In this document: piece by piece, positions 1-64,000 of the stretch
Layout of the letters: every line of letters begins with the position of its first letter
Numbering within the stretch: the first letter of the stretch is position 1
Source of the DNA: Lactarius indigo
Lineage: Eukaryota > Basidiomycota > Agaricomycetes > Russulales > Russulaceae
Length of the DNA: 64,000 nucleotides
Reading direction: 5' to 3'
Assembly (NCBI GenBank): GCA_025766275.1
Contig: JAFKAC010000023.1
Span: 620,001 to 684,000, forward strand
The notes under the pieces: generated by a model
What the model saw: the letters and a program-made list of their open reading frames with translations, nothing else
The model's database searches: none
Told to the model about the DNA's origin: nothing
Translations under genes and position numbers: made by a program

Positions 1-385
1 CCTGCTTCATCAAAAGATACGCCAGGCAGATGTACAATCAAGCCAAGACTGGCGCTGTGTGTCCTACGATTGACATGAGTGATGAAGCTATCGATGTTTG
101 ACATGTGGTACGCCACAGGAGCGATACATTCAAAGCGTAGAAATTCCTCGTGATTGCGTGCTACTAGTAGGACGGCCTTGACCTGATCTTCCGCTATATC
201 CACCTCCCAGGGTCTGAATATCCTTTGCAATCTATTCACGCATATTTGGCTTGCAGTCTCGAAATGAATGTCCATCCTTCGGGAGTTCTTGAGTGCATGG
301 CGATCGCAGAGTGCAAGACAGGTTGAAGCGCGCACCTCCATCTTCGGGCCGAGCCTCAAGATCCTTTCCGGTGTTTTCTAGCCAT
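1..385 (-). pseudogene. Deleted remnant of a fourth DUF6535-family gene
   Basis: Read on the minus strand, 1-330 gives an open stretch with the phrases NSRRMDIHFETASQICVNRL, FRPWEVDIAEDQVK, SNIDSFITHVN and LGLIVHLPGVSFDEA. These align one for one with the central part of the three complete DUF6535 paralogues to the right (for example RNARRIDDIFETATQFC and NGLILCVRGAHFDEF). Just upstream, an ATG at 383-385 begins a short peptide like exon 1 of the paralogues (MARKHRKG, then LEARPED in another frame). Exon 1 and the centre of the last exon are therefore almost directly joined, and everything between, including the membrane segments, is missing. The frame is broken at the join. The rest of the copy, if any, lies left of the window. 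This is a remnant rather than a working gene. Confidence 0.7.
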
Positions 386-735
386 CAACAATTCGGCAAG
401 ATAAGTGGGCAGGGAGAAGAAATAGTCGCGGGTTGAAGCTTGAAGCCGGGAATAAGCGAGAGACTACAAGGGAAAGCGGCCCGGGCGCGACGCGAACTTA
501 TTTTCCTTCCCGCACGTGTTGCTTCTACTCACCTTCATTACTGACAAATTTACATGCGTCGTAACCATTCGTTCGTCAATGAGACACATTTACTATCTAA
601 TTCCAGTGATGCATCGGTACTCAATGTCAGCGTGGTCAGACGGCGTTGGATTCAGATCTCATCGATAATCGACCAGGCATCATAGGTTACACTTTTGATC
701 TCTATGGTACTGGTACTGACCACTCTCACGCTACT
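386..735. other. Intergenic spacer between the DUF6535 remnant and DUF6535 copy 1
   Basis: This stretch holds sequence resembling the 5' flank of the other DUF6535 copies (a purine-rich run just right of the remnant start codon) and the 3' flank of copy 1. I see no convincing coding region. A plus-strand open frame from 646 lies antisense to the end of copy 1 and is best read as a shadow. Confidence 0.4.
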
Positions 736-3700
736 CTACGGAGAGGGCGCAGGGGCCCGCAAGCGAGAGAGAACCTTGACCGCATCTGCCCTGAACAGAC
801 GGACTGTTGTCCACCACTCCGGTCCACGAACAACGTCCGTCGCGACTGCATCGTCCAGCTCCTTCGCTGCGTCGTCAATGTGGGAGCCAGACCGCCCCCT
901 CACCATGTTCTCGAACAATTCCAGAAGTTCGTCAGTAATGTATTTTGGGAAAACTAAATCAGAGAAGAGGCCGCGATTGAGTATGGCCATGTCACAGATG
1001 AGGTTAAGAATGACACGCTGTGTCCCGATGGAATAGTTGTGTTGCCACCGGTTGGACGTCATGGCCCGGAATGTTCCAACAATAAGAGCAGCATGGGAGT
1101 CAGGTGACAACGGCACGGTTAATAGCTGCTGAGTCATAAGGAAAAAAAGCTCAACCCAATATCCGAAGCCACCTCCGTCACGTAAGTCTTGCAGGCGCCA
1201 AAGTTGCCGTTCCATCAGATGCCGTCGACCCACGCCCGACCACTTTGTAGGGTTGTCCGACTCACCCCACAAAATCCCCAGGCTCTTGAGGATATCTTGG
1301 TAGGCGCCATTTCCTCGTCCGTCGATGATCTCGCGTAATTTGGAGGAATAGGAGCATAGAGGTCGAAGACGCTGATGCAGGAATATGAACTGGGGTAAGA
1401 ATACTGGTTTCGGGCCGGTCGAACCAAAAAACCCAGTCGGATCAGCAGGTTCTGCCTGCTTGAATTCATCGAAGTGTGCACCCCGCACACACAAAATCAA
1501 ACCATTGGCGAAGGTACATATGGGACCATTAGTCCTCAAGATCGCCCCATCGATGTTCGCTATGCGGTCCGCTGCTGGAGTGATGCGTTCGAGCATGGAG
1601 ATGTCGTCCTTGTGGTCGCGTGCCAGGGCCTCCTTCACTTGCTCCTCCGTCACTCCCTCTTGAGCGGGTCTGAATGCTCCGCGCAATCCATACAGACAAA
1701 ATTGCGTCGCGGTCTCGAAAATATCATCGATCCTTCTAGCGTTCCTGAGCGCAGTTTCGTCGTTATCACCATTGTTCGTTTGCTCCCCGTCATCTTCCAA
1801 TCCAAACCGTGATAGGTTATCGATAGCGACACGTGCTTCCAGTTGTATCCTCTCATGGTCTCCTAGTACGCCTCTTTGGACAATCACAAGGGATAGGCAC
1901 GTCCAGCGAGCAACAAATAATCCGTCAGATCCCGGTGTCGTGTGGTATTGCCCGGTGAATTGGTGTAGAGAACGGAGTAACTTTCCAAGGTCCCCAAACA
2001 GGTCCGGTTGGATATTGGCACAGAGCACGAGTGACGCCGCCGTTTCAACACAGCCACGTGCACGCCTGAGCCACAATTCCTGGTTTGTAAATACGCTGAA
2101 ATTATCGCATGTGCTAACCAGGTGCCGCATACGCTTGCAGAGATCATAGATGGCAAGATCTCCGTGTGCATAGAGATCATCGGGCACGTGGCCATCATTA
2201 GGGGGGTGAGGTATTGACTGGGTCACCGTCACATCACGAAGGGTGTCATCCGCAGTTCGTACTCCAACAATACGTCCAACGGCATGAAGGAGGCGGAGAG
2301 GATAGTTGGTGCGCTGGAAATGTGGGGAACGATGATGCGGTAGAACGGACATGCGAAGATCCGCTTCACTCTGTGATCTGACTATCGGGTCATTCGGCCT
2401 CCAGTTCGCGTCTTCATATCGTTTTACTTCAGAAGTCTTTCTCCATACGTCGATCCCCCATTTTGAGGTAAAAGCGCCGGGTATAGCCATCACGAATGAT
2501 TCCATCTCGTCATCCTCTGTCCGATTATGAATAAGCCATCGGATTGCCCGAACGTCACGATCTTTGCGTTCGTCGTTCTCTTCCATCGCCAGTTGTATCT
2601 GTCCTTCGGATATCTTCGAGCTCACGGGCTTGACAGTTCCACCAGATGCGCGATCCAAGTAGCTTCGCGGGTGCACCTTCTGCTTCAGGTACCATATCAG
2701 GCCAGAGAATGGGTTTCGAAATGGAGATTGCGGTTTGATGACCGGAGCAAACATACTGAACACGTAAAGCAACCCGCAAGTGGTAATCGGGATGATAGTA
2801 GTGACGCCGACGGTGGTATTTACATTGAGGAGCGAGTCGCCGAGTCCCAGGAAGAATAAGAAGAGGGAGACGTGGACAAGGCCAGGAATAGACTCCGCAA
2901 CCACGGGCATATACCATCCCTCCGCGCCTTCATATAGGTATTGGCGAAGTCGGGCGCTCTTCAGAGGGTTGCTATACCGCTGAAACACGTGCATGTAGTC
3001 GCGTACCCACTGTTGGACGAGAGTTGCGAGGAGCGCAGCGGAAAGGCTGAACACGAGACTCATGAACCAGAAAGCGTTGACCCGGACATCAGAAGGATTT
3101 AAATCAAAAGCGTATGATGGAAGCGGAGCGGATGAGGTGGGGACCTGTGGTGCGATAGCGGAAACCTGCTGGGAGATCTGGGCGAGTAGCGCAACATTCT
3201 GTTGCTGGTAGAAGACCATCTGCTGGGCCGGATCGGGTTGAAGGTCGTGGATCTTGTCGACGAGGAAGGAAGTGAGAGCCGCGGAGAATAAACCAGCCTA
3301 GACGAAACAGCATAAGTTGAGCTACTCGGAGATAAAAACGATTGCGGAAAGATGAAGACGCACAAATATGAGGACGCCGTCCATGTCATCTTTTAGGGTT
3401 TGGATGCGGGCTTCGTCGTGGCTCGTTGCTTCCTTCACATGAAGAGACCATAAGGCATTGGCGTTGTCATCGAAATCCCCGATCATGCGAGGCATTTCGG
3501 AGGTCATCGGTCGAGCGGTGCCGCTAGGCGTTCTATTGTCACCAGGTTGAGCATTTTTGCCTGTAAGTTTCCTAACGTTAGGTCCCAGGGTCACCAGGAT
3601 ACTATAAAATTATGTTGTGCTCACCGGAGTCGGAGGGGCCGTCTTTCTGGGCCCGAGCCTGCGACCCAGTGGACGAGCCAGCCTGAGCTTCGCGGTCTGC

Positions 3701-3918
3701 TTCTTGCACTGGTGCTTTACTTTCAATAGCTCCTGAAGACTCGCCAGCGCGTCGAGATGCGTGGGTCCTCATCCCATAAGTTTCTCTCGATCCAACCTCT
3801 TCGTAATGAAGGGTGAGGGGATAGTACAAAATAGGTTGTAATGCACACCTTCGTCCTCAGACCGAGCCTCTAGATCGGCACCTTGTGATTTATTTCTTCT
3901 CCGAATTTTCCTAGTCAT
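736..3918 (-). CDS. DUF6535 domain membrane protein, copy 1 (four exons)
   Basis: The family occurs in mushroom-forming fungi and has no known function. The likely exons are 3918-3849 (MTRKIRRRNKSQ, basic), about 3770-3625, 3560-3364 and 3297-736, all with GT-AG borders. The DUF6535 region starts with AGLFSAALTSFLVDKI at the head of the last exon and contains the signature PSDVRVNAFWFMSLVFSLSA. Three hydrophobic segments suit membrane helices: one in that signature, one around PGLVHVSLFLFFLGLGDSLL, and one around GVTTIIPITTCGLLYVFSMF. About 600 soluble residues follow with no motif I recognise. The third exon carries an acidic stretch, MIGDFDDNANALWSLHVKEA, shared by all copies. The total is about 990 residues. 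The frame is intact, so the gene may be functional. Exon 2 limits are the least certain part. Confidence 0.8.
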
Positions 3919-5606
3919 CAAAAGTTGTGCAGGATAATGGGGGGAAGAGGGAAAGAATGTTGCACAGGTTGCCGTTCTGAACGAAGTGAGGAACGGGCGT
4001 GATGTTGTCTTGTCCTTGAGGGAACGGAAGTTGAACGGATACTGTAGAGCCGACACGTGTCTTCCTCCCAGCGCGAACGCCCATACACGCACGTCTGAAG
4101 CAAGGTCTGAAGAACTGAAATTCACGCTTTCACACACCTGCTGCTCCTTGTAACTTCCAAAGGATCGGTAATACCCCATATACAGCCTATGATCCGGCCT
4201 GCGTAGACTCGCTTACAGGAGTCTCACCCAGCGACTTCGCCTCGGATACGGTAGTTGGTTCCTCACGAGAAGCATACCGTACTTGCCAAGTTACCCTCGT
4301 CCACTTTCTCGTATGTTCTATCGCTGTTACTTCTTGACACTACACCATGCGCCCGAACATCATGATAGTCTATCGATTGCGCTGTATACCAAATATTTCA
4401 TCTTCCCTCCACGCCGAACCCGGATCCGGCCATCTTAATCGAGTTGCAACCCGACACCCGTTACCACCCTCTGAGTGGAGCGCGCCTCGAGCTGGTCCAT
4501 CCTCCGGTTGTCCGTACTCTCTCACCTCAAGGACCCGACTGGCGCACATGGAACTGGACATTCTATGTGGAGTAGCCCACCGCTCTGTGTCATCGTGCCC
4601 TCTGTCCTTCTTTTCTACGGCGAAGAATTGACTTGGTGCTGCCGCAGGTGATCACGACACGCCCCGTACAGGGCATCTTACTCTTACTCTTCTCAGCGTA
4701 CGGGTACCGTGTGCCGGAGTTGCTCGCATGGATGCCGACGCATGTCCAGCGACTCGCGATCCCGATCGACGACACGTCGGCGCCGAATACGCTGTCCCCG
4801 TAGCTCACCGTGTGCCTTTCGCACTTCGAAGTGCTGCATACCGTGGCCCTCGTCCAGCCTTGTGACCTCGTGCGTACTTTCCTCTTTCATTCCTGTGCTG
4901 AGAGAGAGATAGCCCATGGCAAGCGAGGCATTTAAATGATGAGCTCAACGACGAAGCTGAGCGCTGAGTGTTGGGCACTTGCCGTCCAACGCCCACGACC
5001 ACCTTGCCCAAATGCCCTATGGTTCGTGGGTAGTGGGTCAATTCATTATTCGGCTGTTTCATCTCGTTATGTTCCGTTATGCCTGCGGATCTGGTTCGGG
5101 TTTTTGGTTTTCGTTTATGAAGGCATAGGGGTGACGGCTGAGCATCGTAGTCACACATTGCCCTGAAAACTGCCACTTTGTCTTTGTCTTACTCCCCTGT
5201 GAGGAGTGCTTTTTTGGTGCTCGAACCCAAGCCCGGACCTGGCACTATCATTGTCTCATAGAACATCGGCTTATGTCACTTGCTTCAATGCGTTGACAGA
5301 GGCGCTACCTTTCGCACACGTAAGTGCTGCTAGCGGTGCCGGCCAGGGAACGCGTGGTAGCGTGTCATCGCCGGAATCACGTTCGGTCAGTTCGGATGTA
5401 TGGGGTCGGACGTGAGATGGCGGCGTTGTGAGGTCAGGACGGTTTCCCGATACTGGATACAAAACACAGCGCGAGCAAAGGCATGACTTTTACTGACAAA
5501 TGTATATACACCATCGCCGCTCATTCGTCGATGAGGTGAGATATCTAATAATCTAGTGAAGCGTTAGTAATCATGTATTGGTAATGGCTGCTCTCGCGTT
5601 ACTACT
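3919..5606. other. Spacer between DUF6535 copies 1 and 2, with coding-like debris
   Basis: No complete gene is supported. A plus-strand frame around 4650-4800 reads RPVQGILLLLFSAYGYRVPE before a TAG stop. It resembles decayed stretches near 9190-9250 (LPVQVISLFF) and 12270-12310 (RPPLISIAILFYS) in the other spacers of this array. At 5300-5390 the DNA also resembles 12815-12905. The spacers therefore seem to have been duplicated together with the DUF6535 genes, and may hold remnants of one former neighbour gene that I cannot name. Confidence 0.35.
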
Positions 5607-8600
5607 CTATAAAGACGGCTCAGGAGCCCGCAAGCGGCGAGAGATAACCTTGACCGCCTCTGCCCTAAACAGACGGATTTCCATTGCCCAGTCCGGGACA
5701 TCGTCCTGCTCTTTGATCGCTTCGTCTAGTTCCTTCAATGCATCACCAATATGCGAACCGGACTGCCCCGACATCATGTTCTCCAACAGTACCAAAAGCT
5801 CATCGGTAATATACCTCGGGAAAACGGTATCGGATGAGAGGCCACGGTCGAGTATAGCCAGGTCGCAGACGAGGTTAAGAATGACACGCTGCGTCCCGAT
5901 AGAATGCTTGTGTTGCCTCCAGTTGGATGTGATAGCTCTGAATGTTCCAACAATGAGAGGGGAGTGGGCGTCAGGTGACAGTGGTATCTGAATTAGTGGA
6001 TGGGCCATAAGGAAAAATAGTTCAACCCAATATCCGAACCCATCTCCGTCACGCAAGTCCTGCAGGCGCCATAGTTGTCGTTCCATCAGATGTCGTCGAC
6101 GAACGCCGGACCACTTGTAGTTATGGTCGTCCGACTCGCGCCACAAAGTTCTCAGGCTCTCGAGCATCTCTTGGTAGGCACCGCTGCCCCTTCCGTCGAT
6201 GACATCGTGTAATTTGGAGGAATAGGAGGACAAAAATCGAAGGCGCCAATGCAGGAATATGAACTGGGGTAAGAAAATTGTCTTCAGCTCGGTTGGATTG
6301 ATGAATTCGACCGGCTCGATGAGTTCTGTCTTCTCGAACTCATCGAAATATGCACCATAAACGTATAACATTAAGCCACCAGCAAAGTCACGAATGGAAT
6401 CATTGATCCTAGAGATCGCTTGATCGATGCTTGCCACGTGGTCTGCTGCAAGAGCGATGCGATCGAGCATGGAGATATCGACCTTGTGGTCGCGTACCAG
6501 GACCTCCGTCACCTGCTGTTCCGTCACTCCGACTTCTGTGGGTCTGAATGCTTCACGCAGTCCAAACAGGCAAAATTGCCTCGCGGTCTCGAAATCATTG
6601 TCGATCCTTCGGGCATTCCTGAGTGCATTTTCATCGCCATCGCCGTCGTTTGTTCGTTCGTCGTCGTCTTCCATTCTGAACTGTGAAAGGTTATCTATAG
6701 CAGCACGCGCATCCAGTTTTATCCCATCATGGTTTGCTATCCCTCGGTTGGCGATCACAAGGGATAGGCAATCAATACGTGTGCAGAATAACCCGTCAGC
6801 TCCCGGTGTGTTGTAATAACGCCCTTTCGTCGCCATGACTTGGTGTAGTGAAGGAATCAACCTTCCGAGATCTCCAAATAGTTCCGGTTCGATGTTTGCA
6901 CATAACACGAGTGACGCTGCCGTTTCAACACATCCACGAGTACGCTTGGTCCACAATTCCTGGTTTGCGAAGATGCTGTAATTATCGCATGTACCAACCA
7001 GGTGTCGTACACGATTGCAAAGATCGTAGACGGAAAGATCTCTGTGTGCGTAGGGATTATCGTGCGCTTGGCCATCACTAGGGAGGCGGGGGGTTGACCG
7101 GGTCGCTGTCATTTCATGGGTGGTGTCATTCGTGATTCGTATCCCAATAATACGTCCAAGGGGACGAAGGAGGCGGAGAGGATGGCGGGTGCGCTGGAAA
7201 TGTGGGGAAACATGATGTGGCAGAACAGAAATACGAAGCTCTGTATCACTCTGCGGTGTGAGTGTCGGGTCATTCTGCATCACGTTCGTGTCTTCGTATT
7301 GCTTCACTTCACAAGCCTTTCTCCATATGTCAATTCCCCATTTCGACATAAAAGCACCGGGTATAGCCATCACGAATGATTCCATCTCGTCGTCCTCCGT
7401 CCGATTATGAATCAGCCATCGGATTGCCCGAACATCGCGATCTTTGCGTTCGTCGTTCTCTTCCATCGCCAGTTGCATCTGTCCTTGTGATATGTTCGAG
7501 CTCACGGCCCTGACGTATCTACCAGACGCGCGATCCAAGTAGCTTCGTGGATGCACCTTCTGTTTCAGATACCATATCAGGCCAGAGAATGGGTTTCGAA
7601 ATGGAGATTGCGGTTTGATGATCGGAGCAAACATGCTGAACACGTAAAGAAACGCGCAAATGGTAATCGGGATGATAGTGGTGACGCCGACGGTGGTATT
7701 TACATTGAGGAGCGAGTCACCGAGTCCTACGAAGAATAAGAAGAGGGAGACATGGACGAGGCCTGGAACAGATTCCGCGACCATAGGCATATACCATCCC
7801 TCCGCGCCTTCATATAGATATTGGCGCAGTCGTGCACTCTTCAGAGGGTTGCTATACCGCTGAAACACGTGCATATAGTCGCGTACCCATTTTTGGACGA
7901 GAGTTGCGAGGAGTGCGGCGGTTATGCTGAAGACTAGGCTCATGAACCAGAAAGCGTTGACACGGACATCAGAAGGATTTAGATTGAAAACGTATGGTGG
8001 AGGTGGAGTGGACGAGATGGGGACTTGTGGTGCGATAGCGGAAACCTGTTGGGAGATCTGAGCGAGTAGTGCGACATTCTGTTGCTGGTAGTAGACCATC
8101 TGCTGGGCTGGGTCGACTTGAAGGTCATGAATCTTATCGACAAGAAAGGAAGTGAGAGAAGCGGAGAATAAACCGGCCTAGAAGACAGTGCATGACCTCA
8201 GTACCCAATAAAGGCGGTAATATAAACACGCACAAATATGAGGACGCCGTCCATATCGTCTTTGAGTGACTGGATGCGGGCTTCGTCGTGGCTCATTGCT
8301 TCTTTCACGTGAAGAGACCACAAGGTATTGGCGTTATCATCAAAATCCCCAATCATGCGAGGCATTTCGGAGTTCATTGGTTGAGTGGCGTCGCCAGAAG
8401 TTCTATCGTCGCAAGGTTGAGCATTTTCGCCTGTATGTTTCATACATGTTAAGTCCTAAAGTCACTAAAATAATAGGAAAATGTACTCACCAGAGATGGA
8501 AGCATCTTTCGGGGCCTGCGCCTGTGACCCAATTGACAAGCCAGTCTGAGCTTCGCGGTCTGATTCTTGCACCGGTACATCACTACCAGTAACCCCCGAC

Positions 8601-8787
8601 GATTCGCTATTGCGTCGGGGTGCGTGTATGCTTAATTCATGAGTCCCTTTCGATGTAACCTCTTTGGAAAGAGTGAGCGAGACTTTGCGGGAGTACAATA
8701 CAGGTTGTGATGCACACCTTTGTCCTCGGACTGAGCCTCAAGGTCGGAACCTTGAGATTTATTTCTTCTTCGGGCTTTCCTAGTCAT
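5607..8787 (-). CDS. DUF6535 domain membrane protein, copy 2 (four exons)
   Basis: This is the tandem paralogue of copy 1, with the same layout: a short basic first exon from the ATG at 8785-8787, two small exons, and a long last exon from about 8177 to 5607. The DUF6535 core is intact (PSDVRVNAFWFMSLVFSITA, then PGLVHVSLFLFFVGLGDSLL and TTIIPITICAFLYVFSMF as further membrane segments). The long C-terminal part aligns with copy 1 without large gaps and ends in the same RRLRAPEPS-type tail. It differs from copy 1 mainly in the middle (about residues 380-470 of the last exon), which looks like a faster-changing region. No internal stop is visible. Its role is unknown. Exon borders were inferred by matching copies 1 and 3. 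Confidence 0.8.
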
Positions 8788-9964
8788 CAAGCTTCAAGTG
8801 TCGCACGAATGAGGGCAGAAGGGAGGGGTGCAAATCACGTGTTCTCGTGAGATGGGCCCGCCCGCGATGCGTCACGCTTTCCCAGTCACAGCACTATTTC
8901 TGTTGTTCTGATCTTTTTCTTGATACAGTACCCCCTTCCCTCGACGCTGAATGGAGAATTCGGCACGGTTCTTCAACAGGATCTAGTTTTGGCTGCATCT
9001 CTCAAATCATCCGGTCCGGGATCAGCGACCCTTTGGTACAACGCGGTACACCATCATAAACGTAAACCGCGAGCCTACCTGTTCTCCTTCTGACCGTTTG
9101 CGCTCCCATACCTCGAAAACTTCTGCTCGGTGCCCATAGACCCATTCACTCCCCAATTACCGACAGCCTCGTCGTACGTGAGATTTAGTCCAATTGATTC
9201 GGTTCCGCCACAGGCGCTCCCAGTGCAAGTCATCTCGCTCTTCTTCTTAGTGCGGGTACCGTTCGCCAGAAGTGTTTCCGCAGATGTCTGCGCGTCGGCG
9301 TCGAACGAGCTGTTCCCAGAGCTGGAAATTTTCATTTTCTCTCTGCATATACCTTCGCGTGTACCTTGTAGCCGATGTGTGAAACTCGAAGGAGCAGCCT
9401 CATATACTGAATTGTCCTCCAGCGGGGCTGGTCTTTCCATTTATTTTGCCTCCTGGCTCTAGTTTGGCACCGTTATAGAAGGAACGCTACTCGCACCCTC
9501 TCTGGTACACTTGTTTTTTAACGCGTTCAAACGCGCTTCACTCCCAAAACCTGGCCGAAGCTGCAGTTTACGGGACTGACCAAACCGAGCCCAGTCTCCT
9601 CTCTTATTTTACCAACTCTGCAGCAGACAACACTCAACGACCCCCCCACATCACTCGAATCTCAAGCCATGTTTTACTGTACTTCCCGCACATATGCCCC
9701 GACACTCAATTTATGTTCTTCGATGAGTCCGCGAGTTCGACGGCCGGAGGACCTGTGATATAATGCGCTTAAAATCTGTTATACAATGTGTTGGATCACA
9801 ATTTTGGGCGCATCTTAACCCCTGCGCTTATCGTAAAGCCCACGTGCTCCGAGAAGGACGAGAAAGAACACACCTAGACAACATAGAACCTCAGAGGAAG
9901 GACGAATTACCAAATGAATTTGTCTCATATCTTACCTTGTACAACCTGCCCGTATTTCATAAAT
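8788..9964. other. Spacer between DUF6535 copy 2 and the MFS transporter gene
   Basis: No gene is supported. Open frames at 9075-9440 (minus) and 9130-9462 (plus) overlap each other and lack family hallmarks. The plus frame shares a short phrase with the other spacers of the array (see 3919-5606). The stretch 9460-9760 shows no open frame of note. Confidence 0.35.
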
Positions 9965-11770
9965 TTACTCTTCATTATGTATCCACGTGTTATTCGGCAG
10001 CTGCACAGCGACTCCCAACCCAACGCCCACAATGGCGAGCAGCACGACATACGCAAAGTTTCCTCCCAAAATGTTGTTGTCCAGTGAGAATGCAAACAGC
10101 GACGCAGCAGTAGCAGGTCCGACCGTGCGCTGAATCGAGACGATCGTCTGCGCGATTCCATTCGTAGCGCCGAGGGACCGCTTGTTGGGGGAAGCAGACG
10201 ATATGTACATAAATATCGCACCTTATCCATCCGCACCACTTTAGTCACCACCCAAAATGTAAGGTCCTGGGTAACATACCAAATCCCATTCCAGAGGACG
10301 TCAATGCCGAGAACTGCAGCACGATGAGTAGTCCCACTGCCAGGTTCATGCCATGACCGGAATGACGTAACACCAGGTTCTCGAAGGGAAGCATAGCGTA
10401 CACCGGTATAAAACAGATGATGCTGGCGATAAAGATCCGCCGTGGGCCGACACGCCTAACAACGCGCGGGAAGGCGAAGAATTGAAAGACGCCTTCCATG
10501 AGCCCATATCCTGTCATCCACAAACCAATAGATGCCGGACTCATGCTGAGCCCGCCAAACTCAACCGACGTCGACCAGACAAGCGAGATAAAATTTCCAG
10601 CTGTCATATCGAGCATCCCAATCATGCCGTAGTTCGCGACCGATACCACGACTGGCCTCGTTAGCAGGGCGCGCAGTGGTACCGGCTTTTCTGTGTCTTT
10701 CATAGGCCCATCTAATACGTCTTCCGCTCCCACTTGGGGACGGTCTGAGCTGCCCTCAGGATTGGGCTTCATAACCGGGTCCCTTTTCACGGTCTAAAAG
10801 AGCGTGTAAGCAGAGCGTCTCCTGAGAGTAATGAGTCTGACCTCCTTCAAGAAAATCATCGCTAGAGAAAATGATAGGAGGCCATATGAAGCGGTGGCGA
10901 GACATGGCAAGAAGTACGGGTATTTTCCCCAGAAAGAATGCGAGAAGACATTTGGCCAACGATCTTGTGGCCGCGATAGCATACCACCGACGAGGGGCCT
11001 GGTGATTCGAATGTTAGCCAAAGGACAGTGACAAGAAGTAATACATAGCAAACCCAATGACGTTACCGATCGCCCAGTTTACTGATAATAATGAGGAGCC
11101 TCGTGCCACGTTCGTTTCATCAGTGAGCTCCGCCATCATACTCTTCATCACACCAATATTTCCATTGAGCATGCCGTGTAAACAACGACTGGGCTCAGTT
11201 AGCTTGAAATATTCCCCCGTACCTGAGCCAAACACACCTAAAGACAAGCGCCGGGAAAGAACGAGAAAGACCGAAAAGGATGCTTGAGACAGCGGTACCT
11301 AGAAGACCGCATAGAAGTACAGGCTTGCGGCCTACATTATCAGAAAGACGGCTCCATTGGAGGACGGTAACTGCCTGAGCGGCAAAATACAGGGATATCT
11401 ATGAATACCGTTGGCGCGCTACGGAAGGGTGGACAAGAGACGAGACATACTATAAGTCCTGCGTAGTACCCGACCTTTCTTTCGTCACCGCCGACGATTG
11501 GGAGCTCGCTGACAAGCTGAGGCGGACGTTACCAACAAGCCGTGTTATGGGGACCTATGATCATACCTGGTTTATGTAGGGTCTAATCGAGAGAGACGTG
11601 ATAGGGTCTGTGAGCTGTAGCAAGAGTAAGATGACGATCTGGGTAATCGGAAGAGGTGTTTCTGGTCGTGGTAGACTTTCGTCGCGCAGAAGAGGCGTTT
11701 CCTCCTCAGGCTCAAGAGATCCTTGGGATCTCCAAGTCTGGGGGGGCATTGGAGTGCGGGGTCCCAACAA
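9965..11770 (-). CDS. MFS transporter, multi-exon
   Basis: This is a proton-coupled or facilitated membrane transporter of unknown substrate, of the fungal MFS group often compared with yeast YCR023C and plant ZIF-like carriers. The first exon (11770-11567) ends a TPLPITQIVILLLLQLTDPI helix. Later exons give GGDERKVGYYAGLI (11516-11454), VLQWSRLSDNVGRKPVLLCG (the cytoplasmic-loop GR(K) motif A, about 11404-11244), HGMLNGNIGVMKSMMAELTD, GGMLSRPQDRWPNVFSHSFW with KYPYFLPCLA, a second-half loop motif FAFPRVVRRVGPRRIFIAS, and GATNGIAQTIVSIQRTVGPA in the last exon, ending at a stop near 9965. The order and spacing match a full 12-helix carrier. All introns are short with GT-AG ends, and I see no internal stop once they are removed. 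The start at 11770 precedes a short acidic tail typical of the group. Confidence 0.8.
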
Positions 11771-13314
11771 GTCTGCTGGGTGTTCCCGGGCCGACTACCC
11801 GTGCGTTCGGATCGTATCATCACCGCGTCTGGACCACCGGAAGGACTTCGCAATCGTTGAACGCAGACTCGAAGGAGAAGGAGAAACCGCAGATACTAAC
11901 TTTGGAGGGTCTGGCCCACCCTTTAATTATCTCCCCTATGGACCCGAGTGTGGTATCCTAGGATGACAGATCCTACAGGATTTGTGGTACGCAATTCCCT
12001 TCAGTGCGCTCGTTCCGCAATAATCCGATACATGCGTCATATAGGCATATATCCTGCGATTCCACTTACACGCCTGGTTCAAGCTGCAGGTCCACTGGAC
12101 TGACCAAAGCGAGACTGTTCTATACTCCACCTGGCTAGAAATGGACGATAACGACGTCGACCTCTCCAAACGACTCATGGACTGCGTCGAGGTCTCAGGC
12201 TTCAGGGTATCGCGTCCGCATCCGCTCCCTAGAAACGCCTCGACTTTGCGTTCCACTACTGCATTTGCAACGACTCCCCGTCCCCCGTTGATCTCCATAG
12301 CCATCCTCTTCTACAGTACGCGACAGTCACGAAGGTCGGGGGCAGCGTGATCCGCCCTCTCTTTCGGGAGTGGACGGAAGAGTGGCTCGTGGGGGTGTAG
12401 AAGTGCGACGTGGCGCGGCCGATGGCACAGCCAAGGAGACCGTATTGGGAAACGTGATCTGGCACGGCGTCAGCGGGTTTCCCTCCTATGGGACTGGCGT
12501 GTGCGGGACCCAAACTGACTCTTTCGTATGTGTTATCCTCCAACTTCTTGCTTATCTTCCGCACTTTCTACCATGAACTCCCCCTCCTACTCCTCCACGT
12601 GTTTATTCGGGCAGTCGTGCTGCATAGAAGCGGCTGATTCTGACCCTCTGCTTGCAGCGACCCTCTTCACGCCGAGGCTCGTCCTCGAGGAGGAAGCGCC
12701 TCGATTTCCGCCAATCGCCTGCTAATGTCCCAGACGTACCTCTCCGTGTCTGCGACATGCTAAATCTAGCGCGGCGATCGTACGTTCCCCATCATGGACC
12801 CCTACGTGCCGATGCAAGGCGCAACCTTTCGCACCCGCCAGTAATGTCGGCAACGACGGGGGCGTCCAGCGGCCGCCAGGAAGCGCATGGCAACGTGTCA
12901 CCCACAGCGCAATTCAGTTGCCGGATGAGCACGCATGCACGATCACGCGCTCGCTCCTAGACTTCGCCGTGCGTTGGGACGTAAGCCGCCGGGGTACTGT
13001 AACTGTGCTACCGCCCGCGCTTAAGAGCGCCAAGAGGTTCGACGGGACAGTGTACCTACGCGTCGTCATGCTCACGTTCGATTGGCTCGGATGGGGGGTG
13101 GGCGAGGGCGGCGAGGTGGTGGCGTTGTGGGGGTCGGTACAACTCGTTAACGCCGTGATCGAATATTTGGACAATCTGATTCATGTGAAGCATTGGCACT
13201 TAGACGTCAGCCTGGTGGAGCAGTGATACATCGATCATCGGTTGATCTGAGCCCGAGCTATACAGGTTAGAGTCTTTGGATATCCACATGGTACTGGTAC
13301 TGTATCGCGCTACA
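11771..13314. other. Spacer between the MFS gene and DUF6535 copy 3, possible decayed gene
   Basis: Several GC-rich plus-strand stretches look coding-like but do not join into a gene I can support. Around 12530-12640 a frame reads LLIFRTFYHELPLLLLHVFI, which is hydrophobic. At 12918-13226 an open frame has strong GC preference at third positions and reads RWDVSRRGTVTVLPPALKSA. Short homology with the other spacers of the DUF6535 array suggests shared ancestry. This may be a decayed or fast-evolving multi-exon gene; the family was not recognised. Confidence 0.3.
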
Positions 13315-16300
13315 CTATGAAGAGGGCACAGGAGCCCGCGAGCGAGAGATAACCTTCATCGCCTCTGCCCTAAACGAATGAATTTTTGACCACCACTTCG
13401 GTCCAGAAACTCCCTCCTGCGCCTTGGTCGCATCTTCCATCTTCTTCATTGCGTCATCAATATGAGAACCGGACTGACCCTCTACCATGTTCCACAACAA
13501 TATCAGAAGCTCATCAGTAAGGTATCTTGGGAAAGCGATATCAGACAATAGGCCGTGGCCGAGAATAGCCAAGTCGCAGACGAGGTTAAGAATGACTTGC
13601 TGTGTCCCGATAGAGTGTTTGTATTGCCTCCAGTCGGATGTGATGGTTCTGAACGTTCCGACAACCAGGAAAGAGCGAGCTTTAGGCGACAACGGTATGT
13701 ATAAATGTTGTTGGGTCACGAGGAAAAAATATTCAACAAAATATCCGAAGCCACCGCCGTCACGGAAGTCTTGCAGGCGATATAGTTGTCGTTCCATCAG
13801 ATGTCGTCTACGAACGCCCGTCCAATTGCGATGAGGGTTGTTCAACTCGCTCCACAATATCCCCAAGCTCTCGAGCGTCTCTTTGTAGGCGCCATTACCT
13901 CGTCCGTCGATGATGTCGCGTAATTTGGAAGAATAAGAGCACAAAAACCGAAGGCGTTGGTGGAGATATACGAATTGGGGTAAGAATGTCGGCCTGTCGA
14001 AGGATGGATTGAAGAATTGGTTCGGCTTCATGATTTCAGTCCGCTCGAAATCGTCGAAATATACGCCATGTAAGTTCAAAATCAAACCTTCAGCGTAAGA
14101 AGAGACAGAATCATTGATCTTGAATATTTGCTCATCAATGTCCACTATATGGCTCGTGGCGGGAGCGATGCGTTCGAGCTCGGAGATGTCGTCCTCGTGA
14201 TCGCGTGTCAGGACCTCTTTCACCTGCTCTTCCGTCGCTCCCTCTTCTGAGGGTCTGAATACCCTACGCAGTCGAGAAACACAAAATTGCCTCGCGGTCT
14301 CGAAATAATCGTCGATCCTTCGGGCATTCTTGAGCGCATTTTCGTCGACATCTCCATCGTTAATTTGCTCGCCACCATCTTCCGTTCTGAACCGTGAAAG
14401 ATGCTCGATAGCATTACGCGCATCCAGTTTGGTCCCGTCGTGGTTTAACATTCCTCGATTGACGACCACCAAGGATAGGCAGTCCAAGCGTACAACGAAT
14501 AACCCGTCAGATCCCGGTGCTATGTGGTAACGCTCGATTGATTCGTAGAGTGGATGGAGTAGCTTTCTAAGATCTCCGAACATCTCCAGTTTAATATTGG
14601 CAATGATCACGAGTGACGCCACCGTTCCGACGCATCCACGCGCACGCTTGTGCCACGATTCCTTGTCTGCAAAGATGGCGTAGTTATCGCACGTGGCAAC
14701 CAGGTGTCGTAGACGCTTGCAGAGAGCATTGGCAACATCTCCGTGTCGATCGAGATCATCGGGGAGCTGGCCATTACTAAGAAGGCGAGGGATTGACCGT
14801 ATCCCCGCCACATCTCGAGAGGTGCCACTCGCGGGTTCGAGGAGGCGGAGAGGATGGTTGGTGCGTTGGAAAAGTGGGGAACGGCGATGAGGTAGAACGG
14901 ATAGGCTAAGATCTTCATCATTCTGCGGTGTAACTGTAGGGTCGTTTGGCCGGACGTTTGTACCTTGATACTGCACTGCTTGAGAAGCCTTCCTCCATAC
15001 GTCGATTCCCCATTGAGAGGTAAAAGCACCAGGTATAGCCGTTACGAATGATTCCATCTCGTCGTCTTCGGTCCGACTATCAATGAGCCATCGGATTGCC
15101 CGAACGTCGCGATCTTTGCGTTCATCATTCTCTTCCATCGCCAGTTGCATCTGACCTTGTGATATGTTCGAGCTCACAGCCTTGACGGAGCCACCGGACG
15201 CGCGATCCAAGTAGCGTCGCGGATGCACCTTCTGCCTCAGATACCATATCAGGCCAGAGAATGGGTTTCGAAATGGAGATTGCGGTTTGATGACCGGAGC
15301 AAACATACTGAACACGTAAAGCAAGCCGCAAATGGTAATCGGGACGATAGTGGTGATGCCGACGGTGGTATTTACATTGAGAAGCGAGTCGCCGAGTCCT
15401 ACGAAGAATAAGAAGAGGGAGACGTGGACGAGGCCGGGAACAGATTCCGCGACCACAGGCATATACCATCCCTCCGCGCCTTCATATAGATATTGGCGCA
15501 GTCGGGCACTCTTCAGGGGGTTGTTGTACCGCTGGAACACGTGCATGTAGTCGCGTATCCATTGTTGGACGAGAGTTGCGAGGAGCGCGGCGGAAATGCT
15601 GAACACGAGACTCATGAACCAGAAAGCGTTGACCCGGACATCAGAAGGGTTCAGGGTGAAAACGTATGGTGGAGGCGCAGTGGACGGGATGGAGACCTGT
15701 GGTGCGATGGAGGAGACCTGCTGGGAGATCTGAGCGAGTAGTGCGACGTTCTGTTGCTGGTAGTAGACCATCTGCTGGGTTGGGTCGGATTGAAGGTTGT
15801 GAATCTTGTCGACGAGAAAGGAAGTAAGAGCGACAGAGAAAAAACCGGCCTGGACGACAGGGCATGAGCTCGGGGTAGTAGGCAATGATGGCGGAAAACA
15901 TGAACACGTACGAATATGAGGGTGCCGTCCATATCGCCTTTGAGGGATTGGATGCGGGCTTCGTCGTGGCTCATTGCTTCCTTCGCATGAAGGGACCACA
16001 AGGCATTGGCATTGTCATCGAAATCCCCGATCATGCGGGGCATTCCGGGAGGCATTGGTGGAACGGTGTCGTCGTCAGGAGTTCCGTCATCGTCACCAGG
16101 TTGATCAAGTTCGCCTGTAAGTTCTTAACGTATTAGGTCCTGAAGTTACTAGGGTACTAGGAATTATGTGCTATGCTCACCGAAGATGGAGGGCGCGCCT
16201 TTCGGAGCCTCCGCCTGCGACAAAGCGGAGACGGCCTGAGCTTCACCGACTGCTTCCACTTGTGTGTCACTTCCAGTGGTTCCCGAAACCTCTTCCTGTC

Positions 16301-16432
16301 CGACCTCTTTGTATGGAAGGTGGGTGAACGGAGAGTACAAGTCAGATTGTAATGCATACCTTCATCCTCGGGCTGAGCCTCAAGGTCGGCGCCTTGAGGT
16401 TTATTTCTTCTCCGGGTTTTTCTAGACATCAA
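13315..16432 (-). CDS. DUF6535 domain membrane protein, copy 3 (four exons)
   Basis: This is the third tandem paralogue. Exon 1 starts at 16432 (MSRKTRRRNKPQGADLEAQ). Exon 3 carries MPRMIGDFDDNANALWSLHA (about 16118-15915). The last exon begins after a CAG at about 15860 with AGFFSVALTSFLVDKIHNLQ and runs to 13315. The signature PSDVRVNAFWFMSLVFSISA and the two further membrane stretches are intact. The C-terminal part aligns with copies 1 and 2 but lacks a short block after HPLRLLEPASG. The intron before the last exon happens to be open in frame, so a naive reading extends the exon upstream to 15999; the sister copies show this is intronic. No stop is visible inside the exons. Function is unknown. 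Confidence 0.8.
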
Positions 16433-17130
16433 AGGTTCTTAGGATAAGAGGGAAGAGGGAAGAGGGAAGGAACGTCACACAGGTAGCCGTTGTAAGGCCA
16501 GCCCGAGTGCTGAGCCTGAAACCACACGTTTTCGATCACCTCATCTTCAGACTCTTTAATCTCTTACCACATGTCTCGGCTGTTTTTTTTTGAATCCGTT
16601 ATTATTCCGGGATACGTATCAGAGATATACACCGCCAGTTGAGTTCAGCCCTGTCTCACGGTTCGGCAATTCAAGGACCATGTGGCCCCAATTTGGGCTA
16701 AAATGAGTGCTATCCGTGTGAAGGCTACTCGGAGGATTTGTGCCCTGGCACCGGTTCAGTAATCCCGTGGGCCTCGCCATGGGCCCATCTGGGGGCTATT
16801 TTAAGGCTGTGCTAGCAACGGGTGGACAATGCAGCTTGGAGCGTTGGATTGGTATTCAGTCTGGACCCCCTGTCAGCCTTTGACTGAGGTCGCTCTGGCA
16901 CTCTGTGGCAGTCTCATTGAGGTTGGCTTGGACACGGGGCTTGGGTGCTGGATTTCCTCGCGGTTCAATTTTATTGTTTGTTTGTTTTTTTTGGACGGGC
17001 AGTTTGATTGCATTAAAAGCACTGATATTATGATATGTACTACTCCCAGTGTACCGTGAATACGCTAGACAATTCAGATATATGACATTTGGTTTGGGAA
17101 GTAGCAGTGAGTCAGCGCAGACATCATCCA
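16433..17130. other. Spacer, no gene seen
   Basis: This stretch holds homopolymer runs (a T run near 16590 and another near 16985) and no open frame I consider coding. The frame at 16829-17059 has no family resemblance. Confidence 0.4.
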
Positions 17131-18631
17131 TCACCAGCACGCACTGCGGTGGAGGGTCTCCTGCCATGCAGGAAGTTCACCTGAAGGAGGTGGTTTCCGA
17201 CCCTCCTTGTAATTAAACATGTCGGTCTGCAATCCCTCATTGAATAGCCTAACAGTACAATCAGTGAAATGAAAACGAGAAAAGAGAAGTAAAAAACGTA
17301 CTGCATTATCCTGGAACTCCTCACAGAGCGGTCTGTGATATCTGCAAAGAGTTCCGTCCGAATGTACTCCAGATAGTCGTCGACGTAGTTCCAAAATTGC
17401 TGATGTGTATATTGCTTCCCGGTGATTGGAGTCATCGGATCGGGATTGTCCTCGCCGTCCTTGTTATTTCTGTTATAGTTGTCTGCGTTGTGGCCGTTAT
17501 CACCCGTTGGGGTGTCTGATGCGTCGTCCCTTGGTCCTGCCACTCCCGTGAAGTTGTCAGTGGGGTTACGTTCACGCAATTCACAAAGTGCTCCAGCCGG
17601 CTTCTTTAGCCCACTGAACCGGACGAAGTCCCGAAGCGCAGATCGCTGAAGTCCATGTCAGAATATACTCACATAAAAAGGCCAACACTTACAAGGAAGG
17701 CGATTCGCGTCCAATGTGCTGTTGAGCTCTGGATACCCTTTGGGAACAGCCTCACCATGAGAACACTGATATGTACCGTGTCGCCATTGTCCCTAAACGA
17801 CGCCTCAATCTGTTCATTGTTGCGTCAGCTAGGCGTACTTTCAAAAAAAGAAACAAAACCTTTTGCTTGACGCCGCTCCGACATGCGGTGAGAAGGTCAC
17901 TAACAGTAGTCTCCAGCCGAGAACAGTAATCCGGGTCTTCAAAGATCTCTTTGGGAACCTTGAAGATTCTCCATTGTTCCTTGATAACACGCTAGATGAC
18001 AATTAGTACATGAGAAATGACGCGTTGTTATTGTTCTCACCAACATCCGTGGTGTCACATCAGTGACGTATGCGGGTATGCCGGGGGAAAGGAGGGAAAC
18101 CAAGAGTCGGTCCGATAAACCATTCTGGAAACGTGTTGGTTGGAAATGGTTGTATGGCAAAATCAAATGAGAAACATACCCTAAACTCCTGTGATTTAAG
18201 CAGGACATCAAATTCATTCTTGATAAATAGCTTCTCCAGCTTGAGGAGGCGTGCCGCCAGGCGGAGGATCATCTCGGGCAAATTCTGGGACTAATATACA
18301 GTCAGAAACCTGGAATGGGTGGAGACGGTTGACGTACACCTGCGAGTTCCCTGAGCAGGGCAGGGTCCACATCGTATTGGTGTGCGATGTCGTCACAAGA
18401 TGTCTTGAGACGTTTCGTGGTTCCCGGAGTAAATGGGGCGATGCCAGATGACCTAACAACATCACCGTCCAAATGATAGTCAAAGTCATCGCTGTCCCTG
18501 TGGCGGCGAACACCACGATTGGGTGTGGGTGTTGTGATACCAAAAGCGGACTGGCGACGGTCAGGAGCTGTGTCATTGCTCGTACTATGAACAGATGCCC
18601 TGGCACTGCGAAGGTCACGACACAAGCTCAT
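17131..18631 (-). CDS. Conserved basidiomycete protein of unknown function, seven exons
   Basis: A consistent seven-exon model with GT-AG introns can be read on the minus strand. Exon 1 is 18631-18340 (MSLCRDLRSARASVHSTSND, ending LLRELAG), followed by PEMILRLAARLLKLEKLFIK, GLSDRLLVSLLSPGIPAYVT, EIFEDPDYCSRLETTVSDLL, IEASFRDNGDTVHISVLMVR, a long exon with NFWNYVDDYLEYIRTELFAD-like text (QFWNYVDDYLEYIR as written), and a last exon ending QETLHRSACW before the stop at 17131. The middle exons are helix-rich. No catalytic motif is recognised. From memory, proteins of this type recur many times in Agaricomycete genomes, which would suit a gene carried by a mobile element, but that is inference. 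The gene lies head to tail downstream of the transposase-like gene at 19109-22352. Confidence 0.65.
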
Positions 18632-18654
18632 TGCATGAGCTTGTGGAATAGGGT

Positions 18655-18835
18655 GCCGAGTGGGATGAAAGACACAACACAACTTGGAAAGAAAGACACG
18701 AAACGAGTGAAAGAAAGTGAGCGAAAGAGTGAAAGACGCGACACGGAAGAAAGATCCAATGTGACGCGAAAGAAAGACGTGGCGCGACGTGAAAGAAAGA
18801 CGCGACACGAGACGCGCGCGACACGGAGATCTCAA
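18655..18835. repeat. GAAAGAC / GCGACAC short tandem repeats upstream of the seven-exon gene
   Basis: Many copies of GAAAGA and GCGACAC-like units lie in about 180 bp directly upstream of the start codon at 18631. They could be a promoter element, a subterminal repeat of a mobile element, or a simple repeat. Confidence 0.6.
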
Positions 18836-19108
18836 TAAAATCAATACAACCAAATACAGATGATCGGCCTCCCCCAGTCAATTCCGATTTCCGATTATAT
18901 CCATTAAAATCTCAATCGTTCAAGGTGTTGAGTCCTGACTTGTGTTTCTAACGCTCTCCGGAACACATCATATCAATCGTTTACAATTGACCGTCCAGCC
19001 CTCAACTCCTATTCCCGCTTCCCAACGCCTTTTGTAATGCCCTCTATAACACATTAGATTAGTTATTCTAGTCCCTGTATAGTAACGATACATACCATAA
19101 GCTGACGG
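18836..19108. other. Short spacer between the two minus-strand genes
   Basis: This is AT-richer sequence with no coding signal. It would contain the 3' end of the gene to the right and the distal promoter of the gene to the left. Confidence 0.4.
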
Positions 19109-22100
19109 TCAACCGATGGGTCTGAACAAAATCTCTTGTTCTCCGGGGTGATGCCCATCATGATGATGCATGACCGGTGCTGGTCCCAGGTGATACATAT
19201 TGGCGTGAGGTTGCATAACAGGCAGCATATGGCCATGCCAATCGTGCTGCTTCCCATATACTTGGGGTACCTGTGAGAGAGGGAAATACGGTGCGGGTGT
19301 CATTAAGGGAGAAAAACTTAACAAAGATCCCGGAGGTGGGCCGGCGTGCAGTGACGATGTTGAGGGCGTGGGGTGACTACCTATTGCCGGCAGACCAGAG
19401 AAGGGCATCTGTGGAGCAATAAATGAGGGGTGCAAGGGAATGTACGACGGTGGCTGGTGAGGGGTCACTGTTTCATGTGGTGTTCTGGAAGGGAGAGTGG
19501 GAACAACGGAAGGTGCCTTGTTTCGATTTGCTGATTGCCAACTCAACTGTTCAAACTGTACACTGTTCCTGGTGTTGGGGTTGTTGTCCAGATAGTCCCG
19601 TATTTGTGATGCGAGTTCTTGTTTCCAAGTCTTTTCTGTGACCGGAATACCTAGCACCACTGCCATCGTAAAGAGCTCGGACTTGCTTTGCGAGCTAAGT
19701 GTGCCAGTAAATGGTATATTTATATCACGTTGAGGTGCTGCCCGAGTCTTTGCACGCGCACGATCAAATGGAAGTGAGCCTGAAGTGGGCTCATCGGTGT
19801 CAGTACGACATGCGACTCGGACGTCCGTGTCTGTGTCCGTGACTTCTCCTCGAATAACTTGCGCTGCCCTTTTTCTGAGTGTGACGATATCCACGTTGAC
19901 GCTTGTAAAAGGCCTACGAAGACTTGGGGGGGTGACAGCCAGAATCAACTTGTAGTTGTGAATTGAATGAACGTTGAGCATGAATCGTGCCTGGGGATCG
20001 TGATCGACAAGAGCCCGTGTCTTGCTGGTCTTTTTGTGCTCTTGCTGCACAGTATTGTACCAGATGCCTGTGCATTTGCACGAATAGCAGTCGTGTTGGA
20101 CATTTGCAATACAACAGATTTCCTAGAGTATATCATGCCAACGTCAACACATATCAGACGTGGCAGTTGGTGACTCACCTCAGCGGCAACAACAACCAAA
20201 TTTTTGGGCTCTGAAGGCCGGATACAAGGGACTCCCCATATTTTGTGCCGTTCCTTATCGAAGTCATAAACGTCCAGAGTGATGTGCGAGGCTCTGGAGT
20301 TGCGAGGGGCGTGATGGATTTCCTGGTCCGAATCCGCAGGCACAAGTATCTCCGTCACACGGCCAATGCTCAACTGGTAAAGGCAAATTCCTGGATTAAT
20401 GTTCCATCTACAATTTGAGAGAAATGACTTACCGATGCCTGTGATTCTGAATTTGTTTGCACACGCTGGCAAAATACCACAAAGTCGTGCAAGCGCACTC
20501 GGTCCTCACTGTTCTGGGCAATAAATGACTCTGCTCGACGAACAGAGAGGTCTGTGCTTGCAGTAGAAGTGTTGAGGTCCTCGTGTAGGACTTGAGAGGC
20601 CTTTGTGTCCTTCCATGGAACCGGGGGGGGTAGTATTGAGCGTGTATATTGTCCAGACGCAACTCTCTGGTAGATGAGTTTCGTCGCACCTTAGAGTATG
20701 TCAATATTTTTGAGAATTGGATACACGAGGGAACACACCTGGCGTTAACTTGTTTTCCTTGGGAAGTCCAAGCCAATTCAACGCTTCATCGTATGTCGAC
20801 GTATAGTTGAGAATTCTCTGTCCCGCACGTATCCACGTTCTGGTGTGGCTGTCCAGCCAATAGCCCCCTGTGGCAATGTGTTTGATGCGGCTCTGTGCTG
20901 CAAAGGTGTTGCAACTGTCGCGACTAGGCGCTTGCCGATTGCTGTAGATGCATGAGAGACGGAATACGTGGTTGAACGACTCATAACGCTCAGTGGAAAA
21001 TAAGATCGCGGGGCCAAAACGCCGGATGAACGCAGGAAGGTGGACGAGAAAATGAAATTTTGGCTTCGAAATAAGTATGCTCGGTGCGCACATTGCCGTG
21101 ACATTGAGGAAGTCCTCAATAGTCTTAGTTAGCGATGCCTGGAGCGTGTTAGGGTAATACCGACTGAATAATATAGTCCTGGAACCTCACCAAATAGTGC
21201 TCTAGGTCCCCGATCTCGGTATGCCAGAGAAGGACAAGAAGTGTGCCGATAATATTCCAGGCGTGCAAAACATCTTCGTGCACGAGACCATATATCACGA
21301 ACGGCATAACTTGTGCCAGACTTTTAAAGTGCTTCCCGATCAAGCTGCCATGGTATTGGCACATATACTCAGCATCAGTACTTGGTGCGTTTAACCCATT
21401 CCAATCCACTGAGGCAAGGCGCGTCTGAAATAAAGTCGTATTTTTTGAGCGGTTCTTGAGATACCAAATAGTCTGAGCCCAGTAGTATTTCACAACACTG
21501 AGAAGCACAGTGTGAAGGATCTCGGTTGGGGTATCGAGGTGTATGTTAAACCCTGCGTGTAGTACCATGAGCTGCGAACTCCAACTGATGCAGACTGGCT
21601 ATATACCTGGCATTCCGATGAGTGGATTTATGCCTCCTTTCCTCAATAAAATATCGACTTCTTCCCTCAACTTCGCTTGGATTTCCTGTTCGGAGAGTTT
21701 TCTCACGTTGTCCTGGAGTGATGTGCTTGCCGCAAGCCCAGCCTCCAGAGCGCAGTCAACAGTCATGTTTTGCTGACAATCGTCGTCCTCTGCTGTCACA
21801 GTTGGATCCTGCAATCTTATGAGTACTCTGAAGCTTCCTAATAAAATGTTGCCTTACCGGGACGTCAAAGCAGCTTCCGTCAGTGTTCATCGGGTCGAGT
21901 TCATACTGGGTCGTTGGTCGAGTAACGTTCACAGACCTTTCAGTGTTTGATGTGCTGGAGTTACGCAGCGCCTTCCCTTTCGCTGTTATGTATTTTATAA
22001 TTGGGACGACCGCCGCATCTTTAATGCCAGAGCTTCGTGCCACGGAATCGACCTTGTCAGAACCGCCAGGAAGAACGCAGAGCTCCAGCTGCTGCTCAAT

Positions 22101-22352
22101 TACCCGTTTCGTCTCAGCCGGGTCACGAATATTCCCAATCTAAGGTACACAATCATGAGACAGGAATACCACGTCGCAAATAATGAGACTCACCTCAAAG
22201 ATCTTCGCAAATCCTTCCTCTGATTTTTTCTGAGCTTTGGTGCCGCCCACATCGCATGTACGACAGAAAAAGTTCGAGTTGAGACCACATTGGCTTGTTT
22301 GTTCAGCATGCATCGGGTTGTCACTTGCGGTGAACATGAGATAAGGGATTAT
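19109..22352 (-). pseudogene. Transposase-like protein with SAP-like motif, 5' end removed by Gypsy-A
   Basis: On the minus strand, exons separated by GT-AG introns read through one large protein. They run from SDNPMHAEQTSQCGLNSNFF and a Cys cluster (CGLNSNFFCRTCDVGGT) near 22300, to LDTPTEILHTVLLSVVKYYW (about 21500), SLIGKHFKSLAQVMPFVIYG, SILISKPKFHFLVHLPAFIR, FSTERYESFNHVFRLSCIYS (about 21000), a Cys-rich EICCIANVQHDCYSCKC (about 20110), and a SAP-like helix pair KSELFTMAVVLGIPVTEKTW (about 19650). The C-terminus is rich in Pro, Ser and His and ends at 19109. The conserved His/Cys and Trp-rich blocks resemble multi-copy basidiomycete proteins that I associate with DNA transposons, but I cannot place it in a named superfamily. 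Translation would have begun right of 22352, where a Gypsy LTR now starts, so the N-terminus is lost. Confidence 0.6.
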
Positions 22353-22612
22353 TGTTACGCTTTGACCTGCACGGACGATACGACGACTTGTTACCCTTAC
22401 TGTACCGGTTGCAACTACGGCGGTAAGGTAGATTAGTTGCGGACTTAACCACGGTGATACGGTAGTGCGATAGGTGATACGGTACGATAGCTGACTGATG
22501 ACGGACGCCACTAATACTGGTAGTAGTGGTACTCGGATTGAGCTACTTACGCGATACGTTGGACGCTACTTTACGATGACTCATGGCAGCGCTTGAAAGC
22601 CTGCCCGACTTG

Positions 22613-22620
22613 TATTTAAG
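22613..22620 (+). promoter_or_regulatory. TATA box of the Gypsy-A LTR
   Basis: TATTTAAG lies 34 bp upstream of the 11-nt self-primer match at 22647. That spacing suits a transcription start at or near 22647. The same box sits at the same place in the LTRs of Gypsy-B and Gypsy-D, and as TATTTAAA in Gypsy-C. Confidence 0.65.
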
Positions 22621-22629
22621 ATGTCTTGT

Positions 22630-22658
22630 GAAGACCAAGATACGCCATCTTGGTCTTC
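22630..22658 (+). promoter_or_regulatory. Perfect 12-bp hairpin at the predicted transcript start
   Basis: GAAGACCAAGAT and ATCTTGGTCTTC are exact reverse complements around a 5-nt loop. The right arm (22647-22657) is also complementary to the primer site after the LTR. The same hairpin recurs in the LTRs of Gypsy-B and Gypsy-D. Confidence 0.8.
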
Positions 22659-22867
22659 TTGAATCGTCACTTGTTTTCCCTTTCATCTTCTTCGCTAAAT
22701 CGTCCGACTCCGCTCGAGACTCTAGAACTTCGACTTGCCGGTGTACCTCCGTGTATTCACTAAGGCAGGGACTTGGGCCTTCGTGTCTTCAAGCTAAGTA
22801 GAGCATTGCCAAAGTTGTTACCGCCATTAGTGCTCAAGTCGAGCTAACGTCGTGGCGACGTTACATT

Positions 22868-22878
22868 AAGACCAAGAT
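22868..22878 (+). promoter_or_regulatory. Self-primer binding site of Gypsy-A
   Basis: AAGACCAAGAT, two bases after the LTR, is the exact reverse complement of ATCTTGGTCTT at 22647-22657, the predicted 5' end of the RNA. This matches the self-priming layout known from Tf1/sushi elements, where the first 11 nt of the RNA prime minus-strand synthesis. I see no tRNA 3'-end match here. Confidence 0.75.
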
Positions 22879-22884
22879 ACAATC

Positions 22885-24960
22885 GTGGCCATAACAACCA
22901 GAGACCAGTGGACGAATTTCCGTCCGTACTCTCTCCCAAGAAGAGGAGAACGAAACGTCCCCACACGCTTTTTACAAGCTGCCAGTTGGAGGGAAAGACA
23001 AGAAGAAACAGGATACTTCGTTGAATTTAACGGACCCTCGAGGTTCCGCCCAGTTGAGTTCAACTTTGACCACTTGTGTTGGGTAGAAGTTGCGTGGAAC
23101 CCCATAGACTCTCAGTGGGACGCCATACGACCAACCGGACCCAGATATCGCTGCGACATCGACGCGCGAGAGCTCAATAGCCGAGCAGATTGGGGACCCA
23201 TCGACGGACAAGTACGAGAACACTCCACAGGAGAAGTGGTATCGGAAGAAGAAGAGAACCAAAGCCAAGAGGAAAGCGAAGGCCGAGAACCAAACCAGAC
23301 CGAAACAAGCGGGGGAGCCATACAAGACCTCCTGATAGAACGAGCTGAGTCAGCGCACATCACCGAACCAGAACCGATTCACATTCGATCCCCAGCTATC
23401 ATGGCTACAATAACGCGCGCAATGGAAGAAGTCGCGCTGGAAGAAGTGCGGGTAATACGCGAAGAAGCAAGGGACATCCTCATGCCCATCAACCCGGAGA
23501 CAGGAGTACGTATGACCGCAGACGACGCCGCAATCTTTCGAGCAATAGGATCAGATAGGGGAGACCCCCCGTCTGAGCGGCGACCAACGATGGAACTCCC
23601 CCCAGGAACCGGAGGACCAGGAGACGACCCGCCACAGCCACCAGGGGGAGGCGTTCCATTCGACCTACGAAGGACCGAACCACCAAGAGGACCACCCCAC
23701 GGCCCGCCCAGAGGAGGGGGAGGCGGCGGTGATGGAGGAGGAGGTGCAGGGGATAGAGGACACGGTGCAGGGGATAGAGGACACCCCAGCGAAAAATTAA
23801 CCGGCGAGCCACCCTCCATCTTTGATGGAGACAGACTTAAAGTCGATCAGTTCCTCACGCAGTGGCATGTCTATTGGGGCATGAATCTGGACGCCCCCAT
23901 CATGCGCAACGATTACAGGAGATGCCTCCTGTTTCTCTCATACATCAAGGGCGGAGCAGTCAGCGAATGGGTTTTATCCTTCCTGAACTGGCTCAATCGA
24001 CAAATACAACGAGGGATTAGCCCCTACACTCGGGGCCTATGGGATGCCGTAGCTGACGGCTTTAGCCAGAGGTTCGAAAACACCCTAGAAAGAGAGCAAG
24101 CGCAAGCCATACTACAAAAAGGCTTCAAAATGGTAGGAGAAGACATTGACAAGTACGTCAATGACTTTGAACAACTAGCACAGAAAGCTCATTACCACCT
24201 TAACGAACCGCAAACCATCGATCTATTCACGTCGGGTTTGCCCAAGGAACTGTTCAAAAATGCGTTCCAATTTGACGAGCCAGTAACGTTCGACGACTGG
24301 AAGAGAGCTGTCCTCAAGCGACAGAAGAACTACATCCATCTCAAAGCAAGGCTCAACAAGTACAAGAGCACGACGACTCCACCAAAGAAACAGACCAGCA
24401 ACGCAGGATGGGCACTTCCACAAAACCTACCACAGACCAACCCATGGGCTATGGACACTTCGGCCGATCGCGCCAAAGTACGGCTAGCCGGGTCCGAAGA
24501 CATCGACTTCAACAAGTTGCCCCACCACGATTGGCCAACGCCGCCATTCCCACCGCGAGGAGGCCCCGGAGCCAGAGGACGAGGAAGAGGCGGGTCTAGA
24601 AGGGACCTAAGGAACGTCCTTTGCTATAACTGTCACGCTCCAGGCCACCTCTCACGAAATTGCCCACACCCCCGACAGCAGAGACAGTGGCAGAATGCCC
24701 CGTCTAGCAGCAGAATGACAGAAACAGCCTGGCCACTACAATGGCCGGGATCCCCGGGTCCCACGTCCCAATACGAACCATCGCTGCCAGGATACGCAAC
24801 ACCCGCACCCAGCGCAACCCCCGCACCGCAGATCAAAGCGGTGAAAACGGCAGGAGAACAAGCAAAGGAGTGGCTGACGCAGGTGGCCAATAGCACGGAT
24901 GAAGTAAAGGACCTCATACTCCAAGATCTATGGGGAAAGGAGGGTTTTCAGGGCGCCTGA
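22885..24960 (+). CDS. gag: Gypsy-A Gag
   Basis: Gag forms the retroelement particle and packages its RNA. The 691-residue open frame has an N-terminal domain (about residues 1-110, rich in Trp and Arg), an acidic stretch, a Gly/Pro-rich linker (about 225-290), a retrotransposon-gag capsid-like region (about 300-480, with WVLSFLNWLNRQIQRG and KYVNDFEQLAQKAHYHLNEP), an Arg/Gly basic box, and one CCHC zinc knuckle, CYNCHAPGHLSRNC (about 578-591). The frame is intact. The first codon given is GTG at 22885; there is no in-frame ATG until 23401 (MATITRAMEE), yet the upstream part is conserved in the sister elements. Initiation is therefore either non-AUG or at 23401. The end overlaps pol in the minus-1 frame. 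Confidence 0.85.
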   Translation: MAITTRDQWTNFRPYSLPRRGERNVPTRFLQAASWRERQEETGYFVEFNGPSRFRPVEFNFDHLCWVEVAWNPIDSQWDAIRPTGPRYRCDIDARELNSRADWGPIDGQVREHSTGEVVSEEEENQSQEESEGREPNQTETSGGAIQDLLIERAESAHITEPEPIHIRSPAIMATITRAMEEVALEEVRVIREEARDILMPINPETGVRMTADDAAIFRAIGSDRGDPPSERRPTMELPPGTGGPGDDPPQPPGGGVPFDLRRTEPPRGPPHGPPRGGGGGGDGGGGAGDRGHGAGDRGHPSEKLTGEPPSIFDGDRLKVDQFLTQWHVYWGMNLDAPIMRNDYRRCLLFLSYIKGGAVSEWVLSFLNWLNRQIQRGISPYTRGLWDAVADGFSQRFENTLEREQAQAILQKGFKMVGEDIDKYVNDFEQLAQKAHYHLNEPQTIDLFTSGLPKELFKNAFQFDEPVTFDDWKRAVLKRQKNYIHLKARLNKYKSTTTPPKKQTSNAGWALPQNLPQTNPWAMDTSADRAKVRLAGSEDIDFNKLPHHDWPTPPFPPRGGPGARGRGRGGSRRDLRNVLCYNCHAPGHLSRNCPHPRQQRQWQNAPSSSRMTETAWPLQWPGSPGPTSQYEPSLPGYATPAPSATPAPQIKAVKTAGEQAKEWLTQVANSTDEVKDLILQDLWGKEGFQGA

Positions 24961-27900
24961 ACCCGTCAGTCTGGGTGAGGGCCTTACAATGTAATTCTGT
25001 AATTGTGACAACACGCTATCGATCTCTGCACATTCCAGTGACTGTCCGAACGAATTACCAAACGACTGAGACAAACGCGCTGGTGGACTCCGGAGCCACC
25101 GACAATTTCATCAAACCAGGCATGGCAGCCCGGGCAGGAATCCCGATACAGCCCTTAGAAGTGCCTCGCAAAATATGGAACATAGATAATACAGAAAACA
25201 AAGCTGGGTTGATCACTCATTACGTTAACCTAGAAGTAAAAATGCGTGGACAGAACAAACGGATGACCTTTTTGGTTACCGACCTTGGCAGCGAAAGCAT
25301 GGTACTAGGTTATCCATGGCTGAGCGCCTTCGAACCCACGATCAGCTGGGCAACAGCGACTATGCATCCGGACATGCAACCGGTAGTTCTGGCTACTACC
25401 GAAGACCTACTCACTGCACCCGCCATACGGGCTCTAATCACAGCAGAAAAGGAAGCGATCGTCCAGGAATTAGAAGAAGACGAAACCTTCGTACGGGCCA
25501 CCACTTCGACAGAGTTGGCTATATCAGCAAAGCAACAACAGACGGCAGCCGCGCTACCGCCGGTATATGCAGAATTCAGCACGCTATTTAGTGAGCAGGC
25601 CTCACATCGCTTCCCCCCGTCGCGACCTTGGGATCACGCCATCGACTTCAAACCGTCGGCGCCGGCGGCGATCAACTGCAAGATTTATCCCATGACACAA
25701 AAGGAGGAAGGTGAATTGAAGGACTTCCTCGACGAAAAATTGAAACAAGGATATCTACGTCCTTCTATCTCCCCATACGCCTCATCCTTCTTTTTCATCA
25801 AAAAGAAGGACGGAAAACTACGCCCTGTACAGGATTATAGGGTCATCAACTCGCATACGATTCGCAACCAGTATCCGCTACCACTAATTCAAGACCTCAT
25901 TCTCGACCTCAGCAACGCACACATCTACACGAAGCTCGACATCCGTTGGGGCTACAACAACATTCGCATTCGCGATGGAGACCAGGAAAAGGCGGCGTTC
26001 AAAACCAAATTTGGCCTTTTTGAGCCCACGGTCATGTTCTTTGGCCTCACCAACTCCCCAGCCACTTTCCAGGCAATGATGAACCACATCTACCGCGATA
26101 CGATCGCGAAACATGAACGCCTGGGCACTACGATACGTGTTTACATGGATGATATTGGCATCGCCACTCATTTTGACCACGACCTGGCAGCGCATATTGA
26201 CGCAGTGCGCGACGTTTTGAGCGTTGCACGGGAACACGACCTCTACTTCAAGCTCGAGAAATGCCTCTTCCACCAGCCGCGGATGGATTACCTGGGGGTA
26301 ATCCTTGAAAGGGGGGTAACCCGAATGGACCCCGTAAAAGTTCAAGGCATCAAAGATTGGCCAACGCCGACAAAGGTCAAGGACGTTCGATCGTTTCTCG
26401 GCTTTTGTAACTTTTACAGACTCTTCATCCGCGGATTCGCAACCCATGCTAAACCACTCACCAAACTGACGCGAAAAGATGAGGAATGGCAATGGACTGA
26501 AGAAGAAGACAAAGCGTTCAACACCCTCAAACGCCTCGTAACTGAAGAACCGGTGCTGGCACATCCGGTCCTCCAGGACCCATTTGAGCTAGAGGTTGAT
26601 GCCTCTGGATATGCGGTGGGAGCCGTACTATTACAACGGAAATCTGACGGAAAGCGACACCCCATAGGCTACTACTCGGCCACACTCTCGGAAGCAGAAC
26701 GAAATTACGACATTTACGATCTAGAGTTGCTCGCAATCGTCAAGGCGTTGCGAAATTGGAGACCGCTGCTCGCGGGAGCCCCACACAAAATCAAAATATA
26801 TTCGGATCACCTCAACCTGCAATACTGGAAATCCCCGCAGAAAATTAGCAGACGAGTCGCAAGGGAGGTGCTTGAACTTTCTGAATACGACTTCGAGATT
26901 CACCACATCAAAGGAAAGAGCAATGGCAGAGCAGACGCACTGTCAAGACGACCGGACTATGACCACGGGGGAAGTGACAACAGCGAAGTCGTCGTCCTAC
27001 CCCCCGAAGTCTTTGTGAGAACCCTCAATGTCGCGCGCACCTTCATCACGAATCCAAACCTGACACAACCGTGACACCAACAAGACCACGAAGTAATCAA
27101 GATGTGGGTAGACCCCCATCGCCTCAAAAGAATAGAAGGAGAATGGTACAAGGACGGCAGGTTTGTAATAACCGGACCTGCCTCGACGTACCGCGTACTG
27201 ATACATGACCACCACGACCTGCCAATACACGGCCACCCTGGGGTGGCAAGAACACAACGGATCTTAGAACGACATTACTGGTGGCCACGACTGCGAAAGG
27301 ACGTGTACGAATACGTGCAAGGCTGCGCAGAGTGTCAACGGAACAAAGTAAACACGAGACCCATACGAGCGGCGTTACATCCTATCACACCAGTATTGGA
27401 CGCCGTGCCCTTCCAAACCATAGCTATGGACTTCATTACCAAACTCCCACTGTCGCAAGGGTACGACAGCATACTGACTGTCACGGATCACGATTGTAGC
27501 AAGGCCTCTATCTTTATTCCATGCCAAGAAGAAATAACGGCCGAAGAGACAGCAGCCCTGTACGTCGCTCACGTGTTCAAACGCTTCGGATTACCACGCA
27601 AGTGTATTAGTGACAGAGACCCACGATTCGCGTCAAAATTCACCAGAGAAGTATGTCGAGTCCTAGGCATCCAGCAAAACATATCAACAGCATACCACCC
27701 GCGCACCGACGGACAGTCCGAACGAACCAATCAATGGTTGGAACAGTACCTGCGCTTCTGGGTAAATGAGCGGCAAGATAACTGGGCCGCTTATCTACCA
27801 ATCGCTGAATTCGCGCACAACAACTGGCCGCATGAACATACGAAACAGTCGCCGTTCAAGCTCCTGATGGGATACGACCCACAAGCGGATTGGACTGATA

Positions 27901-29675
27901 AGCCGTCCCCTCTTCCCCAGGTCACAAGGCGACTAACACAGCTAAAAGAGGCTAGGAAGGACGCCCAACGCCTCATGAAAAGGGCACAAGAGGCGTGGAT
28001 CCGCAATAAAGATACGCCCAAGTTCCAGACAGGGGACCTTGTATGGTTAGAGGGTAAACACCTCCGCACCAATCAGCCTACGGCGAAATTAGCGGCGTGA
28101 CGCCACGGGCCATTCCGGGTGACACAGGTGATGTCCCCCTGTAATAATCGATTAGAACTTCCCGCCCAGTGGAGCATTCACCCAGTGTTCCACATCGATC
28201 TTCTCACACCATACAAACAAACCCCCCTTCACGGAGAAAATTTCACACGACCGCCACCCGAATTAGTCGATGGCGAAGAAGAATACGAAGTCGAGGCCAT
28301 TCTGGACTCTCGGCGTTTTGGCAGAAGAAGGCGGCTCCAGTACCTCGTCAAATGGAAGGGATACCCAGACTCGGAGAATCAGTGGGTCGACGAGGATGAC
28401 GTCTTCGCACCAGAAGCGCTTCGCCTTTACCAGGAAGCACAAACACACGGTACGACAGTTAAAAAGGGCTCAACCCATGCTCAGGGAAGTCATCCCCTTT
28501 TCCTTCGCTCTGCCACCTCCACTCTCATGCCCACTTCCCCTCTGCGACATGTCACCCAAGCGATCCTCCTCGACTCCCTTGCCGAAGATGCTCAAGCCCT
28601 CCTCGCCGAGGATGACGAGACTGAGGTTCCCAACACCCAAATCACCCCGTACACACCTGTCGGCCAGCCAGAGGGCCGCATCACCGCACAAGAATGGGCG
28701 AACGTCCTTGCCCGATTTCCAGATCCCACGCAACAGCCCGACGACGAATCCACCGTCGTCCACGTCTTCCGAGATGAACATGGGGCGCGTGAACCAATCG
28801 CAGCCATCCCCCCAAGCGACGACCTCGTCGGCATTCGCGGAATTTTCCCGAGCAACGACGAGCGTTCAAGCTCTCCTGGAGTACGAGTTGGACGGTTGGA
28901 GGAGGGTAGCGGTGGAGTGGCAGAAGGAACAGTTAGACTCAGCCGCGGCCCGACTGAGAGAGATGCGCGAGCGGCAGCAGCGATGGAGGCTGCTGAGGCT
29001 GGCCATGACGACGACGATTACTACCCGGCACGCCACCCCTTCCTTCGAACGAAAAGCGACCCTACTGATCCCCGCATCACACCCTGGCTCGTCAACTCCG
29101 ACGGGTCCGCCATGTACCGAGGACGTGTGCGTGTACCGGGCGCCGCCGATCACCGCCCCTTCACCGCCGCTGATGACCCCGCGCATGTTATTGCGCCTGA
29201 GGGGTTCCGGGCAAATCGACGACCCCATCACATTCCATACCCCATCACCGGACCCGACGGCGTAGAAAGGGACGCCTCCCACGTCCAGATCATTGGAGGG
29301 GCGGACCCCCTCATACTGGGAGTCATACCGGGCTCCCCCCACTTATATGGTAAGCCCCTCTACGCAGAACCCCACGTCAGCGCCGCGCTGCGCCCCACGT
29401 ACCCCCACGAAGATCTTGTTATCTTCGCCGCGGACCGTATCACGGACCGCGCCCTCAACCGCATTAACGACGAGACACTCACGGCGGAAGTCACACGCTA
29501 CCGCACGGCCAGCTTTGAGCTGGAGCGACTCCGAGCCAGAGTGGCGCAGCTACGGGACATGATCGCGTGCGCGCAGAGCGACAGGCAGGACTCCATCTAC
29601 AGACTGGAGCGCGCCACCGCCCTTGAGCGCATCGCCGACGAACAGCGCGACTGGCCGGCGAGGGACTTTCGGTGA
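24930..29675 (+). pseudogene. pol: Gypsy-A Pol polyprotein, two in-frame stops
   Basis: One frame runs the whole length apart from TGA codons ending at 27074 and 28100. Domains in order, by residue from 24930: aspartic protease with LVDSGATDNFI (51-61), reverse transcriptase with YMDDIG (about 405-410), RNase H with LEVDASGYAVGAVLL (about 552-566), integrase zinc finger H-H-C-C (HGHPGVART to CAECQ, about 765-800), integrase core with AMDF, SDRDPRF and DGQSERTNQW for the D,D,E residues, chromodomain (about 1113-1165, YLVKWKGYPDSENQWV), and a further extension of about 400 residues ending in a coiled-coil-like stretch. Both stops are TGA where Gypsy-B has an arginine codon. Without readthrough, integrase and chromodomain would not be made in one piece. 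Confidence 0.9.
24942..24948 (+). promoter_or_regulatory. GGGTTTT minus-1 ribosomal slippery site, gag/pol junction of Gypsy-A
   Basis: The heptamer sits in the gag frame as G GGT TTT, which is the X XXY YYZ pattern, 12 bases before the gag stop. The pol frame is exactly minus 1 relative to gag. The site is kept in Gypsy-B and Gypsy-D. Confidence 0.75.
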
Positions 29676-29691
29676 GTCGGGGTCTCACGCT

Positions 29692-29701
29692 GAAAAGGGG
29701 G
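29692..29701 (+). promoter_or_regulatory. Polypurine tract of Gypsy-A
   Basis: GAAAAGGGGG lies three bases before the 3' LTR, the usual place of the plus-strand primer. Confidence 0.7.
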
Positions 29702-29704
29702 TGA

Positions 29705-30217
29705 TGTTACGCTTTGACCTGCACGGACGATACGACGACTTGTTACCCTTACTGTACCGGTTGCAACTACGGCGGTAAGGTAGATTAGTTGCGGACTTAA
29801 CCACGGTGATACGGTAGTGCGATAGGTGATACGGTACGATAGCTGACTGATGACGGACGCCACTAATACTGGTAGTAGGGGTACTCGGATTGAGCTACTT
29901 ACGCGATACGTTGGACGCTACTTTACGATGACTCATGGCAGCGCTTGAAAGCCTGCCCGACTTGTATTTAAGATGTCTTGTGAAGACCAAGATATGCCAT
30001 CTTGGTCTTCTTGAATCGTCACTTGTTTTCCCTTTCATCTTCTTCGCTAAATCGTCCGACTCCGCTCAAGACTCTAGAACTTCGACTTGCCGGTGTACCT
30101 CCGCGTATTCACTAAGGCAGGGACTTGGGCCTTCGTGTCTTCAAGCTAAGTAGAGCATTGCCAAAGTTGTTACCGCCATTAGTGCTCAAGTCGAGCTAAC
30201 GTCATGGCGACGTTACA
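29705..30217 (+). repeat. Gypsy-A 3' LTR (513 bp)
   Basis: Same length as the 5' LTR, with five differences seen by eye. Four are C/T or G/A exchanges at CpG. It ends in GACGTTACA directly against Copia-A coding sequence. Confidence 0.95.
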
Positions 30218-30219
30218 TC

Positions 30220-33135
30220 TGGCATCAACGCATGGGACACATCTCCTCTGTGGCGCTGAAGGCGCATGGTCCCTCTGCCACTACTGGCATGGACATAGAT
30301 AGCTCTACCACAGCCCACACAGTCTGCCGTGGGTGCGAGATGGGTAAATCCACTCGCCAACCCTTTTCTGCGTCCTCCAACAAAAGGACAACTCGTCAAT
30401 TTGAGATTGTGCACAGTGACCTCGCCGGTCCTATGCAAACTCAGTCCCTGCAAGGCTCCACGTACACAGCCACCTTCATAGACGACCACACTAAGTTCAC
30501 TGTGGTACACTTCCTTAAATCGAAGGACCAGTTTGCTAAGTCGCTGCAGATGTATTTGGCCTGGGGTGAAACCCAGTCTGGCCATAAACTGCGCGCTCTG
30601 CACTCTGACCGCGGTGGCGAATACATGTCGAGTGTCACGCAGGACATTCTTAAGCAGAAAGGGATAGAGCATCACCTCACGATGCCGGGTTCACCACAGT
30701 CCAATGGTAAAGCCGAGCGGTTTAACCGCACCATTATGGATAAGGCAATGTCCATGCTCCACACAGCTGGCATGTCTAAAGGCTTCTGGGAGCATGCGGT
30801 GTGCGCAGCTGTGCACATCTATAATCACTCTCCAGTCCGTGGGCTTAAGTGGCGCACTCCCTATGAGCTCTGGCACTCTGGCAAAGTGCCTGATGTCTCA
30901 CATCTTCGCGTCTTTGGATGCAAGGGGTACATGCACGTACCCGCTGATAAGCGTCGCAAATTAGATGCGAAGGCCATTGAGGTCACGCTTATTGGGTTTG
31001 AGCCCGAATCTAAGGGCTATAAGCTCTGGGACCGCTCAACCCGCTCCGTTCGAGTGTCCAGGGATGTGACATTCGACGAGAGTAGCTTTCCGTCCCTCCA
31101 GGGTGTTGAGACACACCCCACACCTTCACCACCAGTCGTGCCTAGCACAACAGTGACTGCCGTGCCTCACCCGCCAGCGTTACCACCAATGCGAGCCCCC
31201 TCCCCTGCACACTCCAGTAGTAGTGAGGAGGAGGATGTAGAAAACCTTTTAGACCCCCCACAAGTCCAACCACGCCCTACCACACCACCACCTGCTCTGC
31301 CAGCTCTGCCCACCACACCTAAACGTGAGCAGACCACTCCCACTTCACCCCCGCCGCGTCCTAGTGCAACGCGCATTATGCGCCATGTCCCTCCTCCCTC
31401 ACCAGAAATGCCTGGGGGATTTGAGGATCGTGCACAGCGTAGTCAGCTGTTGCGCGAGATGGACAATGCACCAAGGCGCACTGCTCATGTTCCTGTGCCC
31501 AATCCGCGTTACTTCAATGCAGATAATGCGGCATGGTGCAGCAGGCGTCTGGGGTATGCAGAGTTATTGGCTGCTGCCTTTGTGGGCCGAGACCCTGCAA
31601 CTTATGCAGAGGCCATGCGGTCTGCAGCTGCAGATGAGTGGACTAAGGCGTGTCAGTATGAAATGGACGCCCTAGCTAAAAATGGGACTTGGGAGTTAGT
31701 GGATCTCCCGCCTAATCGCAAGGCAGTAAAATCCAAATGGGTCTTCAAGCTCAAAGCAGATGGCCGCTACAGAGCTCGCTTGGTGGCTAAGGGATTCACG
31801 CAGATCCCTGGCGTAGATTTTGATGAAACCTTCTCTCCCATCGCACGATTTGAGTTGCTACGTTTACTTCTGGCGTTGGCCGCGCTGGAGGACTGGCACA
31901 TCCATCAGATGGATGTTAAGTCTGCTTTTCTCAATGGCGTGCTTGACGAGGAGATTTACATGGAGCAGCCACAAGGTTTCACTGTCACTGGCTCTGAGAC
32001 GAAGGTGTGTCGCCTAGTCAAGGCGATTTATGGTCTCAAACAAGCCTCCCACGCATGGAACTTGCAATTCCATGGAGTGCTCACTGCACTCGGCTTCAAG
32101 CGGACATTTGCTGATGCTGGCATATATGTGATGCCTCAACGGGAGGGGTATGATCCACTCTTCGTTATTGTCTACGTTGATGACATCACTATACTGGGTC
32201 CCTCGCTGAGTGGTATCAAGCGTTTGAAGTCAGACTTGTCTGAACGCTATGAGATGACAGATCTCGGGGAGATAGAGTCCTATCTTGGTATGCGCATTGT
32301 GCGCGACCGCTCCCTCAGACACATCGAAATAGATCAGTCTGGCTACATCAAGGATGTCCTTGAACGCTTTGGCATGTCTGATGCCACACCACACAACACA
32401 CCCTTGCCCGCTGGTGCTGACGAGCACTTGGTTAAATATACATCACAGGCAACTGCCTCAGATATCTCTCACTACCAATCTCTTATTGGGAGTCTGCTTT
32501 ATGTGCAGATTGGCACTAGGCCAGATATCTCTTTCGCTGTGTCATGTTTGGCGCAGTACGCAGCGAATCCCTCACCACAACATCTGCAACTTGCGCAGTA
32601 TGTCCTGTCCTACCTAGTGGGAACTATGGATATGCGTATTGTCTATGATGGCGCCAATGGCGATGGCCTTCACGGCTACACTGATTCCAGTCTGGCTGAT
32701 CAGACTGATGACCGCCACTCCACCTCTGGTTATGTGTTCCTACTAGCTAACGGTGCAATAAGCTGGTCTTCGCGCAAGCAAAAGACTGTTGCCCAAAACA
32801 CAATGGAAGCAGAATACATGGCCATGACCGACGCGGCCAACCAGGCTGCATGGTATCAGAGCTTCCTCATGGAACTCGGGTACGAGGTCGACGACCCCAT
32901 CCCACTGCATGGTGACAATAAGGGTGCCATTGACTTGGCCTTGAACCCTGTCACTGGGAGACGGTCTAAGCACATTGCCATACAGCATCATGTTATCAGG
33001 GAGTACATCGAAAAGGGGACCATCACCCTCATTAGAACTCCTACTGTGGATATGGTTGCGGACGGCTTTACAAAGTCACTACCGCGTGTCCTGCTACAGA
33101 AGCACAACGATGACATGGGACTCGTGTGTACTTAG
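30220..33135 (+). CDS. pol: Copia-A polyprotein, C-terminal part (integrase, reverse transcriptase, RNase H)
   Basis: The open frame runs without a stop for about 970 residues. It starts at WHQRMGH, the pre-integrase zinc-binding motif, with CRGCEMGK as its second half. The integrase core follows: HSDLAGPM and FIDDHT, ALHSDRGGEY, and NGKAERFNRT as the D, D and E regions. A Pro/Ser-rich linker (about residues 290-400) precedes the reverse transcriptase (KSKWVFKLKADGRYRARLVA, KSAFLNGVLDEEIYMEQPQG, and YVDDITI at the active site). RNase H is recognised by DSSLADQTDDRHSTSGYVF and MEAEYMAM. The integrase-before-reverse-transcriptase order identifies Copia. The upstream part has been lost at 30217, so no natural start codon is present and this is a fragment despite its clean frame. 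Confidence 0.9.
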   Translation, partial: WHQRMGHISSVALKAHGPSATTGMDIDSSTTAHTVCRGCEMGKSTRQPFSASSNKRTTRQFEIVHSDLAGPMQTQSLQGSTYTATFIDDHTKFTVVHFLKSKDQFAKSLQMYLAWGETQSGHKLRALHSDRGGEYMSSVTQDILKQKGIEHHLTMPGSPQSNGKAERFNRTIMDKAMSMLHTAGMSKGFWEHAVCAAVHIYNHSPVRGLKWRTPYELWHSGKVPDVSHLRVFGCKGYMHVPADKRRKLDAKAIEVTLIGFEPESKGYKLWDRSTRSVRVSRDVTFDESSFPSLQGVETHPTPSPPVVPSTTVTAVPHPPALPPMRAPSPAHSSSSEEEDVENLLDPPQVQPRPTTPPPALPALPTTPKREQTTPTSPPPRPSATRIMRHVPPPSPEMPGGFEDRAQRSQLLREMDNAPRRTAHVPVPNPRYFNADNAAWCSRRLGYAELLAAAFVGRDPATYAEAMRSAAADEWTKACQYEMDALAKNGTWELVDLPPNRKAVKSKWVFKLKADGRYRARLVAKGFTQIPGVDFDETFSPIARFELLRLLLALAALEDWHIHQMDVKSAFLNGVLDEEIYMEQPQGFTVTGSETKVCRLVKAIYGLKQASHAWNLQFHGVLTALGFKRTFADAGIYVMPQREGYDPLFVIVYVDDITILGPSLSGIKRLKSDLSERYEMTDLGEIESYLGMRIVRDRSLRHIEIDQSGYIKDVLERFGMSDATPHNTPLPAGADEHLVKYTSQATASDISHYQSLIGSLLYVQIGTRPDISFAVSCLAQYAANPSPQHLQLAQYVLSYLVGTMDMRIVYDGANGDGLHGYTDSSLADQTDDRHSTSGYVFLLANGAISWSSRKQKTVAQNTMEAEYMAMTDAANQAAWYQSFLMELGYEVDDPIPLHGDNKGAIDLALNPVTGRRSKHIAIQHHVIREYIEKGTITLIRTPTVDMVADGFTKSLPRVLLQKHNDDMGLVCT

Positions 33136-33154
33136 ATTGTAGATCACGGGGAGA

Positions 33155-33758
33155 TGTTGATAAGTGACCCTTGCGCACTTAGCGGCTCGTACGGACCGGA
33201 CTTGCAGCATGGACTGCTTTAGATTAGATATACAGGACCTGTAGATTAGATACTGTTTTGATCTGTACAATCTATTACTTATCATTGCGTCACCTATGAC
33301 ATCACACGGACTCCTCTGGACTTGTCATTGTACTACGTCTTTGTTCTTCCTTTAGATATATCTTTATTGTTGTGATGTCATTATGATATCATCTTAGTCT
33401 GGACCCTTCTTGTTCTATACGCCTTGTTCTCCATATGCACACTCCTTTGTCCTATTATAGAACAATGCGCTCCTTGTATTCTGTGACTTGTAGTTACTTC
33501 CCTTGTACTAATGTCACGCCTCTGTACAGTATAAGTAGACTGCCTGTACACCCTGGTCCACATCAGTTCTCTCACTGCTGTGTGCCAGGTATGTCTTCTC
33601 CTCTGTAATACCATCATCAGTTCTCTCACTGCTGTGTGCCAGACACTTCTTGCTTCCACTGCTTGACTTCCTGTTTGCTGCTTCCAGCCACCCAGCCTAT
33701 CTCACCACAGTCTCCTTTGTTCACTGTGAGTATGCTACCTTTGTGTGCTGTTCATCAG
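33155..33758 (+). repeat. Copia-A 3' LTR (604 bp)
   Basis: TGTTGATAAG...TGTTCATCA, preceded by a purine tract (ACGGGGAGA). It contains two tandem copies of a roughly 45-bp unit with the phrase ATCAGTTCTCTCACTG near 33564 and 33615. The solo LTRs of the family have one and three copies. Confidence 0.85.
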
Positions 33759-33761
33759 AGT

Positions 33762-34480
33762 GTAACGTTACAGTAGGAACGTTCAGCTCGGCTTGAGCAA
33801 GTCTGGTCTTTCTATGTCAATGAGCAAGGATTCAGCTGATAATGGCAAGGTTTAAGTGGTTAACAAGGATCTCAGAGTATGACACAATACTCAAGATGTG
33901 AGAGGAGTTCAGGGGTTCAAGAGGTTCGACAGTTCAGCAGAGAGTTACCCCAAGGGAATGGGAAAACAATGTATACTGTGATGGTAAAGAAGTCGAGTCT
34001 AAGGATACAAGCTACCTAGGGCCACGACTTATATAGAAAAAGGTTTGTTTGTGCGGAACAAACAAATGACGCAATCCGCAGTAAGCGTGAGAAGTAACAC
34101 AGCAATCCGCAGCAAGCATGAGAAGGAAGTACAGCAATCTGCAGCAGGCACGGGAAAAAGAAGAAAGTGTGCACAGCTATCCGCAGTAAGTGTGAGAAGA
34201 AGCAAGGATATAAAAGGCAAGTGAGACATGTCTCAAAGTTAAAAATAGAAATGAGACACCTGCCATAAAAGGGTGCATTTAGCCCAAGTATAGTAGTAAT
34301 AAAGACTTATAAGGACAATGAGTGTCTCATTGTCTCACTTTGCACTAGGAGAGAATCTTAAGGCTCCTAGTGCGCAGCAAGTCTGAAAAAGGGAAAGCCA
34401 AGAAAGGAAAGACTTTCCCGCGAACGCAAGTGTAAGTAAGAAATTAAGGTAAAGTTGAAAACAAGTCCAGTCCATAACAA
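33762..34480. repeat. LTR-like sequence of unknown family, right border uncertain
   Basis: It begins TGTAACGTTACA, has four tandem units of about 38 bp (each with a GCAATCCGCAG-like core, 34067-34200), then GATATAAAAGG as a TATA-like box at about 34207. This is the arrangement of an LTR promoter. I found no partner LTR and no clear target duplication. Confidence 0.35.
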
Positions 34481-34746
34481 GGAGGGCCACCTGAAGCTGC
34501 AGAAGAGCCTAGATTAAAGTGCACATGTCTGGCACTAGCAACTGATATCTGAGCAGCTGTGGATGAAACTAACACAATATGAGTGTATGGATACCATCAA
34601 AACAATGAGCACATACCATCAAGCTGAAAAGACATCTCCAAAGCACCACCAGGAAGCTCCCGCTGTTTGACCTGGCTCTTCTTGGTCTTTGGCCTTTTTG
34701 GAGTCCTCTTGGGTGTTGAAGGGGCCCTCTTCCTAGATCCAGCCAT
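34425..34746 (-). CDS. Possible small two-exon gene, basic N-terminus
   Basis: On the minus strand an ATG at 34744-34746 opens MAGSRKRAPSTPKRTPKRPK, very rich in Lys, Arg and Pro and resembling a nuclear localisation signal. A GTATGT donor near 34610 and an acceptor CAG near 34556 would join it to an open stretch with SVASARHVHFNLGSSAASGG, ending at TAA near 34445. The product would be roughly 80-90 residues. I do not recognise the family. The area is full of repeats, so this could be the first exons of a decayed element gene. The model rests only on splice signals and composition. Confidence 0.25.
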
Positions 34747-35150
34747 AGTAGACGTAGCCAAGAGTAGTACAAAAAAAAATAAAAGAAGCAAGCTGAAGTA
34801 GATCAGCTGAGATCAGGCAGAGATGAGGAGAGATGAGACTGTAGCAGACAGCAGGAGCCAAGACGAGAGCGTGGGAATGCACATCGTACATGCGGTGGCT
34901 GCAAAAATTCCTTGCCCTTGCATTGCGCAACTTGTGTTTGTGCTCATGAGCACCACTGGCACGGGTTTACGACCCACCCTCTCTCTTGGCCACAAAGTAA
35001 GTGCTTCTTTTTTTTTTGCCTGGCTCACTGACTTGCCCACATGCGCCCTCGCAGGTAACAAGGCAGCGGCAGGACCTGCCCTGCGATAGCCACGCCCTGA
35101 ACCCCCAAGCCCCCAAGGCAGCCACGGCGATGGTGCCAGCCCTGGGGTGC
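34747..35150. other. Spacer within the repeat region, no gene seen
   Basis: Short open frames on both strands overlap each other. None shows a family motif. Confidence 0.35.
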
Positions 35151-35525
35151 GACGACCGCGACCACAACCACAACCACAACTACAACCACGACCACGACTA
35201 CAACCACGACCACAACCGCAACTGCGACCACAACCACCACCGCGACCACCACCACCACTGCGGCAACTGCGATGACCATCGCAACAACCACGACAACAAC
35301 CGCGACCACGACCACCACCGCGGCGACCGCGATTACCACCACGGCAACCACAACCACCACCGCAGCAACCGTGACGACCATCGCGATGACCGTGATGACA
35401 ACAACAACAACAACGACCACCGCAGCAACCGCGACCACCACCGTGACCACTACGACCACCACTGCAGCGACCACAACCACCACCGCGACCACCACTGCCA
35501 CTGCGGCGATGATGGCGATGCCTTC
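35151..35525. repeat. Low-complexity (CCACNA)n-type region
   Basis: About 370 bp of CAC/CGC/ACC-rich triplet-like repeats read in all frames on both strands (His/Asn/Asp, Thr/Ala, Val/Ala or Gly/Cys runs). Long open frames here arise from the composition. Confidence 0.85.
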
Positions 35526-35739
35526 GATTCAGCTGCACCCGGGCAGTAGATAGAAAAAAAAAAAGTATTCTCTATACTATGTAGTCTACAGCAATACACA
35601 TCTTTTATTTTATTTTTGTCAGAGTTTGCACAAGGTCATCTGAGGAGATGCCAAAAAAGAGGACTTACCCACTTTTCTTCTGAGAGCCCCAGCAGACACT
35701 GGACACGCATGTTGAGCAAATATATTCCATTTTTGGCCA

Positions 35740-35976
35740 GCTCGTTCCTGGCTCAGCCAGGCAGAATCCATTCTTGCCCACTCATGCGTACTCACGAGCT
35801 GGGCGAGCCCTGCCTAATCTGGTCATTCCTAATCGAGCCTGGCTCAGCCCAGCTCAGCCAGCTTGCGAGCCGAGCTGAGCCAATTTTGGTCCTGAGCCAA
35901 TGTGTCAGCTTGGCTTGGCTCAAAACAGCTCAGCTTGGCTGGCTCAGCTGATTTGAGCTGAGCCACAGCAACACTA
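35740..35976. repeat. GAGCTGAGCC-type repeats ending in a transposon-like terminus
   Basis: Many direct and inverted copies of CTCAGC/GAGCTGAGCC occur in about 230 bp and end in ACAGCAACACTA at 35965-35976. This looks like the subterminal repeats and outer end of a hAT-type element facing right. The matching left end was not found. Confidence 0.4.
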
Positions 35977-36013
35977 GCTGCCCCAACAACCCTGGACCCA
36001 CACCGAAACTTGT

Positions 36014-37536
36014 TTAGCTGGTAAATACACTTTCTACACAGTCATCGAGGTCGTAGTCAAGGTCTCCTTCAGCATCTAAGTCAAGCAAATCATAAAGCTC
36101 CATTTCATCTTCCAAACTACCTGTTGCACTTCTCTGAAAAAATGTCATCCAAGTGTCTGAAGAAAAGTCAAAAAGATCAGCTATTTTTCGCTTCTCTGTA
36201 CTGTCAGTCATGTTTTTAGCACTGGCCACTGCACTGTCACGACCACCCATGTCGCTTTGAGTGTTTTCCTCAAGCATTGTGATATACTTTTGGGTGAGCG
36301 TACAAAGTGACTAGGTTGAATGGGGGGACAGGGGGAGGATCTGTTGCTTGAACCGACAGCAGATGAGAAGCTGGAGACTCTGAGTCAGATATTGGTGTGG
36401 GTGTTGTGGAACACATTCCTGTTGGGTGAGCCATGCTGAATGTGACCACGTTGGAGAATTGGGTAGCTGGGTTTTCTGCCAATGTGCCAAAAAGACATTT
36501 TCGGAGGTGGCGCTTCCCCTCCTTCTCAAAGTGTTCGTCACGGATATGCATCTTACATTCGGCCAAACTGACAACATGCTGATTACTGAGGCATGTGTGG
36601 TGTTTGGTGAGAATTAAACTGAATGTGCTGAAAAGACATTCACAAGAAGCAGAATTGGGACAGATTGATAGAATGTGGGTGGCAAGCCGGATTAAGGGAG
36701 TTGATGGCTCTCCAGAAATAGTTATGTCCACATATACATCGAGAGGGTTAGGACTTGCTCCCTGGGTGGAATATCGTAAACAAGAACCGAGTAAAAACAA
36801 AAAGACCATACCTTGCTAGTGGCCGATGCTTTCAAATGCTGGCATACACCCAGCATTGTTGAATAAAAATCCGAGGAACTCAGGTAGTGCTGTATCTCCT
36901 CATAGAGTTCATCAGGACAGTGATCACTTGGATAAAAGCATGTCCAAAGGTTGGATAGAAGGGTATGAATTGCACCTAAGCTGATCAGCCATGCATCTCG
37001 TTTAAATGGATTGATTTTGAGGAAGGGGTTGAGAATCATGGAGGCGACAAAAACTTTTTGATCAGATGCCTCCCACCTCTTTTCAATGCTCTCTAAAAGT
37101 GCCTTTTGAACACCTGTGTCTTCAACATCAGTGAGCCTGGAATACTGCATTGCCAGGGATGCAAATGTCATGAGCACTTCATCAAGATGGCAGTGTGACG
37201 ACTGGGTGATGTTTGTAGCAACAGCAAGTGGGGAAAGGTGGTGTTTAATACTGACAAGAAAAAACTGATTTAGTTCTAAGCCAGTAGCCAATATACGAAA
37301 CATGAACTTACCAAGCCAAGGCCATCCAGAACAGTGGGTTTTTTTATAATGGCAACCATCTTCTGAGCTTTTTCTTGTGCAGCACGATCGTTCAGTGGAA
37401 CAATCTGTTGTTCTTCTGGGGACTTCTGAGCATCATCGACAATGATAAATTTGAGTGTGTTTTGGAGGTCAAGGAGATGGCGATATGCAAGGTAGTAAGC
37501 TGTCCAATGGGTTGGAACAGGCCGAATGACGGAAAG
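36014..37536 (-). pseudogene. hAT transposase, C-terminal part
   Basis: On the minus strand the reading starts at the Gypsy-B border with SVIRPVPTHWTAYYLAYRHL and continues through KALLESIEKRWEASDQKVFV and ILNPFLKINPFKRDAW (37303-36722). After a short intron or break comes the hAT dimerisation signature LATHILSICPNSASCECLFS (36809-36270), then an acidic tail to 36014. hAT transposases cut and paste DNA. The frame changes between the three pieces (near 37300, 36800 and 36275), which could be introns or frameshifts. The N-terminal half lies on the other side of Gypsy-B, at 45436-45890. The split by Gypsy-B makes the gene non-functional. Confidence 0.8.
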
Positions 37537-38078
37537 TGTAACGTCGCCACGACGTTAGCCCGACTTGAGCTCTAAGGGTGGTAACAACTTAGCAATGTAT
37601 CGATACGTCGACTTGAAGACACGGAGGTCCAAGCTTCTGTCCTGGTGAATACACGGAGGTACACCGGCAGATCCTTCTTATGTGGCTCACGAACGAAGTC
37701 AGAGTTGCTCTGAGTTTTGAAGAGAAATAGAGAGATGGAGAGGAAGGAGAAAAGAGAAACAAGTGGCGATTCAAGAAGACCAAGATGGCGTATCTTGGTC
37801 TTCGCAAGACAGCTTAAATACAAATCAAGCAGGCTTTCAAGCGCTGCTATGAGTCACCGTAATGTAGCATCCAACGTATCGCGTATGTAGCTCAATCCTA
37901 GTACTACTACTACCAGTATTAGTGGCGTCAGTCATCAGTCAGCTATCGTACCGTATCACCTATCGCACTACCGTATCACCGTGGTTAAGTCCGCAACTAA
38001 TCTACCTTACCGCCGTAGTTGCAACCGGTACAGTAAGGGTCCCCAAACCATATAGTCCACATGACTCGGAACGTAACA
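37537..38078 (-). repeat. Gypsy-B 3' LTR (542 bp)
   Basis: Minus-strand TGTTAC...GTTACA, with the same TATA box and 12-bp hairpin as Gypsy-A. The purine tract lies beside it at 38080-38090 (minus-strand AGAGGGGGTG). Confidence 0.95.
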
Positions 38079-38107
38079 TCACCCCCTCTTCAGCGTGAGA
38101 CCCCGAC

Positions 38108-41100
38108 TCACCGAAAGTCCCTCGCCGGCCAATCGCGCTGCTCGTCGGCGATGCGTTCGAGTGCAGTAGCGCGCTCCAGCCTGTAGATGGAGTCTTGTCT
38201 GTCGCTTTGCGCGCATGCGATCATGTCCCGCAGCTGCGCCACCCTCGCCCGGAGACACTCCAACTCAAAGCTAGCCGCGCGGTAGCGCGTGACTTCTGCC
38301 GTGAGCGTCTCGTTGTTGATGCGGTTGAGGGCGCGGTCCGTGATGCGGTCCGTGGCGAAGATGACAAGATCTTCGTGGGGGTACGTGGGGCGCAGCGCGG
38401 CGTTGACATGAGGTTCGGCGTAGAGGGGCTTACCATACAAGTGAGGGGAGCCCGGTATGACTCCCAGTATAAGGGGGTCCGCCCCTCCGATGATCTGGAT
38501 GTGGGAAGCGTCCCTCTCTACTCCGTCGGGGCCGGTGATGGGGTATGGAATGTGATGGGGTCGTCTATTTGCCCGGAACCCCTCAGGCGCAATAACGTGC
38601 GCGGGGTCGTCAGCGGCGGTGAAGGGGCGGTGCTCGGCGGCGCCCGGTACACGCACACATCCTCGGTACATGGCGGACCCGTCGGAGTTGACGAGCCAGG
38701 GTGTGATGCGGGGATTAGTAGGGTCGCTTTTCGTTCGAAGAAAGGCGTGGTGTGCCGGGTAGTAATCGTCGTCGTCATGGCCAGCCTCAGCAGCCTCCAT
38801 CGCTGCCGCCGCTCGCGCATCTCTCTCAGTCGGGCCGCTGCTGAGTCCAACTGTTCCTTCTGCCACTCCGCCGCTACCCTCCTCCAACCGTCCAACTCGT
38901 ACTCCAGGAGAGCTTGAACGCTCGTCGTTGCTCGGGAAAACTCCGCGAACGCCGACGAGGTCGTCACTTGGAGGGATGGCAGCGATGGGTTCGCGCTCCC
39001 CATGTTCGTCTCGGAAGACGTGGACGACGGCGGATTCGTCGTCGGGCTGTTGCGTGGGGTCTGGAAACCGGGCAAGGACGTTTGCCCATTCTTGTGCGGT
39101 GATGCGGCCCTCTGGTTGGCCGACAGGTGTGTACGGGGTGATTTGGGTGTTGGGAATCTCGGTTTCGTCATCTTCAGCGAGGAGGGCCCGCGCGTCTTCG
39201 GCAAGGGAGTCGAGGAGGATCGCTTGGGTGACATGTCGCAGAGGAGAAGTGGGCATGAGAGTGGAGGTGATAGAGCGAAGAAAAAGGGGATGACTCTCCT
39301 GAACATGGGCCGAGCCCCTTTTAACTGTTGCTTCGCGCGCTTGTGCTTCCTGATAGAGACGGAGCGCTTCCGGTGCAAAGACGTCATCTTCGTTGACCCA
39401 CTGATTCTCCGAGTCTGGGTACCCTTTCCATTTGACGAGATACTGAAGTCGCCTTCTTCTGCCGAAACGCCGAGAGTCTAGAATGGCCTCGACTTCGTAT
39501 TCTTCTTCGCCATCAATCAGCTCGGGCGGTGGTCGTGTGAAGTTTTCGCCATGAAGGGGGGTTTGTTTGTATGGTGTGAGAAGATCGATGTGGAACACTG
39601 GGTGGATGCTCCACTGGACCGGAAGTTCTAATCGATAATTATAGGGGGACATCACCTGTGTTACCCGGAATGGCCCGTGGCGTCGCGCCGCTAATTTCGC
39701 TGTGGGTTGATTGGTTCGGAGATGTTTGCCCTCTAACCACACAAGGTCTCCTGTTTGGAACTTGGGCGTATCTTTGTTGTGGACCCACGCCTCTTGCGCT
39801 CGTTTCATGAGACGTTGGGCGTCTTTTCTAGCCTCTTTTAGCTGCATTAGTCTCCTCGTGACTTGAGGAAGAGGGGATGGCTTATCGGTCCAATCCGCTT
39901 GCGGATCGTATCCCATCAGAAGCTGGAACGGCGACTGTTTCGTGTGTTCATGTGGCCAGTTGTTGTGCGCAAATTCGGCGATTGGTAGATAAGTGGCCCA
40001 GTTATCTTGTCGCTCATTCACCCAAAAGCGCAGATACTGTTCCAGCCATTGATTGGTCCGTTCGGACTGCCCGTCGGTGCGTGGGTGGTATGCCATCGAT
40101 ATGTTTTGCTGGATGCCCAGGACCCGACATACTTCTCTAGTGAACTTTGATGCAAATCGCGGGTCTCTGTCACTAATACACTTGCGCGGTAGCCCGAAGC
40201 GTTTGAATACATGAGTGACATACAGGGCTGCTGTCTCTTCCGCTGTTATCTCTTCTCGACATGGAATAAAGATGGAGGCCTTGCTACAGTCGTGATCCGT
40301 AACGGTCAGTATACTGTCGTACCCTTGTGACGGTGGGAGCTTGGTAATGAAGTCCATAGCTATGGTTTGGAAGGGCATGGCATCCAATACTGGCGTAATA
40401 GGATGTAGCGCCGCTCGTATGGGCCTCGTGTTTACTTTGTTTCTTTGGCATTCTGCGCAGCCTTGCACGTATTCGTATACGTCCTTTCGCAGCCTTGGCC
40501 ACCAATAATGCCGTTCTAAGATTCGCTGCGTTCTCGCCACTCCAGGGTGGCCGTGTATTGGTAAGTCTTGGTGGTCATGTATTAGCACGCGGTACGTCGA
40601 GGCAGGTCCGGTTACTACAAACCTGCCATCCTTATACCATTCCCCTTCTATCTTCTTGAGGCGATGGGAGTCTACCCACATCTTGATCACCTCGTTGTCT
40701 TGTTGATGACGCGGTTGCAGCAGGTTTGGGTTTGCGGCAAAGGTTCGTGCGACGTTGAGAGTTCTTACAAAGACTTCGGGGGGTAGGACGACGACTTCGC
40801 TGTTGTCGCCTCCTCCTTGGTCGTAGTCTGGCCGTCTTGATAGTGCGTCTGCTCTGCCGTTGCTCTTTCCTTTGATGTGGTGAATCTCAAAGTCGTACTC
40901 GGAAAGTTCAAGCACCTCCCTTGCGACTCGCCTGCTGATTTTCTGCGGGGATTTCCAATATTGTAGGTTGAGGTGATCTGAATATATCTTGATTTTGTGC
41001 GGAGCCCCTGCAAGCAACAGTCTCCAGTTTCGCAATGCCTTGACTATTGCGAGCAGCTCTAAGTCGTAAATGTCGTAGTTTCGTTCTGCTTCCGAGAGTG

Positions 41101-42853
41101 TGGCCGAGTAGTAGCCTATAGGGTGTCGCTTCCGATCAGATTTTTGTTGTAGCAATACGGCTCCCACCGCGTATCCGGAAGTGTCTACTTCTAACTCAAA
41201 TGGGTCTTGGAGGACCGGATGTGCCAGCACCGGTTCTTCAGTTACAAGGCGTTTGAGGGTGTTGAATGCCTTGTCTTCTTCTTCGGTCCATCGCCATTCT
41301 TCATCTTTTCGCGTCAGTTTGGTGAGTGGTTTGGCGTGGGTTGCAAATCCGCGGATAAAGAGTCTGTAAAAGTTGCAAAAACCAAGGAACGATCGGACGT
41401 CCTTGACTTTCGTTGGCGTTGGCCAGTCTTTGATACCTTGAACTTTTACAGGGTCCATTCGGGTCACCCCCCTTTCAAGGATTACCCCCAGGTAATCCAT
41501 CCGCGGCTGGTGGAACAGGCATTTCTCGAGTTTGAAGTAGAGATCGTGTTCGCGGGCAACGCTCAACACGTCGCGCACCGCTTCAATATGGGCTGTCAGG
41601 TCGTGGTCAAAATGAGTGGTGATGCCAATGTCATCCATGTAAACACGTATCGTAGTGCCTAGACGCTCGTGCTTCGCGATCGTGTCGCGGTAGATGTGGT
41701 TCATCATCGCCTGAAAGGTGGCCGGGGAGTTGGTGAGGCCAAAGAACATGACCGTGGGTTCAAAAAGGCCAAATTTGGTCTTGAATGCCGCTTTCTCCTG
41801 GTCGCCATCGCGAATGCGAATGTTGTTGTAGCCCCAGCGGATGTCAAGCTTTGTATAGATATGCGCGTTGCTGAGGTCGAGAATGAGGTCTTGTATTAGC
41901 GGCAGCGGGTACTGATTTCGAATGGTGTGTGAATTGATGACCCGATAGTCCTGCACTGGGCGTAGTTTCCCATCCTTCTTTTTGATGAAGAAGAAGGATG
42001 AGGCGTACGGGGAAATAGAAGGGCGCAGATAACCCTGTTTTAGTTTCTCGTCAAGGAACTCCTTCAACTCGCCTTCCTCCTTTTGTGTCATGGGGTATAT
42101 CTTACAGTCGATTGCCATTGGTGCCGATGGTTTGAAGTCGATGGCGTGGTCCCAGGGTCGTGATGGGGGGAAGCGATGTGAGGCCTGCTCACTGAATAAC
42201 GTGCTGAATTCTGCATATACCGGTGGCAGCACGGCTGCCGTTTGTTGTTGTTTTGCTGATATAGCCAACTCTGTCGAAGTGGTGGCTCGTGCGAAGGTCT
42301 CGTCTTCTTCTAGTTCCTGGACGATCGCTTCCTTCTCTATTGTGATTAAAGCCTGTACGGCGGGTGCGATGAGTAGTTCTTCGGTAGTAGCCAAGACTAC
42401 CGGTTGCATGTCTGGATGCATGGTTGCGGTTGCCCAACTAATCGTGGGCTCGAAGGCGCTCAGCCATGGATAGCCTAGCACCATGTCTTCGCTGCCGAGG
42501 TCGGTGACCAGAAAGGTCATTTTTTTGATCTGTCCACGTGTTTTCACTTCTAGGTTAACATAATGAGTGATTAACCCAGCTTTGTTTTCCGTGTTGTCTA
42601 TGTTCCATATTTTGCGAGGCACTTCTAGGGGCCGTATTGGGACTCCTGCCCGGGCCGCCATTCCTGGTTTGATGAAGTTGTCGGTGGCTCCAGAGTCCAC
42701 CAGCGCGTTGGTTTCAGTCGTTTGGTAATTCGTTCGGACAGTCACTGGAATTCGTAGAGATCGATAGCGCGTTGTCACAATTACAGAATTACATTGTAGA
42801 GCCCTCACCCAGACTGACGGGTTCAGGCACCCTGAAAACCCTCTTTCCCCCAC
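38108..42853 (-). CDS. pol: Gypsy-B Pol polyprotein, intact
   Basis: The 1581-residue open frame has no internal stop. Domains in order: aspartic protease (LVDSGATDNFI, 51-61), reverse transcriptase (SSFFFIKKKDGKLRPVQDYR about 288-307, YMDDIG about 405-410), RNase H (LEVDTSGYAVGAVLL, about 552-566), integrase zinc finger (HGHPGVART to CAECQRNK), catalytic core with AMDF, SDRDPRF and DGQSERTNQW, a GPFRVTQV-type C-terminal integrase domain, chromodomain (about 1113-1165, YLVKWKGYPDSENQWV), then an extension of about 400 residues ending LERIADEQRDWPARDFR. It is expressed as a Gag-Pol fusion through minus-1 frameshifting at 42835-42841. The chromodomain would steer integration to particular chromatin. 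The extension has no domain I know. Confidence 0.92.
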   Translation of the reverse strand: MGERGFSGCLNPSVWVRALQCNSVIVTTRYRSLRIPVTVRTNYQTTETNALVDSGATDNFIKPGMAARAGVPIRPLEVPRKIWNIDNTENKAGLITHYVNLEVKTRGQIKKMTFLVTDLGSEDMVLGYPWLSAFEPTISWATATMHPDMQPVVLATTEELLIAPAVQALITIEKEAIVQELEEDETFARATTSTELAISAKQQQTAAVLPPVYAEFSTLFSEQASHRFPPSRPWDHAIDFKPSAPMAIDCKIYPMTQKEEGELKEFLDEKLKQGYLRPSISPYASSFFFIKKKDGKLRPVQDYRVINSHTIRNQYPLPLIQDLILDLSNAHIYTKLDIRWGYNNIRIRDGDQEKAAFKTKFGLFEPTVMFFGLTNSPATFQAMMNHIYRDTIAKHERLGTTIRVYMDDIGITTHFDHDLTAHIEAVRDVLSVAREHDLYFKLEKCLFHQPRMDYLGVILERGVTRMDPVKVQGIKDWPTPTKVKDVRSFLGFCNFYRLFIRGFATHAKPLTKLTRKDEEWRWTEEEDKAFNTLKRLVTEEPVLAHPVLQDPFELEVDTSGYAVGAVLLQQKSDRKRHPIGYYSATLSEAERNYDIYDLELLAIVKALRNWRLLLAGAPHKIKIYSDHLNLQYWKSPQKISRRVAREVLELSEYDFEIHHIKGKSNGRADALSRRPDYDQGGGDNSEVVVLPPEVFVRTLNVARTFAANPNLLQPRHQQDNEVIKMWVDSHRLKKIEGEWYKDGRFVVTGPASTYRVLIHDHQDLPIHGHPGVARTQRILERHYWWPRLRKDVYEYVQGCAECQRNKVNTRPIRAALHPITPVLDAMPFQTIAMDFITKLPPSQGYDSILTVTDHDCSKASIFIPCREEITAEETAALYVTHVFKRFGLPRKCISDRDPRFASKFTREVCRVLGIQQNISMAYHPRTDGQSERTNQWLEQYLRFWVNERQDNWATYLPIAEFAHNNWPHEHTKQSPFQLLMGYDPQADWTDKPSPLPQVTRRLMQLKEARKDAQRLMKRAQEAWVHNKDTPKFQTGDLVWLEGKHLRTNQPTAKLAARRHGPFRVTQVMSPYNYRLELPVQWSIHPVFHIDLLTPYKQTPLHGENFTRPPPELIDGEEEYEVEAILDSRRFGRRRRLQYLVKWKGYPDSENQWVNEDDVFAPEALRLYQEAQAREATVKRGSAHVQESHPLFLRSITSTLMPTSPLRHVTQAILLDSLAEDARALLAEDDETEIPNTQITPYTPVGQPEGRITAQEWANVLARFPDPTQQPDDESAVVHVFRDEHGEREPIAAIPPSDDLVGVRGVFPSNDERSSSPGVRVGRLEEGSGGVAEGTVGLSSGPTERDARAAAAMEAAEAGHDDDDYYPAHHAFLRTKSDPTNPRITPWLVNSDGSAMYRGCVRVPGAAEHRPFTAADDPAHVIAPEGFRANRRPHHIPYPITGPDGVERDASHIQIIGGADPLILGVIPGSPHLYGKPLYAEPHVNAALRPTYPHEDLVIFATDRITDRALNRINNETLTAEVTRYRAASFELECLRARVAQLRDMIACAQSDRQDSIYRLERATALERIADEQRDWPARDFR

Positions 42854-44874
42854 AAGTCCTGAAGTATGAGGTCTTTTACCTCGTCCGTGCTATTGGCCAC
42901 CTGCGTCAGCCATTCCTTTGCTTGTTCCCCTGCTGTTTTCGCTGCTTTGATTTGTGGCGCCGGTGTTGCACTGGGTATCGGAGTGGCGTATCCTGGTAGC
43001 GATGGTTCGTACTGGGACACGGGTCCTGGAGGTCCCGGCCACTGTGTCGGCCAAGCGGTCTCAGTCATCCTGCTGCTGGATGGTGGATGTTGCCATTGTC
43101 TCTGCTGTCGGGGGTGTGGACAATTTCGTGAGAGGTGTCCGGGAGCGTGACAGTTATAACAAAGTACGTTCCTTAGGTCCCTCCTAGACCCGCCTCTTCC
43201 TCGTCCTCGAGCTCCAGGACCTCCACGTGGTGGGAATGGTGGTACGGGCCAATCGTGATGGGGCATTTTATTGAAATCAATTTCTTCCGATCCGGCTAGT
43301 CGTACCTTGGCACGATCGGCGGAGGTGTCCATGGCCCACGGGTTGGTCTGTGGCAGATTCTGCGGCAGGGCCCATCCGGCGTTTCCGGTTTGCTTCTTTG
43401 TTGGTGTCGTCGTATTCTTGTATTCGTTCAACCTTGCTTTAAGGTGGATATAGTTCTTTTGTCGTTTAAGGACTGCCCTCTTCCAGTCGTCAAACGTTAT
43501 GGGCTCGTCGAATTGGAACGCGTTTTTGAATAGTTCCTTGGGCAGACCCGACGTGAATAGGTCAATGGTTTGCGGTTCGTTGAGGTGGTAATGAGCCTTC
43601 CGCGCCAACTGTTCGAAATCGTTGATGTACTTATCAATGTCCTCTCCTGCCATCTTGAAGCCTTTCCTCAATATGGCTTGTGCTTGTTCCCTCTCCAACG
43701 TGTTTTCGAATCGTTGGCTGAATCCATCGGCCACGGCATCCCAAAGTCCGCGGGTGTAGGGGCTGATCCCTCGTTGTATTTGTCGATTGAGCCAGTTCAG
43801 GAAGGACAGTACCCATTCGCTGACTGCTCCGCCTTTGATATATGAAAGGAACAGGAGGCATCTCCTGTAGTTGTTGCGCATGATGGGGGCGTCCAAATTC
43901 ATGCCCCAATAGACATGCCACTGCGTGAGAAATTGGTCGACTTTAAGTCGGTCCCCGTCAAAAATGGAAGGTGGCTCGCCGGTTAGCTTCTCGCTGGGAT
44001 GTCCCCCTCCTCCTCCGGCATCACCGCCACCTCCGCCTCCTCCACCTCCAGGCGGGTCGCGGGGTGGTCCTCTTGGTGGTTCGGTTCTTCGTAAATCGAA
44101 TGGGATGCCCCCCCCTGGTGGTGGTGGCGGGTCGTCCCCCGGTCCTCCCACTCCTGGAGGTAGCTCCATTGTCGGCCGTCGTCCTGATGGAGGGTCTCCC
44201 CTATCTGACCCTATGGCCCGGAAAATTGCGGCGTCGTCTGCAGTCATACGTACCCCCGTTTCTGGGTTGATGGGCATAACGATATTTCTTGCTTCGTCTT
44301 GTATTACTCGCGCTTCTTCCATTGCGACTTCTTCCATTGCGCGCGTTATCGTAGCCATGATGGCTGGGGATCGGATGTGAATAGGTTCTGGTTCGGTGAT
44401 ATGCGCGGACTCAGCTCGCTCTATGAGGAGGTCTTGTATGGCTCCTCCGCTAGTCTCCGTCTGGTTTGGCTCTCGTCCTTCGCTTTCTTCCTGACTTTGT
44501 TCACTTTCTTCCTCTGACACTACCTCTCCAGTGGAGTGTTCTCGTAGTTGTCCGTCAATGGGACCCCAATCTGATCTGGTGTTGAGTTCTCGCGCGTCGA
44601 TATCGCAGCAGTATCTGGGTCCAGCCGGTCGTATTGCGTCCCACTGGGAATCTACAGGGTTCCACATAACCTCTACCCAGCACAGGTGGTCGAAGTTGAA
44701 CTCAACTGGGCGGAACCTGCTAGGTCCGTTGAATTCCACAAAATATCCTGTTTCTTCTTGTCTTTCCCTCCAACTTGCAGCTTGTAAAAAGCGCGTAGGG
44801 ACGTTGCGTTCTCCTCTTCTTTGGAGCGAGTAAGGACGGAAGCTCGTCCACTGATCTCTTGTTGTTACGGCCAC
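42823..44874 (-). CDS. gag: Gypsy-B Gag
   Basis: The 683-residue frame is colinear with Gypsy-A Gag: Trp/Arg-rich N-terminal domain, acidic stretch with HSTGEVVSEEESEQSQEESE, Gly/Pro linker (shorter than in Gypsy-A, a repeat-length difference), capsid-like region with WVLSFLNWLNRQIQRGISPY, and the CCHC knuckle CYNCHAPGHLSRNC. As in Gypsy-A the open frame starts at a GTG just after the primer site and has no ATG at the front. The first in-frame ATG, at about residue 69 (VEVMWNP), is not shared with Gypsy-A. The start codon is therefore unsettled. No stop interrupts the frame. Confidence 0.85.
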   Translation of the reverse strand: MAVTTRDQWTSFRPYSLQRRGERNVPTRFLQAASWRERQEETGYFVEFNGPSRFRPVEFNFDHLCWVEVMWNPVDSQWDAIRPAGPRYCCDIDARELNTRSDWGPIDGQLREHSTGEVVSEEESEQSQEESEGREPNQTETSGGAIQDLLIERAESAHITEPEPIHIRSPAIMATITRAMEEVAMEEARVIQDEARNIVMPINPETGVRMTADDAAIFRAIGSDRGDPPSGRRPTMELPPGVGGPGDDPPPPPGGGIPFDLRRTEPPRGPPRDPPGGGGGGGGGDAGGGGGHPSEKLTGEPPSIFDGDRLKVDQFLTQWHVYWGMNLDAPIMRNNYRRCLLFLSYIKGGAVSEWVLSFLNWLNRQIQRGISPYTRGLWDAVADGFSQRFENTLEREQAQAILRKGFKMAGEDIDKYINDFEQLARKAHYHLNEPQTIDLFTSGLPKELFKNAFQFDEPITFDDWKRAVLKRQKNYIHLKARLNEYKNTTTPTKKQTGNAGWALPQNLPQTNPWAMDTSADRAKVRLAGSEEIDFNKMPHHDWPVPPFPPRGGPGARGRGRGGSRRDLRNVLCYNCHAPGHLSRNCPHPRQQRQWQHPPSSSRMTETAWPTQWPGPPGPVSQYEPSLPGYATPIPSATPAPQIKAAKTAGEQAKEWLTQVANSTDEVKDLILQDLWGKEGFQGA
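42835..42841 (-). promoter_or_regulatory. GGGTTTT minus-1 slippery site of Gypsy-B
   Basis: On the minus strand it lies in the gag frame as G GGT TTT, at the same distance from the gag stop as in Gypsy-A, with pol in the minus-1 frame. Confidence 0.75.
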
Positions 44875-44880
44875 GATGGT

Positions 44881-44891
44881 ATCTTGGTCTT
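44881..44891 (-). promoter_or_regulatory. Self-primer binding site of Gypsy-B
   Basis: Minus-strand AAGACCAAGAT directly follows the LTR and is complementary to ATCTTGGTCTT downstream of the LTR TATA box, as in Gypsy-A. Confidence 0.75.
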
Positions 44892-44893
44892 AA

Positions 44894-45435
44894 TGTAACG
44901 TCGCCACGACGTTAGCCCGACTTGAGCTCTAAGGGTGGTAACAACTTAGCAATGTATCGATACGTCGACTTGAAGACACGGAGGTCCAAGCTTCTGTCCT
45001 GGTGAATACACGGAGGTACACCGGCAGATCCTTCTTATGTGGCTCACGAACGAAGTCGGAGTTGCTCTGAGTTTTGAAGAGAAATAGAGAGATGGAGAGG
45101 AAGGAGAAAAGAGAAACAAGTGGCGATTCAAGAAGACCAAGATGGCGTATCTTGGTCTTCGCAAGACAGCTTAAATACAAATCAAGCAGGCTTTCAAGCG
45201 CTGCTATGAGTCACCGTAATGTAGCGTCCAACGTATCGCGTATGTAGCTCAATCCTAGTACCACTACTACCAGTATTAGTGGCGTCAGTCATCAGTCAGC
45301 TATCGTACCGTATCACCTATCGCACTACCGTATCACCGTGGTTAAGTCCGCAACTAATCTACCTTACCGCCGTAGTTGCAACCGGTACAGTAAGGGTCCC
45401 CAAACCGTATAGTCCACATGACTCGGAATGTAACA
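44894..45435 (-). repeat. Gypsy-B 5' LTR (542 bp)
   Basis: Minus-strand TGTTACATTCC...GACGTTACA. It differs from the 3' LTR at five sites, four of them at CpG. Confidence 0.95.
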
Positions 45436-45890
45436 GAAAGGGCACTTCAGCCACGTGACACAAGTGCAGCTTTGATTAATCCAATAAGGATGGTCTTGGA
45501 TTGCAGCCAGGTGATTAAGTCGTTAGCCTCTGAAGCATAGTGCAAAAAAGCGATGCCATTGGTCTTGAAGTAATCACCGACAATAAGGTTGATCTGGAAA
45601 TAAAGTAATGAGAATAGTTCAGATATGGAAAATTTCTAACCTGGTGAGCATAACAGTCCAGTGTTACAAGATCATCTCTCTTGGCATGAAGAAGCTGCCA
45701 TGCCTTTCGAGACTCTCCTGACGCATCAGTTGTAAATGCAATAGGTGTGACACCCCATTCGTGTTCGAGAATGTCAAGGACTTCAGTCATCATGACAAGG
45801 AGGTTCTTGTTGGAGTTCAGCCGCACATGATGAGTAAGCATCGGGAAACTCCGAGCTAGCTGAAGTCGGAAATGACCAAGTCGAGTACAG
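45436..45890 (-). pseudogene. hAT transposase, central part split off by Gypsy-B
   Basis: Minus-strand reading gives LNSNKNLLVMMTEVLDILEH, WGVTPIAFTTDASGESRKAW and LVTLDCYAHQ, then after a short GT-AG intron INLIVGDYFKTNGIAFLHYA and LQSKTILIGLIKAALVSRG, up to the GAAAG target site. This is the catalytic-core region of a basidiomycete hAT transposase (DASGE.RKAW and C.AHQ are typical). Removing Gypsy-B joins it in frame to 37536, except for one TGA just before the junction. The N-terminal zinc-finger end is missing right of 45890. Confidence 0.75.
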
Positions 45891-45894
45891 CTGC

Positions 45895-46218
45895 TCTACT
45901 ATACCCCTATAGACTTAGCGTAGAAAAATTTCTGCCTATTGAATTGAACATATATACTTCATAGCTACAGTAGCGACACCTCAGTCTTTTCTCCCGAAGA
46001 CTGAGGTCAGTACTTCATTTCACTTTCTGTATGCTACCTTACTGACTTGTAACTTAGTCACGCTTTCCTGTGCCTCTAACAGGTAGTTACAATAATCATC
46101 AGTCTTTTCTCCCGAAGACTGAGTCACACTTTCCTGTGCCTCTAACAGATTATGAGACCTGAGCTTCTCTAAGCCTCCCAGAATATTTCGTGCCCCATAA
46201 ACCATCTATACAACAAAC
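45895..46218 (+). repeat. Possible truncated 5' LTR and leader of Copia-B
   Basis: This stretch has two copies of a roughly 70-bp unit (phrases CAGTCTTTTCTCCCGAAGAC and CTTTCCTGTGCCTCTAACAG at 45983-46149). It is followed by ATTATGAGACCTGAGC, which could be a Copia-type primer site, and then by the gag start at 46219. No full LTR border is visible. Confidence 0.35.
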
Positions 46219-46353
46219 ATGTCCTCTACCCCATCCGGATCTGGAAAAGCCTCCTCCTCAGGAGGTGGGACCCCTGGTGGATCATCTGGGAACACCCCCA
46301 CACCAAGGGGACACCCATGCATGTACGACATTCCGTTCCTAGATGATGATGGT

Positions 46354-47084
46354 TGTCACACCTCTGCGGGGGCATGTGTCGTTCTGTAACAGATCCTGCC
46401 TGAGGTGAAGGACTCTGAGTTGGATCCCCACTGAGTGGAAGGACTCCTAAGGTCTTCTGTAACAGCCCCTTATACCAAGGTGGCTGAGTCTGTAGCAATC
46501 CTCCTGTGCTAAGGTGGGGAAGACTGGTCTGTAACAGTCCCTACACAGAGGTGACTGAGTCTGTATCAATGGACGAGCTTGGAGGTCTAAGTCCAAAGGT
46601 CACGTGTCACTGGGCTGACCAGTAAGACAGAAAGAGGATAAGAACGAAGTCAAGGGGGGGAGCCTGCACAGAGGCTGAGAGGGGAATGACCCAAAGAGGA
46701 TAAGGGTCAAGGGTCAGGGTCAAGGGCTTGGGTGCTGAAGGGACTGAGGCACTCAAGGAGTCAATGGAGATACAATGCAGATGATTGATTAAGCTAAAGC
46801 TAAGGAGCTAAGGCGCACTACAGGGTTCCTTATATAGTACAGGATTGCGCCTGAGCGCATAGTGCTACTGGTTGGTATAGATAGAATAATGTGCTGGCAA
46901 GATGATATCAACATTGTGCAAGATGGTGTCATGCCAGCAAAGCAGAAGAAGGGTGGACAAGAATAGCACAGAAGGTGCTAGAACAATCAGAGAAGGGAAA
47001 CAGAGGTCTAAGAAGGTAACTGCCAGGAAAGGGAATGGATCAGATAAGGACAGAAGAGGAAAAGTGACAGGGGAGTTCGTGACA
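46354..47084 (-). repeat. Solo LTR, family X, minus orientation (731 bp, TSD ATGGT)
   Basis: It starts TGTCAC and ends GTGACA, flanked by ATGGT at 46349-46353 and 47085-47089. A TATA-like TATATAAGG on the minus strand near 46835 gives the orientation. It is the reverse-oriented relative of 48513-49251. No internal region is present, so it is a solo LTR. Confidence 0.85.
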
Positions 47085-47159
47085 ATGGTGGCAACTTCGC
47101 ATTCTGGAGGTTCTGCATGTGCATGGTCTTAGAGCTCTGAGAGCTATGGGGCCTCATAG

Positions 47160-47725
47160 TGATGAACAGCACAAATAGAGAGCATACTCACAGTGGCAAA
47201 GGTGACTGTGGTGAGATATGCAGAGAGTGCTTGAAGCAGCAACAGGAGGTTGTCAGGCAAGTAAAGCAATAGTGTCTGGCACACAGAGCAGTGAGGAACT
47301 GATGTGGACCAGGAGCGTACAACCACTACTACTTATACTATACAGGGGAGTGACACAACTACAAGGTAAGTAACAGAGTGTCACAGAGTACAAGGGACAC
47401 ATTGTTCTACAACAGGACAAAGGAGTGTGTGTAAAGAGAACAAGGCGTTCAAGAACAAGGAAAGTCCAGACAAGGATGATATCATAGTGACATCATAATA
47501 AAGATAAGAACTAAAAAGAGAACAAAGGACAGAGTACAACGAAGTGTCTGGAATGTTCTACATGATGTCATAGTACATGATGTCATACATGATGCAATGA
47601 TCAGTGCTAGATTGTACAGATCAAACATACGTAATCTACAAGTCCAATTAATCTAATCTAAAGCAGTCCATGCTGCAAGTCCGGTCCGTATGAGCCGCTA
47701 AGTGCGCAAGGGTCACTTATCAACA
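47160..47725 (-). repeat. Solo LTR of the Copia-A family, minus orientation (566 bp, TSD CATAG)
   Basis: Minus-strand TGTTGATAAG...TGTTCATCA, flanked by CATAG at 47155-47159 and 47726-47730. It has one copy of the tandem unit found two to three times in its relatives. Confidence 0.88.
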
Positions 47726-48512
47726 CATAGATGGCTCTGAAACCACACCTGACCCCAAGACAAATGCCACTTCCTATGCTGAGTGGGCCTACAAAGACCA
47801 GGAAGCATGCGCACAAATCACTCTCACCCTAAAAGATGAGCCACTAAACTCAGTCTTATTTGTGACAACTGCAAAAGAATGCTGGGACAAATTGTCAGAA
47901 TGCTACAAGGGTAAAGGTGAACAAAAAATAGTTTACCTCATTGACGAAGTCTTCTGGAGCACGCTCTCCGAGTCTGAACCCCTTGAGCCCCAGATCAATG
48001 CCCTCATTTGCACTGCCAACACCATCTCCAATCTCGGCCTCACACTTGAGGACAAGCTCCTTGCATTTGCCATCATCTCCTCCCTTCTGGCCTCCTTCTC
48101 CACCCTAAAAACCATCCTCTCTACCACCAAAACCTCTGACCTCTCAAGTGAATACATCAAATCACAAGTCATCCTTGATGAGCAATGCCATGTGCGTGAG
48201 TCTGGGGTTGGCGCCACTGCATACTTTGTAAAGGCTGCCAAGAAAGGAAAAAGGTTTAGCAATAAGCCAGAAGGACAGAAGAAGAAGAAGTGCACGCACT
48301 GCAAAATCCACGGACATGAGGCAAGTGAGTGCCAAAAGCTCAAAAGAGAGCAGGAGGAGGCAAAGGCAAAGGCAAGCAATGACTCCACACCCAAGCCAAA
48401 ACCCACAAATGCATCAGCCAAAATTGCCATTGCTGAGGAACCTGTCTCCAATTCCAACACAGTCCACCTCTTCAAAGTGTCCCAAGGCCTGCCTATGCAA
48501 AGTGACCTGCAA

Positions 48513-49251
48513 TGTCACGAACCACCTGTTACATTTCCCTTCTTGTCCTTATCTGATCCATCTCCTATCTTGACTGTTACCTCTCTTGGACCCATGCTTC
48601 TCCTTTATCTGATTATTCTAGCACCTTCTGTGCTATTCTTGTCTACCTTTCTTCGACCTTGCTGGCATAACACCATCTTGCACGATGTTGACACCATCTT
48701 GCCAGCACATCATTCTATCTATACCAACCAGTAGCACTATGCGCTCAGGCGCAATCCTGTACTATATAAGGAACCCTGTAGTGCGCCTTAGCTCCTTAGC
48801 TTTGGCTTAATCAACTATCTGCGTTGTATCTCCACTGCCTCCTTGAGTGCCTCAGTCCCTTCAGCACTCAAGTCCCTGACCCAGAACCTCTGACCCTTGA
48901 CCCTCATCCCCTTTGGGTCATTCCCTCCTCAGCCTCTGTGCAGGCTTCCCCTTGACTCCGCTCTTATCCCCTTTCTGTCTTACTGGTCAGCCCAGTGACA
49001 CGTGACCTTTGGACTTAGGCCTCAGCGCTCGTCCATTGCTACAGACTCAGTCACCTTAACACAAGGGGCTGTTACAGAAGGGCCTTCCTACCTTGTTATA
49101 GGAGGATTGCCACAGACTCAGCCACCTCAGCGTAGGGGCTGTTACAGAGGACCTTAGGAGTCGTTGCACACAGTGCCGATCCGACTTGGCTGTCAACTGC
49201 CACGTGACAGGAAGCCATTACAGAAGACTGCGCACCCGCAGAGGCGTGACA
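48513..49251 (+). repeat. Solo LTR, family X, plus orientation (739 bp, TSD TGCAA)
   Basis: TGTCAC...GTGACA, flanked by TGCAA at 48508-48512 and 49252-49256. TATATAAGG near 48772 gives a plus orientation. Near its 3' end a roughly 80-bp unit with GGGGCTGTTACAGA is repeated. Confidence 0.88.
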
Positions 49252-50475
49252 TGCAACGTCAGTGGATTGTCGACTCCAGCACATCACGCACCATGTGCTC
49301 CAACCATGAGTGGTTTTTCCACTTCACACCTCTCTCAACCCCGGTAAAAATCATCCTGGGTGACAATAGCTCCATCCATGGCATGGGTGTTGGCCACGTC
49401 ACTGTTGAAATGAAGGCAAAAGGGCACTGGAACCGTGCTGTGCTACAAGACATCCTCTATGTCCCAGAACTTCATGGGAACCTCTTGTCGGTCTCCCAGC
49501 TTGCCTGTTGTGGTGCTGATGTTCACTTTGCTGAGGGGGGGTGTCAAATTCTCGACCAACGCGGCATATTCACCTGTGAAGGCTCCCTTCAAGGAAACCT
49601 GTACATCATGCCCATTTGCATCATATCAGCTGAAAGTGCCTGTGTAGCAGTTGCCCAAGTTGACACATTCCCTGCTGATGGGGATGACCCAACCCTGAAC
49701 ACTGAAGTTGAAGCCATGTTGGTGGCATGCAGTGCAACATCCAAAACTGACATACACACCTGGCACTACCGGCTCAGCCACCTCCATGTCAATGCAGTCC
49801 TAAATATGGTGTGCAAGGGAATGATCAAGGGGATGGAGATCACTGGGAGCCCATCACTCACCCCAAATCACTGTGATGCCTGCCTCAAGGGCAAACAAAC
49901 ACGTGCCAAAACCCAGAAGTCCACTGAGACATGTGCTGATTAAATCCTTGGCCGAGTCTTCTCTGATGTCTGTGGGAAGCTCCCCACATGCTCACACTGT
50001 GGTTTTGAGTATTTTGTCACCTGGATTGATGATGCATCATGCAGGGTCTTCATAACTGGCTTGCGTGAGAAGTCTGAGGTGTTCACACACTTGAAGGCAT
50101 TTGTCGCACGTGCCAAACTTGAAACAGGCAAGTGCTTGAAGATCCTCCACACTGATGGAGGGGGCAAGTACATCGCACACACGCTGCAAGCATACCTAAA
50201 GGACAAAGGGATTCAGCATGAAATGACCACACCCGACACACCTCAACACAATGGTGTTGCCGAGCGTATGAACCGCACACTCCTGGACAAAGTCCAGAGC
50301 ATGCTACATGATGCCTCCCTCCCTGAATCCTACTGGTATGATGCACTCAAATATGCAGCCCTCCTCCATAATGTCACACCAACACGCACACTTGATGGGG
50401 TTACACCTGAGGAATCTTGGAGCAGGAACAAACCTGATGTTTCACGCATCCTTGTCTTCAGTTCCTGGGCCTTTG
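49252..50475 (+). pseudogene. pol: Copia-B protease and integrase, cut by Gypsy-C
   Basis: The frame continues from Gag after removal of the solo LTR. It begins QWIVDSSTSRTMCSNHEWF, the Copia protease motif, although the usual D-S-G is D-S-S here, which may have inactivated it. It continues through the pre-integrase finger (WHYRLSHLHVNAV to CDACLKGKQ), a TAA at about 49940, then the integrase core with WIDDAS, LHTDGGGKYI and NGVAERMNRT. It stops at RILVFSSWAF where the Gypsy-C LTR begins. Reverse transcriptase and RNase H are not in the window. Confidence 0.8.
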
Positions 50476-51060
50476 TGTTACGAACTCTCTTCTGGACTCG
50501 TTCCTTCTTTCTTACTACTCCATTCCCCGATACTTTACAAGCCCTGTATGACTATGCAAACCTTACGATTACCCGGTTCCTATCACATGCCTTGCTTATC
50601 GATGTTCCCTTCTGATAAAGCTTGACATGTGCTAGTTTCCATCTTACTCTCACCCACGCACAACCCTGTGTGATTCACCTTTGTTCCCATTATGACCACC
50701 CTTTGTTCTCTATATGTCTCTTCCCTTATTCCTTAGTCAAGCGATGGCGCCATCTGTTTGTAATGGCCATACAGACTGACCTGTATTTAAACCACATTCT
50801 ACCTAGCTTGTACGGTAGACTAGACTTCTTGTGTAATAACTACACTTGTCTGATTGCGGACGCCTTCGTGCTTTCCCTTGTCTCGTGAACCCCTGCTTTT
50901 GCTAGACCTTTGTGTCTTGGCCTTCCTCTACAGTCCAAGTGACTTATGTCCTTGTGATCCTTGTGCATCATTCTACTGCAGCCAGGCCTTGGAGCTTGCA
51001 CTACCCCTATTCAACTGACTTGGTACAGGTTGTACTCAACACCCCTGTAGTGGCGTTACA
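50476..51060 (+). repeat. Gypsy-C 5' LTR (585 bp)
   Basis: TGTTACGAAC...GGCGTTACA, with TATTTAAA at about 50783. After it comes TTAAGCCTAGTCTCCC. The reverse complement of AAGCCTAGTCT matches AGACTAGACTT, about 35 bp after the TATA box, at 10 of 11 positions, so the self-priming layout is present but slightly decayed. The 3' LTR is not in the window. Confidence 0.75.
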
Positions 51061-51090
51061 TTAAGCCTAGTCTCCCAGTCGCACACTGTG

Positions 51091-52727
51091 GCTCTCACTA
51101 GCTGAAGCCGAACTCAGTTTGTCTGGGAATACCTGGAACAACATCCACAAGACAACCTCTGACCCTCCATCAAAGGAACTGCTCTCTGGAGGAACACCCC
51201 ACACAACGAAGGATACTACGTTTACGACCCAGACAAAATCACCTACGAACCCATTGAATACATTGAAGATCAACACATCTGGGCCTACATTGCCTACTCC
51301 GACTCAAAACACTCCTGGTATTCATATAAGCCAGTCCCCACACACCTTGGACTAGGACCAGGGAAAGGACACATCCAAGCCATCGATGCCAACTCAGACG
51401 TCAAAGAACCCGCATCAGAACCAGACTCCGAACCAGAAAATAACCCCACTCTCACTCCCACTATTCAAAGACCAGTCGATTTTGCATCATATGCCAACAT
51501 GTCCACCACCCAACTCTCCACCACCCTCACCTCCACCCAACCCTCTGGGAGCTCCCAACCCGCAGGAACCTCGTCAGTGAATCCTTCAGGTGGTGGAGGA
51601 CATCCTTTGGGAGGAAGTATGCCGACAGGTGGAGGAGGCCCTGTAGGAAGCACAGGAAGCCATCATGGAGGCGGTGCGCCTGGAGGTGGAGGTGGTGTGC
51701 CTGGAGGCAGAGGTGGAGCAGGCATTGGAGGCACAGCTGCTGGAGGAGCCCCACCTCCAAATGGACGATTTGGTGGGAACCCACCCCCAGAATTCACAGG
51801 AGACCGTGAAACCAGCCAAGCGTTCCTCAACGCCTTCTCCCTCTATCGAGGAATGAATCCAAATGTTCAGCAACTTACACTCCCTTATTCACGAGCAATG
51901 ACTTTGTTGTCATACATCCGAGGGCCCTTAGTTGATGATTGGGTGGAGGAACAGATCCAATGGCTAGTCGACCAATTAGCAGGAGGAGTAGCCATGAACG
52001 CCGAAAACCTATGGAACACCATAGAAATGCGCTTCATCCAAGCATACACTGACACTACGCAACAACAGAAAGTGCAACACTCCATTCAAACTCTTCGGAT
52101 GGAGAAAGAAGACATCAATACCTATATCGCCAAGTTTTCCAACCTGGCAAACAAGGCAGGATACAATAAAGACGAAGCCACCACTCTGGAAATTTTCCAG
52201 AAAGGACTACCAAATGTGCTTGTAGTCAATGCCATCAAGTTCCACCATCCAATAACATGGGACGATTGGAAGGCGGCAGTCACCCTCCAACAAGCTGAGT
52301 ACCTTCTCCTTAAGGATAAACTTACCAAGGGGAAGAACGACAAAAGAGGAGGAGCCTCCCGTGACCAATGGCTGTCTACCCTAAACAAGAACAGAGACCA
52401 AACGTGATGGATGTCAGCCACACTCAAGCCCACACTGCAATGACGGATGACAAGAAAAAACAGCTTCAAAAGGAAGGAAGGTGCTTCCAATGCCGGGGCC
52501 AAGGCCACATATCCTGTTTCTGCCTGCAAAAACCAGCGGTAATGGCCAAAAGCATGGACACCACCACCCCAACAACAGCCACAATCTCTATGACTGCCTC
52601 TCAACCCCTTTCAAATGAAGAGCAGGCAGATGCACAGGTTGCCGCCCTTTTCGCCCAAAGCCCTGAGGTTCGCAAACTCATGGTGGACAAGTTGTTTGGT
52701 CAGAAAAAGAATTTTCTAAACGCTTGA
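51091..52727 (+). pseudogene. gag: Gypsy-C Gag, one early stop and one frameshift
   Basis: The frame open before the first in-frame ATG (51499) reads QFVWEYLEQHPQDNL, one TGA, then EGYYVYDPDKITYEPIEYIE and WAYIAYSDSKHSWYSYKPVP. This is the same place and Trp/Tyr-rich style as the N-terminal domain of Gypsy-A Gag. After 51499 come a Gly-rich linker and the capsid-like region (FLNAFSLYRGMNPNVQQLTL, YIAKFSNLANKAGYNKDEAT). Near 52370-52400 the frame shifts. The rest holds the CCHC knuckle CFQCRGQGHISCFC and ends at 52727, overlapping the start of pol in the minus-1 frame. Confidence 0.75.
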
Positions 52728-53719
52728 ACCCAGCGGCCTGGGCTAGAGCATTAAAACTTAGTGTGTACAATAGCAGATTCCGATCTATGCGAATTCCAGT
52801 ACTTTTCAAATCTGCACATGCGATGGCCGAATGAAACATTCTCATTGATTCTGGAGCAACCAACAATTTCATAAGTGCAAACCTTCTAAAACAATTGAAG
52901 ATTGCCTGGTTGGCCACGGAACAACCTATCAAAATATGGAACGTAGATGGAACTCACAATCAGGGAGGAGAAATCACCTCCTTCACCAATCTGACTGTAA
53001 AAACTGGAGGAAGAACCCAGAATCTCTGATTCCTTATCACGGACCTCAAAAACAACGAAGTTATCCTGGGGTACCCTTGGTTTACAGCCTTCGAACCAAA
53101 ATTCCATTGGTGAGATGCCACCCTGGACGAGGAGTTTCAACCAGTGGTAATCACCAGCCTTAATCTGTCAGACGAAGCCATGCCTATGGAAGCAACCATT
53201 AAGGCATTGGAGACGTATCAACTTGACGAATTGGCTTGGGAACAACTGGAAAAAGGGGGAGATCTGTGCATCCGACTACGAAAGACAATGACGGCATCAG
53301 AATTAGCACAACAAGAAGCTGCTAAGAAACCCCAGAAAACCTTCAAAGAAATGGTCCCTGAGGAATACAGAAGACACCACAAAGTCTTTAGCGAGGAAGC
53401 CTCTCAACGCTTCCCTCCATCACGAACCTGGGACCATGCCATTGATCTGGTCCCAAATGCCCCCGAAACTATGGATTGTAAAGTGTACCCACTCACAGTC
53501 CCCGAAACTGAGAAGCTATCAGAATTCATGACCGAACACCCGGACAAAAAGTATATCCAACCGTCAAAATCCCCTTACACATCCCCCTTCTTCTTCATCA
53601 AAAAAAAGGATGGGAAGTTATGCCCGGTACAAGATTACCACCACCTCAATGAACTCACTGTGAAGAACCATTACCCACTTCCCCTAATCCCCAAACTTAT
53701 CGATAGAATTTGAGAAGCA

Positions 53720-54973
53720 CTGTACAGAGAGATGTCTGTGTGAGTTCGTGGCGGAGAGGATTCGGCGTTGAAGCTAAGTTAAAGGGCTAGTAAGCCAAAA
53801 GGGGAGTGAGTGGGATCGAAGGAGGCAGGACGTGGCGAGGCAACGGTGGGCTGGAGTCCGAAGTCGATAGTTCGGGCACTGGCAGATGGCTAAGACGAAG
53901 GCGAGGTCGAGGATATGGGCTTTGGGCGGCAGCTGGCTGGAAGACCGAGTGTAGCGGCTCGGCTGGCAATGACGAAGGTGACGGCGAAGGTAGGCCGTGG
54001 CGAGGTGACGGCAGGCTGGAGTCCGAAATTGACAATTTGGATGATGAAGATGATAGCTGCTTGTTGCGAGGGCTTCAGACTAGCACGGCGAGGATTAAAA
54101 CTTAGAGGCAGACAAATGAAGAGAAGAGGTGAACAATGGTTCCATTCCTGAGTCAGAGAGAACGTCTTAAATACATGGAAGCCAGTATGTGACGCGATCT
54201 GAGGCTAAGTCGAATGTATAGTGTGAGTAATGGTAGGGGGACGGAAGGGAAACAGAATGGATGGTGAACAGGACGACAAACGAAAGTGGCACAGGTACGA
54301 GCTAGCAGGGGATATGGGCGCGACCATGAGGAGAGCGCCCTCCTGAATCTAAGTAAAAGGAAGCGAGCATAGGAGACAAGAGACAATAGAAAATCGAGAC
54401 ACTATGACGCACGACAATGGGAATCCTTCTCCGACTCCAACAGCGGCGCAGAGGCTCGCGCGATTTTCAACGGCGTCTTGTGAGTGGGTAGGAGAACTGA
54501 CCGGGTGGATTGGCGGGAGACAAAGGGTGGAGACATAGGTTAGTGGAGTGAAAAAGGAGTGTTGACAGGTTGAAAGAAATCGACTATGATCGACGCAGGA
54601 ATGGGCGATGCGAAGAAAGGATGGGTCGGGCTGATGTTTGAGGCATGAGGCCTGGTGGTGATCTGCAGGTGTCCGGGGTCAGACAGGGCAGCGGCGACAA
54701 CGTGAGGGAATAGAGGGATGACAAGACAGAAAAGATTGAAACAGAGACGATGCGGCAAGGGTTGGATTATGAGTAGTATTAGCGTATGAGAGGGGGAATA
54801 AGGAAACGACGAGAACGAGGTCAGAAGGGATGGAGAGCAAAATATGCAAACAGCGACGATTTGACTTGAAATCCAGTGGCTGCAGTGGCTGAAGGATTTA
54901 GTTAACCGAGTATGGCCGAAACTAGCGAAAATAGACGTTTTCGGGCCCAGAGCCCGAGGGATCCTTACAGCGC
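53720..54973. mobile_element. 1.25-kb insert of unknown class within the Gypsy-C reverse transcriptase
   Basis: The reverse transcriptase text stops after LIDRI at about 53710 and resumes at LYSKLNIQWGYNNI at about 54975. The insert is GC- and purine-rich on the plus strand and has no transposase-like frame. Both ends begin with CTGTA when read inward (CTGTACAG left, CGCTGTAAGG right), and TACAG occurs at both borders (53723-53727, 54966-54970) as a possible target duplication. It contains a direct repeat of about 40 bp (53832 and 53997, core GGCTGGAGTCCGAA). It may be a non-autonomous DNA transposon or another repeat. Confidence 0.5.
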
Positions 54974-55968
54974 GGCTCTACTCCAAACTCAATATCCAAT
55001 GGGGGTACAATAACATCTGAATCAAACCAGGGGATGAATGGAAAGCGGTGTTCAAAACTAATCAGGGACTATTTGAACCCAGAGTCATGTTCTTCAGCCT
55101 TACCAACTCCCCCAGTACCTTCCAAACCATGATGGACACCATATTCTGGGAATTAGTATTGACAGGAGAAGTTATCATCTATATGGACAATATTCTAATT
55201 GCAACCGCAGATGATCGCACCCACCACAGACAGGTATTACACTGTGTTCTAGACCTTTGCAATGAACACGATTTATACATCAAACCAGAAAAATGCGTAT
55301 TCAAGGTCTATGAAGTGGAATACTTAGGGCTAATCATTGGACATGGCAAATTGCAAATGGACCCAGTAAAGGTGCAAGGCATATGAGACTGGAAGGCACC
55401 GAAATCCCTAAAAGAAGTGTGAGCCTTTTTAGGCTTTTGCAATTTCTACCGACAATTTATAAGGGGATTCTCCACAATAGCAAGACCACTCCACAACCTC
55501 ACAAAGAAGGACGTACTGTGGGATTGGACGGATGCCAGACAAAAGGCATTCGACACCATCAAGGAACGAATTAGTTCCAAACCAGTACTTCTATTCCCAA
55601 AATTAGACCAACCCTTTCAAAATCAAGGTGGATGCCTCCAGTTACGCCCTAGGAGTGGTACTAAACCAAAAAGGAGAAGACCAAAAAACACATCTGGTTG
55701 CGTTCTACTCCAAATCACTGACTGAAGCAGAATGCAACTACGACATCTACAATAGGGAATTATTAGCCATTGTCAAAGCCCTACGAACTTGGCACACATA
55801 TCTGATCGGTTCCCCCCACCTAATCACCATTCACATGGATCATGCCAACCTTCAGTACTGGAAGGAACCAAGGAAGATCAATCGACGTGTAGCACAAGAA
55901 TTCCAGGAACTTTCCGAGTACAATTTCGTACTCAAGCACATTCCTGGTACCAAAAATACCCAGGCAGA

Positions 55969-56625
55969 TGTTGATAAGTGACCCTTGCGCACTTAGTGGC
56001 TCATTCAGACCGGACTTACAGATACGGACTGCTGTAGATTAATTAGGACCGCTCTAGATTAGATTTGATCTGTACAATCTTGAACTTCTTTATCTATGAC
56101 ATCATCATATGGACATATCCAGACTGTTCATTATACTATGCGTTCTTGTATCTTTCTTTGTTCTCTTTTTGTCCTATCCTTATTATGATGTCATTATGAT
56201 ATCACTTACTTCTGGACTCTCCTTGTTCTTTCTGTCCTTGTTCTCAGAACATCCACTCCTTTGTCCATTTGTAGAACAATAACTGCCTTGTAGTATGTGA
56301 TTTGTGTTACATCTCTTGTATAGTGTCACTCCCAGAAAGTGTATAAGTAGAGTAGCATGTATGCTCCTGGTCCACATCAGTTCTCACTGTTTGTGTGCCA
56401 GGTAAACTCCCTTCTCTCCAATGTATATTATCAGTTCTCACTGTTTGTGTGCCAGGTAAGCTCCCTTCTCTCCAATGTATATTATCAGTTCTCACTGTTT
56501 GTGTGCCAGACAACTTCTTGCTTCACCTTGCTTGCAATCCCTGTTGCTGCTTCCAGCCACCCTTGATATCTCACCACAGTCTACTTTGTCACTGTGAGTA
56601 TCATCTCTATGTGTGCTGTTCATCA
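55969..56625 (+). repeat. Solo LTR of the Copia-A family (657 bp, TSD GCAGA)
   Basis: TGTTGATAAG...TGTTCATCA, flanked by GCAGA at 55964-55968 and 56626-56630. It has three tandem copies of a roughly 50-bp unit (phrase ATCAGTTCTCACTGTTTGTG near 56376, 56429 and 56485). Confidence 0.9.
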
Positions 56626-58332
56626 GCAGATTCCCTATCAAGACACCCTGACTATGACGATGATATGACAGATAACAACCACATTACGGTACTACTGGAA
56701 GAAGTGTTCCTAAAACTCACCCAGATGTCTATGCACGACATGGACATATGGACCCAGATTGCACAAAATATGGACGAGACAACACTTCTTCCATGGATCG
56801 AACCCCACAACCTGAAGAAACACAATGGGTTGTGGTGGAAAGGTGACGCTCTCGTTGTTGTGGGAAACAATGATCTTAAGCAGGGAGTAATCACCTTTTT
56901 CCACGACACTCCAAGCGCCAGACACCCAGGAATTGCAAACACCCTGGAACTAGTACAACGTGATTTTTGGTGGCCAAACATGCGAAAGGACGTGGAAGCC
57001 TACGTCAAAGGATGTGCCATGTGCCAAAGCAACAAGATCAACCCCCACCAACAAAAACCACACTTATTTCCCATCACCACAGACCCATCAGCCGAACCCT
57101 TTGAAGTAGTAGCCATGGACTTCATAGTCAAACTTCCTATGTCAAACGGATTTGACTCAATTCTCACCATCACCAATCACAACTGCTCAAAGGCATCAAT
57201 ATTCATCCCCTGTAATGAAACCATAATGTCAGAAGGAGTGGCCAAACTCTATCTCCAACATGTGTACCCTCATTACAGCCTACCCTGAAAAATCATATCT
57301 GACCAAGACCCCCGATTCACATCTGCCTTCATGAGACAGTTATGCAGCACTTTGGGGATCCAACAAAACATATCATCAGCATATCATCCCCAAACTGATG
57401 GCCAATCAGAATGCACCAATCAATGGCTGGAACAGTACTTGCGACATTGGTACAACATAAGACAAGACAATTGGGCAGAGGTCTTGCCTATGGCGCAATT
57501 CGTGCATAACTCCTGGAGGAACGCTATGACCAAACATTCTCCATTCTCACTCATTATGGGGTGGGAACCACGAACAACATGGAACCCCAAACCGTTGAGT
57601 TGTCCAGCAGTCAACCAACAATTGGAAGACCTATTGGTACTCAGACAACACACCCAAGACAGCATCAAACACGCGCAATATCTCATGGCGCAACGAGGCA
57701 AAACGGGGTTCACACCTTATCAACAAGGGGACCAAGTATGGCTAGAAGGAACAAATCTCCGTACCTTCTACCCCACAAGCAAACTTGCCCCAAAAAGATA
57801 TGGACCCTTCAAAATTATCAAGGTCCTATCAGACATCTCTTACGAACTCGAACTCCCTGCATCATGGAAGATCCACCCCGTGTTCCATGCAAACATTCTC
57901 ACACCATATAAGGAAACAGAGATACATAGCACAAACTTCACCTGACCTCCACCTGACCTTATCGATGGAGAAGAGGAGTATGAAGTGGAGTGAATTGAAG
58001 ATGCCCAGGAATGAGGATGAGGACGCAAACTCCACTTCCTAGTAAAGTGAAAGGGATTCCCCACAAGCAACAATACATGGGAACCAGCAACCCACATGAC
58101 ACATGTGCAAAATGCAATCCAAGACTATTACCGATCACACCCATCCGCTGCAGGGGCTGGATGAAAGATATAAAGAAACGCACAACTCTGTCCAAAGTCC
58201 CCAGCAACGCAATGGCCCTTACCCCAGTATCCGACACAACCCTCATCAATATTCTCAGCAACCCTCAGCTCAAAGCTGCCCTTAAATGAGGGATCGAAAC
58301 CATCGACATAACTGACATCCCCAGACTATCGC

Positions 58333-58805
58333 TGTAACGCCATCATGATGTTAGCTCGACTTGAGCTCGGTAAGTAAGGCGACTGGACTTAGCAAATCAT
58401 GTCTGAGATGTATGGCATGCAGGCAATCCTAGATGTTTGAAGACACTAGGGGATTGGCATTCTTCCTCCACAGTGAAGGCAGACTAGAGAAGACAAGGCA
58501 AGAAGTGACGATTGAAGAAGACCAAGATGGCGTATCTTGGTCTTCACAAGCCAGGTTAAATACAAGAAGAGCAGGCTTTCAAGCACTGCTATGAGTCACA
58601 GTATGCTAGCATCCAACGTGTCGTGTAAGTACCACAATCCTAATACTACTACTACCTGTACTAGGATCGAGTCATAGTCTCAGTCAGCAATCACACGCAA
58701 AACTCCTATTGTACTACATTGTAAACTCCTAAGTCCGTGACTAATATACCTTACTGCCATAGTCACAACTGGTACAGTAAGGGTCCAATGCGTGTAACTG
58801 TAACA
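58333..58805 (-). repeat. Gypsy-D 3' LTR (473 bp)
   Basis: Minus-strand TGTTACAG...GGCGTTACA, with TATTTAA and the same GAAGACCAAGAT / ATCTTGGTCTTC hairpin (about 58518-58546). The purine tract AAAAGGGGG on the minus strand lies at about 58809-58817. Confidence 0.85.
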
Positions 58806-58835
58806 TCACCCCCTTTTCAGTGTGAGTCCCCAGAC

Positions 58836-61800
58836 TCACCAAAAGTCCTGTGCTGGCCACATGGACTGCTCATCACTGATCCATTCAAACACGTTAGCCC
58901 TCTCCAGCCAATAGATGCAGTCCATCTTGTCATCCATCGCCACTAGCCGCATCGCTTGAAGCTGACGAATGCGAGCGGCGAGCCACTCTTCTTCGTATGC
59001 AGTGGCTCGATAGCGCATCACCTCCACAGTCAGGGACTCGTCCCCAATGTGGTTCAGTGTGCGGTCCATAATCTTGTCGGACGCAAGGATGACCAGATCC
59101 TCATGGGCGATGTGGGCGCATCCTGCAGCCAACAGCATCGGGAAGGCATAGAGGGGTTTGCCATGGAGGTGAGGGGAGCTGGGGATAAGTCCTAGCACGA
59201 ATGGGTTCGCACCTCTGACTATTTGAATGTGACTGGCATTCCTTTCTACGCTGTCGGGTCCAGTGATGGGGAAGTGAATGTAATGGGGCTGTCGATTCAC
59301 CCTGAACCCTTCAGGCACAAGGACCTGTGCAGGGTCATCGTTGTGCGTAATGGGGGTGTGAAGTGCAATGCTGGGCAGTCACACATGTCCTTGAGACATG
59401 GGGGTCCCATTGGTGTGGACAAGCCATGGGGTGATTCGGGAATCAGTAGGGTGGCTGTGCGTTCGAAGGAGGGGGTGTCTGACCAGGTAGTAATCTCCGT
59501 CCTCATAGTGAGCTTCATCATTAGGGAATGTAGCCTGCACTGCTGCAACTCGCTCAACCTCTTCTGCGCTAAGTGCAGCTGTTCATCTGCCCAGTCCTTT
59601 GCTAATCTCCACCAATCCTCCGCTGCTTCTAACTCCGGTTGGGTCTTCAAGGGGGTGCTTGGCAGGGAGAATTCCTCTTGTGCCGATGAGGTCATCACCT
59701 GGGGGGATGACCACGATGGGCTCACGATTGCCATCATTGTCTTGGAAGATGTGAGCGACGGCATGCTGCTTGTCATCAGGCTGGCGCATTGGGTTGGGGA
59801 ATCTCTGTAAGACATTAGCCCACTCTTGAGTGGTGATATGCCCTGCTTGCAAGTTTGCAGGTGTGTATGGAGTGAGCTGGACCAGTTGAACCACAGTTTC
59901 TTCGTTGTCTTTGATGAGGTTGGTGGCGTCTTGTGTGACTTGGTTGAGGAGGATCACTGTGGTGACATGTCTGAGAGGAGAAGTGGGCATAAGAGTGCGA
60001 GTGGATCGGATGTAGAGGGGATACTCCTCCTGGCTGTTGGGGGGTTGGCTTTTAAGTCATCTTACTGCCGTCTGGCCCGCCTGATATTCTGCAACTGCCT
60101 TGGGAGCAAAGACGTCATCCTTATCGACCCACTGATTCTCTGAGTCTGGATAGCCCTTCCATTTGATGAGGTACTGGAGTTTTCTCCGGTGACCATAATA
60201 CCGAGAATCTAGAACAGCCTCAACCTCGTATTCTTCCTCTCCTTCTATAAGATCTGGAGGTGGGTGAGGGAAGTTTTCACTGTGAAAGGTAGTGTTCTTG
60301 TAGGGCGTGAGAAGGTCTATGTGAAATACCAGGTGGATGCTCCACTGTGTGGGAAGCTTGAGGCGATAATTGTAAGGGGACATCACCTGGACTACTTTAA
60401 ACGGCCCATGGCGTTGCACCGCTAGTTTTGCTGTGGGCTGATTGGTTCTTAGGTGCTTCCCTTCTAGCCACACCTGATCACCAATTTGATACTGTGGGGT
60501 ATCTTTATGCTTGATCCAACTTTCTTGTGCCTTTTTGATAAGGTCCTGAGCCAGTTGCTGCACTTCTTTTAGTTGGGTTAGTCTGGTGATCACGTTTGGG
60601 ATAGGGGATGGCTTATCCGTCCAGTCAGCTGTTGGATTGTACCCCATCAGAAGCATGAATGGTGATTGTTTCATGTGTTCGTGGGGCCAATTGTTGTGAG
60701 TGAATTCTGCTATGGGGAGATACACCGCCCAGTTATCTTGACGTTCGTTGGCCCAGAACCGTAGGTATTGTTCGAGCCATTGATTGGTGCGTTTGGATTG
60801 CCCATCCATGTGTGGATGATACACCGTTGAGATATTCTGTTTGACATCCAGAATCCGACACACTTCTTTAGTGAATTTGGACGTAAATTGGGGGTCACGA
60901 TCACTGATAATTTTATGCAGTAGTCCAAATTGTTTGAACACGTGATTGATGTACAGGATGGCAGTTTCCTCCGCTGTGATTTCTTCGTTGCATGGGATGA
61001 ATATTGAGGCTTTGCTGCAATCATGATCTGTGACGGTGAGGATGCTATCATACGACTGAGAGACTGGTAATTTAGTGATGAAGTCTAATGCAATGGTGTG
61101 AAAAGGAGGGGCGTCCGTTATCGCAGTGATTGGGTGTAATGGTGCACAGGTCGGCCTGGTGTCAACCTTGTTTTGCTGGCACTCCGCACACCCTGTGACA
61201 TACTCATACACGTCTCGATGGAGGCAAGGCCACCAATAATGCCGCTCCACTATTCGTTGTGTGTGGCTGATCCCGGGGTGTCCGTGAACTGGAGGGTCGT
61301 GGTGGTCATGTATGATTGTTCGGTAGGCCACCATTGGTCCCATGACCACCAGTTGTCCATCTTTGTACCACTCTCCTTGTATCCTTTTGAGTTGATGAGC
61401 GTTGACCCAGGTTTTGATGATGGCAGGATCTTGTCGTTGCCTCAGTTGTTGTAACATGGGGTGTATTTCCACTGTGCAGGTGGCATTAGTGACTCGTATG
61501 AATACCTCTGGGGGTAGGATGACTACACCTTGGTTATCGTCTTCCCCCTGATCATAATCCAGTCGTCTTGATAAAGCATCTGCCCTGCCATTGTTCTTCC
61601 CCTTGATATGGTGGATTTCAAAATCGTATTCCATTAGTTCCAGTACTTCCTGGGCGACTCTTTGACTGATCTTTTGTGGTGTCTTCCAGTACTGCAAGTT
61701 CAGATGATCTGAGAATATCTTGATCTTGTGCGGGGAGCTGGCGAGTAAGGGTCTCCAATGTCGAAGGGCTTTAACAATGGCAAGGAGTTCCAGGATCAAA

Positions 61801-63590
61801 TATCGTAGTTGCACTCAGCTTCGCTCAGTGTCGCTGAATAGTATCCTATGGGGTGCTTGCACCCATCACTTTTCTTTTGTAGGAGCACAGCACCTACTGC
61901 GAATCCAGAAGTGTCGACTTCCAGTTCAAACTGGTCTTGTAAGTTAGGGTGCGCCAGCACCAGTTCTTCAGTGACGAGGCATTTCAGCATCTTAAATGCG
62001 CAGTCCTCGTCTTCTGTCCACTTCCATTCAGTGTCTTTCCTTGTAAGTCAGTTTAATGGTTGTGCATGTGTGGCGAAACCTCAGATGAATAGGTGGTAAA
62101 AGTTACAAAAGCCTAAAAAGGAGCGTACGTCCCTGACCTTGGTTGGTGTTGGCCAGTCCTTAATGCCGCGAACTTTTACTGGGTCCATGTGTGTTACCCC
62201 CTTTTCAAGGATTACCCCCAGGTAATCCATCTGAGGTTGGTGGAAGAGGCATTTCTTGAGTTTGAAGTACAGGTCATGTTCTTGGGCAACACGAAGAACA
62301 TCCATGACCACAGCGACATGATTGTTTAAGCCATGTCCTTCACGTGTTGTGATACCAATGTCGTCCATATAGACCCGAATGACCGTGCCATGGAGTTCAT
62401 GTTTGGCGATGGTGTCCCAGTAGATGTGGTTCATCATGGTTTGAAAGGTTGCTGGTGAGTTGGTAAGACCGAAGAACATGACTGTCGATTTGAAGAGGCC
62501 AAATTTTTGGTTTTAAAGGCAGCTTTTTCTTGATTGCCCTCTCGTATACGGATGTTGTTGTATCCCCAGCGAATGTCGAGTTTGGTGTAGATATGTGCGT
62601 TGCTGAGGTCATAAATAAGGTCCTGAATTAGGGGGAGGGGGTACTGGTTGCGTATAGTGTGGGAATTGATAATGCAGTAGTCCTGAATGGGGTGTAGTTT
62701 TCTGTCTTTCTTTTTGACAAAGAAGAAAGACGAGGCATATGGGGAAATGGAGGGTCGTAAATACCCCTGTTGCAGTTTTTCGTCCAAGAATTCCTTGAGC
62801 TTCCCCTCTTCTTCCTGCATTAGTGGGTATATTTTGCAATCTATGGCCGAAGGAGTGTTCGGCTTGAAGTCAATGGCATGATCCCATGGCCTAGCAGGGG
62901 GAAGCGTTGGGATGCTTCTTCGCTGAAGAGTTTCTGGAATGCTTGATACACTTCTGGTAGCTCCACAGGTTTCTCGTCCCCCTTTGCTTGGATTGCCAGC
63001 TCCATAGATGTAGTGGCACGTAAGTATGTATCCTCTTCATCTATGGCTGAGATGATATCCTCTTTCTGGTTGTCAGTGAGGGCAGTTGCAATGACAGTGT
63101 GGCGATGTAGACTGTCCTGTGTACTAATCACGACTGGCATGATTTCTTCGTGTATTACAGCATTGCACCAATTGATAGTTGGTTCATAAGTTGCCAACCA
63201 TGGGTATCCTAGGACGATTTCTTCGCTTCCAAGGTTTGTTATTAGGAACCGCATGGTCCTATGATATCCTTTGGCATACACGTCAAGATCGGTGAAATGA
63301 GTGATAGACCCAGCTTTGTTTTCCATGTTGTCTATATTCCAAATTTTTCACAGTTGAGGTAGTGGTTGGGTCCCAATGCCCATCCGTTTGGCGAAATTTG
63401 GGTGTATGAAGTTATTGGTGGCCCCTGAGTCCACCAATGCTTTTATGTCAGCCATTTGGTAATTTGTGCGAATTGAAACTGGAATTCAAAGGGAGCAAAA
63501 GCACATCACGATTACAGAATTACAATTTAAAGCCCTCACCCAGGCTGATGGGTTCAGGCGCTCCGAAAACCCTCTTTTCCCCACAAGTCC
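58836..63590 (-). pseudogene. pol: Gypsy-D Pol, several frame breaks
   Basis: On the minus strand, in order: RLNPSAWVRAL after the slippery site, protease (LVDSGATNNFI, about 63440) with a stop before IPVSIRTNYQ, a frame change near 62890, reverse transcriptase (SSFFFVKKKDRKLHPIQDYC; a frame change near 62500; YMDDIG at about 62365), a stop near 62095, RNase H (LEVDTSGFAVGAVLL) with a break near 61800, then a long open stretch with integrase (HGHPGISHT to CAECQQNK, ALDFITKLP, SDRDPQF, DGQSKRTNQW, where the conserved E is K), chromodomain (YLIKWKGYPDSENQWV), and the C-terminal extension in two pieces (59990-59583 and 59318-58836). The extension is recognisably the same as in Gypsy-A and Gypsy-B. 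Confidence 0.85.
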
Positions 63591-64000
63591 TGCAATATAA
63601 GGTCCTTTACTTTGTCTGGGGCATTGGCAACTCCCATAAGCCACTCTTTGGCGCATTCTTCTGTGGTTTTACTAGTCGATGTGGCCTGTATCTGGGCTGG
63701 TGGCACTTCTTATGCGTAATAGTTGGTTTCTGTCATCCGGATGTTGGAAGATCTGGGGTTTTGTGGCTGCCACTGTCAGGGCTGTCTAGGATGGGGGCAA
63801 TTTCGTGAGAGATGCCCAGGTGCATTGCAGTTATAGCATAACACCGTCCTTAGATCTCGTTGAGACCCCCCTCTCCCTCATCCCCTCACTCCCGGTCCTC
63901 CTCTTGGCAGAAACAGGGGTATGTTAGTATACAGTGGTTTGCTGTAGTCAATTTCTTTGGATCCAGCCAATCGGGCTTTGGTTCTTGTTCTGTCTGCTGA
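63558..64000 (-). pseudogene. gag: Gypsy-D Gag, C-terminal end (partial)
   Basis: Minus-strand reading shows an Arg/Gly box, the CCHC knuckle CYNCNAPGHLSRNC (about 63845-63804), ECAKEWLMGVANAPDKVKDL and ILQDLWGKEGF, then the stop. This matches the end of Gypsy-A Gag (EQAKEWLTQVANSTDEVKDL). At least two stops (near 63870 and 63785) interrupt it. The rest lies beyond the window. Confidence 0.75.
63566..63572 (-). promoter_or_regulatory. GGGTTTT minus-1 slippery site of Gypsy-D
   Basis: Minus-strand GGGTTTT, at the position equivalent to that in Gypsy-A and Gypsy-B, just before the gag stop. Confidence 0.65.

Follow-up and report, generated by a model that had tools for sequence, protein, structure and literature searches.

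Candidate Tf1/sushi-type self-priming in chromodomain Ty3/gypsy retrotransposons of Lactarius indigo

Introduction

The usual primers of LTR elements are tRNAs. Tf1 is an established case of self-priming, and the same mode has been proposed for Tj1, Tosmo, and the Tf1/sushi group, as far as the accessible text of the respective reports goes (PMC4600332, PMC10085805, and PMC6317226). According to the description in PMC10085805, Tf1 and Tf2 of Schizosaccharomyces pombe combine a chromodomain integrase with a self-primer at the 5' end of the RNA that is complementary to a site behind the LTR. The Tf1 leader is portrayed there as a "pretzel" of three duplexes, i.e., the primer paired with its site and two helices that join sequence adjacent to the site to the LTR below the primer. 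For Tj1, Tosmo1-3, and Tcry1 of other fission yeasts, self-priming has been concluded from complementarity of the same kind (PMC4600332 and PMC10085805, available passages). A table in PMC6317226 places the marY1, Maggy, Pyret/skippy, and sushi-ichi clades among the Tf1/sushi-related chromoviruses outside plants, which are likened to the present elements by description only. The Tcn1-like elements of mosses and fungi are chromoviruses as well, and their plant members are mostly predicted to be self-priming in the accessible part of PMC6317226. SM-Tcn1 differs in that the consulted account, PMC2864245, contains evidence for neither tRNA priming nor self-priming.

The current study deals with a 64-kb window, i.e., the whole stretch of DNA that was analyzed, from the genome of the basidiomycete Lactarius indigo. 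This genome comprises 90.3 Mb in 291 contigs, so that further copies of the elements in the window were open to testing. A previous sequence-only reading had proposed self-priming of the Tf1/sushi type for two elements, Gypsy-A and Gypsy-B, and probably for a third one, Gypsy-C. Like Tf1, these elements have a putative 5'-end primer that is complementary to a site behind the LTR, and of the two additional leader duplexes of Tf1, the equivalent of the second is supported here and that of the third is partial.

Results

Both Gypsy-A and Gypsy-B encode gag with a zinc knuckle, protease, reverse transcriptase (RT), RNase H, integrase, and a chromodomain (Table 1). In Gypsy-B, the Pfam matches to protease, RT, RNase H, integrase, a Tf2-1-like SH3 domain, and Chromo lie in one ORF and are all above the cutoff; the same domains were found in Gypsy-A, except that the SH3 match is under the cutoff, and the gag domain of both elements falls just below it (23.7 and 23.6 versus 24.1). 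The chromodomain at the integrase end and the Ty3/gypsy order of domains are those of the self-primed chromoviruses of the Tf1/sushi type. A frog protein of identical domain content scored 1335 bits (36% identity over 70%) and Ty3 (PDB) 379 bits, which is suggestive only. The LTR ends of Gypsy-A (TGTTACG...CGTTACA) and Gypsy-B (TGTTACA...CGTTACA), as well as the ends of Gypsy-C (CGTTACA) and of a further element, L092 (CGTGACA), both checked at the 3' end only, fit the Sushi motifs TGTYANR/CNTNACA of PMC3601003. This match is weak, since the rGmr1 motifs listed alongside, as far as that table was accessible, fit too.

The two LTRs of Gypsy-A are 99.0% identical (BLAST), and a search for a 5-bp target duplication around the element (22353-30217) found none; this combination may reflect recombination between copies. 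Gypsy-C, the 5' LTR of which ends at position 51060, appears to be an older element into which element D has been inserted. This view is based on a 96% match to the Gypsy-C 5' LTR 4.1 kb past the window (G000:C146:688126-688544), probably the 3' LTR of Gypsy-C with D nested between the two. The 5' LTR and primer site of D are located just outside the window, in locus L091.

Table 1. Coordinates of elements, candidate priming signals, and leader duplexes (window positions unless a locus is given)
Feature	Position	Strand	Remarks
Gypsy-A 5' LTR	22353..22865	+	TGTTACG...CGTTACA; ending CA at 22865
Gypsy-A TATTTAAG box	22613..22620	+	
Gypsy-A palindrome left arm GAAGACCAAGAT	22630..22641	+	primer-site copy above predicted start
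Gypsy-A predicted self-primer ATCTTGGTCTT	22647..22657	+	first 11 nt of R; predicted start +1 = 22647
Leader duplex 2, 5' strand TCGTCAC	22664..22670	+	
Leader duplex 3, 5' strand GTTGTTACCGCCAT	22814..22827	+	in U5; weaker support
Leader duplex 2, 3' strand GTGGCGA	22852..22858	+	U5 end; GTGACGA in many copies
Gypsy-A primer binding site AAGACCAAGAT	22868..22878	+	two T's between LTR end and site
Leader duplex 3, 3' strand GTGGCCATAACAAC	22885..22898	+	past primer site; weaker support
Gypsy-A gag ORF and pol in several ORFs	22885..29675	+	RT, RNase H, integrase, chromodomain
Gypsy-A 3' LTR	29705..30217	+	palindrome 29982-30010, primer copy 29999-30009
Gypsy-B	37537..45435	-	5-bp target duplication GAAAG
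Gypsy-B pol ORF	38108..42853	-	protease, RT, RNase H, integrase, Tf2-1-like SH3, chromodomain
Gypsy-B predicted primer, left arm, and primer site	45133-45143, 45149-45159, 44881-44891	-	
Gypsy-C TATTTAA box	50784..50790	+	
Gypsy-C predicted self-primer AGACTAGACTT	50817..50827	+	
Gypsy-C primer site AAGCCTAGTCT	51063..51073	+	one base off 19/20 other family copies
Element D 3' LTR	58333..58805	-	primer 58518-58528, left arm 58534-58544
Predicted self-primer AGACTCAACTT, chromovirus family L045/L046/L049/L060	L133:323-333		35 nt below TATATAAG

Several other features of the window were recorded in passing. A copia-type pol ORF of 967 amino acids (30232-33135, plus strand) immediately follows Gypsy-A, and three repeat units that match each other (33149-33758, 47160-47725, and 55963-56626) are perhaps copia LTRs. 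Three diverged paralogues with a DUF6535 domain, a family linked to basidiomycetes, are arranged in tandem on the minus strand (736-3219, 5607-8099, and 13315-15999; DNA identity of 74 to 86% over the aligned parts). The ORF at 34813-35538 (minus strand), which is without a Pfam match, contains a coding repeat (35133-35540) with spacings of 9 and 12 bases. No loci were obtained from scans of viral contigs with the Gypsy-B pol protein, a 12-sequence protein alignment, and the palindrome pattern described below, nor from scans of genome contigs with the latter two.

In Gypsy-A, the 11 nt AAGACCAAGAT two bases past the LTR are the exact reverse complement of ATCTTGGTCTT, and 34 nt separate the first base of the TATTTAAG box from position 22647. 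The sequence-only reading had described this pair at the same coordinates, and its statements that Gypsy-B carries the identical pair, located here on the minus strand, and that Gypsy-C pairs at 10 of 11 positions with other letters (AGACTAGACTT and AAGCCTAGTCT) proved correct as well. Counted on both strands, ATCTTGGTCTT occurs 12 times in the window versus 0.05 times expected from shuffles, and the reverse complement of the site arose 2, 0, and 0 times when each of three LTRs was shuffled 2000 times. The window and the loci of over 1000 bases were scanned for LTR-end-like sites with an upstream complement (at most one mismatch; 1666 candidate sites), which gave 39 matches versus 2 in the reversed-sequence control. 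By sequence, 29 of the 39 are primer pairs, namely those of C, L010, and L092 together with 26 of the A type, which count Gypsy-A twice (again as L001); another one is the Gypsy-C pair on the opposite strand, and the last 9 are chance-like. Three families show at least 10 nt of complementarity to the 5' LTR at 0 to 5 nt past its end, the criterion given in the accessible part of PMC6317226. The distance of the site from the LTR is 2 nt in the A/B/D and C families (11 nt paired) and 1 nt in L092 (11 to 13 nt paired).

Two candidates were set aside. An 11-nt pair on the minus strand of L032 (TTCCAATCCCT/AGGGATTGGAA; offsets 2815/3103, starts 288 apart, near a TATA-like box) was discarded with the LTR end being unclear. 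A perfect 32-bp inverted repeat near a TATA-like sequence in L042 (401-829; arm starts 397 bases apart) looks like a different kind of repeat, perhaps another mobile element.

A comparison of primer sites across family members had been proposed as a check; run on part of the copies, it revealed full complementarity in three families despite differing primer letters. With the Gypsy-A LTR and leader as query, 42 matches were listed (40 of 1991 first-look candidates were scored); the best 30 of these 42 were fetched, and primer and site are intact in all 22 of them that reach the site. Together with B, L010, L043, and L091, the 22 matches make up a set of 26 leaders, the rows of which were selected by primer and site pattern; the primer-site duplex of L010 includes one G-U pair. 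For the C family, 40 matches were listed, 31 of them reaching the site besides the copy in the window, and 20 of the 31 were fetched with a preference for low net indel. The primer AGACTAGACTT is intact in 20/20 and the site AAGTCTAGTCT in 19/20, which pair at 11/11 positions; the exception has one substitution, different from the mismatch in the Gypsy-C site, which is private among the 21 copies. A one-base mutation in the window's Gypsy-C site thus accounts for the 10/11 match, and the earlier "probably" can be dropped for the C family, with the copy in the window having a mutated site. L092 represents a third LTR family with the pair AGCTTTGGCTT/AAGCCAAAGCT, which matches at 11/11 positions and extends to 13 nt, the site being taken from one copy only. 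The primer letters of this family recur without change in 20 of the 22 3' LTRs that were aligned, with L043 and L047 being one base off.

Between the three families, 5 of the 11 primer positions (2, 3, 4, 6, and 8) differ, and the site always compensates, which bears out the previous claim that the letters changed while the complementarity persisted. Primers and sites swapped between families match only at 6 to 8 of 11 positions. All three primers have the frame A.......CTT, followed by C, and the shared CTT-then-C is likely a common cleavage context.

An equally good match of the site to a tRNA had been named as one of two observations that would speak against self-priming; it was searched for among 13 distinct sequences from 30 of the 63 tRNA loci, a set without Met, and was not found. 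The longest contiguous match of these 13 tRNAs to the sites is 6 nt (8 nt with G-U), and the best 12-nt match to a tRNA 3' end reaches 6 to 7 positions. TGG is absent near the LTR end in the three families, and the tRNA scan of the window returned zero tRNAs.

The three-duplex structure of Tf1 was written on the 26 A-family leaders, and pairing was counted. Overall, 95.0% of 779 cells are paired (shuffles, 93.4), and 7 pairs have changed on both sides, versus 2.1 in shuffles, none of 500 of which was as high; sliding the partners by 1 to 3 columns lowers pairing to 22 to 62%. The complete (100%) pairing of duplex 1 in the 26 rows follows from their choice by primer and site pattern. In duplex 2 (TCGTCAC/GTGACGA), 95.6% of cells are paired and 3 of 7 pairs have changed on both sides. 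Its center varies between U-A, C-G, and U-G, and in one tree reconstruction it underwent 7 changes in one strand and 8 in the partner strand, of which 2 fell on the same branch with pairing kept; the same reconstruction contains such a double change in no other pair. The divergent L010 has TCCACC with GGTGGA at this place. Duplex 3 is 91.0% paired, with 4 of 12 pairs changed on both sides, each in one sequence, and it is imperfect, as one pair is broken in 10/26 leaders and no double change falls on one branch. The compensated changes support a covarying, Tf1-like duplex 2, while duplex 3 would be partial, with weaker support. Minimum-energy folds from +1 contain the primer-site pairing and the equivalent of duplex 2 in A, C, and L092. 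The total folding energy of the leaders is ordinary (z scores of -0.79, -0.63, and -1.25) and was therefore not counted as evidence for self-priming.

Counted from the initial T of the TATA box, the primer begins at a distance of 34 nt in A and D, 33 nt in C, and 34 nt in L092 (32 nt if measured from an inner TATAAA). The near-constant spacing of 33 to 34 nt agrees with, and supports, the predicted start at 22647. In the chromovirus family L045/L046/L049/L060, an 11-mer of the form A...CTTC is found 35 nt below TATATAAG. The LTR of this family was covered up to 169 nt from the predicted primer start, and its primer site would be AAGTTGAGTCT, which is a prediction only.

The sequence-only reading overlooked a third copy of AAGACCAAGAT, located at 22631-22641 in the 5' LTR and again at 29983-29993 in the 3' LTR of Gypsy-A. 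The sequence over the predicted start reads GAAGACCAAGAT-ACGCC-ATCTTGGTCTTC; the extra copy thereby creates a perfect 12-bp inverted repeat with a 5-nt loop that spans the predicted start. This palindrome is kept in A, B, D, and relatives, including the nested L091 copy with a different loop, and is absent from the window's Gypsy-C and from L092. Its conservation was assessed in 36 distinct start regions (40 before removal of identical ones), for which the right arm and not the left one served as the search key; the window copies L001 and L002 and the element of L010 at position 80 are excluded from this sample. The left arm is exact in 31/36 regions and has one difference in 5/36, and mean conservation is 0.988 for the left arm and 0.961 for the loop, versus 0.864 and 0.858 for the flanking U3.

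In computed foldings of the A leader, the probability of the primer-site pairing is 0.79 for RNA starting at +1, 0.79 to 0.89 for starts from +1 to -10, 0.72 at -13, and 0.00 at -16 and above, where the hairpin takes over (0.95 at -16; 0.95 to 0.99 overall). When all 26 leaders are started at -20, the computed primer-site pairing is at most 0.08 and the hairpin 0.82 to 0.99; started at +1, the median for primer and site is 0.82, yet 8/26 remain below 0.3. In the folded 3' LTR of Gypsy-A, the primer copy is enclosed in the 12-bp hairpin.

Discussion

The elements are chromodomain Ty3/gypsy LTR retrotransposons, and with a probability of about 0.92, they are self-primed like Tf1. The previous proposal of Tf1/sushi-type self-priming is supported by the complementary pair, its covariation in three families, the spacing, the flanking duplex 2, and the finding of no tRNA-type site in the comparison with the 13 tRNAs. 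The transcript would begin at an A located about 33 to 34 nt downstream of the TATA box, and its 5'-terminal 11 nt would fold back onto the site just past the 5' LTR. The RNase H of the element would then cut after nucleotide 11 (CUU^C in each of the three families) and liberate a 3' end that would prime minus-strand DNA. Self-priming of this type is very likely; start site, cleavage, and priming are what we infer from the sequences.

The role of the palindrome in A/B/D can be interpreted in several ways. The upstream primer-site copy might act as a lock, with the primer being accessible only where it forms the extreme 5' end of the RNA: the copy in the 3' LTR and transcripts started far enough upstream would fold into the 12-bp hairpin and could neither invade nor use the primer site. 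Going by the computed pairing, such a lock is conceivable. A wider version, in which transcription start gates self-priming, is rather doubtful: the hairpin would form in the 3' LTR and in RNAs that begin at or upstream of -16, only near-exact starts would prime, longer RNAs would serve as messenger only, and the 3' primer copy would be no competitor. RNase H might even use the hairpin as an additional substrate. Such a lock is not needed for self-priming as such, since C and L092 showed no counterpart.

An equal rival is a role of the palindrome in DNA, as a promoter element or factor binding site, which is plausible and would leave self-priming unaffected. The palindrome overlaps the core promoter between the TATA box and +1, and arms and loop are all conserved; the loop, with its value of 0.961, fits a role in DNA no worse than a lock and speaks for the former. 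On the other hand, an exact copy of the primer site exceeds the needs of a promoter motif, and C and L092 keep about the same TATA spacing without a palindrome. It is improbable that the upstream arm merely hitchhikes as a passive remnant of an aberrant round of reverse transcription in which the primer site was copied into U3. In Gypsy-A, 13 nt (AAGACCAAGATAC) are common to the arm and the primer site, but the arm looks kept, given that it is exact in 31 and altered at one position in 5 of the 36 regions, which include LTRs that match A at 75 to 98%.

With regard to self-priming itself, leader duplexes have several roles in retroelements, and the complementarity could belong to a structure for packaging or translation control at the RNA 5' end, with priming taking place elsewhere. 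This is very unlikely, because the position right after the LTR is the expected place of minus-strand priming and a tRNA-type site was not found there. Least probable, and strongly disfavored, is priming by a host RNA, either a tRNA (3' end or half molecule) or another one, with an incidental LTR match: tRNA priming is the commonest mode among LTR elements and the comparison was limited to the 13 sequences, none of them Met, but TGG is absent, contiguous matches are at most 6 nt (8 nt with G-U), and the site follows the LTR primer through three sequence versions. Half-tRNA sites, moreover, are confined to copia elements in the accessible part of the plant survey PMC6317226.

As the mechanism of self-priming is known, the families from L. 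indigo look like new members of an existing group, and the upstream arm sets A/B/D apart as a variant. No such extra primer-site copy above the start is mentioned in the description of Tf1 consulted here (PMC10085805), and the arm is likewise unmentioned in the available passages on Tj1, Tosmo1-3, and Tcry1, which moreover have Ascomycete hosts (PMC4600332 and PMC10085805). A full-text literature search, with most subscription papers outside its scope, found no description of a comparable arm.

Compensated changes thus serve as evidence for self-priming in the chromoviruses of a large, repeat-rich genome. They also suggest a way of finding further families from the TATA box and the LTR end alone. 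The lock, if true, would answer how the 3' primer copy or mis-started RNAs are kept from interfering. It would also link the choice of the start site to the fate of the RNA, a connection that has been proposed for retroviruses.
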